A stretch of 64,000 nt of DNA from the NCBI GenBank assembly GCA_037576195.1, contig CM075103.1, positions 35,973,250 to 36,037,249 on the forward strand. The letters are read 5' to 3'. Positions 1 to 64,000 of the stretch are shown in pieces; the stretch's first letter is position 1, and the number at the start of each line of letters is the position of its first letter. The translations under genes and the position numbers were made by a program. Origin of the DNA: Phytoseiulus persimilis. Taxonomy: Eukaryota; Arthropoda; Arachnida; Mesostigmata; Phytoseiidae. The notes beneath the pieces were generated by a model. That model made no database searches, had not been told where the DNA came from, and saw only the letters and a list, made by a program, of their open reading frames with translations.

Positions 1-778
1 ACTTTCGAGTACATTCTGAAAGACCGCTCCGCGGCAACACTGCCAAGTGGAACGCTGCGGTAAATTGACGCAATTTGAGAGAGTTTCGGAGAGCGTTGTT
101 CTGAGGCAGGCCGGAAGTCGACGGGGTGACTCAAGCTGTTGAAGTCCTTGGTCGAGTTCAGAAACATTCTGAGCTCCGCCTTCGCCAAGTAATCTTCGTC
201 GAACCAGGAAATATGCTCGAAGACGAACTTCGGAGCTAGTGCAGTGATTCGAACGTTCTCAGCTATCGCGCTCAATGCCGGGAACTGCAGAAATCGCGGA
301 GGAGGCCGAAAATCGCGGCAGAGGCAGAAAAACGCGAATTCCGCTACTCCCGCGATTTCCCTTCAGCCCTGACCAATACTCATAGTCCTCCGTGAGCTTG
401 ACCAAAATCGTCGAGCGTTTCCAGAAGCTGACTCAAAGAACTGGGGTCCGTGCATGATTGTGGAACAAATTTTAAGCACAAAACTCAATCCATATCGCGT
501 AATCCTACGAACCGATAACTTCGGTCTACGACTGAAAGGGCACCGGTTTTTCAAGAAGGGAGACCCTGCCCATCTTCCATTCCATTGGCAGCTCGTGAGT
601 CGTGAGGGCCTTCCAGAATCTCATTTCATACATCGAAGACATATTCGTAGCCGATCTCGTCCAACGCTTCGGGGATTTTTGTCGGGTCTGGTCGCAGAAT
701 TCACGGACATTCCTGCCAAGGTGGTTTTAACCTCCGCTCCTGTTGTGGCAAGATCGCCTGGCGGCCTCGAGAGGAAGC
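1..778. other. No recognisable gene
   Basis: I see no supported gene or motif in this stretch. Open frames here are short, overlap on both strands and show no domain. The right edge abuts a dispersed repeat that begins at about 779. Confidence 0.5.
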
Positions 779-1165
779 CCTTCGCACGTAGAAGCCCCTG
801 CACCTTGGGTCTGAGGGCTCTAGTTGAAATTAGCGCAAAGGATGGCTCTCGAGAGAGCATAACCAGAGGAAATGTCCTGAACTTTCTAGGGGTACCATGT
901 CAAAAGCTCTTATTCGAGTGGAGTCCCGATTTGAGCGCAAGCCAAAGCGGTTGCGGTGCTGTGGCTCGCTCTGTAGTTGGGTCCCGGTACCTCGTTCCTT
1001 CAGGCTTTCGTGGACGGAATGGAATACAGTAAAACCTTGATTCTGTCAGTAATGTATTTCAAGATCTTTTGCTGTAATCGACGTTGTGATATATTCGGGA
1101 CTTATAGAGGTTTGGAGACACATCATGTTCCAGATAAAATAGGAGTTTTCTTGATCGAAATTTTG
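779..1165. repeat. Dispersed repeat, copy A
   Basis: This stretch aligns over about 380 bp with 13391-13798, at roughly 85 % identity by eye. Shared landmarks are CCTGCACCTTGGGTCTGAGG and ACACATCATGTTCCAGATAA. Copy B continues past a ~75-bp gap into sequence equivalent to 1236-1250, which is inside the decayed DDE transposase to the right. The repeat is therefore probably the 3' end of that transposon rather than an independent unit. Confidence 0.75.
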
Positions 1166-2330
1166 TCGGATCGTTCCGAAAATATTCGGAGGGATAGGTC
1201 TAGCAGGTGTTCCGGATATTTGAAGATAATTTCGTCTTGTTCGCACAATCCATCCCCATGGGCTGCGGGCAAGAGCTTCGCGATTTCTGCGAGAAAGTTC
1301 CATGAATGTGAAGGCATGTCGAGATGGAATCGACAAGATTTCAAGGAATCACCCACATGTTGTGTCGAGTGACTTCGCGAGCTCGATCGTGTCTGGAATG
1401 AGATTTTGCAATGAGTGCCGTTTCGTGCATCCGCACTGGAAACAAACATCCCGCTTTTGCTTCTTCAGTAATCAAGTATTGATGAGTGGAGACGATGCCT
1501 CAAAGAAAGCCGAGAACGGTGCTCAGCATACAGGGAAAACTCGCAAACTCGTTGAACCGGTGGGGAAAACTTTCACTGCGACGACTTTCTTCGGGATGTT
1601 TTAGACTTCTTGATCGTTGTGGCCTCCCCACGAGTCGACGAGCAGGACACATCCGTTGTCATGCGAGCGATCTATGATGTCCTTGAAGACGGTCTGACTC
1701 CAAATGCGGACAAGCTCTTCTGTCAACTTTCCCAATTTTGTGCAGGAGACATACAGAGTTGGATGATTCGGCAAGGAAGCCGGCACAATGAGACTGAATC
1801 AGTTGCCGCAGTTGACGCAGAGTTTTCCAACAAGCGCTCCATCCATGTTGATCAGAGGTTGGATTGTGAGACTGTGAGTGAGGTATCCGGGAGCATTCAC
1901 GGTCGCCGATGTCAATCGTTTTCCCGTGTGAGATAGCGTGCGATTAGTGTGGACGATGTAAAGGAAGCCCGATTAGTCCCTATTGATGACATTCGTCGGG
2001 TCGAAATCGCGGAACTGATCTCCGTGCTGCAAGACCTGTTCAACCGCTGCGTTCTCGATGTTTTCTTTCGATCGGTGCTGTTTATAGGTGACAAACTTGA
2101 CGATTTTCCGCGACGAGATTCTGTGCGAATTTTGGAATTCAGAGATCGAAGAATGACTGGCCGTGAAGTCGGTCATGTTCAGCGAACGACCTTTTCGATG
2201 GCCCACATCCTTATGGTCTGATCGTTAATGATCAGTCCATTCGCCCGCGAGACGTTGAACATCTTTTTGCAGTGTTCGGATACATTGATCAACCGATCCC
2301 TGCGAATTCCCATTTGTTCTCTGTAGTCTC
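1166..2330 (-). pseudogene. Decayed pogo/Tigger-like DDE transposase
   Basis: A cut-and-paste transposase relic read leftwards. From N to C it shows a CENP-B-like helix-turn-helix tail (NDQTIRMWAIEK, then after a frameshift DFTASHSSISEF and ISSRKIVKFVT), a first catalytic Asp in VINRD-stop-SGF (Asp codon 1976-1978), LTIQPLINMDGALVGKLC, and the second Asp in LLVDSWGGH (1634-1636). The family usually reads NTDQSGF, so the TAA at 1973-1975 replaces the conserved Gln next to the catalytic Asp. A second in-frame stop lies at 1799-1801 and the C-terminal part is scrambled across frames. Family placement (DDE_1, pogo-like) is from motif memory. It cannot encode a working enzyme. Confidence 0.72.
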
Positions 2331-2348
2331 CGAATCTCGTGATACACA

Positions 2349-2455
2349 GTACAACCTCGATTATTTCAACTAATCGGTGCGGAAAACGGTTGGAATGATC
2401 GAGGTTGGAGCCCAAAAGGTTGAAATGATTGGGGTTGAAATGATCGAGGTTGTAC
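2349..2455. repeat. 107-bp hairpin (possible MITE)
   Basis: The ends are inverted repeats of about 22 bp: GTACAACCTCGATTATTTCA on the left and its complement, with one mismatch, on the right. Between them are further partial copies of the same GGTTGAAATGAT motif. It lies just outside the transposase fragment and could be a small non-autonomous relative, because pogo-like termini often contain a similar CAGTACAACC start. No target duplication is evident. Confidence 0.5.
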
Positions 2456-3700
2456 ATTAGTTCGATTGCCGTATGCGTGGGAAGTTGTGCTGTATTGATT
2501 TGAACTTCCAGTTTGGGCTGGCATGAACGCAGCCAAGATCCGACAGATTTGCCCGAACGTGACCAGTCCTTGAGCTCCACCCATATCCATGTCGTCGATC
2601 AGAGGCTCGTACTCGTCGCGATGGCCGTACGACTCGTACAGTTCCTAGACCTCCTCAACGTCTACGGAATCTTTCTCCGCGAACTTCTTCACCGTTGACA
2701 CAATATCAGCCGTTAGTTTCTCCTCGATTTCCCGGGCGTCTTCTGGAGCACTTAGGGCGATATGCAAGGTTGCTGGATCAGCGGCACCAATGCATTGACT
2801 CTTATCGATATCTCAATGACTGCTTTGACGACTTTCCTGGTTTCGAACAGAGTTCTCGCTAAAGCTCTAGGTAATGCCGCAGAAAGGATCGAGCGCGTGG
2901 AGAGTGCGGACAACTTGTTTACGAAATTGAAACCAGAGCTTCGATGGCACCACCGTCGCGTGGCGCGACTTCCAAGACACGGCCCGGTTGCAAGAACCGT
3001 TAACAACAATTTTCAGAGCTTGGTTGGCCTTGGCTCCCACCAATCCGGCGGGCTCCCATAGGAACCCATGTTGAATTTCAAGTTTTGAGGGCTCTGTATC
3101 TCGCAAACGACGGCCCATTGGGAAAACTTTCATCAGCCGTTTTTCATACCTCTGGTTGGCCTACTGATCGCAACATATCTCGCTGGAATCGGAGTCGTAC
3201 AATTCAGAACCTTCCCTTGTTAGACGAAGGCAAGGAGCTTGGAGTCTCAGTCACAAGGTAGAATGTCACCGTTTCTGCAAAATTCGCGAAAGAAGAAGGA
3301 TGCGGAGAGCCTGAAGAATTACGCGGAAGCCGTACACCAACAGCCTGGACGCGCCAAAGCCATGGAGAATCCGAAGAATGAAGTTGTAGATTCGGCCTTC
3401 ATCATGCGGCTCCAACATGAACGGCTGCTTGGATTCCTTCTGTCGGGTTATGTCATCTGGGCGAAAGCATTGAGGCTCAATCAACGACTTGGAGAAGGTT
3501 CTAAATTCAAGGCAAGCCAGGGATGGTCGAAAAAGTTCGAGAAATGTTATGAGATACGCAAACGGGAACTCGAAGCCAGGCAAATTCTTCTATTCTTCGG
3601 ACACAGGAGCAGCCGAGTCATTCCAAAACAGCTCCGGGGCGTTCATAGCACCTGACGTGTATGATCCTGATGATCCCGCTGACATAAAAACAACAAAGAG
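2456..3700. other. No recognisable gene
   Basis: About 1.2 kb in which I recognise no gene, repeat or motif. Open frames up to about 138 codons occur on both strands but overlap one another and show no family signature. Confidence 0.45.
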
Positions 3701-3745
3701 TCCGTACCGAAGTAAAAAAATCTCGATTGTTATCAATGGTTTTAT

Positions 3746-4759
3746 TCTATGATATAATGACCGTCGTTGGCCTTGACCTTAGTCCAACGCCTCGGAAGAC
3801 TGTTGATGCCTTCCTCCCAGAAAGTCTCGGTTTTCAATGCGAAGAACTGATCCACGTGATTTTCTATATCTCCCTAAGAATCGAACGCAGTGTCTCTAAG
3901 GGAGTTTCGGAGGGAGCGGAACAGGTGGTAGTCGGACGGCGCGAGGCCTGGACTAAAAGGTGGATGTGGTAGGGCATCCCAAGGAAACTGCGACAATTTT
4001 TCCCGAGACTCCAAACTCGTGTGAGGTTTGGCATTGTCATGTTGAAAAACGACGCCCGACCTTTTCGCCAGTTCTGGACGCCTCGTTGCCACCGCTGCCT
4101 TCAATGCATCAAGTTGGTTGCAATAGACATCTGCTGTAACGGTTCGACCCCCAAAAAGCAGCTCGTGAACCTTTTCAATCCCACCAACAGCACAACATGA
4201 CCTATTTTTGATGCAAATCGGGTTCCGCGATGGCTCCCGACCGCTCACCTTTCGCTGCCAAACCTTTATTCTGAGCGACATCCTCGTAGAGTAATCATTT
4301 CTCGTCGCCAGTAATCAGTCTCCTCAGAAACGGATCGGTCAAATTTTCCAGAGGAGAACATCACAGGTATCCAGACGTTTCTGCAATTGGCGATTGCTGA
4401 GTTCAGGGGGCAGCCAAATACTCCTCTTATTCAAAAGCCAGCGGCATGCAGGCGGTTCCGAACGGTTCCATGGGTTATCCGGCAACAGCTTGGATTTGTT
4501 CTATTTTCAGGAACGAGCTTGCCTGCACCAGTGCGATGACTTCATCCGCTTCAGTGACTAGAGGCCTTCCTGTCCGAAGTCTATCTTTGATTTCGTAGTT
4601 CCCAGAAGCGAAGCGAGCGAACCAATTTCTGACTGTCCCATCTTGAAGTACATTGTGTCCGTGCACCGCACAAATTCTGCCATGGATCTCCGGCGGTTTC
4701 AACCCTTCGAGGAAATGATAAAGGGCTATGTGGCGTGAATGGGTCTTGTCGGGCTCCAT
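3746..4759 (-). pseudogene. Mariner transposase, decayed
   Basis: Tc1/mariner-superfamily transposase close to the Mos1 type. The N-terminal ORF (4475-4759) has the mariner helix-turn-helix region with TVRNWFARFASG and TGRPLVTEADE. The catalytic DD34D triad is all present: Asp in LITGDEK (4304-4306), Asp in FQHDNAKPHTS (4036-4038) and Asp in PFSPGLAPSDYHLF (3931-3933), with exactly 34 residues between the last two. It ends RRWTKVKANDGHYIIE-stop. Damage: TGA replaces the Trp after GDEK (4295-4297), a TAG lies near 3872, and the segment 4281-4475 is frameshifted. I could not find matching terminal inverted repeats outside it. Confidence 0.93.
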
Positions 4760-4899
4760 CTTCGAATCGATGCCAATCGTACGAATTCACCCGATCTTGG
4801 AAAACGCAATAGGTGCGTGAAGCCAGAGAAAGTTGACAAGCAGCCGAGCTCGCAGACCATTCCGCTTCCGGGTAATACGGGAAGGTCGCCGTTATCTGT

Positions 4900-5470
4900 C
4901 TGCTTCCGGACGTAAATGATCCCTCCTTCGCATTTTTCGGACAGGTTCAGATTTTTGAGGTCGCGTTGGTCGGCTAGCTCAATAATGAGCCGGCCTCGGC
5001 CATCTAGTCTTCCGTCAAACTATTGGATATGGGCGCTCATGTCGCCCCCGACCACTAGCGTGGTGTCCTTCTCAACCTTAGCTCGGAGAACATCTCCTAT
5101 CTGTTAGAATTGTTTCTTATTCGAATTATGCCTGGTGATGGCGGCGTAGACTGAGATGAAAACCCATTGTCGGTTTCCTATCTCCACGCTTATTGCAAAG
5201 AAATCAGCCCCTTTTTCGGTCCAGCGTACCTCTTCCAAGGTAGATCGGATGAGTATTCCAGCCCAACCGGATTATTTGCTGTCAGAGGGTGTTTTTCGAT
5301 AGTTCCCGTGAGATGTGAACCCTTCAATCCGAGGTGGTGTTTCCAGGTTCATCAGGCGGGTTTCTGAGAGAAGGAGGATATCATAATGGTCTGAGAACCT
5401 CCAAACTTCAATTTTGTCTTGGTTTTGGTAGAGACTTCGCCATTTGTTTGGGTTTTCTCCGCTTGCACAT
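4900..5470 (-). pseudogene. LINE AP-type endonuclease domain, decayed
   Basis: Read leftwards, one frame gives a non-LTR retrotransposon endonuclease: HYDILLLSETRL, GWAGILIRSTLEEVRW, VFISVYAAITRHNSN, TLVVGGDMSAHI, DGRLDGRGRLIIELADQRDL. The SETRL, VYAA and GGDMSAH blocks match the EEP fold catalytic motifs of Jockey/CR1-like elements. In-frame stops interrupt it near 5270, 5104 and 5020. No reverse transcriptase follows, so the element is 3'-truncated or cut by the mariner to its left. Together with the next feature it forms one decayed LINE. Confidence 0.82.
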
Positions 5471-5599
5471 TGTTTACACCAGTTCTGATGCGAAAACGGT
5501 CTAGCCGGCTAGGTGACCCACCTCGACGGATTCTCCTAAAAACAGCAAGATCGTGTTCCCCTATGTGAAAGAACGGATTCCTGAAGTTTTCAGCTTTTT

Positions 5600-6470
5600 C
5601 CGTTACCTGGATCCAAATCTAGTAACAGTAATCAAAAAATAGTTCATATAAATCCGCATGGCCAAGAGCAAACTCGATATCATCATATCTCGAGAACCAC
5701 TGGGCGTGCAGCGTCGAACGACAACTTTTCCGAGTAGGCAACCGACAAGACCCCTCTCTGACTTTGGAGTGCTGAAATTCGACCCAAACGAGCTTGAAAC
5801 GTTCAAAATACTGCAAAAATCGCTGAGCCACTCCCGGAAGTTTTTCTTCCTCCTTCATTTTCTCTCCTGAGGGGTCCTCAACCCTCGAGATCGCTTTGTT
5901 TCCGATTTTTACTCGGGATCCGCAAACGATGCGACGATCGTGAGGGCTGTCCTGAGGAACCTCGCTCTCTTGTTCCTCCTGGGACCGAACGACGCTCTGG
6001 TCGTCGACCGTGGATTCAGAGACTCCGTGGACTCCATGCAAAGTAGACCTGTTTGGGTGGTGCCGTCTTAAACTGAACGGGACTCAGGCTGATGGCTTCC
6101 CTCAATTGGTTCTCGAGTTCGGCACATCTTGCCTCTGTTGCAGCAACGCTTGCTTCGAGGCTACCCAATTCGATGTTCTCAGCCTTCGTTTCTTGATTCT
6201 GCCACTCAATACACTTCAGTGCGGCATGCTCTCGATGGTTCACGGTGAACCTTCGATGGATCCTCAGCTGTTTTAAAGATTCCAGACAGTGATACGTTGT
6301 CTAGGGCGTGTCGATATTCAAGTCGGTCAGCGTACTTCAAGGCGGTATGCCTTTTTGCGATTCTCCGACGTTTGGAGCTTTTTTGTTCGACGAACGTAAT
6401 CTGAGAGGTGCACGGGCCTGGGCCGGGATCCGGTATGTTTTTCACCTTCACCCTTTTTTTGACTCGCACT
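5600..6470 (-). pseudogene. Probable LINE ORF1 remnant with coiled coil
   Basis: Three overlapping minus-strand reading frames upstream of the endonuclease domain. The middle one (6016-6243) is strongly heptad-like (ENIELGSLEASVAATEARCA), as expected of the trimerising coiled coil of a LINE ORF1 protein, and the upstream one is basic. The next (5619-6041) is charged and unrecognised. Assignment rests on position, orientation and the coiled coil; there is no zinc knuckle or RRM that I can see. Frameshifts separate the pieces. Confidence 0.45.
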
Positions 6471-6759
6471 TCTTTCGGAGCTTGAGATCAACGTTGCGTT
6501 CTCGTCTGTGCGAAATACTCTGGATGAGCCGGGCCGTCCTACTGCCTATATGATTCCGAAGTTTCACCATAATCGTGAGCTTATAGCTTTCACCAGATTA
6601 AAAAAGGACGATTTTGTTCTGAATCAACAAAAATGGACTTTAAGCCGTTTAGAGTCGGGCGCGTCAATCGTGCTTATTCATTTCAAGTGAGCGCTCCGAC
6701 CGGATATCACAGAGAGACCATGGCATAGCGCCGCGAGGAACTTGCAACGCAGCACTTGT

Positions 6760-6828
6760 TGTGGCGGAAAGTTTACTGACTAAGTGAAGACACTGGGGTG
6801 ACTTAAGCACTCGTGGAACTTGTGCCGG
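6760..6828 (-). repeat. 3' LTR stub of the BEL/Pao element
   Basis: Sixty-nine bases that match 8584-8651 with only a few differences (shared core GACTAAGTGAAGACACTGGG). Similarity stops abruptly on the right, where the internal deletion joint lies. Confidence 0.7.
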
Positions 6829-6864
6829 ATGGTTTTCTTGGATCGTCCTTGCTGCATTGCGTTT

Positions 6865-8330
6865 GACGATGTGGGTTTCCCCGTCGGAAGTTGAAGGGAG
6901 GTTTGGACACTGAGCCTTCGGCGATTAGCGTTTCTATGATGCTAGATTCTGCTTCCAGGAAGGACATCAGGGCTTCGAGCTTGCTCGTGGACGTGTTTTC
7001 GTATTTGTCCCTGTATGTCTCCAGAAATTTGACCCTTGTGTTCCACCCCAGTTTTGCGATGACCTTGTTAGCGTATGCAGGTGTGAGAGTTATATATGTG
7101 TCTCCTAGAGATATTCAGGCTAGAATGTGTTGAGAAATCGAATTTACGAAGCGGGGTAACTCATCGTCGCGAATTTCACCTCCGGACGACAGGATCTGAT
7201 CCATGGCACGTAGATGGCTGTCTTCCGCGAGGCTCTCTCTTCCGAATTGTTTTTCCAGCAGTTGTTTCATCGGGAGGTAGTTTTCGGCTCTGAGATTCAG
7301 GTGTTTGATGCTGTGATAGGCTCTACCCGACAAGGACTCATGGAGCAGGATGATCTTCTGGAGTTCGGAGATCTGACGTTCGTGTACGAATGTATTGAAA
7401 GTGTCCATGAATTTCCGAAACTCTTTGTAGTCTCCGTTGAACGTTGGCAGTTTGAAATTCTTGGAGAGCTTTGGAAGAAAATCCTCTGGATTCTCCGCCG
7501 GGGCTGCAGGGCCCCAGCCTGCTAGAGCCTGCTTCGAGCGATTTTGTGATTCGCTGGGAAAGCTGGGTGCCGCTTCGATAGTTGATATGCGGGTTTGCAG
7601 CGTTCGGCTTCCGTCCGCTGAATTTTTTGTGATCATGAGTGAAGGAGGCGCAGTCAGGGGAATCTCCGGCTCTTGATTCGCCGTTGGAGCCGTCGGTTGC
7701 GGCGTGGATGATTGTTATTCTTGATGGTTTGACGTTTGTAGGTCCATCGGAGTATGGGTAGAATGCACCGATCCTTGAGATAATTGTTTGATTCGGGACC
7801 CGAATGTTGAATCCGTGACTGTTGATGGTCGGCTGTTGATAATGAACGTTTTGGCGAATGGCATCCCTGGGTTCGAGGTCTTCGGTGTAGAATGAATTCG
7901 CTCTTGTTGTGTGAGCTTTCACTCTGGCTTTGAGGAACTTGAGTCTTCCCTCCATTTTCCTCCACATCACGGTTGGCTCCGCTGAGCTGGGGTTGGTTCT
8001 TTGGTTGAGAGACTCTGCTTCGACTCGGAATGTGTCTGTGCTGCTCCGGCCGTTTCCTTGAGGATTTTCGGGAACTGGTTGTGGGGCTGCTTGAGGAACC
8101 GCTGATGCTGTTCCGGCTGTGGAGGTTGTCGCTAGAATCCTCTGTGGGCCTTGCTTTACCCCCGTGGATTCGCTGAAATCTTCCGGCTGGATGCAAGTCG
8201 ATTCGTCTTCGACGACGAAGACTTTGGGGCCGGCTGTACTGGGGTCGTAGATCTGCTTGTTCAGAACTTCCCCGATTTCCAGGGTCTTCCGGTCTCCTAC
8301 TTCGGAACCGCTACTGCTCGCACTAGACAT
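6865..8330 (-). pseudogene. gag: BEL/Pao Gag (DUF1759-type)
   Basis: Structural protein of a BEL/Pao element. A long Ser/Thr/Pro-rich N-terminal ORF starts at 8330 (MSSASSSGSEVGDRK). The conserved DUF1759 core is in a second frame (7115-7636): LPTFNGDYKEFRKFMDTF, FVHERQISELQKIILL and LSGRAYHSIKHL, then the LEKQFG block. After a stop near 7133 the same family continues as YANKVIAKLGWNTRVKFLET and LEALMSFLEAESS to about 6880. At least one frameshift and one stop are present. The zinc knuckles expected after this region are missing along with pol. Confidence 0.85.
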
Positions 8331-8563
8331 TTTGATCTGTTTTCGATGCCCTGTTAGGCGATCTGAGATTCACTGTTGTTGCTTCGAATGTGAGTTCGGC
8401 AACCTGAATTCTGAGTCTTGAACTCAACACTGCACTTGATCGTTGGTGGCGGTTTGTCGAGCCGTTAGGCCTACCTGCACTGATCGGATGAGATGGGGAT
8501 AGAGTTGTTGCGCTTGGCGTTATCTGTCCCGATGCCGAACGGGAGTTCTGGCATGCGATCGTT

Positions 8564-8580
8564 GGTTTCTTCTGACACCA
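8564..8580 (-). promoter_or_regulatory. Primer binding site of the BEL/Pao element
   Basis: On the minus strand the sequence TGGTGTCAGAAGAAACC starts 3 nt after the LTR end. A TGG start next to the 5' LTR is the hallmark of a tRNA primer site; which tRNA is not clear to me. Confidence 0.5.
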
Positions 8581-8583
8581 ATA

Positions 8584-8900
8584 TGTGGCGGACAGTTCAC
8601 TGACTAAGTGAAGACACTGGGGTGACTTTAGCACTCGTGGAACTTGTCCGCGCACGGGAGCGAGTTGTTCTCGTCTGCTCGGTCGGCGGTCTCGAGAGAG
8701 CGTCTCCGTGGCGTCGACTCCGGCGGATTCCGTCGGATTCCGTATGACGTCATGCCCGCCAACCGAGGCCCGTACTGGATGAACCGATATTTTATTGCGT
8801 TAAAGCTGCCTTGAGTCTCCCGTGGCACAATACATCGACATGAGGTAAATCGTTGGAAGTACATATTTGAAATGGGTCCTCTATCGCCGACCCGTGTCTC
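8584..8900 (-). repeat. 5' LTR region of the BEL/Pao element
   Basis: Starts TGTGGCGGACAGTTCACTG at its inner edge. An ATTTTATTG stretch near 8792 reads CAATAAAAT on the coding strand and could be the LTR polyadenylation signal. The outer end was not located, so the right coordinate is approximate. Confidence 0.5.
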
Positions 8901-10959
8901 CTAGATTCTCATGTTAGTGTGTGTTTTGTGTGGTGACTGAGTGTTAAGCTGCTTCGAGCACAACGGGGAGCCTCCGTTTGCCACACTTGTCTTTATCGGT
9001 TCGTATCCGAGATAATTGAGTCCCAGTGCCGCTTTTCGCCGATTTCTACCCTCGCGGAGGCCGAAATTTTCGTCTTTCGCTGGGATGTTCCTCTCAAAGA
9101 AATACTCACGGTTCAGCGAGTTGTATCTCTCGAATGAATCTCCGATTTCGGTGAATCGATCATGAATATTGGATGAGATCGTGATAGAAAAAGAAGCAAA
9201 AGCGGCCTGCGCGCGCTGCCACACATGTGGGGAGCTCTCAGCTTGTTGCTTCCGGGGAGTGCTGACTGCCGAGAACCTATCGAGCCGACCCTTCGTACGC
9301 CGCTGAGAACAATTTGGGGTCCGCACATCGTTACGGCTCAGAGGCTCCGCTATCTACTTCTAGGTCTGGCTGTTCCATAACCGGCCCCCGGCGGAGGTTC
9401 GAATCATTGAGACATCACTTAACTTCGAAGCTATTAGGGGCTGATCAATAGGGTTGCCCCGTTATCGATTCATCTGATCGATTCGAGCAGCTAGAGCAGA
9501 CCCTCCCACGAATTGCATCTCATATTTGCTTCCCCCTCGAAAACCAAATCTTCTCTGCTGATCGTCCTTCGGAAGATGGATACGAGGCTCCCATGCGCTG
9601 AACCGTGATACTTGAGCATCCTTTCTTGCTCCTTCCATGAAGGTTCCGGCTTTTTTCTTCCATTTTTGAAGCGTCGCGGCGAGCTTCCGGCTTCATGCGA
9701 ACAGCAGAAAGAAAGATTCTTGATTGCGACCAATTGGAATTCGACCGGTCCCACGATGCCTGCACTCTGGGTACGAAACATCGCTCACGCTGAGAATATT
9801 TCCCCGGTTTCTCAGATATCAGTCGAGGCCATAGCTGGCTGTGATCCTCCAGGTTTTCGAGGTGGCCGATAACGATGCGCACGGCACATCTCCAAATCAT
9901 GTCGGTCTCCATGGAGTTGGCTACAATTATGATCATGATAGAATGTTGATAATCTATGAATGACTGAGACCACCAGTTTTAGCTCTCGCGTCGTGGGTCT
10001 CCCGACACGCCGGCCCGCCAGAGTCGCGAATCATCCCCCTCTGAGATTGTCATTTTGCATATTCCATGGTTGTGTCTATGATATTCATGGCGACAGGAAT
10101 TATTCCGAACAGGATCACAAATTTTATGACACGAAAACTTCCATGCGGGCTGTTAACCGATTCCAGGTTTCTGCCTGGATCAGATTGCGCCCGGCCGGGG
10201 TAGCTCATTTAAGGTCCCTGTACCGTAAGGGATTCTGCAAACAATTGACTAGGCATGCAAAGGACTCATTCAACTCGAACTCACCTTCTTTGACAGCACG
10301 CAGGAGTCGATTCACGGGGCTCCGCAAGCTGGTGGAGGTTCGGATCGTTTCCGAAGTGACGGCGCTCCTCGTTGACTACAATGCTGGAAATGATGTATCT
10401 ACACCACGGAGATCTGTGGGATCCAATTGATATGATTCAAAACCAGGATGGTTCGAGAGGTTTGCTTGGAACTCGGTGATCTTTCGATCTAAGGGGTCTT
10501 TCCTGATCAATGTTCTCCTGAGACCTCTGGGAAAAAACATTCGTCGACAAGACTTTGTACACGTTCCGAGATCAGCCTCCAATGAATTTTGGCCAGAGGA
10601 ATAACAGGAGCTACGATTACTCGATTTCCATCGCCAACTATCTCAGAGATGATCGGCGAAGTGAGCTCAGACTCATTTGATGAAGGGAGAACCTCGAAAT
10701 AACTCCGAATGCAGAGTATGGAAGTCTACCCCCTCCTCTTTGAACGAGCAGCGACTCCTTCACTTCGAGTCGGCAGGAATCGAGTTGGGAGTCAACCCTC
10801 CCCAGAAATCGGCTTCGCGCCTTGAGTGCACCTTGAGTCTTGAGACTCCTCACCTGAGGGCGTGTCTAGGCGGACCCTCACCTATCTTGAACCGGTGGCG
10901 GCTCCTATGAAATACCAGGACCCCACAGTGGAGCCGTTTTCGTTCGTTAACGCTTCAAG
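8901..10959. other. No recognisable gene upstream of the nuclear receptor
   Basis: Two kilobases with several open frames of 70-156 codons on both strands (for example 8901-9326 minus, 9520-9936 minus and 9960-10430 plus). None shows a domain, repeat or motif I recognise, and they overlap one another. A box-B-like GGTTCGAATCA near 9394 does not fold into a tRNA. The last few hundred bases should contain the receptor promoter, but no clear TATA box is visible. Confidence 0.4.
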
Positions 10960-13273
10960 ATGAACTCCTTCCCGCACTTCAATCAGGATTTCTCTACGTC
11001 CCAAACCTACAGTCAGCATTCTGCCAATATGGACCCTGTGTTCATGTTCACTCCGACGAACGACGGAAACTTGGGCGCTGCCGAGTGGGTTCAGGTCAGC
11101 GCACCATCTACAGTCCTCCAAACCGGTGAGAATCTTGGAGCTTTCGGGAACTTCCGGACGACATCGGCCGGAGCAACCTCTTGGTACCCGCAAAACGATC
11201 TCGAGGCTTCACAGTCCCTCGACCAGTCATCGAGCATATGGCCTGAGATACTGCCGGTGCGAAAGGCCCAGAACGCTCATTGGGAACCCCGAGGGAATTC
11301 CTGGATGAGTCACGGTGCAGCATTCGAGGGTTTCCACTCGATTTCGGCCGGAACAACTGCTGGGTACTTGGAGAATGGCAGCTGGCCTTCTCAGTCGTTC
11401 GGCCACTCATCGAGCATGTGGCATGAGATGCCGCCGGTGCAAGTGACCCAGAATGCTGATCCGGAACCCCAAGGGAATTCCGGGATGAGCCACCATAAAG
11501 CATCCGAGGGCTTCCACTCGCTCTCGGCCGGAACCACTGCTGGGTACCCGGAGAATGGCAGCTGGCCTTCTCAGTCCTTGGGCCACTCATCAAGCATGTG
11601 GCATGAGATGCCGTCGGTGCAAGTGACCCAGAACGCTGATTCGGAACCCCAAGGAGCTCCCGAATTGTACCACGATTTGGCTTTCGAGGGCTCCCAACCG
11701 ATATCGGCCGGAACAGTCGCTGGGTACTCGGCGATCGATCCCGTGCCTTCTCAGTCCCTCGGCCAGTCATCGACTCTGCGGCCCGGTATGCCGCCGGTGG
11801 GAGTGACCCAGAACGCTGATCCGACACCACGAGGAACATCCGGTGCTAACAAAAGGAAAGCAATCTCCCGAGCAGCTGCTTCCGGTGATAGGTGCGCAGT
11901 TTGCAACGCTCCCGCCAATGGAAAACATTACGGCGCGGTCTGCTGTGACGCCTGCAAGGGATTCTTCAAGCGTTCTGTGACAATCGACCAGAGAGAAGAT
12001 AGCGTTCGGTTTGAGTGTCGCCACCAGAACCTCTGCGTGGTGAACGCTGGGAACCGGAACAACTGTCGAGCTTGTCGGTTGAAGAAGTGCTTCAGGATGG
12101 GGATGCGCCTACCCAGTGAGTTTCGTAAACTTGTTCATCCCTAATCGTCCTTCAGAGCATTATCTGGAAGTGAATAACAGCATACATTCATTCTTACAGA
12201 TCAGAATAAAACGGCTGCGTGCCCCCCACGAGCTACAGTGGACGCGAACTTCGAGCAGCTTGTGAATGAGACGCTCGCGGTTCTGCAGGACACGGATAGC
12301 GAGCAGCCTGTGAGTACCCTTCTCCTGATCAACAAAAAATCCAGCAATTCTTGAGGAAATCCCGAACCTCACCGGATGACAAGGTCATAAGTTGCGAACC
12401 ATTTAATCATTTGGAACTAATTTTCTTCCACTATTGCACCAGGCTCGGGAGCCCGAACGGCCCCGTACACCAGTGGTCATCACAGGGCGTATTACCGAGA
12501 CTTTCGGCAAATTTTCGGAGAGCTTGACAGCGTGGGCCAGAACCATCCCATCGCTTCTCAGGCTCTCCGAAGAGAGCAGAGCGATTCTGGTGGAAGAAGC
12601 AGCGACCGAAATCTTCCTACTGGACATGTTGCAGCGCTCTCAAGAACATAAGTTCTTCGACCTGGGCTCCGGTCTCATGTCTGTTGGCCATGCAACGGAT
12701 GATGCCCTTGAACCCGAGAACGTGCGAGCGACGTCGCTCATCTCAATGTTTTTGGAGGTCAGACGGCACAACGTCATCCGCAGGGAGTTCGCCTACCTTC
12801 GGGCGATGAGCCTCTTCAATCATCGTGAGTCTTTCCCTTCGACCATCCAGCGCCCTATCTTGTTAGCACGAAGTTGTGGAGTATGCGTCCATCAATTCGA
12901 CTGGCTCCGAGCAACTGGGTCTAAAATTTCGTTCTCTACCCTCCCGATAGGCGTCACGAGCCTCGAAGACCAAGTACGAGTTGGTATCAAGGCTAAAAAT
13001 TTCTCAGAGGATCTAGCGATTGAGCAAACGGGCGGGGGAAAGGATCGATATGCAACGCTCTTGTCGATCTGGCGCAACACATCTTTGTTGGCCCGAAAGC
13101 TCCAAGTTCATCTCCGTGATACCGGGGTAAGTGAGAAGTTGCCACAAATACAAGAATACTTATGAACATCTCCCGTTGAAATTGCACAGGGTTCACTAAA
13201 ACTGGAATCTTTGCAGGCACTTGACAGTTCTCGCATCAGCGCGATGCTCAAGGCCTATTTTTGGCGAAAATAA
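10960..13273 (+). CDS. HNF4-like nuclear receptor, five exons
   Basis: Ligand-regulated transcription factor of the nuclear receptor superfamily, acting in the nucleus. My model is 635 aa: exons 10960-12115, 12200-12309, 12443-12824, 12951-13126 and 13190-13273, all joined at GT-AG sites in phase. Residues ~1-300 are a Ser/Pro/Gly-rich A/B region with four 60-residue repeats. The C4 DNA-binding domain has Cys 312, 315, 329, 332 and 353, 359, 369, 372. GKHYGA, CVV and NCRACRLKKCFRMGM match HNF4 (NR2A) best. The P-box reads CDACKG where HNF4 has CDGCKG, and there are 5 extra residues between the zinc modules. The ligand-binding domain starts near residue 445 (LTAWARTIPSLLRLSEES, later FAYLRAMSLF) and is divergent. 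It ends soon after helix 10 with no obvious AF-2 helix. It could be a lineage-specific HNF4 paralogue. Confidence 0.85.
11161..11850 (+). repeat. Four 180-bp tandem repeats inside the receptor's first exon
   Basis: Units start at 11161, 11341, 11521 and 11701, exactly 180 bp apart, each opening with a variant of TCGGCCGGAACAACTGCTGG. Each unit encodes 60 residues containing SAGTTAGY, a PSQSxGxSS core, a MPPVxVTQNAD block and a PQG turn. Units 2 and 3 are the most alike; units 1 and 4 are more diverged. The repeat length keeps the frame, so copy number could change without breaking the protein. Confidence 0.93.
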
Positions 13274-13335
13274 GGGCACCCGAAACCGTGAAAAGCTGAG
13301 AACGTTCGCCGAACCCGAGATCATCCGTGGCACAA

Positions 13336-13341
13336 AATAAA
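13336..13341 (+). promoter_or_regulatory. Polyadenylation signal of the nuclear receptor
   Basis: AATAAA lies 63 bp after the stop codon of the five-exon model, a normal distance for a compact animal gene. Confidence 0.6.
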
Positions 13342-13390
13342 ATGTTTTCCTTCTCGTCTATTCGTTGTGACTTCATTCAATAGTTCATTT

Positions 13391-13798
13391 GCTTCGCACG
13401 TAGAGGTCCCTGCACCTTGGGTCTGAGGGCTGGAGTTGAATTTAGCGCAAAGATAGGCTCTAGAGGGATCACAACCAGAGGAATGGTCCCGAACTTTCAA
13501 GGGCGATCAGGTCGAAAGCTCTCATTCGAATGGAATCCCGATTTTAGCGCAAGCCAACAGCGGTTGCGGTGCTGTGGCTCGCGCTGGAGTTGGGTCCCGG
13601 TACCTCGCTCCTTCAGGCTCTCGTGGACGGAATGGAATACAGTGAAACCTTGATTCTGTCAGTAATGCATTTCATAATCCGTGGCTGCAATCGACGTTTC
13701 GATATATTCGGGGCTGATACAGGTTTGGAGACACATCATGTTCCAGATAAAATAGGAGTTTTCTCGATCGAAAATTTGTCGGTTGTTCGCACAATCCT
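13391..13798. repeat. Dispersed repeat, copy B
   Basis: Second copy of the repeat at 779-1165, same orientation, ending TTGTTCGCACAATCC. It is interrupted by a ~75-bp deletion relative to copy A. It sits just 3' of the nuclear receptor and just 5' of a BEL/Pao Gag. Confidence 0.75.
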
Positions 13799-13920
13799 TT
13801 GGATCTGGTCAATGGATCCAAAATAACCCAAGCCAGCCGGCTCAGCCAGCCCGGCAAGTCGCGTAGCAAGGTCTCTCCCCGCAGCGGCTGCCGTTTACGT
13901 CGGAGCCGCCGGCATTTCTC

Positions 13921-15585
13921 ATGAGTAAAATCTACCTCCCGCTGCAGACGCGGCACCCTATCGCATTTTCCAGTGTGACCAGCGACATCGCAGAACCAGC
14001 TTCCCCGTCGGGCCATCCGAGGGCGGTCTCTCTTGGACTCCCCGAACAGTTCAAGGCTTCGCAGCCGGAACTCATGGGTCAGCCTTACAGCGCCCCTGCT
14101 GCCAGTCGTCCCGCCGCGGACCTGGGCGGTAGAGCTAGGCAGGTTCCTGTGTTCTCCGGTGATATCACGAAATTCAGAGAGTGGCAGCAGCTCTTCAAGA
14201 TCTTCGTCGACGAATCTTCGGCTTCCACAATCGAGAAGTTCAATATGCTCCGCCTCTCGCTATCCGGAAGGGCCAAAGACGCCATTGCGCACCCGAGTTG
14301 GGAAGAGGGCCACTACCAGAGAGCGAAGGAAATCCTGCGAGACAAATTCGGCGATTGCAAGCTAGCCCTGAAGGTCCACGTGAACGAGCTCATTTCGCTT
14401 GTGGACCGGGGGCAGGTCTCGAACTGCCGTCTCGAGTCGCTCTCGGACGCCCCCAGTCTGCACGTTCGCGCTCTCATGGCGATGGGGCTCTCGTATTCCG
14501 AGCTCACCATCACGCTAACCCAGCGGCGCCGCCATGCTTCCCCCCGGACCTCCGGAAGAAGTTCGTGAGAAAATATCGCAAACAAAGTCTCAACGATCCG
14601 CTCGTGACGGAGCTTGAGTTCCTAATTGCCTTCCTCGAACTGACGGTCAAGGATAGAAGAGAGGTCGAATGGTACTTGAGCGCTGGTCAGAGGGAGAGGA
14701 GGAGGCCGTTCACGGCGGCCCTACCGCCCGCCGGCAACGTCTCATCGCGCTTCAGAGCCCCAACTCCTGCTTATCAGGCAATGAGATCGAACCACGCCTT
14801 CTTCTCCGCCACGGAGCCTTCAAGCGTTCCCGTTCCGCGAGCTTCCGCTGGCAACCGGCCCCGGTCGACTCCCCAGCGAGGACGCCCAACACCCGTCCGG
14901 CATCGCGAACAGCGACAAACCGCCCTGCACCGCCGACAGTCAACGGCTCGACGTCGAATGTGCGCCCAACACCCGCTTCTTCCGGCGCCCCCCAGGCATC
15001 CGGTAGATCGTGCATCTTTGGCGAGAGTTTCAGGTGCACGGCGGTCCTTTCTCACGACGAACGAGTGGAAAGGATCGAAAGCCAAAACGGCTGCACCACC
15101 TGCCTGAAGAGAAACCACTCCAGTCGAAACTGTCGCAATGGCCCGCGTTCCAATTGCTCGAGGTGCGATGGCCGGCATTACTCAGTCATGTGTCGCCGCG
15201 CCCAAGCCGATGCGGCGAGCTTCCTGATCTCATCGACAACTTCCGACCGCCTCGCTTCCGACGAGCCAGGGGTCCTCCTCCACATGGCTGTGGTCTGGTT
15301 GGAGAGCGGTTGATACCCGCTGCCCGGCAAGAGTCCTTCTGGATACGGCCTCTCATCGTTCCTACATCACGTCAGAGGCGGTGGACCGGGTTAAGTCTTC
15401 TCGCACCGCGCCTATCCGTACATCCGTTGAGACCATGGGCAACTCCATGACCAGTTTCGACACATGGCTCCATCGGGTGACGCTTCGTAGCCGCCACGAC
15501 TCCACGCAAGCTCTTTGTATTGAGTGCATCGAGACCCCCGCGAATACCGACTTCGAATTCCCTCCGGTTTCCGACAGCTCTCGGG
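13921..15585 (+). pseudogene. BEL/Pao gag-protease fragment
   Basis: Plus-strand BEL/Pao relic. The Gag core (13921-14520) reads VPVFSGDITKFREWQQLF and LSLSGRAKDAIAH, with KEILRDKFGD. It shifts frame near 14520 to FPPDLRKKFVRKY and FLIAFLELTVKDRREVEWYL. It then shifts again near 14800 to the zinc knuckles CTTCLKRNHSSRNC and CSRCDGRHYSVMC. After a stop at 15310 the aspartic protease appears in another frame as LDTASHRSYITSEAV (about 15330-15375) and continues to about 15585. No RT follows. At least three frameshifts make it non-functional. It is a different copy from the ones at 6.8 kb and 51.7 kb. Confidence 0.85.
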
Positions 15586-15599
15586 TTCCCTCGGGTTCG

Positions 15600-16076
15600 G
15601 CCAGCCCCTGCACCGCCTCAACTTCCACCTCGGCCGGGACCTCGGTGTCCATCTCCACGGCGGCGGCCGCCGGCTGCGCAGTGACGAGGACTCGGCGCAT
15701 GCCGTCAACAACGGCCTGAACCTGCTCCGGCGTCCTTGCGAGACCCGACCGACGTTCCTGGAGGCGCGCGAAAGGCCCCGCCCGAAAAACAGGGCTCCTC
15801 TCGGGCACCTCCCCGTTTCCGGAGGTCCTTCGACTGCTCGTAGAACGGCCTCCGGTCCTCCGGAGACATCTCGATCCAGGTCGACTCGTAACGCCGCACC
15901 GGTTCGAATGCCGGCGTGGACTGCAGGAGCGAGGTCCCCTGGAGCTCTTGGGCTATATAACAACCCAGCGGAGAGCTGCATAATACCCTCCGGCCGTCTC
16001 TGATGCGCCCGGGTTCCGAGCGCCCCCACCCCCAATCGGCTCGGGCGGCATCTGCGGAGTCGCGTCGTACACTCAT
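15600..16076 (-). pseudogene. Possible HMG-box gene fragment
   Basis: GC-rich minus-strand sequence opposite to, and abutting, the BEL/Pao relic. The ORF at 15705-16076 contains SSPLGCYIAQEL, then RRYESTWIEMSPEDRRPFYE and QSKDLRKRG. The pattern of Pro, Cys/Tyr, a Trp, and then M/LSPE-RxPF/Y resembles the middle and second helices of an HMG box (WxxLSPEERRPY). Downstream in a second frame are LARTPEQVQAVVDGMRR and an acidic Glu/Val-rich tail. This is a motif resemblance only, the two frames do not join without a shift, and no splice model is convincing. Confidence 0.3.
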
Positions 16077-16820
16077 TGTCTAGTCGAGGTCGGGCACTGG
16101 GAGTCTACGGAAAAGGAGCACAAAACTGGGCACTGAGAGTTAACGGAGATCTCGCACAACGACCACGTGCTCACGACAACGTTCGGGAGACTTGTGGCCA
16201 AATGTACAAGTCGACGTTTGGTGGACGCGCAAGTCGTCACATTTTGTCCATTGAAAGTCAACCTCCGATGTCGTCGTCTCACACTGGATCAAGTGTTTCC
16301 CATATCGAATTTCGCCGGAAAACGGCAATCCGAGGCCCGGAACTCGAGTCTCGACCGGCCTAGGTAACAAGAACGCCCGGGGATATGTGAGACCCGTTTT
16401 TCTCAATGTTCAGAATTGTCGAGTCCCGCGCCGGGGAGTGTCACGAATCGGATTCGGTGCGTTAGTTAGGTACCCAAACAGTGCGCTCTCGGCGCCTGCA
16501 TGGTCAGAGATAATCCAAATGAAACCGCGCGCAGCGCGGCGGTGACGACTGGTGCAAGAAGGAAGGCCGCACGGCTGCGTCGTGTCGGCACTACCTCGAG
16601 AGAGACGTTAATATACTTCCGGCGTGACCACGTCGTATCGTTTCAACCCGCGTTTTCCCGTTTTCCCCCCGTCACCGCTCCGCTGCCGCGTCCACCACGC
16701 GAAACCGTCTTTTCCTTGGCGTTTCCCGCAGTAATCCGTGACAAGGGATTCCACACCACTTCAGCCCTGATTCTGCTGACCCGAACATCCTCCACTGGAA
16801 CATTCAGCACCGCAGGGCCA
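16077..16820. other. No recognisable gene
   Basis: Only a short internal duplication is evident: GGGCACTG(G/A)GAGT followed by (C/A)ACGGA occurs twice at 16091-16147. No ORF here shows a motif. Confidence 0.4.
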
Positions 16821-16918
16821 ATCTGACCATACTTTCCAAGGGGGACTCCGGAGGGGTGATTCCGGAACCGATCTGACCATACTTTTCGAAAAGTGGAGGG
16901 GTGATTCCGGAACCAATC
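16821..16918 (-). repeat. Minisatellite block, reverse orientation
   Basis: Two units of the same ~45-bp motif seen at 17480-17657, but on the opposite strand. Read on the minus strand the units contain GGTTCCGGAATCACCCCTCC followed by AAAGTATGGTCAGA. Confidence 0.75.
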
Positions 16919-17269
16919 GGAAACGTGTGTTTGCCATGCCCACTGGCTAGAAGTTCAGCGGAATCAGTTCGAAAACACCATTTCATCATTCTACATCATT
17001 TCGTGTACAAGCTCGACGCTGAACCAGTTCTCCAGGCGTTAATCTCATGGCCGAAGTCGCCGAGGAAGCCTTTGTTTTCCGGCTGAACCTCTCAGCCAGC
17101 CCTCAAAAGTGTCCCGGAATCACCTCTCGGTATTGCTTCAGTGACACTCCCTATCGCCTTGCAAATCCCATTGCGGGCGGTGGGCTTGGGTCTCAAGATG
17201 GTTCAGATTTAATTCTGATATAAATTAAATCCTCTCTTTTTACTTTTTACCACATAAGAAATTTTTGTT
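16919..17269. other. No recognisable gene
   Basis: Contains a GCCGAGGAAGCCT motif near 17057 that recurs in the tRNA-like sequence at 17309, and a lone minisatellite-like TCCCGGAATCACCTC at 17111. Nothing else is supported. Confidence 0.4.
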
Positions 17270-17356
17270 GTCGACCGGGGATCGAACCCGCGATTGCTAG
17301 CTTAGCATGGCCGAGGAAGCCTATCTGGCGCGGTTGGACTGCGCTCCCTGGCATCG
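17270..17356 (-). other. tRNA-like sequence (possible tRNA-derived SINE head)
   Basis: On the minus strand GAGCGCAGTCCAACCGCGCC resembles a D arm/box A and CGCGGGTTCGATCCCCGG a T arm/box B (GGTTCGATCC), with a TGCTA-AGC-TAGCA hairpin between them like a long variable arm. The acceptor stem does not pair and the anticodon stem has only about 3 of 5 pairs. I therefore do not call it a functional tRNA. A Pol III-type SINE head or a pseudo-tRNA is more likely. Confidence 0.4.
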
Positions 17357-17479
17357 AGACACTTTCCTCTCTCCTCATTGGGTCAGCATCATTCCTGAAA
17401 CCATCTTCTCTTTCGGTTGATTGGTCAATGTTGTTATGGTCAGATGGACTCCGCAATCGCCTCCTCAGAATCCGAAAAC

Positions 17480-17657
17480 TATGGTCAGGTCGATCCTGGA
17501 ATCAGCCTCCAGGTCTAGAGGAGTATGGTAAGGTTGGTCCCGAAATCATCCCTCCTGGTTTGAAAAATATGGTCAGATCGGTCCCGGAATCATCCCTCCA
17601 GGTTTTAAAAAGTATGCTCAGATTCGTCCCGGAATCACTCCTCCACGTTTTGAAAAG
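17480..17657 (+). repeat. Minisatellite, four 44-45-bp units
   Basis: Units begin at 17480, 17524, 17568 and 17613, each opening TATGGTCAGG or a variant (fourth unit TATGCTCAG). Each contains TCCCGGAATCATCCCTCC. It is followed by TATGCATATCCATATGCA. The same family lies inverted at 16821-16918. Confidence 0.88.
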
Positions 17658-17829
17658 TATGCATATCCATATGCACATATGGTCCCTTTCATTCCAGGGG
17701 TGAGTCGTATTGCGTTCACAGATCTTGTCGCTCCCACTTAGTTAGGGTCACCTTCGTCTTTCGCAGAACTTCATGTTTTCTATTGGGTGAGAGTCCAATT
17801 CGGAAGGGAAACTCCTGTGGGGGGAAAGT

Positions 17830-18430
17830 TCTTTCCTTGCACCCCAAGACTACGTGTCTGTCTGTTTCGGGTGCTCCACATCTTGAATAGTTGATGGGTC
17901 TTGGTTGGTGTTTAGCATTCCTGCCCTGGTTAACGCTAAGAGTTGGCTTCCGCGGGAGTCATCGTACAGTCCGGGGTTGATTCCTCTAGTCTCTTTGTAT
18001 CGTCGGTATGTACTCAGTGTGAATTTGGACTCCATCCTGTCTCTCCAGGTGGCGTCCAATTTATTCCGCACCCTCAGTTTGAGTTCTTTGCGGAACGTCT
18101 TCCACATCAGCTTGCCGGATGTGTTTTTGGCCAGTCGGATGTCCCCACATTCAAATTGCATGCTCAGTTTTTTGAGTCTCTCGGATGCTTCGATTTTGGT
18201 GAGTTCGATGGCCTCGAGGACAAGTTTTGGCCATCTATGTGGATCCATTTGTTTTATGCTCTCGAAGAACATCACTTTGCTTATGGTTTCTCTGGCATCG
18301 AAGGAGCTCCATCCGAGCTCTCCCTTAATGAACTCCTTCGCTATATTGGAGTGCGGTATGCCAAGAGTACATCTCCCCGCATCTCTCTGCCTGACTTCTA
18401 TTTACGTGTAAACTTGAGCTTCGCAATCCT
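17830..18430 (-). pseudogene. LINE ORF2 C-terminal end
   Basis: Post-RT region of a non-LTR retrotransposon. From N to C: LGIPHSNIAKEFIKGELGWS, then FDARETISKVMFFESIKQMD, WRDRMESKFTLSTYRRYKET and GSQLLALTRAGMLN. The GELGWSS and GSxLLxLxRxGMLN blocks are what I expect after the RT of CR1/Jockey-like elements. An in-frame stop lies near 18420. No poly(A) tail or target duplication is evident. It may belong to the same family as the LINE scraps at 4.9-6.5 kb and 62.7 kb. Confidence 0.7.
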
Positions 18431-18444
18431 GAAGCTCCTTATAA

Positions 18445-18639
18445 GACATCGATTTCCGTCCTACAGAGTACGGGAATTCTCAGTCTTAGAAGCGTCGAAC
18501 ATAGATGTAAAAGTCCCCTAGTTCAGAACAGTGAGGTGGACAAAAGCGGTCTTCATCACTTCACGTAGGGACTTTTCGTCTATCCTCAATGCTTCCGAGA
18601 CTGAGAATTTCCGCACTCTGTAAGACGGAAATTGATGTC
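18445..18639. repeat. 195-bp imperfect palindrome (MITE-like)
   Basis: Arms 18445-18519 and 18567-18639 are inverted copies: GACATCGATTTCCGTC at one end faces GACGGAAATTGATGTC at the other, and TCTCAGTCTTAGAAGC faces GCTTCCGAGACTGAGA. The spacer is 47 bp. It lies 7 bp beyond the hAT-like stop codon. No flanking target duplication is visible. Confidence 0.8.
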
Positions 18640-18646
18640 CACTCTT

Positions 18647-19710
18647 TATTGCACATCGGAACTATGTATGTGAAGTTTTGCATTGTCCGGAATCAACCGA
18701 TATCTGCGGTCCGAGAGCTGGGGCTCGAAGCGGGAAAACGACCGCTCCGCGTCAACTCTGAGTGCAGAGGCGTAATTGAACGACGCGAGATCGGCTGGCG
18801 AGAAATCCGGGAGCTCGGCACTCATATCAATCCCTTGGAGCGCCAGCTGGATCTGACGAATAACTCCATAACTCGCCCTAGCTTTCCCGAGATCAAATCT
18901 CCCAGCGGCCCAACGGCATCAAAAAATTTCCTCTCCGCGTTTTCGAAGATCTCGGTGGTAGTTGTCACCGACTGCTGAGTGCATTCCAGTCGTTCTGTGG
19001 AGTCCGGTAACGTCGAGAAGTTTGTGGCGATGAATACTAACCGGGATTTCATGGATGATTCCATGAACATGCTGATCGCGGTCGCTGAGCTGTCATCCAG
19101 CTTCGTCAGTGTCGGTTCTAAAATCATCGTAATTTTCCCCGTAGTACGAAGCCGGAGATATCCATGTGACGTAGCGGGTTATGACGGGTTCTGACGGCAG
19201 CAGTAGACCTGGCGCTGACTCTTGGAATTCACGAACGCGTGAAGGAGCTCTGACGAAAATTTCCTCCACGGAGACGATTCGCGGATCTCTTAAAAATACG
19301 CCGCAGTTCATGGGCAAGACAAGTCACATATACCATTTTCAGAGAAAGTACGCTTGGTCCGGCCCCTGCCTTCTCCACATGCGGAGCTGCATCAATCTCA
19401 AAGAGGAGCACTCCCTCGTGCCTCACATCATCGAGCCAGAGAAGACTTGGGCGTTCGTGAACGCTTCGGCCACACTCGCCTGGTTCGTGCGCTCCACGAC
19501 TTCCGAACCGATTGAATGAGGAATGGATGCCCGCTCAGGACTCAGACTTCCGATGATTGTGTTCACAACAAATTGTCCTCTCGAAACCCATGTGCGATGC
19601 TCACCGACAGAATCCCGTGCTCTTCGAATCGCGCCCTCGTCGGACTCGAACATGCGCGAGAGGATGGAGTATGAGCTATTTTGGTCGGAGGCAGAATGAG
19701 TCTGATTCAA
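18647..19710 (-). pseudogene. hAT-like (DUF659-type) transposase, decayed
   Basis: Transposase of the hAT-like group often annotated with DUF659. Blocks in order are: RGQFVVNTIIGSLSPERA, SIPHSIGSEVVERTNQASVA, GVLLFEIDAAPHVEKAGAG, LKMVYVTCLAHELRRI, SRVREFQESAPGLLLPSEPV, ITRYVTWISPASYYGENYDD, IATNFSTLPDSTERLE, and the C-terminal dimerisation motif FNYASALRVDAERSFSRFEP ending at the TAA at 18647-18649. The blocks are in the right order but spread over three frames (frameshifts near 19425, 19290, 19120 and 18825). It is a whole-length but dead gene. CAATAAAG follows the stop codon. No N-terminal zinc finger was found upstream. Confidence 0.85.
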
Positions 19711-20132
19711 ATCTCAATCCTGAATCAATCCGAAATCTTGATCCATCCCATGGATCCCTATTCGATATCAGCAGCTTTGTTTTATACTCTCATCGGTCCA
19801 TGGAATCGACGAAATGCCACTCGGAAAGTTAGAAAATGCTAGAAACCGGGATATAGGCACTTCTAGGCATTCATGTAATTTTGCCTGAAACCCCTATCTC
19901 TACTCATCAATTTGCTTCTATTTTGTCCCGTATGAATTCACGTCCTAAGACCTTGCGAAGTTCACAGCACAGCGTCTTACACGCCGATCGCATCCAATTA
20001 ATCCTATCGAATCCCGAAACTCGGCCAATTTCCGGCTTACAAATGACACTGCTTGACAGTAAAAACGTAACAAGGAAGCTGAAACCTAGGATGGGGTGAA
20101 CCGAGGTCGTAGATTACGAATCTGTCTGTGAG
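19711..20132. other. No recognisable gene
   Basis: Sequence between the hAT-like relic and the segmental duplication. No motif or repeat is recognised; it may include the missing hAT 5' end. Confidence 0.4.
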
Positions 20133-20408
20133 CGTTTCCTCGGATTCGCTCTAGTGTTTTTGTTATTCTGACTTTTCGGATTTTCGTGATTTTCTCCATG
20201 TTGAATTTTTTATCTCTGCTCCTGAGCAAGCCAGATCTGCGAAAATTTTGGAGCATGTAGACCAGTAAGAGAACTATCTCTGGTTAAAATTTCGTGCTTC
20301 TCGGAGCCACGGTCAGTGAGCTAGAAGAGATCAAAAGTCGAATTTCGTCGGTGAGCACCGAAAAGTGGCCCCTTCTCCTGCCGAAAACGTAAAATCCATA
20401 GTCCCCAC

Positions 20409-20548
20409 TGACGTGTTTCAGAGTTGGGTCAGGACAACGACGTTGAGACTTGAAGAGTGAATGGGCAAGCAAGCATTTATTCGAAGTAGACCGCTTATTT
20501 TATAGCGTCGCGGGAAACGCTTCGTTGTAGTTGATTGTCGGATACAAC
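20409..20548 (-). repeat. 3' LTR of the gypsy element
   Basis: About 140 bp matching 25744-25879 (shared GGTCAGGACAACGACGTTGA, GGGCAAGCAAGCATTTATTC and GTTGATTGTCGGATACAAC). It is unusually short for a gypsy LTR. Confidence 0.85.
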
Positions 20549-21717
20549 GTTCTTCGCGACGCGCGCGGGCTTCAATTGTGCCGGACCTTGAGCTTGCGCG
20601 AGCTCCTTTGGGGGAATAGGACGGATGCTCTCCTCGCTGCCATCCTCGACCGACGGAGCTGAAGAGCAGACTTCTTCGTTTTCCCGGAGCGAGGGATTCG
20701 GACACGGACCCGCATTGCACGAGTCTTCGGCTAGTTCGGCGCCGGTGACGGTCACCGGCGAAGAGGGCAAAAGCTCGAGGGGGAAGTCGTTTTCGTCGGT
20801 CCATGACGCCGCCCGTTTCCAAATTTTATTGAGATGCCGGACGACACGTTTTCCATCTACCTCAAGACGAGCCAAAACCGCCCCAACCGGCTCCACAAAT
20901 GTCGCGGGTACTCGACGCCGTTTGTCCAACGCGGCGACAACTTTCTCCCCTCTTCGGAAGAGACGTGGACGCGTCCCATGGTGCCTGTCGAAATCAAGCT
21001 TGAAGTTCCTGCTGCTGTCCGAAATCGTGGAAGCCTGGGACCTGAAAATGGGGAAAAACGAACGACGCGGCCGACCGAAGTGAGTCTCAAAAGGAGTTTT
21101 CCCGTTGAGAGATGCAGTTGGCGTGTAATTGTAAACCGATACGGCCTCCTCTTAGCTCAGCGGACCTGTACTCTCGATGGCATTTTTCAGCGTACACACA
21201 ATTTTCTCGGCCAAGCCATTACTCATTGGAGAGTACGGGGAAGATCGCAGGTGGATGATTGAGAACTCCTGACAGAGTTCCACGAACGAAGCGGAGTTGA
21301 ACTGACCCCCATTGTCGGTGACGAGGGTCTCCGGGGGACCAAGCAGGCGAAAAACCACTCTCAAATAGTCGACGAGTGTACCTGCTCGATGCCGGATACA
21401 TGTACGTGGCATCTACGTACCTGGGAAAAGCGTCCACAATGACGAGGAACGAATCATCTTTTTGAGGTTTCGCGTAATCCATGTGAAGACGGACCCACGG
21501 CTTTCCCGGATCTGGCCACGGGGCGAGAGGAACTTTCGTCGGATTCGCGACATGCTGAGCGCAATGCGCGCACGATTTGACCAGGGTCTCGACGTCCGAG
21601 GACATGCCCGGCCAATGGAAATGCGCGCGCGCCAGTGCCTTCATCCGGACAATACCTGGATGAGCTCGATGCAGCTTCCTCAAGACGGTGGGCCGGATCG
21701 GAGATGGCACTACCCAC
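20495..21717 (-). pseudogene. Gypsy integrase
   Basis: The zinc-binding N-terminus reads HRAHPGIVRMKALARAHFHW then CAHCAQH (HHCC). The catalytic core has its first Asp in VRLHMDYAKPQ, the second in LVTDNGGQFNS and the Glu in SPYSPMSNGLAEK, so the DDE triad is preserved. The C-terminal part includes RRVPATFVEPVGAVLARLEV and HLNKIWKR, typical of gypsy integrase tails. Frameshifts occur near 21400, 21150 and 20930. Confidence 0.88.
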
Positions 21718-21740
21718 CGATCATGTAGGAGGAGAATCCC

Positions 21741-22970
21741 TTACGAACTACACAGGGATTCTGCCTCTTGAGCGAGCACGCGAAGTGTGTGGCTTTTGAA
21801 GTCGGCTCTCTCCCAGCCGTGACGGAGACGTTCCAACACAACCCTCAAGACCGGGTCTGTGGACGTTGCCTTCTGAACTTCAACTCCCGTTGGTGTGAAC
21901 ACCTTTGAGTTGACGAGATGCTTGATGTCGATCTCGTCGACTTCCAAAGAGGCGATTACTTCGTCCATACCAGAGTTTGCTGCGTCTCTACGTGTTTCCT
22001 GAATCAATCTCGACAGCGCGTCAGCTTGACCAAACTCCGATGTCCGAACGTACTCAATATCGAAATCATACCCGACGAGGCGCAGAGCCCAGCGGCGTAA
22101 CCTGGCCGCCGTCCGTTCGTCCAAACCCTTGGTCTGCGAAGTGCGGAAGAGGGCGAGCAACGGACGATGGTCCGTTTGAAGGGTGAAGTGGCGACCCCAA
22201 ACAAACTTCTTCAGACGTTCCACGGTGTACACCAGCGCAAAGGCTTCTTTTTCTATTTGCCCGTAATTGCGTTGCGCAGGAGACAGAGATTTGGACACGT
22301 GGAAAACGGCTTTCTCCGTGCCGTCAGCATAACGTTGGAGCAGGACACCGCCGATTCCGGTATTACAGGCGTCCGTAGCGATAATCAGTTGTTGACGAGG
22401 GTCATAATGTGCCAGTGCGAGCGGCCCCGAATGAACCTCCTCGATGTCACCGAACGCTTCGTCGAGCACGGAGGTCCATTCGAATCGCGATGATTTCGAA
22501 AGGAGAGCTTCGAAATGCGCTTTGTAGCGGTACAGTTGGGTGACGAACTTTCCATAGTAGTTGATCAAGCCTAGAAGGGATCGAACTTCCGACACATTGG
22601 TGGGACGTTCGAGGTCTTTGATCGCAGCGATTTTCTGCGGATCTGCTCGAATGCCTTGGTCGTTGACGATCACACCCAAATACTTGACTTCATGGGAGTT
22701 GAAATGACACTTGGGCAATCCCAACCGGAAACCCCGGTCTTGAAGCCTTGACAGAATCTGGCCCAAAAGACGATCGTGCTCTACAACGGTCGCTCCCATC
22801 ACAAGTATGTCACCAAGGTATACCAACGTGCCATCCAGACCTGCGAGAGCTTGATCCATGGCGCGCTGAAAAATGGCTGGGGCTGTCTTGAGCCCGAAAA
22901 CCAGGCGATTATACTGAAACAAACCTCGATGAATGTTTACGGTTGTCAGCGGCCCGACTTGATGGATCAA
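21741..22970 (-). pseudogene. Gypsy RT palm and RNase H
   Basis: 409 open codons continuing the polymerase in a new frame. RT motifs are GLFQYNRLVFGLKTAPAIFQ, then YLGDILV, KCHFNSHEVKYLGVIVND, and ALLSKSSRFEWT. RNase H motifs are LIIATDACNTGIGGVLLQ, KEAFALVYTVERLKKFVWG and LQTDHRPLLALF. The catalytic YxDD is YLGD, so the first catalytic Asp of the polymerase is Gly. This substitution alone should abolish polymerisation. The shift from the upstream frame occurs between 22909 and 22970. Confidence 0.93.
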
Positions 22971-24324
22971 GTTCGAGTTGAAGATACGCGTCTGAAAGAT
23001 CGAGTTGCGTGAGCAACTTATGACCTGAGAAGTTAGTCATGATCTCCTCCATGTTTAGAATTGGATGTGAAACATTCTGAAGAGCGTCGTTGAGACCTGT
23101 AGAGTAGTCGGCGCACACTCTGATCTTTCCGTTCGCTTTGCGGGCAACGACGATGGGGCAGGCCCACGAGGATGATTCAACAGCCGAAAGAGTTCCATTC
23201 TCAACCAGCCGGTCTAGCTCTTTGTCCACCGCTTCGCGGAAAGGAGCCACAACGGGTCTTGCTCGAAGGTGGACAGGTTTGGAACCCTCCTTGAGCTCGA
23301 GAGTGACTTGCATCTTGGTACAGCGTCCCAAGCCTTCTTTGAATACATCAGGAAAACGCGATACCCACATTTCTGGAGTTCTGACTTCTTCGGCAGATGA
23401 TATCTGAATGGAAGAGCCTGGTACGAGAAGACCTAGTTCGAATGTTGGGCGACAACCAAGAAGAGCCGTCTGTTGGTTGTGCAGGACGATGACACGATCG
23501 CGGAAACTGGCGCTCGCATCAAGAGACAGTGAGAAATCGGCTTCGAAGTAGCCAAGGACATCCAAACCTTGACCGTTGGCTGCCATACAACGGAATTTCA
23601 TGGACCGTAAACCTGGCGACCCAATGCGCGTCCATAACGTCTTCCCTATCACTGTTACATCTGCGCCGGTGTCGGCTCGGAATTCGACCGGCACTCGATT
23701 CAGGAAAATCGATGCGAACGGACGCCCGCGATTCGGCGGAGATCCTTCCACACTGGAGGCGACAACATTCACTGTCCCGAAACTAAGTTTCTGTTCCTTG
23801 CGCTGAAAGGCTCGACAAGCTGGCTCAATGTGGACCTTTTTGTGACAGAAGATACAGGTCGACGTGAGATGCTTACAGGTTCGTCGATCATGTGGGCCTC
23901 CACAACTGGCACAGATTGAGGAATCTCCTGCTTTCGGAGCTTGTCGCTTCGGTTGATCTCGTGGTTTCGAGTCTTGTCGTAAATTCGGAGGATTGCGCAC
24001 TGGTCTGTGTTGAACATAACTGATATTGGGACTCACCCCGCTGTGGTCAGATGTGTCGATCGTAGAATCTCTTGTTCGGATAACGTACCGCGTGACAACC
24101 TCCTGTAACTCTTTCACCGTTAGGTCAGCCTTGTAATCAGCTGCCTTCAGCATTACACTGCGAATGTTTTTGGAGGTCGGACCGGCTGCGTAGTTGATTG
24201 CGAGGAAATTTTTGAACTCTTCCACGGACATGCTGCCCCACTCGAAGTGATCACCTTTAAGGTTGGCCCAGTCGACGATTTCCTCTAGATTATCCAGAGC
24301 TGTCAACGGAGCATGTTGACTCAA
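22909..24324 (-). pseudogene. Gypsy Gag C-terminus, protease and RT fingers
   Basis: 471 open codons. In order: the Gag C-terminal half, two CCHC-like knuckles (CASCGGPHDRRTC and CIFCHKKVHIEPAC), the aspartic protease FRADTGADVTVIG with its Asp intact, then the RT start WACPIVVARKANGKIRVCAD and LLTQLDLSDAYLQLELD. The last of these contains a catalytic Asp. Gag and Pol are joined in one frame here. The frame breaks just after LELDPSS and continues in the 21741-22970 ORF. Confidence 0.92.
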
Positions 24325-24328
24325 GATG

Positions 24329-24742
24329 TCATGCCGTCTCCGAAATTATTGATTTCGAGGATCCGAAGGTCGTCTTAAGGATTTCAACGAGGTCATCATA
24401 GCGTTTAGCTTCGGGTAGCTCTGGTGAGTGACGACTGAGGAGTCTAGCATATTCTATCAGCCCCAACGCCTTCAGCAGTAGTTGGACTCGGAGTTTACTC
24501 GATAGGGTCGCTTCCTCCACAATGGCCTTGTGTCGTGAACACCACGTTTCGAAATTGAGATCTTGATCCGGCTTGTGGAAGCAAGTACCTAGCAGGGTCG
24601 CCGTACTTTGCAGAGTTGACGCCGCCGTGTCCCCACGTTGATGACTTTCTGTCAACATTCTGATGGCATCGGCCATCGTCCTCAGAACTTCCTTAAGGTT
24701 GACTTCCTGATCCTGATCCCCGTCTAGTCTTCCTCCTGCCAT
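24329..24742 (-). pseudogene. gag: Gypsy Gag N-terminus
   Basis: Starts at the ATG at 24740-24742 (MAGGRLDGDQDQEVNLKE) and holds the Gag capsid-like region TCFHKPDQDLNFETWCSRHK, LLLKALGLIEYARLLS and DDLVEILKTTFGSSKSI. The frame ends at 24329 and the rest of Gag continues five bases later in the next ORF, so a single small indel separates them. Confidence 0.8.
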
Positions 24743-24783
24743 GGTTCGACAGGTTTGCAGACTGTTCAAGTTCTCGGCTGCAC

Positions 24784-25743
24784 CTATGACGTGTTTCAGA
24801 GGGTTTGGGTCCGGAATGCCGAACACCCGAAATACCGAAAACCCGAAATACCAAACGCCCTGAATCCCGAAAACCCGAAATACCAAACGCCCTGAATCCC
24901 GAAAACCCGAAATGCCGAAAGGTGTTCTCCTCCCGTCGAAGAGCAGCTGAGACTTTTATGTCGAGCGCCGAGCCCGGCCGTGGAGGCTTACTCGAAAGCA
25001 TTGACCTTCGCGGAGGCCTGCCGGAATCATTCGCCGAAGCCTACCCGGATCATTCGGGAGCCGTTGTATGCTGGGTTGAGCCAAGCAAGGTTGTCAGGAA
25101 TCTTGGAATCTTATGACAGTCCTCGAAAGTTCGAGATTCTTCGATGAATGCCAGTCCTGATAAGCCTGCTCTACCCGGTTAAACTTGAAACTTGGCGAAA
25201 CTTGAAGTCGAATTCTCGGAAGAGCTCGCCTTGTTCCGTACAAGAGTGGCTGATTGACCTCGAAAAGCCCATACACGAGGCCATCTGAATCTGAAATCCT
25301 CATCTGTTCCCTTCAATCGTATCTGGTTGTATACGGAACCCGTGCCGGCGCTCGTTTGACGATCAACGTCAGCGCTGAATTGAGAACAGCATTGCAGATC
25401 TGGGAGCTATGCGCGGTTTCAAATAGGTTTCGGGTTGGTGGTGAAACGGGACCTCTTCGACCTCCGGGACCTACCAGCGAAGCGGATCCCCGATTGCTCT
25501 CGTATATGTGAGCGGCTGCTGTATGTTGGATACGATTTAAGAGGAGACTTGCTCACAGATTCGGATTTGAACCGTTCTGGAATCCATGGACGTTAGTGCG
25601 CGCCGTCGAATCCACTTTCATAGCTGGAATCCGCACTCGGCATAGAAGCCTCGGTTGATGTTACACGAGACCAAAAGGATTTTCGGTATTTCGGGTTTTC
25701 GGGATTTCGAGCGTTCGTTATTCCGGGTTTTCGGGATTCCGGG
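24784..25743. repeat. Extra sequence between gypsy 5' LTR and gag, with tandem repeats
   Basis: A second copy of the LTR terminus (TGACGTGTTTCAGAG, 24787-24801) lies about 960 bp inside the first. Between them are two blocks of a CCCGAAAACCCGAAATACC-type array (24804-24922, unit about 32 bp, and 25680-25742 on the opposite strand) flanking ~750 bp of unrecognised sequence. Either the 5' LTR is much longer than the 3' LTR, or something inserted into it. Confidence 0.55.
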
Positions 25744-25879
25744 TGCACACCGTTTCAGAGTAGGGTCAGGACAACGACGTTGAAGAGTTAATGGGCAAGC
25801 AAGCATTTATTCGAAGTAGACCGCTCCTTTTATAGCGTCGCAGGAAACGCTTCGTTGTAGTTGATTGTCGGATACAACA
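25744..25879 (-). repeat. 5' LTR (outer part) of the gypsy element
   Basis: About 136 bp matching 20409-20548, ending ACAACA at the target duplication. Confidence 0.82.
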
Positions 25880-25973
25880 CCCACAGCCAACTTCCGAGGA
25901 GCTTTTTGACAGAGAGTTCAAACGCGAACATTTTAAGACAAATTTGAGCGTGATACGACAAGCCATTCGGTTT

Positions 25974-27345
25974 TTATGCAGAAACAACGAAAATTAATGA
26001 AATTCGTCGGAACCAACAAAACGTCTCGTGAGGGTCTGCCTCGAGTGGGTCCGGGTCATCCCGTATAAGGGTCCAACAGTAGTCGGCCATCATGTGTACG
26101 TCCCATCTTCCCTGGTACCTCTCTTCCATCGTCGCTATGTCTTGATGGAACCTTTCTCCTTGTTCATCACTAACAGCACCCAAATTTTTAGGGAAGCGTC
26201 CGAGATGGCTGTGTAGATAGTGCATCTTGATGCTCATCCGACATCCTGGGACTCGAAAGCATCCGAGCATGCTCTTGACGAGTTGTACGTAGTTTTCAGC
26301 CCTCGTGTTCCCACGAAAACGTTCGACGCTGATGACGGCGACGTCGAGGAGATCCCATATCGGGGGAGGCTCAACAGGAGCGCGATGAAGATTGGTGTCA
26401 TCTCGACGGCGGGAACGGTGCAGAGCCGATCGACGAGCCACTTCACGTAAATTTTGAACGACCGGAACAAATGACCGCCAAGCATTGGCTTCTCGATGGT
26501 TCATTGAGTCAATGAAAACAGGGTCTTCGATGAGCTTCCGCCTTAGAGGTCCATTCAAAACCCCCGCCTGAAGCTTCTGAATGCTCACAGCGGGTAGCTT
26601 GCGCACGATGTAGTTGGAACATGAACCGTGTTTGTCCAATGCTTCGACGAACTGTTTCATCAGACCCAATTTGATATGCAGCGGTGGGAGAATGATTTTA
26701 ATGTAGGCTCACATTCTACCGGCGAGGGTTCGCTTGTTGTGCCGGAAGCTAGCCGCAACGAAACTGAAACCACCCAGAGTTGTGCTTTGCGGCACTGTCG
26801 ACTACCACTTATCACTCGCGCTGCCGTCAGCGGCTTGCTTCCAATTTACTGGTCGTTGATCAGATCGATGTGGAACGTAAGCCTACGGAACCACTAGTTC
26901 AGCAGCTGAATTTGGCCCGGTTTTTTTCCGTCAAACCAAAGCGTCGCTAGGCACGATGGGCCGCCCGGGTCTCAGAAATCCCCTTGACGGCCAAATCGTT
27001 CGAATCCAATGTTCTCCATCTGCTCGGCGTCCCAAAGACACAAGAGGCACGGGAATTTGGTGTAACCGGCTTGTTGGCTCAGAAGAATCGAGACCATCTT
27101 CAAATCGAACCAAACTGGCCATTGGTGCTCCTCGTATTTGATCTTCTCCAACGCAAACGCGATGGCGACGTAGTTCTCACGTAGTCTAGTGGAATGACCG
27201 AGCGGAATCGAAGCGTACTGGTTGCCGTTGTGCAGGAGGACGCACTTCAAGCTTCTCTTCGAACCGTCGAGAAAGAAGCGCCACTCGCTGGCGTCGTATC
27301 GTGGCAGACACATGTGCTCAAGTAGATTTCCTTGTGTCCACTTTT
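25974..27345 (-). pseudogene. Uncharacterised conserved TIR-element protein, copy 1
   Basis: Two ORFs (26972-27313 and 25974-26669) of a protein family that I recall from many arthropod genomes without an assigned function. The first has EWRFFLDGSKRSLKCVLLHN, RLRENYVAIAFALEKIKYEE, then LSQQAGYTKFPCLLCLWDAE. The second has KMHYLHSHLGRFPKNLGAVS, DEQGERFHQDIATMEERYQG and RWDVHMMADYCWTLIRDDP. The region between them is disrupted by a ~215-bp insertion. A ~132-bp insertion after FVPVVQN adds 44 residues without breaking the frame. The Cys/His content (PCLLCLWD) hints at metal binding, and its place between terminal inverted repeats suggests a transposase-like role. That role is inference. Confidence 0.7.
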
Positions 27346-28544
27346 TTGCGGATAAAAACTGAATGGATTATCCGATCACGCGCAACTTTGTCTCAACTGT
27401 TCGTAAATGGAATTGCTATCAAGAAGCTCAACGGAAGTTGGTTGTGAGAACGATACTTTTTTAGTCATCGGCTGAAGAAAAGGAAACTTTTCGGTGTTCT
27501 CCGACGAAAATTGACGTTCGGTCGCTACTAGCTCAGAGACCGTGGGTCCAAATCGCACGAAATTTTGTACCGGGGATAGTTCTGTTTTATGTCTCCATGC
27601 TCCCAAATTTTCATGAGTCTGGCTCACTCCCTGGCAGAGATAAAAATTCCAACATTCCAACACGAAAATTTGAATAACAGGAAAACTAGAGCGAATGCGA
27701 GGAAACGGTTTGAAAATTCGAAATCTACGACCTCGACTTTTAACAACCTAGGTTTAAGCTTCGTTGTTACGCGAAATTTTTTTTTGTCGGGCAGTGTGAT
27801 AGATTGAATACCCTGGGGTAGAAATGGGGGGCGGCCCGAGAGCAGCGCATAAGGGTGCCTCCTTCCTGACAAATGATCCCATTGCGTCTCTCGGCACCCG
27901 AGAAGAACAGTTATTCATGCTGATTTTCGAGCTTTCCGAGGGGGCGCACATATCGGCCTCGGACTTTTTTTTTGTGACCCTTTCAGAAAAATCGATGTGT
28001 TTCTGGTTTATCATGAGCTGAGTTTAGAGATGAACCAGAGCTTCAAGATTCGTCACATGAATGACGAAGTTTTAGCACAGTGCACCGAAGCCGCAGGGAA
28101 CGACGTTTTCACGTCGAAATTGGTAAACTTCAAATGCTCATATCTCGGCTCCCAGATTGGTTACAGCGCCAATCAAGTTATTTTTGAAGAGGTCAAAGAG
28201 GGAACCATCGACAGGCATAGTGTCGTAAGGATCGGAAGCTCTTCTTGAGCTTTCCAAAATATTTCGAAGGGCGCTGTAGCCCATCTGGGAGCCGAGATAT
28301 GAAGTTGACCGATTTTCGTCAAAAGTAGTGAAAAATCGAAGGGGCCACTAATGACCGGGACTCTTTCCATAGGGATTTGATGTGCATTTGTTGTATCAAC
28401 ATTTCCGCTTCGGACTCCCATATATTCTCTTAGCCTTCTAGGGATTTTTCGCGCGTTGGACCGAGTGATTCCCGGGTATTTGTATGCCTATATCTTGCTA
28501 TCATGTTTGACGTACGGAATGCTTTCAGCTCAATGCCGTAGTAG

Positions 28545-29165
28545 GTGGCGATGAAGACCCTCAGGCAGACTCGGATCTCTGGAAACCTACGCAGAATCAT
28601 AGGGAGCCACCACAAAGACCACGGCATCGTCACGGCTGACGGAGAGCGACTCCCAATGACGGCAGGCGTACCCAAGTGTGGCAATGCGCCGACGATGTTC
28701 CAAGAGCTAATGATGAAGGTGAAGAATACGATCGGATCCCAACAGACATTTGCTCATTCGGATAATATGAATACTGCAGCGGACAGGTATCAAGTGCACC
28801 TAGATAAGATGGGAAATGTCTTGAAGGTACTTCAGCAGGCGGGCTTGACAATTCGACTGAAAAAGTGCAAGCACTTCATGGAGTCAGTGGAATTTCTGAG
28901 GCTCAGCGTTTCGAATGACGGAATCGAACCGGGTGAAACGTTCACGAGGAGCAAATTGGAGCAAACGGGCAGTCGTTAGGGCGATGAAGCGACTAAGACA
29001 CTATCTCTGGGCGTAGAGGTCACAGTGGTGAGCGACTGTAATGCAGTGGCAGCGCTTAAAGCACTGGAAGGATCGGCACAGCTTAGTAGATTGCTAAACA
29101 GGATAGCGGAATTCGATTTCGAGGTTAAGGGGGTACCTCAGTGGCGGCGCCAGCGGGAAGCTAAG
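28545..29165 (+). pseudogene. Gypsy-type RT/RNase H scrap, copy 1
   Basis: A plus-strand polymerase remnant: TAGVPKCGNAPTMFQELMMK, then FAHSDNM at the YxDD position, VLQQAGLTIRLKKCKHFMES and VEFLRLSVSNDGIEPG. After an internal deletion it continues in RNase H sequence, VTVVSDCNAVAALKALEG and LLNRIAEFDFEVK. The active-site aspartates are lost. It lies outside the TIR element, just left of the TTAA-flanked element, and is present in both copies of the duplication. Confidence 0.75.
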
Positions 29166-29174
29166 CAAGCTTAA

Positions 29175-30595
29175 GGGGGGATGTTCACTAAAAATCGGGA
29201 AAAATCGCGTTTCCTGTTTGTGGCATGGTTCGATGCAGGACAGGCCCCTCTGGTATCCAAAACAAATCGGACCTCGATATCTGTCTTAGATTCCTAGATA
29301 TCAACCATTTTGTTCATATCATCTGGATGTGTCATGTTAGGTCGTGAAGAACTATCAAGCGAAGCTCTGATGTTCACTCGTTCAGGCGGGGGAACCGTTT
29401 TCGATCCGCGGAAACAAATACAATTCGTGGGGAGCATCTACGTTCTCGAAATCACCCGCTTCAACAAACTTCTGCCGCTGGTGGAATGCGTTCATTCTTT
29501 AAGCTGACAGTCTGCTCCGCGCGCGCAGTGAGACGGGCCGAAGTCGAGCTGGCCGGGGAGACGGCACACGTCGATCGATGTCATTCTCTATCGTGGAAAA
29601 TGAGACACGGTGAACCTTCCGGCGACTCGAATTCCGAGATAGGGTCAGAGCCGAGGGGAGAAAACGTGGGCCGACCCGAAACGGCGCGAAGCAGGCCGAA
29701 TGGGCAGAGAACTTCGGTCAAATCAGGTCCGCCATTTCCCTGATTTCTCCTATTGGGAGTCATCGATTTTGATGCGGCTTGTTTCTATTTGTTGCTGATG
29801 AATGTGGCTCTTAAATGAACTGGAATTGAAGGAATTGGAATTGTTCTCTTGGACACAGCTTTTGGCGAAGGAGGAAAAATGTTTTTTTTTTCATCTTCCT
29901 CATCGATTTCAAAGATTTTCCCCTGCTCGGACCCCGATAGTTCTAGTTCATCTCCGAGAGAAATTCCTCGCCTAGATTTCAAAACAAGATTGAAGTCACT
30001 AGCTGGTTCTGGTGCCGAGAAATCAGGTGAAAACCACAGGGAATGGCGAGCCCTCACTTCGATGGTCACAAACTTCAAGGCTCGATTTCTCGGAATCGTA
30101 TTTCGGCCCATTCCCGACCACCATTTCCCTGATATCTCCGCGCCAGGTGCATCGATTTCGATAAAAAAAATTTCAAACGTAGCTCATGCTCGTGGGAATA
30201 AAGTGAACTGGAATGATGGCGAACGCAAGCGGGGCCTCCGAAAAATTCGTCATCAGCCAAATGTTGATTCTTCCAGCATCTTGATCTTGAATTTTTTTAT
30301 GGTTCTCGGGGCAGGATTGCCACCGTTCTAGTTCAGTATGAGGAGCACAAAATAATCTACCGTTCAAGAAAAAGAACAGCCCTCTACCTCATCCTGGCGA
30401 GGGAAAAATCAGGGCAAAACCGCGAAATCCAGACTCTTTTTCCGCTAGAGAAGAAAACGAAGTTGAGTCTCAATTTTTTTTCGTGAATAGTTTGAAGCTT
30501 CCTACATTCGGGGGTCACTTCAGATGGTTTCTAGCTGCCACAAAAGAAGATACAGGCCGCGGAAGCAGATATAGTGTTTTAGTGAACATCCCCCC
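29175..30595. mobile_element. 1421-bp TTAA-flanked TIR element, copy 1
   Basis: Bounded by TTAA on both sides (29171-29174 and 30596-30599) and by 19-bp perfect terminal inverted repeats GGGGGGATGTTCACTAAAA. TTAA target duplications are used by piggyBac and Kolobok elements; the G-rich start fits Kolobok better, from memory. No transposase is recognisable, so it is non-autonomous. A ~100-bp internal direct repeat (about 29724-29826 and 30115-30216) contains CCATTTCCCTGAT and CATCGATTT blocks. Confidence 0.82.
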
Positions 30596-31024
30596 TTAAG
30601 CATCCCGAATCTCAGAGTAGGGAAGCTAAGCTTCCAAAATTATTTTGTCGGGTCCGACCTTATGACGATTTGGAGACAATTTTTCCCATTAACAATATTC
30701 GTTCTGTTATTTCTTCGTAAATCACAATTAGGATGGGATCGAGCACCAGCCAATCTTGGAAGCATCTGGAATCTCTTAACTCTCGCACAGTGCATGTGGA
30801 AATCTTCAAAATAAATTCACGAGAATCTTCCTGCCCAAATCAGCTTCCCAAAGAAAAAATCCCGGCGCTGTGGTCACTTCCGAGCTCCAGGCTCCTGAAG
30901 GCTGTTAACCTGATGCTCACGTCTGACTCCGATCGAGTACGAATTCAGCGACTCGGAAGCATTCCACAGTCCACTCTGAAAGAAATGTGCCTTCCACGAC
31001 TAAATCAAAGTCTCGGGAGACGAA

Positions 31025-32260
31025 GCCTCGTTATGTTCCGGACGTGATTGTTTCCGATCCTGTTTCCTGTTGTACACGTCCGCTCCTTCTGTTGCTCGTC
31101 CTTTGCCTATTGTCATTGGTTGGGAATGTGGCAATGTTGGCCTGGATCACTGAGCGTTAGTATCGTCGATATTTTGATGCATATATATTTTTATGCCTTT
31201 CTGATGTTCGATATATCGACCATATTTGCAGATCCTACTTATCCTCATGGTGATGGCGTATCGTCAGCTCATCTGTTGAAGGAACTCGGGTCTGCTCCAA
31301 CGAATCTGTCCGTTTTGCTTTTTCCGGATGGATCTTGTTTGTGTTCGTTGGCGGCGGCGAGCGTTGATGTTTATAATGGCAGGGCTGTGGAGAACATCAC
31401 ACGGCCCCCCATTTCGAGGAATGTTTCGATTGGATTGTCGGCGTCCGGGGCAATTGAACTGGATGCTTCTGGGGAAACCACTCCAGAACATCCCCGCACA
31501 AACGAACGCTTCTGTTGATGTTACGGAAACGACTTCCTCTCCTTCGCCGATTTTGTTGAATGCTGATGGCGCGTGGACGTCTGCTTCGGATCACTCTCTC
31601 CCCGTCGGTGGCGGAACACGTGTTGTAGAGCAGTCTGTAACGGTTCCGCAGTCGGCCGATCCAGCTTTGATTTCGATTTCGGCTAGTGATCGTGTTGTTC
31701 CCATCGCAGTGCCTGCTTCTAATAGATCGATCGAGGTTCCAATCGTCGTGAATCAGGCAGGCAATTCTGTTGAGCGTCGTCTTGAGGATTCGCTAATTGA
31801 CAACACTCGCTCGACTACAATTCGACCGGAGTCGGAGATTTCAACAATAATCGCCGACGTCATCCACCCGCATCGTTCTTCAACACAAGAAGTTACTGCT
31901 GCACAATCGGAGAGACCCAATGATTGTTTCGACTATGCTCAAGATCAAAGAGCTGATGAAAGATCTGAAGAATCGTCCACACAAAATACTACTATAGACC
32001 AAACAAATTTGTGTGCTGGCATAGATCTCATAATCTCTCCGTATGTGTTTCTACTGCAGACTTTATCTGCCTGATACAGCCTACTCGATATGACTCCAGC
32101 GGTCGACCCAATCCTCTTAGGGTCTCTGAGTCGCTGAAAGTAGCAAAGCTATCTGAGTCAGATCGAGCGTCTTTTGAGAAGCTGTACGGGACGATACCGA
32201 GGTGCAGAAATTTTTCTTGGTACATTGGAATATTTCTCTGATTGATTCTAAATAAATCTT
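31025..32260 (+). other. Unrecognised plus-strand ORFs, Ser/Thr-rich
   Basis: Two overlapping plus-strand frames (31048-31518 and 31328-32074) followed by a third (32011-32241). The first starts with hydrophobic stretches (WQCWPGSLSVSIVDILMHIY). The second is rich in Ser, Thr, Val and Asn with possible N-glycosylation sites (NASVDVTETTSS, STQNTTIDQTN). An AATAAA follows at 32251. Composition would suit a secreted or membrane protein, but the frames need shifts to join and I recognise no family. Confidence 0.3.
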
Positions 32261-32339
32261 CAATTGTACTTATCATGCATCCTCTCTTTTATCGTGGTAT
32301 ATCGTCCTGTGTTTCTGCATACATTTTATGCTCCGTATG

Positions 32340-33468
32340 CTTTAAGAAATTGTGATTTCTTGTCCCTATAAAATGGCCTGACTCTTCTCCATTGTGTGCC
32401 GAGTCGTTTCTCTCTCAGCCAAACAAAGAAGTTCGTCAAACGAAAGAAAAAAAAAAACTCTCTCATCCGAAAAATTGAATGTAGGTTTTGTCCGACCTGT
32501 TTTTCTCTTTGTCATATGGGCAAGTTCTCTGGTTCTGAATTGGTCCCTTTACACACACAGATGCATTCCGGAGATCACGATGCGTCCCTCGAGAGTTCGC
32601 TGTCGTCGATTGCCGACGACCCGCATACGTACCGACGCTGCACAATTGCGGTGGCATCCGGAGGTTGAGAAAAACCTCTGGTCGCTATCGGCGCTGCCAT
32701 CGCAGCTCTCTGTACGTTGTATGTGACGATCCCCGGCGTTGCATTTGAGGTCGCGCAACGCGCGGACCCCGTTTGCCGATCCCTGTATATACGAAGTCAC
32801 CCGTCCTCTCCCACCGGCCCTGCACACCATCAGGGGGTCCGGTGGTGACGACGGGGTGTGGGGACATCATCATCCTCCGACATTTTCATCACATCATAAA
32901 CCGAAGGACGCTCCATTGATATTCACACCTCATATTTCATTTGTCGCTCATATTCAAAATTCAAAATTTGTGTGGATGGTTATCAGAATGTATGTGTGGT
33001 GCGACCAAATTCAAATTCTAATCTCAAAATCATCACAGCTCATCGATTCATCATTAACATGGACGTTTGTTCTCACACAGTTCTGGTAACTGATGTGTGT
33101 GAAAATAAACGAAAACTCATAAGTCATCCTGAGAGAACGTGTCGTCGATTTTCTCGTTTGTGTACTCTCAGATCTAGATGCCATCCGATGCTCGGATGAT
33201 GCTGCAGTTATTTTGGAGCTTTGAAGCGGTACAGCCATTCGGATTCCTAAGTGGTTTCGAGTTGCTTGTTAGTGATTGATTTCTTCGGCTAAACATTCTT
33301 TAGTGAGCATCTGGGGTCAAGCTATCCCTGTTTCGTAGCTTTCCCTCTCTCGGATCCTTCCCCTCGCTTTGTGGGTTCGGGTCATCGCCTTAAAAGATGT
33401 TTCCGACGTTTCGGAGTTCACAACGCTTTTTGTGTGCCATCTCAGTGACTCTCAACTTCATCTACAAA
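32340..33468 (+). other. TATA-like site and short C2H2-like ORF
   Basis: CCCTATAAAATGG at about 32366 is a good TATA box. About 40 bp downstream a frame opens (32396-32668) with a Lys-rich start and IECRFCPTCFSLCHMGKF then LHTQMHSG, which resembles one degenerate C2H2 zinc finger (CxxC and HxxxH). The rest is AT-rich and featureless. Function is unknown. Confidence 0.3.
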
Positions 33469-34051
33469 CATGTCCGCGATCCGGCCCGATGCATGCCCGT
33501 GTTGCGGGTACAAAGGGCCCGTCCCCAGTGACCAGACAAACGGTCACCTGGGATGATGTCGACGATCCCAGCTGTGACATGGCTCGTGGAAATCGCTGCC
33601 ACGGATCTGCTACTGCTCGGTTGCAGATTGCTGGTGTGAACACCAGCACTCGTTGCTCAGGTTCAACCACCTGGGCCGAGACTTCGAGGGACTGCGGTTC
33701 CTCGACATTCTGCAGATGCCGAGCAGCGTTCGCTCGGCCGTGGAGAGCGCCAAGGTCCATCTCCATCTGGATCGCTTTCCAGCTCCGTCGAGGCGCGGAT
33801 TCGACGAGTTCAACAGTCTGATCCGCGACACCTTCGGCGATCACGAGCGCCGCATCCCAGCCTCGTTGATCGTCGCCGAGTGGGAGGCGAGGACCCCAGA
33901 ATACCGGGGTCGCCTGGAAGATCTGGCGGCGAACCGCGTCATCGTGGAGGAGGTGAAGAAGATCCGCACCCTACCTCTACGCAAATCCGGATCTCTGGCC
34001 GAGAGGCCTAACGGAAAATGCCTTCACGAGCTGGTTCAACTCCGGCTGTGA
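33469..34051 (+). pseudogene. Unrecognised protein with Cys-rich start
   Basis: Begins MSAIRPDACPCCGYKGPVPS. Stops interrupt it near 33560 and 33577, then it is open from about 33580 to the TGA at 34049-34051. That part includes CEHQHSLLRFNHLGRDFEGL, VRSAVESAKVHLHLDRFPAP and HERRIPASLIVAEWEARTPE. An AATAAA lies about 20 bp after the stop. It is charged and probably helical, with CPCCG and the CxC/H cluster possibly binding zinc. I do not recognise the family. It sits just beyond the 3' end of the opposite-strand copia element. Confidence 0.35.
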
Positions 34052-34217
34052 TTTTATCATTCCTCCTTGTTAATAAATTGTTATATGTATCTCATGTGAT
34101 TCTTCTCTGAGTTAGTCTGGCAGGTATGTTACTTACTCATCTCATGTTTCTCTTTTTCTCTACGTGAGCCTGACTATTTACTTTGCTGACTAGTCAGTCT
34201 TCTCTCGCCTTCAAAGC
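34052..34217. other. Gap between the plus-strand ORF and the copia 3' ORF
   Basis: AT-rich; no LTR matching the copia 5' LTR start could be found here. Confidence 0.4.
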
Positions 34218-34592
34218 TTATTCTGAAGGGGGAGACTGCTGTCGCTCGATCCCGCTGCCGGAGGCTTCGTCAATGCTTTGGACGGTTGTTCTGTACGGCA
34301 TGGTCGGATCGTCTACTATAGAAGTGTCCACTGGCTCGTAAGACAAACGAGCTCTGAACTTTAGTAGTTTGAGCATCACAATTCCCGAAAGCGTACTGAG
34401 TGACACTACCCCTTGAATGGCGGATAGGTACTTCCAGAAATTGCAGTTCGGTGTTTGTGGAATTGGTGGACATGGCTTAACAGTCGGCTTTGGTGGCAGA
34501 GTTCGATTGCGATACTCGGGCCACAGTCTGAGTCCTCCTGAGGTTGGAGAAGACTCTTTGACAGGGAGCGTATTCACTGGTGTGTAGTTCAC
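34218..34592 (-). CDS. Extra ORF 3' of copia pol, possible env-like
   Basis: A minus-strand frame open for about 124 codons, starting about 160 bp beyond the copia pol stop. It has a Pro-rich segment (NRTLPPKPTVKPCPPIPQTP), then FWKYLSAIQGVVSLSTLSGI and VMLKLLKF, a possible single transmembrane helix followed by a basic stop-transfer-like patch, then an acidic Ser-rich tail. Membrane-protein-like ORFs after pol occur in some copia-group elements (Sirevirus type). The evidence here is position plus one hydrophobic stretch. No ATG is obvious, so a splice would be needed. Confidence 0.35.
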   Translation of the reverse strand: MNYTPVNTLPVKESSPTSGGLRLWPEYRNRTLPPKPTVKPCPPIPQTPNCNFWKYLSAIQGVVSLSTLSGIVMLKLLKFRARLSYEPVDTSIVDDPTMPYRTTVQSIDEASGSGIERQQSPPSE

Positions 34593-34749
34593 ACAATGCT
34601 AGTGGTGTACAAAATGAGAATCTACCAGAATCCAGTTTAACTAACATACATGGAGAGTTTTCGTGTTATGCATTTGGTCGCAGTCTGAGTAGCTAAAATT
34701 GGTTAGAGGGGGATTATGAATATTGTTACTGCTACGAATACCTGCTGCA

Positions 34750-35499
34750 TTACTGACGCCATCTCTCAAGTCCTGACAGTTCTCTCTGATTGAGGAATAC
34801 TGACTTTACACAGGGCTTGGTTAAGTAGTCCGCTCTTTGATTGGCGCTTCCAACGTGCTCGATCCCAATTTCTTGATTCGAGTAGAGCTGTCGAATGTAA
34901 TGAAATCTGAGTTCCATATGCTTAGCTCTACGATAGTGTCTGGCATTCTTGAGCAATTGAATGGCTGACATCGAATCTATCTGGATGATCGGCTTTTCTG
35001 GGATACCCAATTCTCCCAGAAGGTTGCGAAGCCAGAGCGCTGACTTGATGCATTCTGTAGATGCCACGAACTCTGATTCCATGGAGGAAAGCGAAATGTT
35101 CGCTTGTTTTTTGTGGAGCTCCAAATAATTGGGCCCCCCTGTCTGAGTATCAGACATCCTGAAGTAGACTTGCGATCCTCAATGGATCCAGCGAGTCTGA
35201 ATCGCTGAAGTACAGCGTGCCTTGGGTGTCATCACTTCTGTACGTGATGCCCAGATCTGAGGTTGTCTTCAAGTATCTCAGAACTCTCAAGCCAGCCTGG
35301 AAATGCTGAGGAGTTGATTTGTCCATATATCTTGATAGGTAGGAAGTGACAAAAGAAATGTCAACTCTCTCGTACCGCAAGCCAAATATAGGAGAGCTCC
35401 TATCAGAGAACGATATTCGGTATTAGAGCACGGACCGTTGGTCTCGATAGAGTATATCGAATTGTCACATGGGGTGACTGCTCCTTTTGAATCTGACAC
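34750..35499 (-). pseudogene. Copia RNase H and RT C-terminus
   Basis: Three minus-strand pieces: ALLYLACGTRELTFLLSLP, then SYLSRYMDKSTPQHFQAGLR and VLRYLKTTSDLGITYRS, then the RNase H with ISLSSMESEFVASTECIKSA and AKHMELRFHYIRQL. These follow the copia RT in the usual order. Frameshifts near 35380 and 35155 separate them. Translation ends LSGLERWRQ-stop at 34750. Confidence 0.88.
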
Positions 35500-36788
35500 C
35501 GAATCTCTGTACCAACTCGTCCACGAATTTCTTTTGATGAATGGACCGAGAAGTCGCTGCCTCTTTCGATCTGAAGACCTAGAAAGTATCTAAGACCAGA
35601 AGTAGTGATCTCGAATTCTTTCCTGAGGGAAGTTATGAATTCCTCCGCCTGTCTTTCAGTCTTCGTTGCAAGTATGGCATCATCGACCCATATGCACAAG
35701 AGCATGCGATTTTCTCCATTCTTGAAGAAGATACAGCTGTCAGTTTTGCTCTGTTGAAGTCCTCTGGACAGAAGGATCTTCGTTAGCTTATCAAAGAAAT
35801 TTCGGCTTGACTGCTTGAGGCCATATATGCTTCTCAGTAGTTTCAATACCTTGGCCTGTACTCCTCTTACGCCTTCAGGCACCTCAAGATAGAGGTCTTC
35901 CTCGAGTTCTGCTTGAAGAAAAGCTGCGCGTACATCAAACTGATTTAGGAAAAGTTTTTCCTGCGCTGCTAGACTGAGGATCGTTCTGATTCCTTCAGCT
36001 CGGGATACGGGGCTGTATATCTTGTCTGCAAAGAAGTCTATTTCTTTCTTCTGCGAATATCCCTTCGCAACTACTCGAGCCTTGTAACGTCCTGTGCCAT
36101 CTGGGTTAGCCTTGTACTTGAATACCCATTTGGAGCCAATGGCCTTACGTCCAGGTGGTAGTGTTGCGGGAGTCCACACCTTCATGTCAGCCATTGCCTG
36201 AAGTTCTTCTTCAACGGCCTTCGTCCAGTGGACGCGATCGGGGCTTGCCATTGCTTCTTGATAAGTCATTGGCGTTTGGCTTTTTGGCTGAACGGTGTCG
36301 GCTGCTGCCCTTTCCTTTTTTTTCGATATCCCACTAAGATGGTTGAGGTCAGCCACAATCTGCAGTCTTTCCGTACGTTTCTTGTTCGCCTTGGGATTAA
36401 TGCGTACGAAACCTTCTTCGTCGCTTTCGTAATCGCTTGAGGCGCTTTCGTACATGGGTGCTGCTGGCTTTGGTGATTTTATTCTTGAACCTGTGACCTC
36501 CGTATCGTGATTGGCTTCTTTCGCAATGTGCGCTGCTTCCGCAGTATTTTCCGAAGCACTTGTTTTTCCACTTGCCTTGGTTCTGCCAGAACCTTGCCTT
36601 TTAGTGGAAGCGATCTTCGCGAATGTTACGTCCTTCGATCGCATGATAATTCGTTTCTCTGGGATGTAGACACGAAATCCAAGATCGTAGTCTAGGTACC
36701 CAACGAATATCCCCGCGATTCCGCGGTCATCCAGCTTCCCATTTGGGTTTTTGTTGTGTACGTAGCACGGTGTGCCAAATGCGTACAT
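35403..36788 (-). pseudogene. Copia reverse transcriptase
   Basis: 461 open codons. The N-terminal end is the integrase tail (GIFVGYLDYDLGFRVYIPEK). The RT follows: WTKAVEEELQAMADMKVWTP, GSKWVFKYKANPDGTGRYKA, FLNQFDVRAAFLQAELEED, SIYGLKQSSRNFFDKLTKIL and LLCIWVDDAILATK. The VDD active site is intact. The last ~40 residues are frameshifted relative to the conserved continuation. This is the best-preserved part of the element. Confidence 0.93.
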
Positions 36789-37866
36789 TCTGCTGGTGAA
36801 TGCTTTCGCCTGTATATCATCTCGAAAGGCGACTGTAGAGTCTTTTCATTTATCAGTACTTGGTTCAAAACTTGAACACAGAAAAGGATCGCCTGGTCCC
36901 AAAGGAACTTCTTATTTTCGAGGCCTGCTCCGATCAACACTGATCGAGCTAGATTCACGAGAGTTCTGTTTCCTCTCTCTGCTTTTCCTGTCAAACGGGG
37001 TTGTCCTGGAGGGGCGAACGTTTGTTCTGCTCCGATCCTTTCCAGGATCTTCTTAACCTTTTGGTTTCTGAACTCCGTTCCGTTGTCACTGTGCAACCTC
37101 TGAATGTTTTCGCCAACTACGTTTCTGAACCATTTTACGTAGGAGGCAACGTATCGATAAGTGTCGCTCTTTTTCTGGAGAAACTCGACCTTTCGATAGC
37201 TGGTTGCTTCGTCAGTGAATAGAAGGAAATGCTTTGCTTTTTCTATTGACTCTACATTAGGCGAACAAAGGTCTGCCGTTATGATGCCCGGCCCGGCTTC
37301 TGAGCTTTCGCCTGATCAGGGCGGCTCCTGTACGTGATTCGGGTGAGCTTCCCCTTCAGACAGGCGTCACATTGGTCTAGATCATCAATGTACTTGATAC
37401 CCTGCTGGTTCAAATATTTAATCACGTACTGCCTATTAACATGGGCGAACTTTTCATGCAGGCTTCTAAGGCTCTGCGTCTGTGCACTCATCGTCTTTTC
37501 TGAGCCAATGGCGCTCATCACTTGGCTTTCAGACGGAATATCATGATTCATGTCGTCAAGATCGCTGTCTGCGTCTTGGTCTACGGATTCTTGATCGCTT
37601 GCCTGATCTTGTAGTAATCCGATCTCCGAGTCCATTCTTAATCTGTAGAGGCCTTCTATCTTGGGTACTCGGATCCTCATATCGTTTCTCGAAATTATGA
37701 GGTGATTCCTTTTGAACGTCACTTCGAAATCATCATCTGTCAATTGACTCACAGAGAGGAGATTCTTTCGAACTGAGGGGACAAGTAAAACATTTTTAAG
37801 CTCTAAAGCCATTCGCTGCTTAGACTCTCCGACAGTCAGCTCGGCTGTGCCAGAAGCGCGTGACAC
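36692..37866 (-). pseudogene. Copia GAG-pre-integrase and integrase
   Basis: The ORF at 37279-37866 has the protease tail (LKNVLLVPSVRKNLLSVSQL) and the GAG-pre-integrase zinc motif (LHEKFAHVNRQYVIKYLN with CDACLKGK). The integrase core spans a frameshift near 37270: first Asp in ITADLCSPN, second in RLHSDNGTEFRN, Glu in PGQPRLTGKAERGNRTLVN. The catalytic triad is therefore present. Confidence 0.9.
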
Positions 37867-38853
37867 GCAGTTTCTGGTTGCTTGCTAAGGTGACGGCGCG
37901 CATGTCGGTTTGTTGGTCAAAGCTAGTGAACCACTTTCTTGAACTACTGCAATGGTGCGACGCGCCGGAATCTACGAGGAACTCATCGGTTTCGCTCGTG
38001 TCATACTTGACGTGAGCTAGGAGTGCGACGGCAGTGCTTGCTCGAGCATGCGATCTGTGCTGTCCGCTTCCTCCTTGATAACCTTGATCTCGCCGAGGGC
38101 GGGGGTACACTGGGACTTGAAATGTCCTGTTGCACCGCAGTTGTAACACTTTACTTGTCTTCTGTTTGGTCTATTACTGTGGTGGCGTGAACGGTTCTGT
38201 TGACCATAGCCACTGCTGCTGGATCCTTGTGAATGATGGCTGGGGGCATTTCTTCGATGAGAACGATTTTGGAATCTACGTTTTGGTGCAAACCTGCGAC
38301 CAACTCTCATCTGAGAAAGCATAGCAGTCGCCTGATCCAATTCCTTGGGTCTTTGGCGAATTGCTTCATTCTTGATAATTTCCATCAGACTGGAGACATC
38401 CCTATCGCCTTCTGGTCGGGCTGAGAAAGCCATACGAAGGGGTTCCCAGCTATGTGGCAGAGCATTGAGCAGTTGTTCAACCTGAACCTTCTGATCGATC
38501 TCAATTCCAGAATCCGTGAGTTCGGCTTGAAGATCGCGGAACCTATCCAGGTTCTGGTCAGCAGTCTTGCTCTTATTGAACTTGAACTGCATCAATTTCG
38601 CGATCGCCGAACCTTGCCGCAGAGCGGCTCGGACTCCAAACTTGCTTGCGATCTGGGACCAGATATCCGCTGCTCTGACATCCTGAGTTTGTCCGTAAAA
38701 CATTTGGACAATCAGTTTGTCGTTGATCGAAGAGAACAATTGAAGTCTTGCTTTTCGATTTGCTCTATCATACCGAACCTTGACTTTCTTTTGATCATCA
38801 TTAAGCTCGGTAGCTGGTTCGGTTGGGATTGGTTCAACTAGGTCTCCTTTCAC
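37820..38853 (-). pseudogene. gag: Copia Gag and protease
   Basis: Gag (38017-38853) reads VWEVVKGDL in the upstream stretch, then ALRQGSAIAKLMQFKFNKSK, LLNALPHSWEPLRMAFSA, and one CCHC knuckle CYNCGATGHFKSQC. The protease follows in another frame with DEFLVDSGASHHCSSSRK, whose DSGA active site is intact. The true Gag N-terminus lies upstream (ATG near 39060, MADDDYQYDLAAQEDE) and is broken by stops and a frameshift at about 38870-38990. Confidence 0.9.
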
Positions 38854-39160
38854 GACTTCCCAAACATCTACGGTTTGTTGTAGGAAAGATGGGCATTAAG
38901 GATTTCCAACTCAAATAGTTTTGACCAAACAGACCTAGGGTCACTGGGCATGGGGCAAGCCTGGTATAGTTCGAGTCGGACGGGGCTCTGAATCGTCCTT
39001 CTTTAGCGCGGCAGGTTCATCTTCCTGCGCAGCCAGATCGTATTGGTAGTCGTCGTCTGCCATGGCCCTAGGTAGGTCGCTCCAAGTGGGACCGATGTCA
39101 AAAGGAAGTATTTGCACTTATACTTACTCTCAGGTACTCTGGAGTATCGTGCTGATAACG

Positions 39161-39600
39161 TGTCGAAGATTCCGTGCACTTTAAACTTAATCTGAATGAT
39201 GAGAGCCTCTGGTTCCGAATACTCGAAGAGTCGTAGCACCGTTCTTCAGAAAGCGGACTGAGAACTGTACGACGACTACAGCGATAGATGGAATACGATG
39301 TTTATTGAAGAAAAAGAAGCTGCTTATATATCCTATGGATCGGGGTTACATGAGAGGGTAACTATAGACGTGCGCTTCCGTCAGGGACGCCATACCATGG
39401 CCATCGGCTCGTCAGCCGATGCCGCTGTATGCTTGGCCGTCTGAGCGAAATATTAACATTATTGGATAAGCGGGCTCCATTCGCTGGGTCCAAACGCTGG
39501 CCGAGATAACTTCAATCGGTTCTGTGGCTTATGACCGGCTTACTTTTAGGCGTCGAATGTGACTCCGGCGAGTCCGATCCGATAAAATCAGACATTTCTC
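39161..39600 (-). repeat. 5' LTR of the copia element
   Basis: On the minus strand the LTR ends TTCGACA and is followed by CGTTATCAGCACGATAC, which resembles the TTATCAGCACGA primer-site context of copia elements. Inside it are TATATAAGC (about 39322-39330) and, ~25 bp further, TTCAATAAAC as polyadenylation signal. The outer end was not located. Confidence 0.55.
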
Positions 39601-40155
39601 TGATCACTTCGAAGACGACCTCGGAGAGAATTTTCAATCATATCTACCCAAACTGAAAAAAATGACCGCTCCAGAATCTCGTATCGATCACTTCGCGATT
39701 TCCAAAAGAAGAATCCCAGAATCCAAAGGTACGGCCAAAACAAAGTCAAGCTCAAGAATTCCCAAAAATGTTACACTGTAGTTGTTGGTTGGGTGTCTCT
39801 GGCTAGTTTTCCCCACAGAACTGAGTAAGATATACTTTCAACATTCGATGGACCTCACTTGATGGACCACGATCACGCCCGGAACCTGCGAACTCGAGGC
39901 GATCATTCTCATGCTCAGATCCCATCTCTCATGAGGAGCCCTCACAAGGTGAAAGAGCGCACACCCTGTCTCCTCAGGACGCGTATCTACAACGAGACCA
40001 TCCTCAACAAGGGGAGCCCGAGAGAGGTCACCCACAGCAGCTCAAAGCACCTGATAATTCGAACCCGATTCAAGAATTCCTCGACTTTCACCAACAGTAC
40101 TGTAACGAAGCTCACTCCGGCGCCTTTGCTGTGTACACCGCCAGTACAACGGGAC
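39601..40155. other. No recognisable gene
   Basis: A plus-strand frame (39859-40179) runs into the ULP1-like sequence but shows no domain. It may hold the poorly conserved N-terminal part of that protease. Confidence 0.4.
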
Positions 40156-40773
40156 CCCCGATATCTGAGGAAATGTTAAGGACCATTGAGAGAGCGTTCA
40201 GGAAGCATGAGGATGCGGTTCTTGTGAAGGTGTCAAAGCTGTCCGTGTACCAGTCTGATTTGCGAAACACTTATCGGCGCCAATTGGCTTAACGGTACCA
40301 TCATAAATGTTTATCTGAATCTGATCGCCGAGCGCAGTCTGAACCACCTCGACTTGCCAAAGGTTTACGTCTTCAGCACATTCCTCCTGAAGGTGCTCGA
40401 CCCCATAAATTATGCTGATGTCAAGCGGTGGACGCGAGGAGAAGATATTTTCTCATACGATATTATATTTCTTCCCGTAAACCAGAACAACCAGTGGTCC
40501 ATGACAATGGTGGACTTGCAGATTCGAGAAATCAGGCACATGGACTCGATTGCTAATCACAGCCAGGAATGCCAGCGAAAAGTGTTACCTTACTTGTCTC
40601 TCGAACACGAAGACAGAAAAAAACTTTCACTCGACCTCAAATCATGGAATTTGACGAACACCCCAGATCTCCCACGCCAGCGGAACGGGAATGACTGTGG
40701 GGTGTTCGCTCTAAAGTACGCTGATTTCGGAGCCCAAGACGTGAAAATCGATTTCAGTCAGAAAGACATGCAC
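40156..40773 (+). pseudogene. ULP1/SENP-type SUMO protease copy, damaged
   Basis: Peptidase family C48 domain, which removes or matures SUMO. In order: PPISEEMLRTIERAFRKHED, a frameshift near 40260, GANWLNGTIINVYLNLIAER, PKVYVFSTFLLKVL, VKRWTRGEDIFSYDIIFLPV, NNQWSMTMVDLQIREIRHMD, and QRNGNDCGVFALKYADF. Substrate-groove residues (NWLN), the catalytic Asp (HMDS), the oxyanion Gln and Cys (NDCGVF) are present. The catalytic His before Trp is Gln (NNQW, 40492-40494), so activity should be lost. It has no introns over ~600 bp, which suggests a retrocopy. Its 3' end runs straight into the TIR element at 40774. Confidence 0.82.
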
Positions 40774-42532
40774 CGTTTCCTCGGATTCGCTCTAGTTTTT
40801 TTGTTATTCCGATTTTTCGGATTTTCGTGATTTTTTTTTTCCATGTTGGATTTTTTATCTCTGCTCCTAAGCAAGCCAGACTCGAAAATTTGGGAGCATG
40901 TGGACCAGTAAGAGAACTATCTCTGGTGAAAATTTCGTGTGCAATTCGGAGCCACGGTCAGTGAGCTAGAAGAGATCAAAAGTCAAATTTCGTCGGTGAG
41001 CACCGAAAGTGGCCCCTTCTCTCCGCCGAAAACGTGAAAACTATAGTCCCCACAGCCAACTTCCGAGGAGCTTTTTGATAGAGAATTCAATCGCGAACAT
41101 TTTAAGACAAATTTGAGCGTGATACGACGAGCCATTCAGTTTTTATGCAGAAAAAAAAAAAAACGAAAGTGAATGAAACTCGTCGGAACCAACAAAACGT
41201 CTCGTGAGGGACTGCCTCGAGTGGGGCCTTTCCGGGTCATCCCGTATAAGGGTCCAACAGTAGTCGGCCATCATGTGCACGTCCCATCTTCCCTGGTACC
41301 TCTCTTCCATCGTCGCTATGTCTTGATGGAACCTTTCTCCTTGTTCATCACTAACAGCACCCAAATTTTTAGGGAAGCGTCCGAGATGGCTGTGTAGATA
41401 GTGCATCTTGATGCTCATCCGACACCCTAGGACTCGAAAGCTCACGAGCATGCTCTTGACGAGTTGTACGTAGTTTTCAGCTCTCGTGTTCCCAAGGAAA
41501 TTTTGAACGACCAGAACAAATGACCGCCAAGCATTGGCTTCTCGATGGTTCATTGAGTCAATGAAAACAGGGTCGTCGATGAGCTTTCGGATTTGAGGTC
41601 CATCTAAAACCCCCGCCTGAAGCTTCTGAATGCTCACAGCGGGTAGCTTGCGCACGATGTAGTTGAAACATGAACCGTGTTTGCCAATGCTTTGACGAAC
41701 TGTTTCATCAGACCCAATTTGATATGCAGCGGTGGGAGAATGATTTTTTCCGTCGGAACCAAAGCGTCTCTGAGCACGTTGGGCTGCCCGGGTTTCAGAA
41801 ATCCCTTGACGGCCAAATCGTTCGAATCCAATGTTCGTCATCCGCTCGGCTGTCCCAAAGACACAAGAAGCACGGGAATTTGGTGTAACCGGCTTGTTGG
41901 CCCAAAAGAATCGAGACCATCTTCAAGTCGACACAAACTGGCCATTGGTGCTCCTCGTATTTGATCTTCTCCAACGCAAACGCGATGGCGTCGTAGTCCT
42001 CACGTAGTCTAGTGGAATGACCGAGCGGAATCGAAGCGTACTGGTTGCCCGTTGTGCAGGAGGACGCACTTCAAGCTTCTCTTCGAACCGTCGAGAAAGA
42101 AGCGCCACTCGCTGGCGTCGTATCGTGGCAGACACATGTGCTCAAGTAGATTTCCTTGTGTCCACTTTTTTGCGGATAAAAACTGAATGGATTATCCGAT
42201 CACGCGCAACTTTGTCTCAACTGTTCGTAAATGGAATTGCTATCAAGAAGCTCAACGGAAGTTGGTTGTGAGAACGATACTTTTTTAGTCATCGGCTGAA
42301 GAAAAGGAAACTTTTCGGTGTTCTCCGACGAAAATTGACGTTCGGTCGCTACTAGCTCAGAGACCGTGGGTCCAAATCGCACGAAATTTTGTACCGGGGA
42401 TAGTTCTGTTTTATGTCTCCATGCTCCCAAATTTTCATGAGTCTGGCTCACTCCCTGGCAGAGATAAAAATTCCAACATTCCAACACGAAAAATTTGAAT
42501 AACAGGAAAACTAGAGCGAATGCGAGGAAACG
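40774..42532 (-). mobile_element. Unclassified TIR element, copy 2, 1759 bp
   Basis: Complete unit bounded by ~140-bp imperfect terminal inverted repeats beginning CGTTTCCTCG(G/C)ATTCGCT. It carries one minus-strand gene of the conserved EQGERFHQDI family. No target duplication is visible. The left flank is the ULP1-like gene; the right flank continues into the duplicated region. Confidence 0.78.
41143..42175 (-). pseudogene. Uncharacterised conserved TIR-element protein, copy 2
   Basis: The 41143-41841 ORF (232 aa) joins the two halves that are separated in copy 1: FERFGRQGISETRAAQRAQR, then SFVLVVQNFLGNTRAENYVQ, KMHYLHSHLGRFPKNLGAVS, DEQGERFHQDIATMEERYQG, and DVHMMADYCWTLIRDDPERP. FLGNTRAENY agrees with the family pattern I remember, so copy 2 represents the ancestral arrangement at that point. 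The N-terminal part (EWRFFLDGSKRSLKC region, about 42100) is knocked out of frame by an extra C near 42048. Confidence 0.72.
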
Positions 42533-43369
42533 GTTTGAAAATTCGAAATCTACGACCTCGACTTTTAACAACCTAGGTTTAAGCTTCGTTGTTACGCGAA
42601 ATTTTTTTTTGTCGGGCAGTGTGATAGATTGAATACCCTGGGGTAGAAATGGGGGGCGGCCCGAGAGCAGCGCATAAGGGTGCCTCCTTCCTGACAAATG
42701 ATCCCATTGCGTCTCTCGGCACCCGAGAAGAACAGTTATTCATGCTGATTTTCGAGCTTTCCGAGGGGGCGCACATATCGGCCTCGGACTTTTTTTTTGT
42801 GACCCTTTCAGAAAAATCGATGTGTTTCTGGTTTATCATGAGCTGAGTTTAGAGATGAACCAGAGCTTCAAGATTCGTCACATGAATGACGAAGTTTTAG
42901 CACAGTGCACCGAAGCCGCAGGGAACGACGTTTTCACGTCGAAATTGGTAAACTTCAAATGCTCATATCTCGGCTCCCAGATTGGTTACAGCGCCAATCA
43001 AGTTATTTTTGAAGAGGTCAAAGAGGGAACCATCGACAGGCATAGTGTCGTAAGGATCGGAAGCTCTTCTTGAGCTTTCCAAAAATATTTCGAAGGGCGC
43101 TGTAGCCCATCTGGGAGCCGAGATATGAAGTTGACCGATTTTCGTCAAAAGTAGTGAAAAATCGAAGGGGCCACTAATGACCGGGACTCTTTCCATAGGG
43201 ATTTGATGTGCATTTGTTGTATCAACATTTCCGCTTCGGACTCCCATATATTCTCTTAGCCTTCTAGGGATTTTCGCGCGTTGGACCGAGTGATTCCCGG
43301 GTATTTGTATGCCTATATCTTGCTATCATGTTTGACGTACGGAATGCTTTCAGCTCAATGCCGTAGTAG

Positions 43370-43980
43370 GTGGCGATGAAGACCCTCAGGCAGACTCGGA
43401 TCTCTGGAAACCTACGCAGAATCATAGGGAGCCACCACAAAGACCACGGCATCGTCACGGCTGACGGAGAGCGACTCCCAATGACGGCAGGCGTACCCAA
43501 GTGTGGCAATGCGCCGACGATGTTCCAAGAGCTAATGATGAAGGTGAAGAATACGATCGGATCCCAACAGACATTTGCTCATTCGGATAATATGAATACT
43601 GCAGCGGACAGGTATCAAGTGCACCTAGATAAGATGGGAAATGTCTTGAAGGTACTTCAGCAGGCGGGCTTGACAATTCGACTGAAAAAGTGCAAGCACT
43701 TCATGGAGTCAGTGGAATTTCTGAGGCTCAGCGTTTCGAATGACGGAATCGAACCGGGTGAAACGTTCACGAGGAGCAAATTGGAGCAAACGGGCAGTCG
43801 TTAGGGCGATGAAGCGACTAAGACACTATCTCTGGGCGTAGAGGTTCACAGTGGTGAGCGACTGTAATGCAGTGGCAGCGCTTAAAGCACTGGAAGGATC
43901 GGCACAGCTTAGTAGATTGCTAAACAGGATAGCGGAATTCGATTTCGAGGTTAAGGGGGTACCTCAGTGGCGGCGCCAGC
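43370..43980 (+). pseudogene. Gypsy-type RT/RNase H scrap, copy 2
   Basis: Nearly identical to 28545-29165. A one-base insertion near 43848 (GAGGTTCACAG against GAGGTCACAG in copy 1) breaks the RNase H frame here. Confidence 0.75.
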
Positions 43981-44000
43981 GGGAAGCTAAGCAAGCTTAA

Positions 44001-45416
44001 GGGGGGATGTTCACTAAAAATCGGGAAAAATCGCGTTTCCTGTTTGTGGCATGGTTCGATGCAGGACAGGCCCCTCTGGTATCCAAAACAAATCGGACCT
44101 CGATATCTGTCTTAGATTCCTAGATATCAACCATTTTGTTCATATCATCTGGATGTGTCATGTTAGGTCGTGAAGAACTATCAAGCGAAGCTCTGATGTT
44201 CACTCGTTCAGGCGGGGGAACCGTTTTCGATCCGCGGAAACAAATACAATTCGTGGGGAGCATCTACGTTCTCGAAATCACCCGCTTCAACAAACTTCTG
44301 CCGCTGGTGGAATGCGTTCATTCTTTAAGCTGACAGTCTGCTCCGCGCGCGCAGTGAGACGGGCCGAAGTCGAGCTGGCCGGGGAGACGGCACACGTCGA
44401 TCGATGTCATTCTCTATCGTGGAAAATGAGACACGGTGAACCTTCCGGCGACTCGAATTCCGAGATAGGGTCAGAGCCGAGGGGAGAAACGTGGCCGACG
44501 AAACGGCGCGAAGCAGGCCGAATGGGCAGAGAACTTCGGTCAAATCAGGTCCGCCATTTCCCTGATTTCTCCTATTGGGAGTCATCGATTTTGATGCGGC
44601 TTGTTTCTATTTGTTGCTGATGAATGTGGCTCTTAAATGAACTGGAATTGAAGGAATTGGAATTGTTCTCTTGGACACAGCTTTGGCGAAGGAGGAAAAA
44701 TGTTTTTTTTTTCATCTTCCTCATCGATTTCAAAGATTTTCCCCTGCTCGGACCCCGATAGTTCTAGTTCATCTCCGAGAGAAATTCCTCGCCTAGATTT
44801 CAAAACAAGATTGAAGTCACTAGCTGGTTCTGGTGCCGAGAAATCAGGTGAAAACCACAGGGAATGGCGAGCCCTCACTTCGATGGTCACAAACTTCAAG
44901 GCTCGATTTCTCGGAATCGTATTTCGGCCCATTCCCGACCACCATTTCCCTGATATCTCCGCGCCAGGTGCATCGATTTCGATAAAAAAAAATTTCAAAC
45001 GTAGCTCATGCTCGTGGGAATAAAGTGAACTGGAATGATGGCGAACGCAAGCGGGGCCTCCGAAAAATTCGTCATCAGCCAAATGTTGATTCTTCCAGCA
45101 TCTTGATCTTGAATTTTTTTATGGTTCTCGGGGCAGGATTGCCACCGTTCTAGTTCAGTATGAGGAGCACAAAATAATCTACCGTTCAAGAAAAAGAACA
45201 GCCCTCTACCTCATCCTGGCGAGGAAAAATCAGGGCAAAACCGCGAAATCCAGACTCTTTTTCCGCTAGAGAAGAAAACGAAGTTGAGTCTCAATTTTTT
45301 TTCGTGAATAGTTTGAAGCTTCCTACATTCGGGGGTCACTTCAGATGGTTTCTAGCTGCCACAAAAGAAGATACAGGCCGCGGAAGCAGATATAGTGTTT
45401 TAGTGAACATCCCCCC
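44001..45416. mobile_element. TTAA-flanked TIR element, copy 2, 1416 bp
   Basis: Same 19-bp termini and TTAA flanks (43997-44000 and 45417-45420) as copy 1. Because it is at the same place in both copies, it inserted before the segment was duplicated. Confidence 0.82.
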
Positions 45417-45847
45417 TTAAGCATCCCGAATCTCAGAGTAGGGAAGCTAAGCTTCCCAAAAATTATTTTGTCGGGTCCGACCTTATGACGATTTGGAGAC
45501 AATTTTTCCATTAACAATATTCGTTCTGTTATTTCTTCGTAAATCACAATTAGGATGGGATCGAGCACCAGCCAATCTTGGAAGCATCTGGAATCTCTTA
45601 ACTCTCGCACAGTGCATGTGGAAATCTTCAAAATAAATTCACGAGAATCTTCCTGCCCAAATCAGCTTCCCAAAGAAAAAATCCCGGCGCTGTGGTCACT
45701 TCCGAGCTCCAGGCTCCTGAAGGCTGTTAACCTGATGCTCACGTCTGACTCCGATCGAGTACGAATTCAGCGACTCGGAAGCATTCCACAGTCCACTCTG
45801 AAAGAAATGTGGCCTTCCACGACTAAATCAAAGTCTCGGGAGACGAA

Positions 45848-46230
45848 ATTCTTCCCTAGTTTCAGAGTCTTCCACCGTCAAGTCACCATACCGGGCTGAG
45901 CTTCGGTAGGGACTCGGGGTTCTGAGCGACGGGGACGTCGGTTCGGTGTCTGGTGACTGCGGCGTTGGCGGGGCCGACACCGGTTGCGGGGGAACTGCGG
46001 CCTGTATGAAGAGGGCCCGGGGGCAGGCGGATCCCCGTAAACGGTGCGTAGTGCTGCCGGACTGGCCGCCGCAAGGTAATGCTCGAGGTGCTGTCCTCAA
46101 ACGATGTCGGGGAAGGCTTCGAAGCCCGAGTTGGTCATCCTCCAGAGCAGATCCAGGAAACCTCGCCGCGTACACGCATACTCCAAACACATGCCTCTGC
46201 GGCCGATTCCCTCCTGGTTATGGTTGACAG
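45848..46230 (-). repeat. Pro/Thr/Ser-rich dispersed sequence, copy 1
   Basis: The minus-strand frame at 45828-46190 encodes SAPPTPQSPDTEPTSPSLRT. About 85 bp (45895-45976) matches 51442-51528 on the plus strand at roughly 88 %. The rest of this stretch is GC-rich and unrecognised. It may be a fragment of a host gene or of a Gag. Confidence 0.5.
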
Positions 46231-48867
46231 GATTGCGCATAGTGCGGACTGAAACGGGGGTCGTCTAGTAATCGCAACGAGGTGGAAAGAAAGAAATAAA
46301 GGGGGAACTCCAGCTTACTGAGGGCTTGGGCTTCGTGTCGCGGTGGAGAATGACAGAACGGCAACACGGCGAAACAATCGGAACCACGTCCGAAACAAAG
46401 GGTGGTTGAGAGCGTGTTGGGGGTGGAGTGAAATTCACCACCAGTGCCGAGTCATGGCATGATTCGTCAATTTTCCTCCAATCAATCCTCCCGGTCGTGC
46501 ATGGGAAGCTATCGGAATTACGCAGTCGGATGGCATGGCGGGCATTCATCGGCGTCTCACATGTGCAGATCAAATGTATGATGCCGTTGGATCATGTTAC
46601 GCAAAACCGTTCGGTCAGCCGACACCGGCTGTGCCACTTTCTTAAAATTGATGTCGAATTGGGTACAACGAGCACGCGTGAACGACCCCGATGTCAGACA
46701 GAACCGAAGCCCGGTCCGGCAGGAGTGTCACGTAACGGAGCCGCACCCCATGGTATCGACATGTTTCGTGGGAGTGAACTTGGGTGGTGAGGCCGGAGAG
46801 CACCCGCGGGGCGCTTCAAGCGCACCAGTCGAAACTTCAATTCGCTCTTTTCCAGTGAAAATATTCAGAGTGTAGCGCCAGGGTGCTACGTGTATTCATG
46901 CGACTAATTAAGTGAAAGGCAAGCAGTGTGGCGAAAAGATAGAAAACAAGCATGACTTCATGGGAATAAAAAAAGTTCTAAGGCTCTATCGCCCCGCCTC
47001 CCCGTCGATGGGCAAGATGCTGGACAACAACACACTCCGCATCGCTGCTTGTCTCCGTCTGGAAGTGCCAATCTGCGCCAACTCACCTCTGTGCCGGGTG
47101 CAGCTCCCCGGTTTCTGCTCTCGGGGACCTTGAACCGAGCTGTTCACGCAGTTGTTGCCGTTTTTCCCGTCTGAAAGCTCCTGAGGCGAGCCGATACCTG
47201 GGGTAGGAAGCCACTGTCTGGGACACCCTCGCCCCATCAGAGTCGGCTAAGTTGGCAAAGTATTGTTAGTTCGAAGCCCGCTCCATCATCCAAACCGTCG
47301 TCATCGAGACCTTGCGAAAGCTGGGTCGTTTGTCGGAGTCATTCCTCCGGAATTTAGGGAAACGAAACGAGGTCGTGTCTGGGGACAAGAAGTCTCCCCA
47401 CCCTCCCCCACTGGGAGACTTACTGTGGGCGAGTTCGCTACCAACTGAGATTCCTTGCCGGAATGGGCTCAGACGGTGCCCTACGTTAACACACTCGATC
47501 CCACTTTATAATCGAGATGAAGAGGGGAAAACCGGGAGTTCTCTCTTGATGTATCTGGACGATGATGAGGGAATCATGTCTGCGTGCGGAGCGATGGTCT
47601 TGTGATTCCGGCGGCGAGCACGTTGGGTGGCGGCCGCCATGGTTGAAGTGAGGTTGTGGTGTGTGAAAAAAGTTCGAAGGATGCTGGACTCGGAACACAG
47701 TCTGTAGAAGAACGAAACTTCGAGCGGGATGTGTGATGATTTCCCGCCCCAACACGCCGATTCAGCGTCAAGCTCGTCATAGGTCAAGTTCGTCCGGGTC
47801 AGACTGCACGCTCTCCTCTAGTAGGTTCGTCAAGCAGCATTCACCCATGCTCGTTTTCGTTCCGTTGTTGGAGGAAGCCAACCGATAAGATATATACTCG
47901 CGTTGATATCAGAAGGATACCGAATCTCCAAGACCGGAGGTGATTCAAATTAGAAAGAGAGCGGGACAAAATGGGATCGATAAAGATGTGGCGATCCATT
48001 GTTAGTGCTTGGGTATTCCGTTGTGCTCGAATGGAGAGATCTCCTTGAACCGAAACATTCCAGCATACTCTCGGAATGGAACATGGTTCATGAAGAAGCT
48101 ATCGATATCATCTTCCGACATGCCAATGGCGGAATTTCGCCTCCCGGAGTCAACTGAGCTTCTTCGTCTAAGTAGACATGACGTTTCCAGAGTCTGGCTG
48201 CAGAGAGCGGCCGCAGGCCTGTTTCCACCAATGGAGTAACCAAGACGAGACTACGCATCGACAAACTCAGGCGGTGAATTGAAGTTTGGATGCCGTCGAG
48301 TGTTGTTCTCGACGTTGTCGGAGCCGGCGTGACGGAACCATCGTTGTCTTTCAAAACTGAGCTTCAAGTGACACCAAAGCTGGCGTGGTGGCTATCTTTC
48401 CCGGAGTCGTCCACAAAAGTATGACTGACGGTCTTTAAATGGTTGAGGACGCGGTACCATTTGTGCTTGAATGTATGATTCTGACGAACTCTGTCGCGCA
48501 GTAGTTTCGCCTCTTGGACCGCCAATCAGATGGGTCTCGAGTAGTAGTCCGTTGGTGCTCCCTTAAAGTTTTCGCGAGATAACTCGAGGAGGCGAACTCC
48601 CGGAAATATTCGCCATAAAATGGGAGCGCCAATGCCATTATCCGTTTGTATAAGATTGTCGATGTTGGTGAGAGATCAACCGAACCTGATATGGCAGACG
48701 ACATGAAATCTATCCTAGGAAGAAAAAATCCGGGACCTGCTCAACTGGTCCCGCCAGAGAAGCCGCTATCACTCGGTTATCAAACTTGAAACGGAGCAGA
48801 TTCAAACTTTCAGCTGTTCATGAGGTTTGGAGACATACCAGGATCAGGCACAACTGGAAACAGGCTG
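46231..48867. other. No recognisable gene
   Basis: 2.6 kb. The frames are short, with no domain or repeat I recognise. A short imperfect hairpin GTAGCGCCAGGGTGCTAC lies at about 46874. Confidence 0.4.
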
Positions 48868-49350
48868 AATGGGCTGGCGCCCACGAACCTGCATTCTGGA
48901 GTCGCAGGCGAGCTGGAAGAACTGATCGACATACCGGCTTTGGATGTAAGGAAGCTGAATTTGATTTCTTGATGCTGTCACGAAAAGACCGTGGATGCAC
49001 GGATCCTGTTCGATGAGCGCCAGCAGACGCTCAAATGTTCGACTGTTTCTGGTGGACTTCATGAAGGGATGCATCCCATAAGCTTCCTATGAATGACCCG
49101 GAAGGAGATTGAGGGAAGCCTGCAGGATGTGTGAGAACAGGCGGATGAGAATCCATATTCGGTACCCCTGAAGCCTGCGACGGGATACGAGACGATATTG
49201 AGTGAATCTCCTTTGCATTGCACACACAGATGTCCTGAGAATCCTGCAACGAGCATTGACCTGACGCCAAGCACGAAGCTCATCAATCAAGGTCGATTCC
49301 ATGACACCACTGAACTTCTGTTCCGCCGCGCTCGGTCCGCTGTAGATCAT
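48844..49350 (-). other. Possible second ORF in the left arm, opposite strand
   Basis: One frame reads FSGVMESTLIDELRAWRQVN and ends LLPGHS-TAG, then continues in the same frame as EAYGMHPFMKSTRNSRTFER and QDPCIHGLFVTASRNQIQLP. The mirror-image sequence in the right arm (57108-57599) has the same frame and the same TAG. It is preserved in both arms apart from the arm boundary, but no family is recognised. It could be non-coding. Confidence 0.25.
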
Positions 49351-49400
49351 CCTTTTGATTCTGATGCTTTCGGACGCTGTCCGCTGGCAACTCCAACCCC

Positions 49401-49673
49401 ATGACGTTCAACTGCCTATTGGATGAGTTTCTCCGTCATAATCGGCTCCGATTCGCAGTTTCCCGCGAGTTTCCGGTCAACGCCGTTCTCCACGATCCGA
49501 CGATCCGTCCGCGAATCGATGCTGAACTGCATAACGGGTTCAAATCATCGGATCCCTCTGAAATGAATCTCGCTCACCAGGACGGGTCGCGGGAAAGCCG
49601 AATCGAAAGTTACAAAACGGTGTGTGCAGAGACTTGGAGACTTTCGGGATTTCTCGATCGGAACGTTCTCTGA
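49401..49673 (+). other. Possible ORF upstream of nanos, left arm, frameshifted
   Basis: Starts MTFNCLLDEFLRHNRLRFAV. It matches the longer 128-codon frame in the right arm (56671-57057), but an 8-bp insertion after TVCAET shifts it and truncates it to 90 codons. I recognise no domain. Confidence 0.25.
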
Positions 49674-50462
49674 TTCAGCGAGTTTCCGTGAGCAATACGG
49701 TTTTGCAGCTCCGAGTGGTCACTCCCGTCCGCAATCGTCTTCACTTCTTTCAGGCAGCTCCGTGTTTCGATCACCACAAATTGAGGTGCAGGTGAAGAGA
49801 TAATCTGCGGTGATAGTCGTCTTGTGGAATACATCGACATGTGGCCGAGGGTTTGCGGAGCTCACTCGAAATCCCATCTCAACATGGGCAAAGAAAAGGC
49901 TCCTGGAACTCTGAAGCGCGATCGGGAATATCGAATCTCTGAAGTCAGAATTCGTTGATGAATGAAGGAGGAGTCAACTTTCTCCTGATCCCTGTGCCTA
50001 CCTCACGATGGGGATGACCAGAGACTCTTCCCAATATCACACACCCTTTGGCGAGCAAACCTACACGAGACAGGCCCATGAGGGGATCGACATCGCCTCA
50101 ATCGTGCGGTGTTGCGCTGAAGCGAGAAATCAATTCGGCTAACTACCCGGCATACTCACCTATTAGAGTTCACTGGAGCCCTTCTTGGGCGCTTCAGGGT
50201 AGCGCCCCGCTATTTCCGCGAAGATGATGTTTGATATTCTTGATTGTTTCTGATTCACGTCTCCAACGGGACTGAAGAGCGCGCAGCACCGATTTCGGTC
50301 AGCCTACTCCGTGGCGTCGGAATCCAATTCCGGAGGCATGGTTCGGGTGCGGTACCGGTTTTCGGATGATTTCAACAGCACCCCAAGCTCAGGTGAGCAT
50401 TGTCCGAGTGTACAGGAAACGGGGTGAAGCACTCAAGGTGGAGAGAGTCACTGGGCTCACAG

Positions 50463-50500
50463 TATAAGAACAGAGTCAGAACCCCAGAGAGCTCACAGTT
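50463..50500 (+). promoter_or_regulatory. Core promoter of nanos, left copy
   Basis: TATAAG at 50463-50468 is followed 30 bp later by TCACAGTT (50493-50500), which fits an arthropod initiator. This places a start site about 40 bp before the ATG at 50532. The same arrangement is in the right arm. Confidence 0.45.
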
Positions 50501-50531
50501 CCTCCGTGCAAGAACAGACTTCAACCTCAAG

Positions 50532-51026
50532 ATGCTCAAGGCCGCCATCGCAAACTTCCAGGAGAAGCTCGACTCTCGAAGAGAATTCGAGCTTTTGATC
50601 ATGGAGATCGATGCCCTCCGAGATCGAGATCTCGGGGCGGAAACGAGCGCCCAGGTCCCGCCACCCTCAACGCCAGGAGAAGCAGAGAAAAGAAGACCGA
50701 CGCACAAGAAGCACCTCGGGACGGGGAGACGTCCTCTCGAGGCACGTTTCGAAGAGCGGATCGTCGCCGTGCCGCTCTCGGAACTCGGCTTTTGCCCCTT
50801 CTGCTATAAGAAGGGTGAACCCCGGAGTGTTTACAAGAGCCACAACTTGCGGGCTCGCATCGGGACGGTGGCATGTCCTGTTTTGAGGAGTCTGAAGTGC
50901 GAGTTGTGCCACTGCGAGGGTGGGGACTTTGCCCACACCTTGAGTTACTGTCCGACGTCGGACAACCCGAACAGGCCGAACTTCTTCCGTCATGTTAGGA
51001 AGAAGTTTGCGGTCGGGCGGAGCTAG
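50532..51026 (+). CDS. nanos: Nanos homologue, left copy
   Basis: RNA-binding translational repressor of germ cells, acting with Pumilio in the cytoplasm (family knowledge). 164 aa from the first in-frame ATG (50532); the frame is open further upstream to TTG at 50400, but the TATA/initiator argues for this start. The N-terminal region has a predicted helix (ANFQEKLDSRREFELLIMEI) and a basic middle. The C-terminal Nanos domain has two CCHC fingers: C88, C91, H104, C115 (CPFC, 12 residues, H, 10 residues, C) and C123, C126, H135, C140. VYKSHNLR, CPVLRS and the FAHTLSYCP end match the family. The second finger has 8 residues between C126 and H135, where 7 is usual. No intron is evident. Confidence 0.93.
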   Translation: MLKAAIANFQEKLDSRREFELLIMEIDALRDRDLGAETSAQVPPPSTPGEAEKRRPTHKKHLGTGRRPLEARFEERIVAVPLSELGFCPFCYKKGEPRSVYKSHNLRARIGTVACPVLRSLKCELCHCEGGDFAHTLSYCPTSDNPNRPNFFRHVRKKFAVGRS

Positions 51027-51105
51027 TTTTAAACTATTCGAGGGATGATTGTAGGACTCATTAGAGAGGCCGAAATACGCACCTCCGATTGCCTTTGATA
51101 GTCAC

Positions 51106-51111
51106 AATAAA
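51106..51111 (+). promoter_or_regulatory. Polyadenylation signal of nanos, left copy
   Basis: AATAAA 80 bp after the stop codon, conserved in the right copy. The implied 3' UTR is about 100 bp. Confidence 0.55.
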
Positions 51112-51436
51112 TGAAAGCATCGTTAAATCAACCTTAAATGACCTCTTCAGAGTTTTCGATGATCGAAGTAGCGTTTTCGATGGTACGAATTCAGCCCATC
51201 CAAATTCTTGCTTACACATTCGAATATAAGGGGACAAGAAATGACCCTGACAAGCTTCTTGTTGTGTACAACGCCTTTCCTCTCCGAGGATCTAGCGTCA
51301 ACTGGCCTAGGCAAGTGTATTCATGCAGACGATATCTCGTCGGATGTTATGATTCGGAATTTCGAACTGCTTTCTGAGCTCGGCCAAACAATTTTGTCTG
51401 GCGATGAAAAACGGTGAATGTCGAATCCGAGACCCC

Positions 51437-51690
51437 TTCGGCGGCCCCGCCAACGCCACAGTCACCAGACACCGAACCGACGTCCCCATCGCCCACAACT
51501 CCCGAGCCCCTACCGACGGTCAGCCCGAGAAGCCACCGCACTGTCGCTCGGGTGCCGCGGGAGGAGGCGGAGTGGTACGAGGATGAACCGCCCGAAATCG
51601 TCGGTTCGTGCGTCTCCAGAGATGACCGGAACCGCCGCTGATCTCGCATGGACGGAAAACGGCCGGTGTTCCACTTGCAAATAAAAGTTA
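51437..51690 (+). repeat. Pro/Thr/Ser-rich dispersed sequence, copy 2
   Basis: Starts exactly at the inner edge of the left arm. The plus-strand frame encodes PSAAPPTPQSPDTEPTSPSP and then EEAEWYEDEPPEIVGS. About 85 bp is shared, inverted, with 45895-45976. Confidence 0.5.
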
Positions 51691-52996
51691 CCGACCCGAG
51701 AGTCGAGCCCCAACGCACTCCTCCCGTTTTCTTTGATTCACGGCTGGTGCCACTGCGGATCTTTCCTCGCTTGAACGGGAAAACTCCTCAGCTGTTGGAA
51801 CGAGTTCAAACTGCAAGAGAATGACGTATCGTCCATCCGGGTCTCTCGTCGTCGTTGACTCGAAAAACCGCCTGATTTCCTCATCCGGTGCTTCACCATT
51901 CCACTGTAGGTATGGTTCGATGCGGATCACCCCCGTGTCCCAAAGAAATGAAATGTCATCCGGTCAAATTCAGCGCGTACCGTAGCCGCCAACGGAACCC
52001 CTTTTTCGCCCATCGGCTCCTTCCCATCTGACCAAGCTCCCCTCTTTTTTGTCTCATGACGGACAACAGTAAGGAGTTGGCTTGTGTCTCTTGGTGTTGC
52101 CCCGTGCCGCACAGAAAAGACCCGAACAGAGTCTCGAAAGCCACAAACCCACCAACTTTGCTTATGGTATGCCCGACGATTGGGTACGAATAATCAACCC
52201 CAATGGGAATACTGATCTCACTAGATTAGTGCTCTTCGTTCCTGTTGGCTATCAGACTCAGGTTCCCTGCACAACCTGTCTCTGGAAAGCAGCCTTCTAC
52301 CACAATTGGCAATGCAGTGGCGAGTATGACCAAATGATTATTCGAGAAGCGAATCTTCAGGGCGATCTCCACGCCTCTCCCCTTGAGTTTCTAAGGCAGG
52401 AAAGGCCTGTGGGAAAAAAATTGTTGGTGCCCACCGTTTTCGCCCTGATTGCATCCGCAAACCGATTTGAAATGAGAGTTTTTTTGAGACCCCGTGTCTA
52501 ACACGATTCTTCTTACTGATTCGCAGTGGTCCCTTATCACCTCTACGTATTCCGTGGGGAGCCGCTTTCCGCATACGTTCATTATCCTTATGGAATTCAC
52601 GCTAGCCCGCCTAACGTCTTGAGCCACTACCGGTGCCGACGCCGCAGCCTCTGCGTGCAATTTCAGGCACAACAGCTCATGATATTCACCCTCGCATGGC
52701 TTGGCTTTGAACTTGTCAACCCCATGATCACGATTTATGCATTTGTAGCAGGCATTCTTTGTCGTCGCACATTTCCTACGCTCCTCCTGTAATATTTGCA
52801 TCCCACACTCGATACTAGAATGCTGCTCGGAACAGAAGATGCACGCTTGAGCCGCGTAGTGACTTGTGCCGTGAACCGCAAATGAGTGTCGGCTTCTCAC
52901 AGCTCCGGTTGCACTGGCAACACTGAATCTACTATCTTTTGCCCGCCGGAAGGAGTTGTTGCTCGAGGCGCTACCGAAACGATGTCCCTCCAACAT
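51688..52996 (-). pseudogene. BEL/Pao gag-pol scrap inside the inverted repeat
   Basis: Minus-strand relic. Gag zinc knuckles are CIFCSEQHSSIEC and CYKCINRDHGVDKFKAKPC, followed by HELLC. The protease is RRIVLDTGSQKNS. The protease-RT linker follows in other frames (IPIGVDYSYPIVGH, VAFETLFGSFLCGTG), then DEEIRRFFESTTTRDPDGRY and SRSSEERSAVAP. These are blocks in normal BEL/Pao order, broken by several stops and frameshifts. The RT itself is missing. It lies in the spacer between the two nanos arms and only there. Confidence 0.8.
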
Positions 52997-55030
52997 GGTG
53001 GTAACGGGGCGAACAGAAAATCTTGAACACGCGTCAAATCAGATGAGCCATCGAGCTCCTCAAATCGTATCCCCTAGGATTGGCGAAAAATCGCGGTTTG
53101 GGACGACCGAATTCGACTGATTGCGAGCGAGACGTGCGCAAGAGGGAACGGGAGAAGACCTCGGAACGAGGGGAGTGGTAAGCGGTGGTTTCTAACTGGG
53201 CGATTGATATTTTTCTTTGAGCAGCCCACAGCATACACTCAACATAGAATAGAAATCCATTCCAAACCGCGGATGGAAAAAGCTGAATTTATTTCTCACC
53301 TGCGAGACAGACTCTTCCAGCGCCCGGAGGCCATTACTCCAGTGATCTTCCGCTAGAAGCAGCTTCCACTGTTTTTTTTTCAGTTTCAGATCTCTTTGTT
53401 CATGAATGAAGTTTCATACAAGTCTGGCTTTCTTGAGATACGCCATGAGTAGAGGTCGTTGACTCTATCGCAGCGACTTGTTTCTTCTCTTCGGACAAAG
53501 AAGCTCTCCATGACGCTGTCGTGCTGGATAGATTCTGATTCTCGCCTGGACCCCGCGCTGTCGGATGTCTCCGGCTCCAACTTCGTACGAACGCCTCAGT
53601 TTCGAACTTCGCCCTCCAGCCTAAATACCCAAATTCGAAAAAATGTCGAGACCCTGGGGTCGGACACCGTTTCGTGACACTTCGCTCATTTCGATCCAAC
53701 CGCCGAAGCCGCCCGTGACTAACTAAGGAGGCTGATTTCAAGGATCCTCCCAGCAGGAAGTAGGCTTCTTCTTGAGCTGAGTGTCCGGAAACTCGTGGGT
53801 TCTTATTCAACATTTCGACCCTGCACCGATAGGAAATTCTTGGATAGCGAATGTCAAGATGAAGTTATGAACAGTTGATCATTCAAGCGTTGCTGTGATG
53901 ATCGATGAAAAGTATTTTCTTTTTCGAGTTCCTGATCTTTTACCGTCGAGATAATGGGTGGAGGTTTCAGGAGGATGGAAGACTAATCGGATCCATTTCC
54001 GGTGTCGCAAATCTGTTCAGAATTGGCGTTTCACGAGCCTGCAGAAGTTGGTTATCAGAAAAAAAAACAGGGACGGTTCATCAACGGGCTGAACCGGGGC
54101 GCAGAAATGCGAACAGCCTAGCGTCAAGCCGGGGTAAAGACAAAATTCGTCGACATGCTTCGGCTTCGACATGCTCTCAAATAGCCAATTTTCGACCCAA
54201 TTCATAGAAAAAGAGAGGAACGAAAAAGATGCGCCTTTTAAACAGCAATCGAAAGAAAAAAGCGGCTGAACTTAGGGCGAAAGAAGGGCAGCCATGATCG
54301 TCGCTCAGTTTGGAGTGAACTTGAATGTGGAAGATGGCCCCGTAAACATGGCGATCTAACTCGATATCGGAGCATACGTGCGCAAAGAGCCGACAATATT
54401 GAATGAACGATGACGCCTGTTGGCGATTGCTCCCTGACTTCCGAGTTTTGCAAAGCTTCCTCGGACGAAATCGATGGTACGAAAGGTACGACGCTCTGAG
54501 GGCCAAGGCCCGCGAATCGCGTGTTGGGGCTTGTCTCTAATGCTCGACCCTCCGTGTTGAATGAATACTGAGGTCGGCATGATGACGTTAGCTCAGGGAG
54601 ATTTGCCGGTTACGGAAGGAGGAGTTCGGACTCTTCCGATTTTTTTCCGGGAAGCGCCCCTCTCCGAGAATGGCATTCAGCATGTCCGCAGCATGTTCGT
54701 TGAGTCGCCTGCGTCAAGATTCCATAACGATAGCGCAGGCTTAGCCAAAGGACTCCTCGTCCACCTCCTTATATTCGCTTCTCTGATTCATACATGCTCA
54801 TACTCTGACATTTCTGATGCTCCCTTTCCCGCGCTGATGACTGGCGCCGATGACATTGGTGATGGCAGAAACATGGATCCAATCGACAGCAGATCCGAGT
54901 GAAGTCGATGGATTCGGACATCGTCACCGGACTCCGAGATTCGAATGTTCAACGAGATCTTTTTCTTCGAGTCTTCGTGGGTTCTATGGATCAGGTCTTG
55001 TGAGCTCTCGAACAAAAAGGGATTCCGGAG
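52997..55030. other. Spacer of the inverted repeat, no recognisable gene
   Basis: Contains unrecognised frames such as 53400-53813 (minus) and 54561-54902 (plus, starting MNTEVGMMTLAQGDLPVTEG with a hydrophobic GLLVHLLIFASLIH stretch). No domain is recognised. Nothing in it matches the arms. Confidence 0.4.
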
Positions 55031-55354
55031 GGGTCTCTCATTCTACATTCACCGTTTTTCACCGCCAGACAAAAGTGTTTGGCCGAGCTCAGAAAGAAGT
55101 TCGAAATTTCGAATCATAACATCCGACGAGATATCGTCTGCATGAATACACTTGCCTAGGCCAGTTGACGCTAGATCCTCGGAGAGGAAAGGCGTTGTAC
55201 ATAACAAGAAAATTGTCAGGGTCATTCCTTGTCTCCTTATATTCGAATGTGTGAGCAAGAATTTGGATGGGCTGAATTCGTACCATCGAAAACGCTACTT
55301 CGATCATCGAAAACTCTGAAGAGGTCATTTAAGGTTGATTTAACGATGCTTTCA

Positions 55355-55360
55355 TTTATT
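55355..55360 (-). promoter_or_regulatory. Polyadenylation signal of nanos, right copy
   Basis: AATAAA on the minus strand 80 bp past the stop codon, as in the left copy. Confidence 0.55.
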
Positions 55361-55439
55361 GTGACTATCAAAGGCAATCGGAGGTGCGTATTTCGGCCTC
55401 TCGAATGAGTCCTACAATCATCCCTCGAATAGTTTAAAA

Positions 55440-55934
55440 CTAGCTCCGTCCGACCGCAAACTTCTTCCTAACATGACGGAAGAAGTTCGGCCTGTTCGGG
55501 TTGTCCGACGTCGGACAGTAACTGAACGTGTGGGCGAAGTCCCCACCCTCACAGTGGCACAACTCACACTTCAGACTCCTCAGAACAGGACATGCCACCG
55601 TCCCGTTGCGAGCCCGCAAGTTGTGGCTCTTGTAAACACTCCGGGGTTCACCCTTCTTATAGCAGAAGGGGCAAAAGCCGAGTTCCGAGAGCGGCACGGC
55701 GACGATCCGCTCTTCGAAACGTGCCTCGAGAGGACGTCTCCCCGTCCCGAGGTGCTTCTTGTGCGTCGGTCTTCTTTTCTCTGCTTCTCCTGGCGTTGAG
55801 GGTGGCGGGACCTGGGCGCTCGTTTCCGCCCCGAGATCTCGATCTCGGAGGGCATCGATCTCCATGATCAAAAGCTCGAATTCTCTTCGAGAGTCGAGCT
55901 TCTCCTGGAAGTTTGCGATGGCGGCCTTGAGCAT
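55440..55934 (-). CDS. nanos: Nanos homologue, right copy
   Basis: Second, fully open nanos copy, 164 aa from the ATG at 55932-55934. All eight zinc ligands of the two CCHC fingers are preserved, including the 8-residue spacing in the second finger. Within the 208-codon open frame it differs from the left copy at only four positions. These are Thr/Ala and Phe/Leu upstream of or near the start, Ile/Asn in the first finger (RARIGTV against RARNGTV) and Leu/Phe in FAHTLSYC. TATA, initiator and polyadenylation signal are also kept, so both copies look expressible. The two genes are convergent, about 4.4 kb apart. Confidence 0.93.
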   Translation of the reverse strand: MLKAAIANFQEKLDSRREFELLIMEIDALRDRDLGAETSAQVPPPSTPGEAEKRRPTHKKHLGTGRRPLEARFEERIVAVPLSELGFCPFCYKKGEPRSVYKSHNLRARNGTVACPVLRSLKCELCHCEGGDFAHTFSYCPTSDNPNRPNFFRHVRKKFAVGRS

Positions 55935-55965
55935 CTTGAGGTTTAAGTCTGTTCTTGCACGGAGG

Positions 55966-56003
55966 AACTGTGAGCTCTCTGGGGCTCTGACTCTGTTCTT
56001 ATA
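55966..56003 (-). promoter_or_regulatory. Core promoter of nanos, right copy
   Basis: TATAAG on the minus strand at 55998-56003 and TCACAGTT 30 bp downstream, mirroring the left arm. Confidence 0.45.
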
Positions 56004-56670
56004 CTGTGAGCCCAGTGACTCTCTCCACCTTGAGTGCTTCACCCCGTTTCCTGTACACTCGGACAATGCTCACCTGAGCTTGGGGTGCTGTTGAAATCAT
56101 CCGAAAACCGGTACCGCACCCGAACCATGCCTCCGGAATTGGATTCCGGCGCCACGGAGTAGGCTGACCGAAATCGGTGCTGCGCGCTCTTCAGTCCCGT
56201 TGGAGACGTGAATCAGAAACAATCAAGAATATCAAACATCATCTTCGCGGAAATAGCGGGGCGATACCATGAAGCGCCCAAGGAGGGCTCCAGTGAACTC
56301 TAATAGGTGAGTATGCCGGGTAGTTAGCCGAATTGATTTCTCGCTTCAGCGCAACACCGCACGATTGAGGCGATGTCGATCCCCTCATGGGCTCGTCTCG
56401 CGTTGGTTTGCTCGAAATAGGGTGTGAAATATTGGTAAGAGTCTCTGGTCATCCCCATCGTGAGGTATGCACAGGGATCAGGAGAAAGTTGACTCCTCCT
56501 TCATTCATCAACGAATTCTGACTTCAGAGATTCGATATTCCCGATCGCGCTTCAGAGTTCCAGGAGCCTTTTCTTTGCCCATGTTGAGATGGGGTTTCAA
56601 GTGAGCTCCGCAAACCCTCGGCCACATGTCGATGTATTCCACAAGACTACTATCACCGCAGATTATCTCT

Positions 56671-57057
56671 TCACCTGCACCTCAATTTGTGGTGATCGAA
56701 ACACGGAGCTGCCTGAAGGAAGTGAAGACGATTGCGGGCGGGAGTGACCACTCGGAGCTGCAAAACCGCATTGCTCACGGAAACTCGCTGAATCAGAGAA
56801 CGTTCCGATCGAAAAATCCCGAAAGTCTCTGCACACACCGTTTTGTAACTTTCGATTCGGCTTTCCCGCGACCCGTCCTGGTGAGCGAGATTCATTTCAG
56901 AGGGATCCGATGATTTGAACCCGTTATGCAGTTCAGCATCGATTCGCGGACGGATCGTCGGATCGTGGAGAACGGCGTTGACCGGAAACTCGCGGGAAAC
57001 TGCGAATCGGAGCCGATTATGACGGAGAAACTCATCCAATATGCAGTTGAACGTCAT
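56671..57057 (-). other. Possible ORF upstream of nanos, right arm
   Basis: 128 codons starting MTFNCILDEFLRHNRLRFAV and reaching AAPCFDHHKLRCR. The left-arm version is truncated by an 8-bp insertion. No family is recognised, so whether it is coding is open. Confidence 0.3.
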
Positions 57058-57591
57058 GGGGTTGGAGTTGTCAGCGGAGAGCGTTCGAAAGCATCAGAAT
57101 CAAAAGGATGATCTACAGCGGACCGAGCGCGGCGGAACAGAAGTTCAGTGGTGTCATGGAATCGACCTTGATTGATGAGCTTCGTGCTTGGCGTCAGGTC
57201 AATGCTCGTTGCAGGATTCTCAGGACATCTGTGTGTGCAATGCAAAGGAGATTCACTCAATATCGTCTCGTATCCCGTCGCAGGCTTCAGGGGTACCGAA
57301 TATGGATTCTCATCCGCCTGTTCTCACACATCCTGCAGGCTTCCCTCAATCTCCTTCCGGGTCATTCATAGGAAGCTTATGGGATGCATCCCTTCATGAA
57401 GTCCACCAGAAACAGTCGAACATTTGAGCGTCTGCTGGCGCTCATCGAACAGGATCCGTGCATCCACGGTCTTTTCGTGACAGCATCAAGAAATCAAATT
57501 CAGCTTCCTTACATCCAAAGCCGGTATGTCGATCAGTTCTTCCAGCTCGCCTGCGACTCCAGAATGCAGGCTCATGGGCGCCAGCCCATTC

Positions 57592-58589
57592 CCTCATAAG
57601 CAGCTGAAGGTTCTCTGAGCAGAGGACCTCGTCACAAGTGACGGGCGGATATCTGCACGAGGATTGCAGTCGTGACAACAATGGCTCAGGGCATCGATCG
57701 CGTTCAGTGGTCTCGCGACTGGATTCATCGATTCTTCTATCCCTGGCCAGTGCTGTCTTCGCGACTTGAGGTGTTCATTTCACTGGGCGTCCTCTCTGAT
57801 GATCTGTTGGCATGAGCCCTCGACTCGCGCGAACAACGAGCCCTGAAGACACAATAATGACTTCGCGTATGAGAAGCCTTCCGTAAGAAGAACCTCGCGT
57901 AAGACACATTGACAGCCGACCGCATTATGAATCCAATGACACGAATTTTGTTGAAGTTTCGTCTACGTAGCGCGCCATCTTGGAATGATCTCACAGGTCA
58001 CAGTGGTCACTGGTACCAGGTACGCGGGCTCTCATCATGACTACGAATGAGTTCATCGGATCTCTCGGGTTTCTTCCCCCATTTTTCCAGGGTTATTCTG
58101 ATATACTTCCATGTCTCTAGACCGCACTCCTCGATCGGATCAGATCTTCTTGCGAGCTCTTCCGTCCCGGGTTAATTGGTGACGCGTTTCATCATGATGT
58201 GGGGGATGGTGTCAAGCTCCTTTCCCCATCTTACGCATCGGGGGTCGATCTCCGGTTAATTTGAACTCCAGAGGTAATTCGTTGATCGAACCACGGTTCC
58301 GACAGCGAGAATGGTGTGATAAACACGTGGAAAATGCCGTCAGTCTCTTCACAGGAACGAGGACGTCGACAACTGCAACAAAAAACTCTGATCGCCAGAA
58401 TGGTATTCGACTGCCATCGATAATGACATTGGTTGTCGGAAACAAGACCAACTAATAAGTGCACGGACGGAAGTTCACCTAACGGAATTAACGGAAAGTG
58501 GAACTCTGCCCTTCCCCCTACTCCTATATCTCATACATGATAATGTGACATATAGACTTCGACGTTGGGATCTTCGATGGAGCCATCGA
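57592..58589. other. No recognisable gene
   Basis: One kilobase outside the right arm. No motif seen. It may include the decayed upstream part of the Helitron helicase. Confidence 0.4.
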
Positions 58590-59400
58590 TCTTCAAATCG
58601 AAATCCACAACAACAGTTGGTTTACGTTGCTTTGTCGAGAGTCAAAGCGGTCGGAGGCTTCTTCAACGATTGCCCCGATGAATTCCGATTCCATTATTCC
58701 AAACGAGCAACCGCTTCTTAAATGGTGCAACTACGAATAGAACTACAGACTGAACCATCACCGATTCAAAACGCAAGCTCATCAACAATTCACACCAGAA
58801 TGGATTCAGCGAACGCGATGCTACCGTCTTTCAACGTCCAACATTTGCCGACACACGCACTGGATATCACAAGCGATAGAGGCTACGTGCAATCCACAGT
58901 TTTCTGTCCCAGTGAAACTCTGAAAGAAAGCTCCTCAACCGTCATCCTAGATCATTTCAACCTAATGACCCAAAACAAAGAAAAACACCGCACAGGTGGT
59001 CAAACCATTCACGAAAGAAGAGGAGCACCTAAACAAGTCACCCCACAATTACACCAGATCTCATTGATGAGGATCATGTTGATCTATGTGCCTGTAGAAT
59101 ACTACTACGTGACCAGATAACTTTCCTTGCGACAGCACATATGAATCCAGGAACATCGTTCGAACTCATCGGAGAGTTTCTACTGAAATATGACCATGTT
59201 CTGTCCCCGGTATACAAGACCGGGAAACTCCGTTGATTGTACGCAGCGATTTCAATTCGAGTCTGAGGGACCCTCTCAAAAGACGGAAGATGATCACATT
59301 CATGCGAGATCAATTTGATCTTCAACTATTAACCGATCGCAAGATATCGACAGCGCCTGGACAAACATGTATCGATAATTATATCCTCGAAAGGCATCCA
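58590..59400 (+). pseudogene. Helitron helicase end plus EEP endonuclease, decayed
   Basis: Starts with the helicase superfamily 1 (PIF1-like) motif VI, QQQLVYVALSRVKAVGGFF, the usual end of a Helitron RepHel protein. After a stop, the 58722-59120 frame continues as LPSFNVQHLPTHALDITSDR and STVFCPSETLKESSS, then a frameshift leads to TPLIVRSDFNSSLRDPLKRR, FMRDQFDLQLLTDRKI and PGQTCIDNYILERH. SET, SDFN and CIDNYI correspond to the E, D/N and D/H blocks of an exonuclease-endonuclease-phosphatase domain. Fusion of such a domain to RepHel is known for animal Helitrons. The terminal hairpin and CTRR end were not found. Confidence 0.72.
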
Positions 59401-61246
59401 AGATGCTGAAACACAACCCCCGAAGAAGCATTATCTCGTTTTACCGTAGGCTCATTGAAATCCTGCTCGATCCTCGACATCGACGAAGGACACGGCGTTC
59501 CTACCCCCCACAGACGCACAGTGGACGCGACTGAAGGCTCACGTTCTCGCGTCCGGGACTCCGTATCTCCGCGCTCCGATTCAGCCTCTGTTTGAACCGC
59601 TCTCGTTTTCTCTGCGATCGACGGTCGTGTCGAGTTTTCGCTTACTTGTCGCTCTAAGTCAATGGTCGCGGTGTTCAAAGTTCTTCATGAGCATGATTGG
59701 CGCTCTCTTTTCGAACCAGCGGTTCAGGTAGCTCACAGAGTCACATTCGCTGTCGGCAGCGTCGACTGAATCCGTCTTGGTTGACCACATGAGTTTACCA
59801 CTGATCTCTCGCACTTGGAGGATCTGGAGCAGGATTTGCCGTCTTTCGCAATGGTTTAGTACTCCCGTAAAACGAGGCCGAATGTGACAATTTCACAGCC
59901 GTCGTCGATGAAGAGTAGGTTGCTCTCCTCTTTGGGACGCCTATCTTGACGCAGTTGATAGATTGCACGGGAACTGCTTCGAACAAGACGCGGTGAAATT
60001 CACGGTGCGGTTCACATCTTCACCTTGTAGTTGTGGAATGGCGTGGATATCAGTCAGCAGCGGCGGGAGAGCGTTGACGGCTGGGCGGTGGGAGTGACTG
60101 TCGCGAGTGGGCCTCCCCCTGCTCGGAACGTAGGTGACCCCAGCGGAGTATTCGCTCCCAGTATCGGGCGGGCAAACGTACGAGTTTCTTCGCTGTGCAA
60201 CGTGTGTGTGACCGTCTTGGGCTCCACGCCGTCGAGCGACCGCCGAGCATGATGGAGCGGGTAGTTGAATTCGAGCGCTGTCAATCAGGCTCGACGAGCG
60301 AACAAACGCACTCGACCCGCCCTGCACCGTAAGTTTTACATCACCGAAATCGGTGCCAGGTCGCTCTGCAGAGGGTGGAGACCATGAGCCGTTGGCGCGT
60401 TTCTTCGGGCAGAGAGATTCTCCAGCATACGACGACAAAGTTTCCGAGCTTTCGCAAGATTGTTGTTCCCCTGGGAGAGTTTGGGGCACGCAACATAGCC
60501 TATGTCCTTCTTTGGCACGTCCAGAAACGTGTTAGTTTTGTCCAGTCCCTGAGCGTGACTGGCGCGTCTTCTCATCTCGTGCGAATGGCCGGAGACTGTT
60601 CCCTATGAATTAGATACCGGGTTGGGGCTCCTTCGATTCCCTAGTAACCTTGACTGAGCTTCTCCAACCGTTCTTAGTCAAGGTTTCAACGCTGAAGGCG
60701 TTACGTTTCGACCGCCCTCTCGCCGTGAAAAGTACGGGAGAAGAAGAATTCGCAAATACACGCTGTTTCCAATCCTCGGCGGTCGGGTCCATTTCCTTCT
60801 TGTTCCAATATTCTCCTCGAGCAAGATTCATTGATTCTCTCTTGAATTTTCAAGCCGCGTAATGTGCCGGTCGGATAAGGTTTCCATAGCAATGTCGGGA
60901 CTCCCGACATTCGAGCCTCGGAGCGCCGGCGATTTGTCTGTACGCATTCAAGGTGAATATCAATTGGTTCTGGCTCCTGTGTGAAGAAAGAGAGCACCTT
61001 GATTCATTGAACTTCCTCCGTACGGATGCTCATCGATGCTCCCGTATCCAGGGAGCGTTGACGCGAGACCTCTTCGCAGATCCTGGAGACATTTCGCGCG
61101 AGCTGTAATCGATCGAAGTGCAGGGAGAAGACTCATCCAAGAGGTGTCATGGGATGTCATCAGATCCAAGGGTACTCCGGAATACATGTCCCCCGATCAG
61201 TCTGGCGTGAGCGTTAGTCTCGCGGGTGCATCTCTCGTCTTGCAGC
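59401..61246. other. No recognisable gene
   Basis: Contains open frames on both strands, the longest 59941-60489 (minus, 182 codons, starting MPQTLPGEQQSCESSETLSS). Their composition is unremarkable and I recognise nothing in them. Confidence 0.4.
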
Positions 61247-62108
61247 GCCTATCTTCCTCTTCCATCCAAACTTCCGTCGAGTGCATCAGAAACCTAAGAA
61301 CTCCGAACCTCGAGAGGACCATGTCTCGCTGTACAGCGATTCCGGGTCAACCTGCCAAGCGTTTGAGAACGATGACGAATTCGTCTCTCGCATGGCGAAC
61401 GGAGTCGACAAGCTCATGGAGAGGGACAAAATACAGATGGGGCTAGTTGATTGCCATCTCAGACATTGGTTCATAGCTTCAAAGCACTCGGTCCTGACCA
61501 GGCGTCTCCGGAATTGCGCGGAAGATGATAGATTTGCTCACGGCGTCATGATCCCGCGGGAGAGGACAGTTGTAATCTTATGCCACAGTAGCACAGGATC
61601 CTTGGATCGAATCCTTGATGCTCTCGCTCTGCGGACTGAATCTGGCTCTCCCTAGAGCTTGGGGGCGACCGGCTTGACCGTTGTGATCACGATAGACTCG
61701 TTATCAGGACATTTCGTCTCAAGAAAGCTTCGAAGTTTCCCGGCTCATTGCAGGTGGGTAACTAATGTGCATAGATCGTCTCGGGAACACGTCCGAGAGG
61801 AATCGCTGGTCCGGTGTTTCACGCAGCTGAACGTCGAACTGTCTTTCAGATTCACCATGAGCATCGAGCACTCAGGACGACGGCGTTCGATAATTGAATG
61901 TCTCTCCGATTGGTTCTCAATCGACTGGAAGAGGATACGTCCTCGTTTGCATCCGTCCTATTCACATTCGCTGACTCCTGAAAACTCACCAAGGGTCCCG
62001 CTCTTCGTGGAAAATGAGTTGTCTGCCTTTGAATTCGATCAGCCAGTCCCGATATCAGCAGTCCGAGCAAACGTGCTCCACATGGACTGTCTCGAGTATC
62101 ATGACTAG
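61247..62108 (+). other. Possible host exon, unrecognised
   Basis: A plus-strand frame opens right after a good splice acceptor (TCTCTCGTCTTGCAG, ending 61246). It reads FHPNFRRVHQKPKNSEPRED, then DDEFVSRMANGVDKLMERDK, and ERTVVILCHSSTGSLDRILD. A single TAG at 61656-61658 interrupts it, after which the same frame stays open to 62108. The MITE inserted at 62106 now ends it. I do not recognise the family; a BTB-like fold is imaginable but unsupported. Confidence 0.3.
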
Positions 62109-62426
62109 ACCCTGCACTCCGTAGTACGGAATACGGCTGATTTCTGGAAATACGGTCCGTATTATAATACGGAACTTACCGTATTACGGTAATACTGACC
62201 GTACTCATAATACGGTCCGTACTGTAATTCGGCGCTTCGGAACCTATCATTGATATGGACCGTACCGTAGTACGGTAGTACGGTCTCAGACTCGGATGCC
62301 GTATCAATAATACGGGACGTAGCGCCGTATTACAGTACGGACCGTATTATGAGTACGGTCCGTATTATAATACGGACCGTATTTTCGGAAATCAGCCGTA
62401 TTTCGTACTACGGAGTGCAGGGTCTA
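62106..62426. mobile_element. 321-bp palindromic MITE with 8-bp target duplication
   Basis: Terminal inverted repeats start TAGACCCTGCACTCCGTAGT and end in the exact complement. Flanks carry the 8-bp duplication ATCATGAC (62098-62105 and 62427-62434). The interior is built of repeated ACGGTCCGTATTATAATACGG-like palindromes truncated to many short hairpins. An 8-bp duplication and a TAG start fit the hAT superfamily. Both ends and target site are intact, so the insertion is recent compared with everything around it. Confidence 0.92.
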
Positions 62427-62744
62427 ATCATGACCCTCCTCGGAATTTCACTCTGGTTGCTGAGTGACACACCATCTGCTGACACGCTCTGCTTCGCACC
62501 GTTCCGAGCTTCGAAGGACGCTCGGAGACACTCGAGAAGGTTGCTCGAGCGGCATTCGCGTGGATTCTCGGGAATCTATTCTTCTCGCTCATTCTCGTTG
62601 TCGACATGACTTCGAGTGGAACTGTGCCCGACAACTCAAGGATCTCGCGGTTCCGAGAGTGCGCGGTAGGCAAATATGTCTCTCTCTCTGGAAGAGAATA
62701 TCGCAGTGTTCTACCGCGAATCTTCTTACGCTCAATTATGAATG

Positions 62745-63240
62745 CTAGAGCAGAGATGGAAGGGAAGACCCGATCATTTGCGGCTCACCACTCTTAGCTG
62801 ACGAAATCTCTAAGTTCAGGCACTCCCCTGTGTTGTGAGGCGAGTGTATTACTATTTCAGTCTTCGAGAGGCTGAACGTGAGATCCTTCCCTAATCCGAA
62901 TTTCGGAGTGATCCCGAGGAGTCTTTCCATTTCTTTTTCATTTACATGCCAGTAGGACCAGATCGTCTGCGAAGAGTGCGAAGAAGCCGTTTGTTCGATT
63001 TCCGGAACCTTCACCGCATGGATTTAAGGGGATCTGGACAGTGTATGAGAAGCTCGACTCCAAACGGCGATAATTCGGTTTTTGTCGATTTCGAGGAAAT
63101 CGTTTGCTCATTCCGGTTGAAGCTCTGAGCGCGTGATCACGGTGAAGCTGTGGGATCAGGAAGGCAGAATATCGGTGAGCCTGATCAAGAGTACTTTGCA
63201 AACCATTGAGCCACGATGGGGCAACTGAGCTACTCATCAT
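62745..63240 (-). pseudogene. LINE reverse transcriptase scrap
   Basis: The RT catalytic motif FFALFADDLVLLA (about 62950-62990 on the minus strand) is followed after a frameshift by NEKEMERLLGITPKFGLGKD and LTFSLSKTEIVIHSP, the expected order in CR1/Jockey-type LINEs. The upstream part (QLHRDHALRAST) is not clear. Only about 500 bp remains. Confidence 0.75.
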
Positions 63241-64000
63241 TTTTGAACTTGTTGCGTTTAGGAGAAGAGCGAGGGAAAGATCTAGCTAGGGAGCCTGATT
63301 CTATTGAAATCCACATCCGCCCACGCCATTTCACTGTTACTTGCTAATATTATTCGAAGAGCATTGACATGGCAGCAGCGACTCGTAGAGAGTTGGAAAA
63401 TCGGCTCATTTTCCGAGATGGAGTGCTTCTTGATTCTACCGCACTCTAGAGGATTTCCGGTTCCTAGGTTCCACAGTGACGTTCTAAATCTCTTCGGCAG
63501 AAACCTCCCGGTATATTCCATGGGACTCCAGATCGAGACTCTCGATGCGTCGCCATGAGCCGAGTTGAGTTATGAGAAAGAGGACCGGATGGAAGCGTAC
63601 GAAGAAAAGAGATGTCATGCGCTTGTTGGCAGAAAGCTTGCACGCTTCCTCTTGAACTTCAAGCCGAAGGTGATTGATCTGGATGAATCATTGAACGATG
63701 ACCAGTGGAGATTCGTCACCATCGGTTCTGGCTCTGCGATTGACTTCCCCGCCAGAGAGCTCTTGATACCTTCTATCAGTCACGTTTGGTCAGAACGGAC
63801 GGGAGACCCCGCTTCCCTGTTGTGTTTCTCTCCTGAGAGCTAGTTTTGTTCGCGTCCCTGTCGAGTGGCTCAGCCATGATCGTCTCTACAACACTAAGGA
63901 AGGAATGGAAACTTCCCTGGCGTGATCACCCCCAACGAACTCTTCGAACATGAGCGATAAGTGCGGAAGTTCTCATGGACGCATTCTTCTATTGAACGCA
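63241..64000 (+). other. Unrecognised ORFs at the window edge
   Basis: Two plus-strand frames, 63304-63558 and 63565-63843. The second encodes YEEKRCHALVGRKLARFLLN, then VIDLDESLNDDQWRFVTIGS and ends LLCFSPES-stop. Its sequence looks protein-like (balanced composition, conserved-looking DESLNDDQW), but I do not recognise it. It could be the last exon of the same host gene as 61247-62108. Confidence 0.3.

Follow-up and report, generated by a model that had tools for sequence, protein, structure and literature searches.

Nanos is a germ-cell regulator that is usually present in one to a few copies per animal. The occurrence of two convergent nanos genes in the arms of a palindrome in the window (the whole stretch of 64,000 nucleotides analysed here) therefore raises the question of whether these genes constitute a dedicated pair or are part of a wider phenomenon. 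Our analysis suggests that they probably belong to an amplified nanos family whose copies show partly concerted evolution, with the palindrome itself likely to represent one local rearrangement within it.

The palindrome and its two nanos genes

Comparison of the window with itself using BLASTN matched positions 48867-51441 to 57591-55025 in an alignment of 2575 columns with 97.63% identity and a printed E of 0.0, and a repeat search of the window recovered the same two arms in two pieces, the break coinciding with an 8-bp indel. The left arm (48867-51441, forward strand) carries copy A1 and the right arm (55025-57591, reverse strand) carries copy A2. They differ at 60 alignment columns and are separated by 3583 bp in a window whose G+C content is approximately 50%. 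The inverted arms of about 97-98% identity, 3.6 kb apart, described in an earlier note on this DNA are thus borne out; its right-arm end at 57591 also stands, but its left-arm start was off by one base.

Each arm harbors a nanos gene in the form of a single uninterrupted frame of 164 codons and a stop, namely A1 at 50532-51026 on the forward strand and A2 at 55440-55934 on the reverse strand, resulting in a convergent arrangement. These match the Nanos zinc-finger profile (PF05741; cut-off 27 bits) with 63.8 and 65.4 bits respectively. In both copies a TATA-like box, TATAAG, is situated at -69 from the ATG (50463-50468, forward, in A1; 55998-56003, reverse, in A2) and an AATAAA polyadenylation signal at +574 (51106-51111, forward, and 55355-55360, reverse). 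Hence the earlier claims that both copies are complete and convergent, and that their promoters and polyadenylation signals are conserved, are supported.

A1 and A2 contain the eight zinc ligands of two CCHC knuckles, which are likewise typical of the Nanos family (PF05741; zebrafish 3alr, fly 5kl1), along with the first-knuckle spacing C-x2-C-x12-H-x10-C. The only matches to solved Nanos proteins were 3alr (1.8e-12) and 5kl1 and 5kl8 (both 3e-11). In the second knuckle the spacing from the second cysteine to the histidine is x8 in all 36 family rows with both knuckles, a row having been admitted only if it showed the pattern, in contrast to x7 in the fly and zebrafish chains. Given that the profile accepts the longer spacing, the exact knuckle spacing was not counted as family-defining. 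The predicted product is a normal Nanos RNA-binding protein, which would act with Pumilio and the CCR4-NOT deadenylase in silencing germ-cell messages, and each intact copy is most likely a short gene with an intronless coding part and its own predicted core promoter. Structure prediction for A1, based on an alignment of 10 rows, reached a mean pLDDT of 46, too weak to draw on. An Rfam search of the window gave no match, none of the 103 candidates in a protein search qualified as a homologue at E 0.001, and no homologue was found in viral contigs.

Nanos clusters and their repeat units

The 181 Mb assembly comprises four large contigs (54.7, 52.0, 38.9 and 28.1 Mb) and 123 further contigs, and contains 57 zf-nanos matches above the Pfam cut-off, a copy number that is a count in this one assembly. 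The source is probably an arthropod: Chitin_bind_4 had 112 matches in it and none in 14 control genomes. Looked for without success were COX1, six TTAGG repeats in a row, and an insect olfactory-receptor family, the last in a search that gave no match anywhere. Seven of the zf-nanos matches are dispersed, the two highest-scoring of these lying at C2:2.004 and C3:9.874 Mb, and 50 fall into five groups: cluster A, which holds the window's pair (5 matches; C3:36.02-36.08 Mb), cluster B (14; C3:31.61-31.75 Mb), a further array on C3 (15; C3:28.255-28.280 Mb), an array on C2 (13; C2:5.15-5.52 Mb) and a group of 3 on contig C53, outside the four large contigs. Accordingly, the expression "two nanos genes" used in the earlier note holds within the window but not for the genome, and 57 matches in one genome set this family apart from Nanos elsewhere. 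PMC13120685 describes four nanos homologs in Bombyx mori, an arthropod that likewise has more than one nanos gene; compared with these, the copies here are approximately an order of magnitude more numerous, clustered and partly homogenised.

Clusters A and B lie 4.4 Mb apart on C3 and are alike in order and orientation, with unequal copy numbers (5 versus 14). Positions 51442-103523 of A are collinear, with gaps, with 12840-91799 of B in pieces mostly 84-93% identical, and the aligned units of the two clusters diverge by about 7-9%; the two represent a duplicated block. The spacer between the arms (51442-55024, reverse strand) is collinear with 12840-16566 of cluster B in pieces of 89-92%; this collinearity identifies it as the 3' flank of the unit to which A2 itself belongs, with some insertions and deletions compared with its relatives, rather than as a separate sequence. 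The 5' flank of the A1 unit (45892-48866, forward) matches those of B1, B4, B5, B6, B7, A3 and A4 in pieces of about 84-93%, whereas that of A2 (57592-64000, reverse) is of another type, collinear over approximately 6 kb with the 5' flank of B2 in pieces of 90-93%. An 86-bp unit-boundary sequence at the inner junction beside the A1 arm (51442-51527, forward) has one other copy in cluster A (93470-93550) and four in cluster B, and an inverted copy, 90.7% identical on the opposite strand, at the outer edge of the A1 block (45892-45976, reverse). The C2 array contains a second convergent palindrome, with 95.5% identity over 2.5 kb.

In all, 39 of the 57 loci were read, the other 18 being left out, and four of those read, namely B3, B9, the match at 119163 of cluster B, and L036, lacked a single open frame with the complete zinc-finger pattern. 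B3 has lost three zinc ligands (two from the first knuckle, one from the second), the frame of B9 is broken by stops, and a further locus, L039, consists of the N-terminal part only. All 10 aligned units, on the other hand, have the 164-codon frame. Of the 15 copies compared, 11 have TATAAG at a similar position (it differs in A5, B3, B8 and B10) and 13 have AATAAA, located between +564 and +628; B3 and B9, both decayed, have none in the interval from +480 to +900. An upstream ORF in the arms (49401-49673; 56671-57057) was rejected as a gene: it is whole only in A2 and A3, and was taken as non-coding because stops interrupt it in the other 8 of the 10 units.

Selection and sequence exchange among the copies

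Among A1-A4 the pN/pS ratio is 0.24, among six B copies it is 0.36, and between these sets 0.25; in the comparison between clusters the zinc-finger half yields 0.16 and the N-terminal half 0.44. These ratios indicate that the copies of clusters A and B are under purifying selection. The comparison of synonymous with nonsynonymous differences between the arms, which had been proposed earlier, gave a dN/dS of 0.10 for A1-A2, on 2 versus 6 changes. In the C2 array pN/pS is 0.53 (7 of the 13 copies), suggesting weaker constraint there.

A1 is identical to B5 along a run of 46 variable sites and to B2 along one of 36, runs equalled in 0 of 2000 permutations in each case. The run shared by A1 and A2 takes in 102 such sites and was equalled in 3 of 2000, with A2 additionally having an 8-bp deletion common with A3 and absent from A1. 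The identity between A1 and A3 steps from 87% (47055-48425) to 96% (48469-51440). At the level of sequence these patterns indicate exchange that joins copies within a cluster and across clusters 4.4 Mb apart, and it is by virtue of this exchange that the copies evolve partly in concert. The earlier idea that the arms are kept alike by exchange gains support from the one long identical tract between them, but the process is not special to the palindrome. Shared runs could partly reflect uneven constraint or old polymorphism; the presence in one and the same bin of 88.7% identity for A1-B1 beside 100% for A1-B5 argues against this.

Origin of the palindrome and alternative explanations

The nanos copies lie in repeat units that are several kilobases long. 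Block duplication of one group of these units gave the two C3 sites, and other nanos lineages underwent their own amplification, both on C2 and at further places on C3. In cluster A, a local rearrangement probably set the partial unit A1 (45892-51441) against an A2 unit retaining its 3' flank, thereby creating the convergent palindrome, and the copies then exchanged sequence within and between clusters. As the matching genes of cluster B (B1 and B2) are in tandem rather than inverted, the inverted order in cluster A is probably derived. With 9% divergence between the two 86-bp boundary copies, more than the 2.4% that separates the arms, a lone recent inversion would require the arms to have become homogenised afterwards. 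Import of a partial unit from another place would account for the boundary divergence equally well. The continuation of A1 beyond +909 was not found to the left of A1 within the window, which speaks against a simple inversion. Drosophila inversions by staggered breaks are described in PMC5080602 as leaving a short sequence duplicated in inverted orientation at both edges of the flipped block. The same inverted short duplication is seen at the block edges here, but its copies share just 90.7% identity and the far flank is absent, suggesting that another route is possible. The junction 51441/51442 rests on one assembly.

One arm, or one of the two clusters, might instead be the other haplotype placed adjacently or wrongly. 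In favour of such an artefact are the agreement of A and B in order and orientation and the reliance on a single assembly with 123 contigs outside the four large ones, among them C53 with its three nanos matches. We consider this unlikely: the window contains no N bases, the A and B units are about 7-9% apart with copy numbers of 5 and 14, and a second palindrome occurs in the C2 array. The other-haplotype concern is further weakened by the 60 columns at which A1 and A2 differ and by their different outer flanks (A1 like B1 and B4-B7; A2 like B2). It is highly improbable that nanos was carried by a transposable element inserting copies, a scenario evoked by nearby retroelement ORFs and by the apparently sharp common ends of matches to the arm alone. 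These ends are set by the query, with copies running past the arm by varying lengths, and the non-coding part of the arm (48867-50450) has full-length matches at at least 10 places, each of them within cluster A or cluster B; the remaining 10 rows of that search are partial matches. A mobile unit with fixed ends was thus dropped, as the extensions beyond the arm are unequal and the flank is low-copy.

The long identical tract between the arms and the convergence of the genes could be taken to signify a dedicated palindromic pair, with arms kept alike by conversion and double-stranded RNA arising from convergent transcription, as the earlier note had pictured. Such a special two-gene palindrome is quite improbable in light of the 57-match family, the tandem arrangement of B1 and B2 and the exchange with genes 4.4 Mb off. 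Moreover, in the 10-unit alignment A1-A2 (98.0%) are barely closer than A3-A4 (97.0%), a pair encoded on the same strand, and the 8-bp deletion is shared by A2 with A3 and not with A1. The AATAAA signals are 4.25 kb apart, so that an antisense transcript would need readthrough of the 3.6-kb spacer. Decayed copies such as B3, B9 and L039 are consistent with neutral amplification in which most copies are non-functional passengers, but the 164-codon frame in 10 of 10 aligned units and the pN/pS of 0.24-0.36 within clusters make this distinctly unlikely as well. Constrained, exchanging members of an amplified family thus remain the preferred interpretation of A1 and A2.

The benefit of amplification would probably lie in dose or specialised variants. 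With 57 matches, many of them constrained and exchanging, the family offers a case for why a core germline gene amplifies (dose, division of labour, conflict), and the two palindromes could serve to test how inverted pairs of genes originate and what keeps them alike. More speculatively, and on balance doubtfully, a germline regulator may have turned ampliconic with concerted exchange across megabases, inverted convergent pairs having arisen at least twice in separate arrays; should the species prove to be a mite that eliminates the paternal genome, genetic conflict could drive such a process, whether over the fate of germ cells or over the retention of one parent's chromosomes.

Gene conversion occurs in the ampliconic palindromes of mammalian sex chromosomes. 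These palindromes (PMC6772104; PMC9122934) likewise place reproductive genes in inverted repeats. Here the run of 102 variable sites between the arms may point to conversion as well, but A2 also has a deletion in common with A3. Copies of human Y ampliconic genes are given as >99% identical (PMC6772104), whereas the arms here, 2.6 kb in length, are 97.6% alike and hence fall below that figure. A further difference is that exchange here also operates between distant clusters.

Extent of the nanos family

The palindrome proposed in an earlier note is borne out by self-comparison of the window, in which positions 48867-51441 align with 57591-55025 at 97.63% identity, and by a repeat search that recovered the same arms. 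The two convergent nanos genes said to lie within it are likewise present, each arm containing, on opposite strands, a 164-codon open frame that scores above the zf-nanos cut-off, namely A1 in the left arm (plus strand), which also matches solved Nanos proteins in sequence, and A2 in the right arm (minus strand). The intervening 3.6-kb spacer corresponds to A2's own 3' flank, as seen on comparing the surrounding cluster A with the related cluster B. The AATAAA signals of the two genes lie 4.25 kb from each other, and therefore the double-stranded RNA previously envisaged would need long read-through.

The larger finding is the amplified family to which these genes belong. A protein search of the genome containing the window, which totals 180,977,233 bases on 127 contigs, returned 73 match rows, several being two pieces of a single gene, and 57 zf-nanos domain matches exceeded the curated threshold, including one that has an internal stop codon. 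On contig C3 there are five matches at 36.02-36.08 Mb (cluster A), 14 at 31.61-31.75 Mb (cluster B) and 15 at 28.255-28.280 Mb, while 13 lie at C2:5.15-5.52 Mb, three on contig C53, and seven are dispersed. The group at C3:28.255-28.280 Mb, all on a single strand and mostly spaced at about 1.8 kb (three copies read), is a tight tandem array of a different nanos lineage. Sequences were examined for 39 of the 57 loci, the other 18 comprising 12 of the 15 in the C3:28.26-Mb array, four of the 13 on C2, and two dispersed ones. The full zinc-finger pattern is contained in one open frame at 35 of these 39 loci (36 rows, one locus appearing twice), the exceptions being B3, B9, the match at position 119163 of cluster B and the locus L036. 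Among spacings of x5 to x9 admitted by the row filter, the second knuckle is C-x2-C-x8-H-x4-C in all 36 rows, one residue longer than in fly and zebrafish, which looks like a lineage-wide insertion. A further relative, L039 (C2:2795500-2797000), retains only the N-terminal part of the protein in an open frame, without the zinc finger.

Among the matches listed from titles and abstract openings of the open-licence literature, there was neither a nanos amplification of about this size nor a nanos palindrome; an excerpt of the review PMC13120685 mentions four nanos homologs in Bombyx mori.

Duplicated blocks and inverted pairs

A single block was duplicated to give clusters A and B. When cluster A (the window plus 50 kb) was compared with 150 kb of cluster B, A 51442-103523 and B 12840-91799 were collinear in the same orientation, interrupted by gaps, in pieces mostly 84-93% identical; the stretch around B3 had no counterpart in cluster A. 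B1 and B2, the counterparts of the window end of cluster A, are both minus-strand genes and form a tandem pair.

Inverted copies of an 86-bp sequence flank the A1 block (45892-51441), one on each side; five other occurrences of this sequence were found, between A3/A4, B1/B2, B4/B5, B5/B6 and B6/B7. These inverted edges resemble inversions by staggered breaks, as described in an excerpt of PMC5080602, and are what an inversion of this kind at A1 has in its favor. The two copies are, however, just 90.7% alike, and the remainder of A1's 3' flank was not found leftward within the window, making it equally possible that the block is an incomplete unit that was copied into this place from another.

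The genome has at least two inverted nanos pairs. The C2 array belongs to a lineage whose proteins are about 55% identical to those of the window copies, as judged from one copy. Seven of its copies, on the plus strand, are turned toward five minus-strand ones, and a thirteenth lies farther away. Its central pair, L049 and L050 (C2:5264400-5275400), lies in a convergent palindrome with 95.5% identity over 2.5 kb and a 5.7-kb spacer, the left arm of which continues past the edge of the sequence examined.

Sequence exchange and selection

The nanos copies do exchange sequence. An alignment of ten several-kb repeat units, each holding one copy (A1-A4, B1, B2 and B4-B7, thus omitting A5, B3, B8-B10 and four divergent B copies), has 392 variable sites in 2297 gap-free columns, and identical runs were evaluated over all 45 pairs by a custom density-weighted score with 2000 column permutations. 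Counting from the ATG, A1 and B5 share an unbroken identical run of 46 variable sites spanning -63 to +263, and similar runs unite A1-B2 (36 sites), A2-B5 (39) and A2-B2 (36), each matched in 0 of 2000 permutations. A1 and A2 are identical at 102 variable sites from -1640 to -1165 (3 of 2000 permutations), which would fit the suggestion that conversion keeps them alike. Shared derived sites favor A3+A4 (17) and A1+A2 (14), with conflicting ones in A1+A3 (4), A2+A4 (4), A1+A4 (2) and A2+A3 (1), and an 8-bp deletion is common to A2 and A3 only; hence, the arms are closest relatives overall and yet mosaic, and exchange is not confined to the palindrome.

Judged by sequence features, many of these genes look functional. 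All ten units, and also A5, have the 164-codon frame; B3 and B9 are decayed. Across the 15 copies A1-A5 and B1-B10 (four more divergent cluster B copies being set aside), AATAAA occurs at +564 to +628 in 13 and TATAAG at about the same position in 11. Pooled pairwise counts from a custom script of the Nei-Gojobori type, in which pairs are not independent, gave pN/pS of 0.24 among A1-A4 and 0.36 among the six B copies; comparisons between these two groups gave 0.25 overall, with 0.16 in the zinc-finger half and 0.44 in the N-terminal half. The value of 0.53 within the C2 array (seven of 13 copies) suggests either weaker constraint or too young a sample. In germ cells, Nanos proteins act on messages together with Pumilio and CCR4-NOT, and the intact zinc fingers and selection suggest that the amplified copies may do likewise. 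The plainest ideas regarding the purpose of the amplification are dose or specialized variants, and the boldest is conflict over the germ line.

Possible mobile elements and other features in the neighborhood

The nanos unit itself is probably not a transposon, given that the non-coding part of the arm (48867-50450) had at least ten full-length matches in the genome, each of those listed falling within cluster A or B, and at least ten partial rows, three of the latter at C2:6.63-6.67 Mb. A 321-bp insertion at 62106-62426, largely its own inverted repeat, lies between 8-bp direct repeats (ATCATGAC), and the matching place in cluster B has a single ATCATGAC and lacks the insert. It resembles a small non-autonomous DNA transposon and would have arrived after the clusters split. 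A 4.1-kb direct repeat (26922-31024 and 41744-45847, 99.1% identical), which stops 44 bp short of the A1 block on its outer side, contains a reverse-transcriptase fragment scoring slightly below the cut-off. LTR-retrotransposon ORFs are found at 21744-24345 and 35406-38895, with one stretch combining RVT_1, RNase H and a weak protease match, read as gypsy-like, and another RVT_2 and a copia-type gag. An open frame at 10951-12141 (plus strand) encodes a nuclear-receptor DNA-binding domain (zf-C4), whose nearest PDB sequences are NR2-type receptors, and holds a 180-bp tandem repeat.
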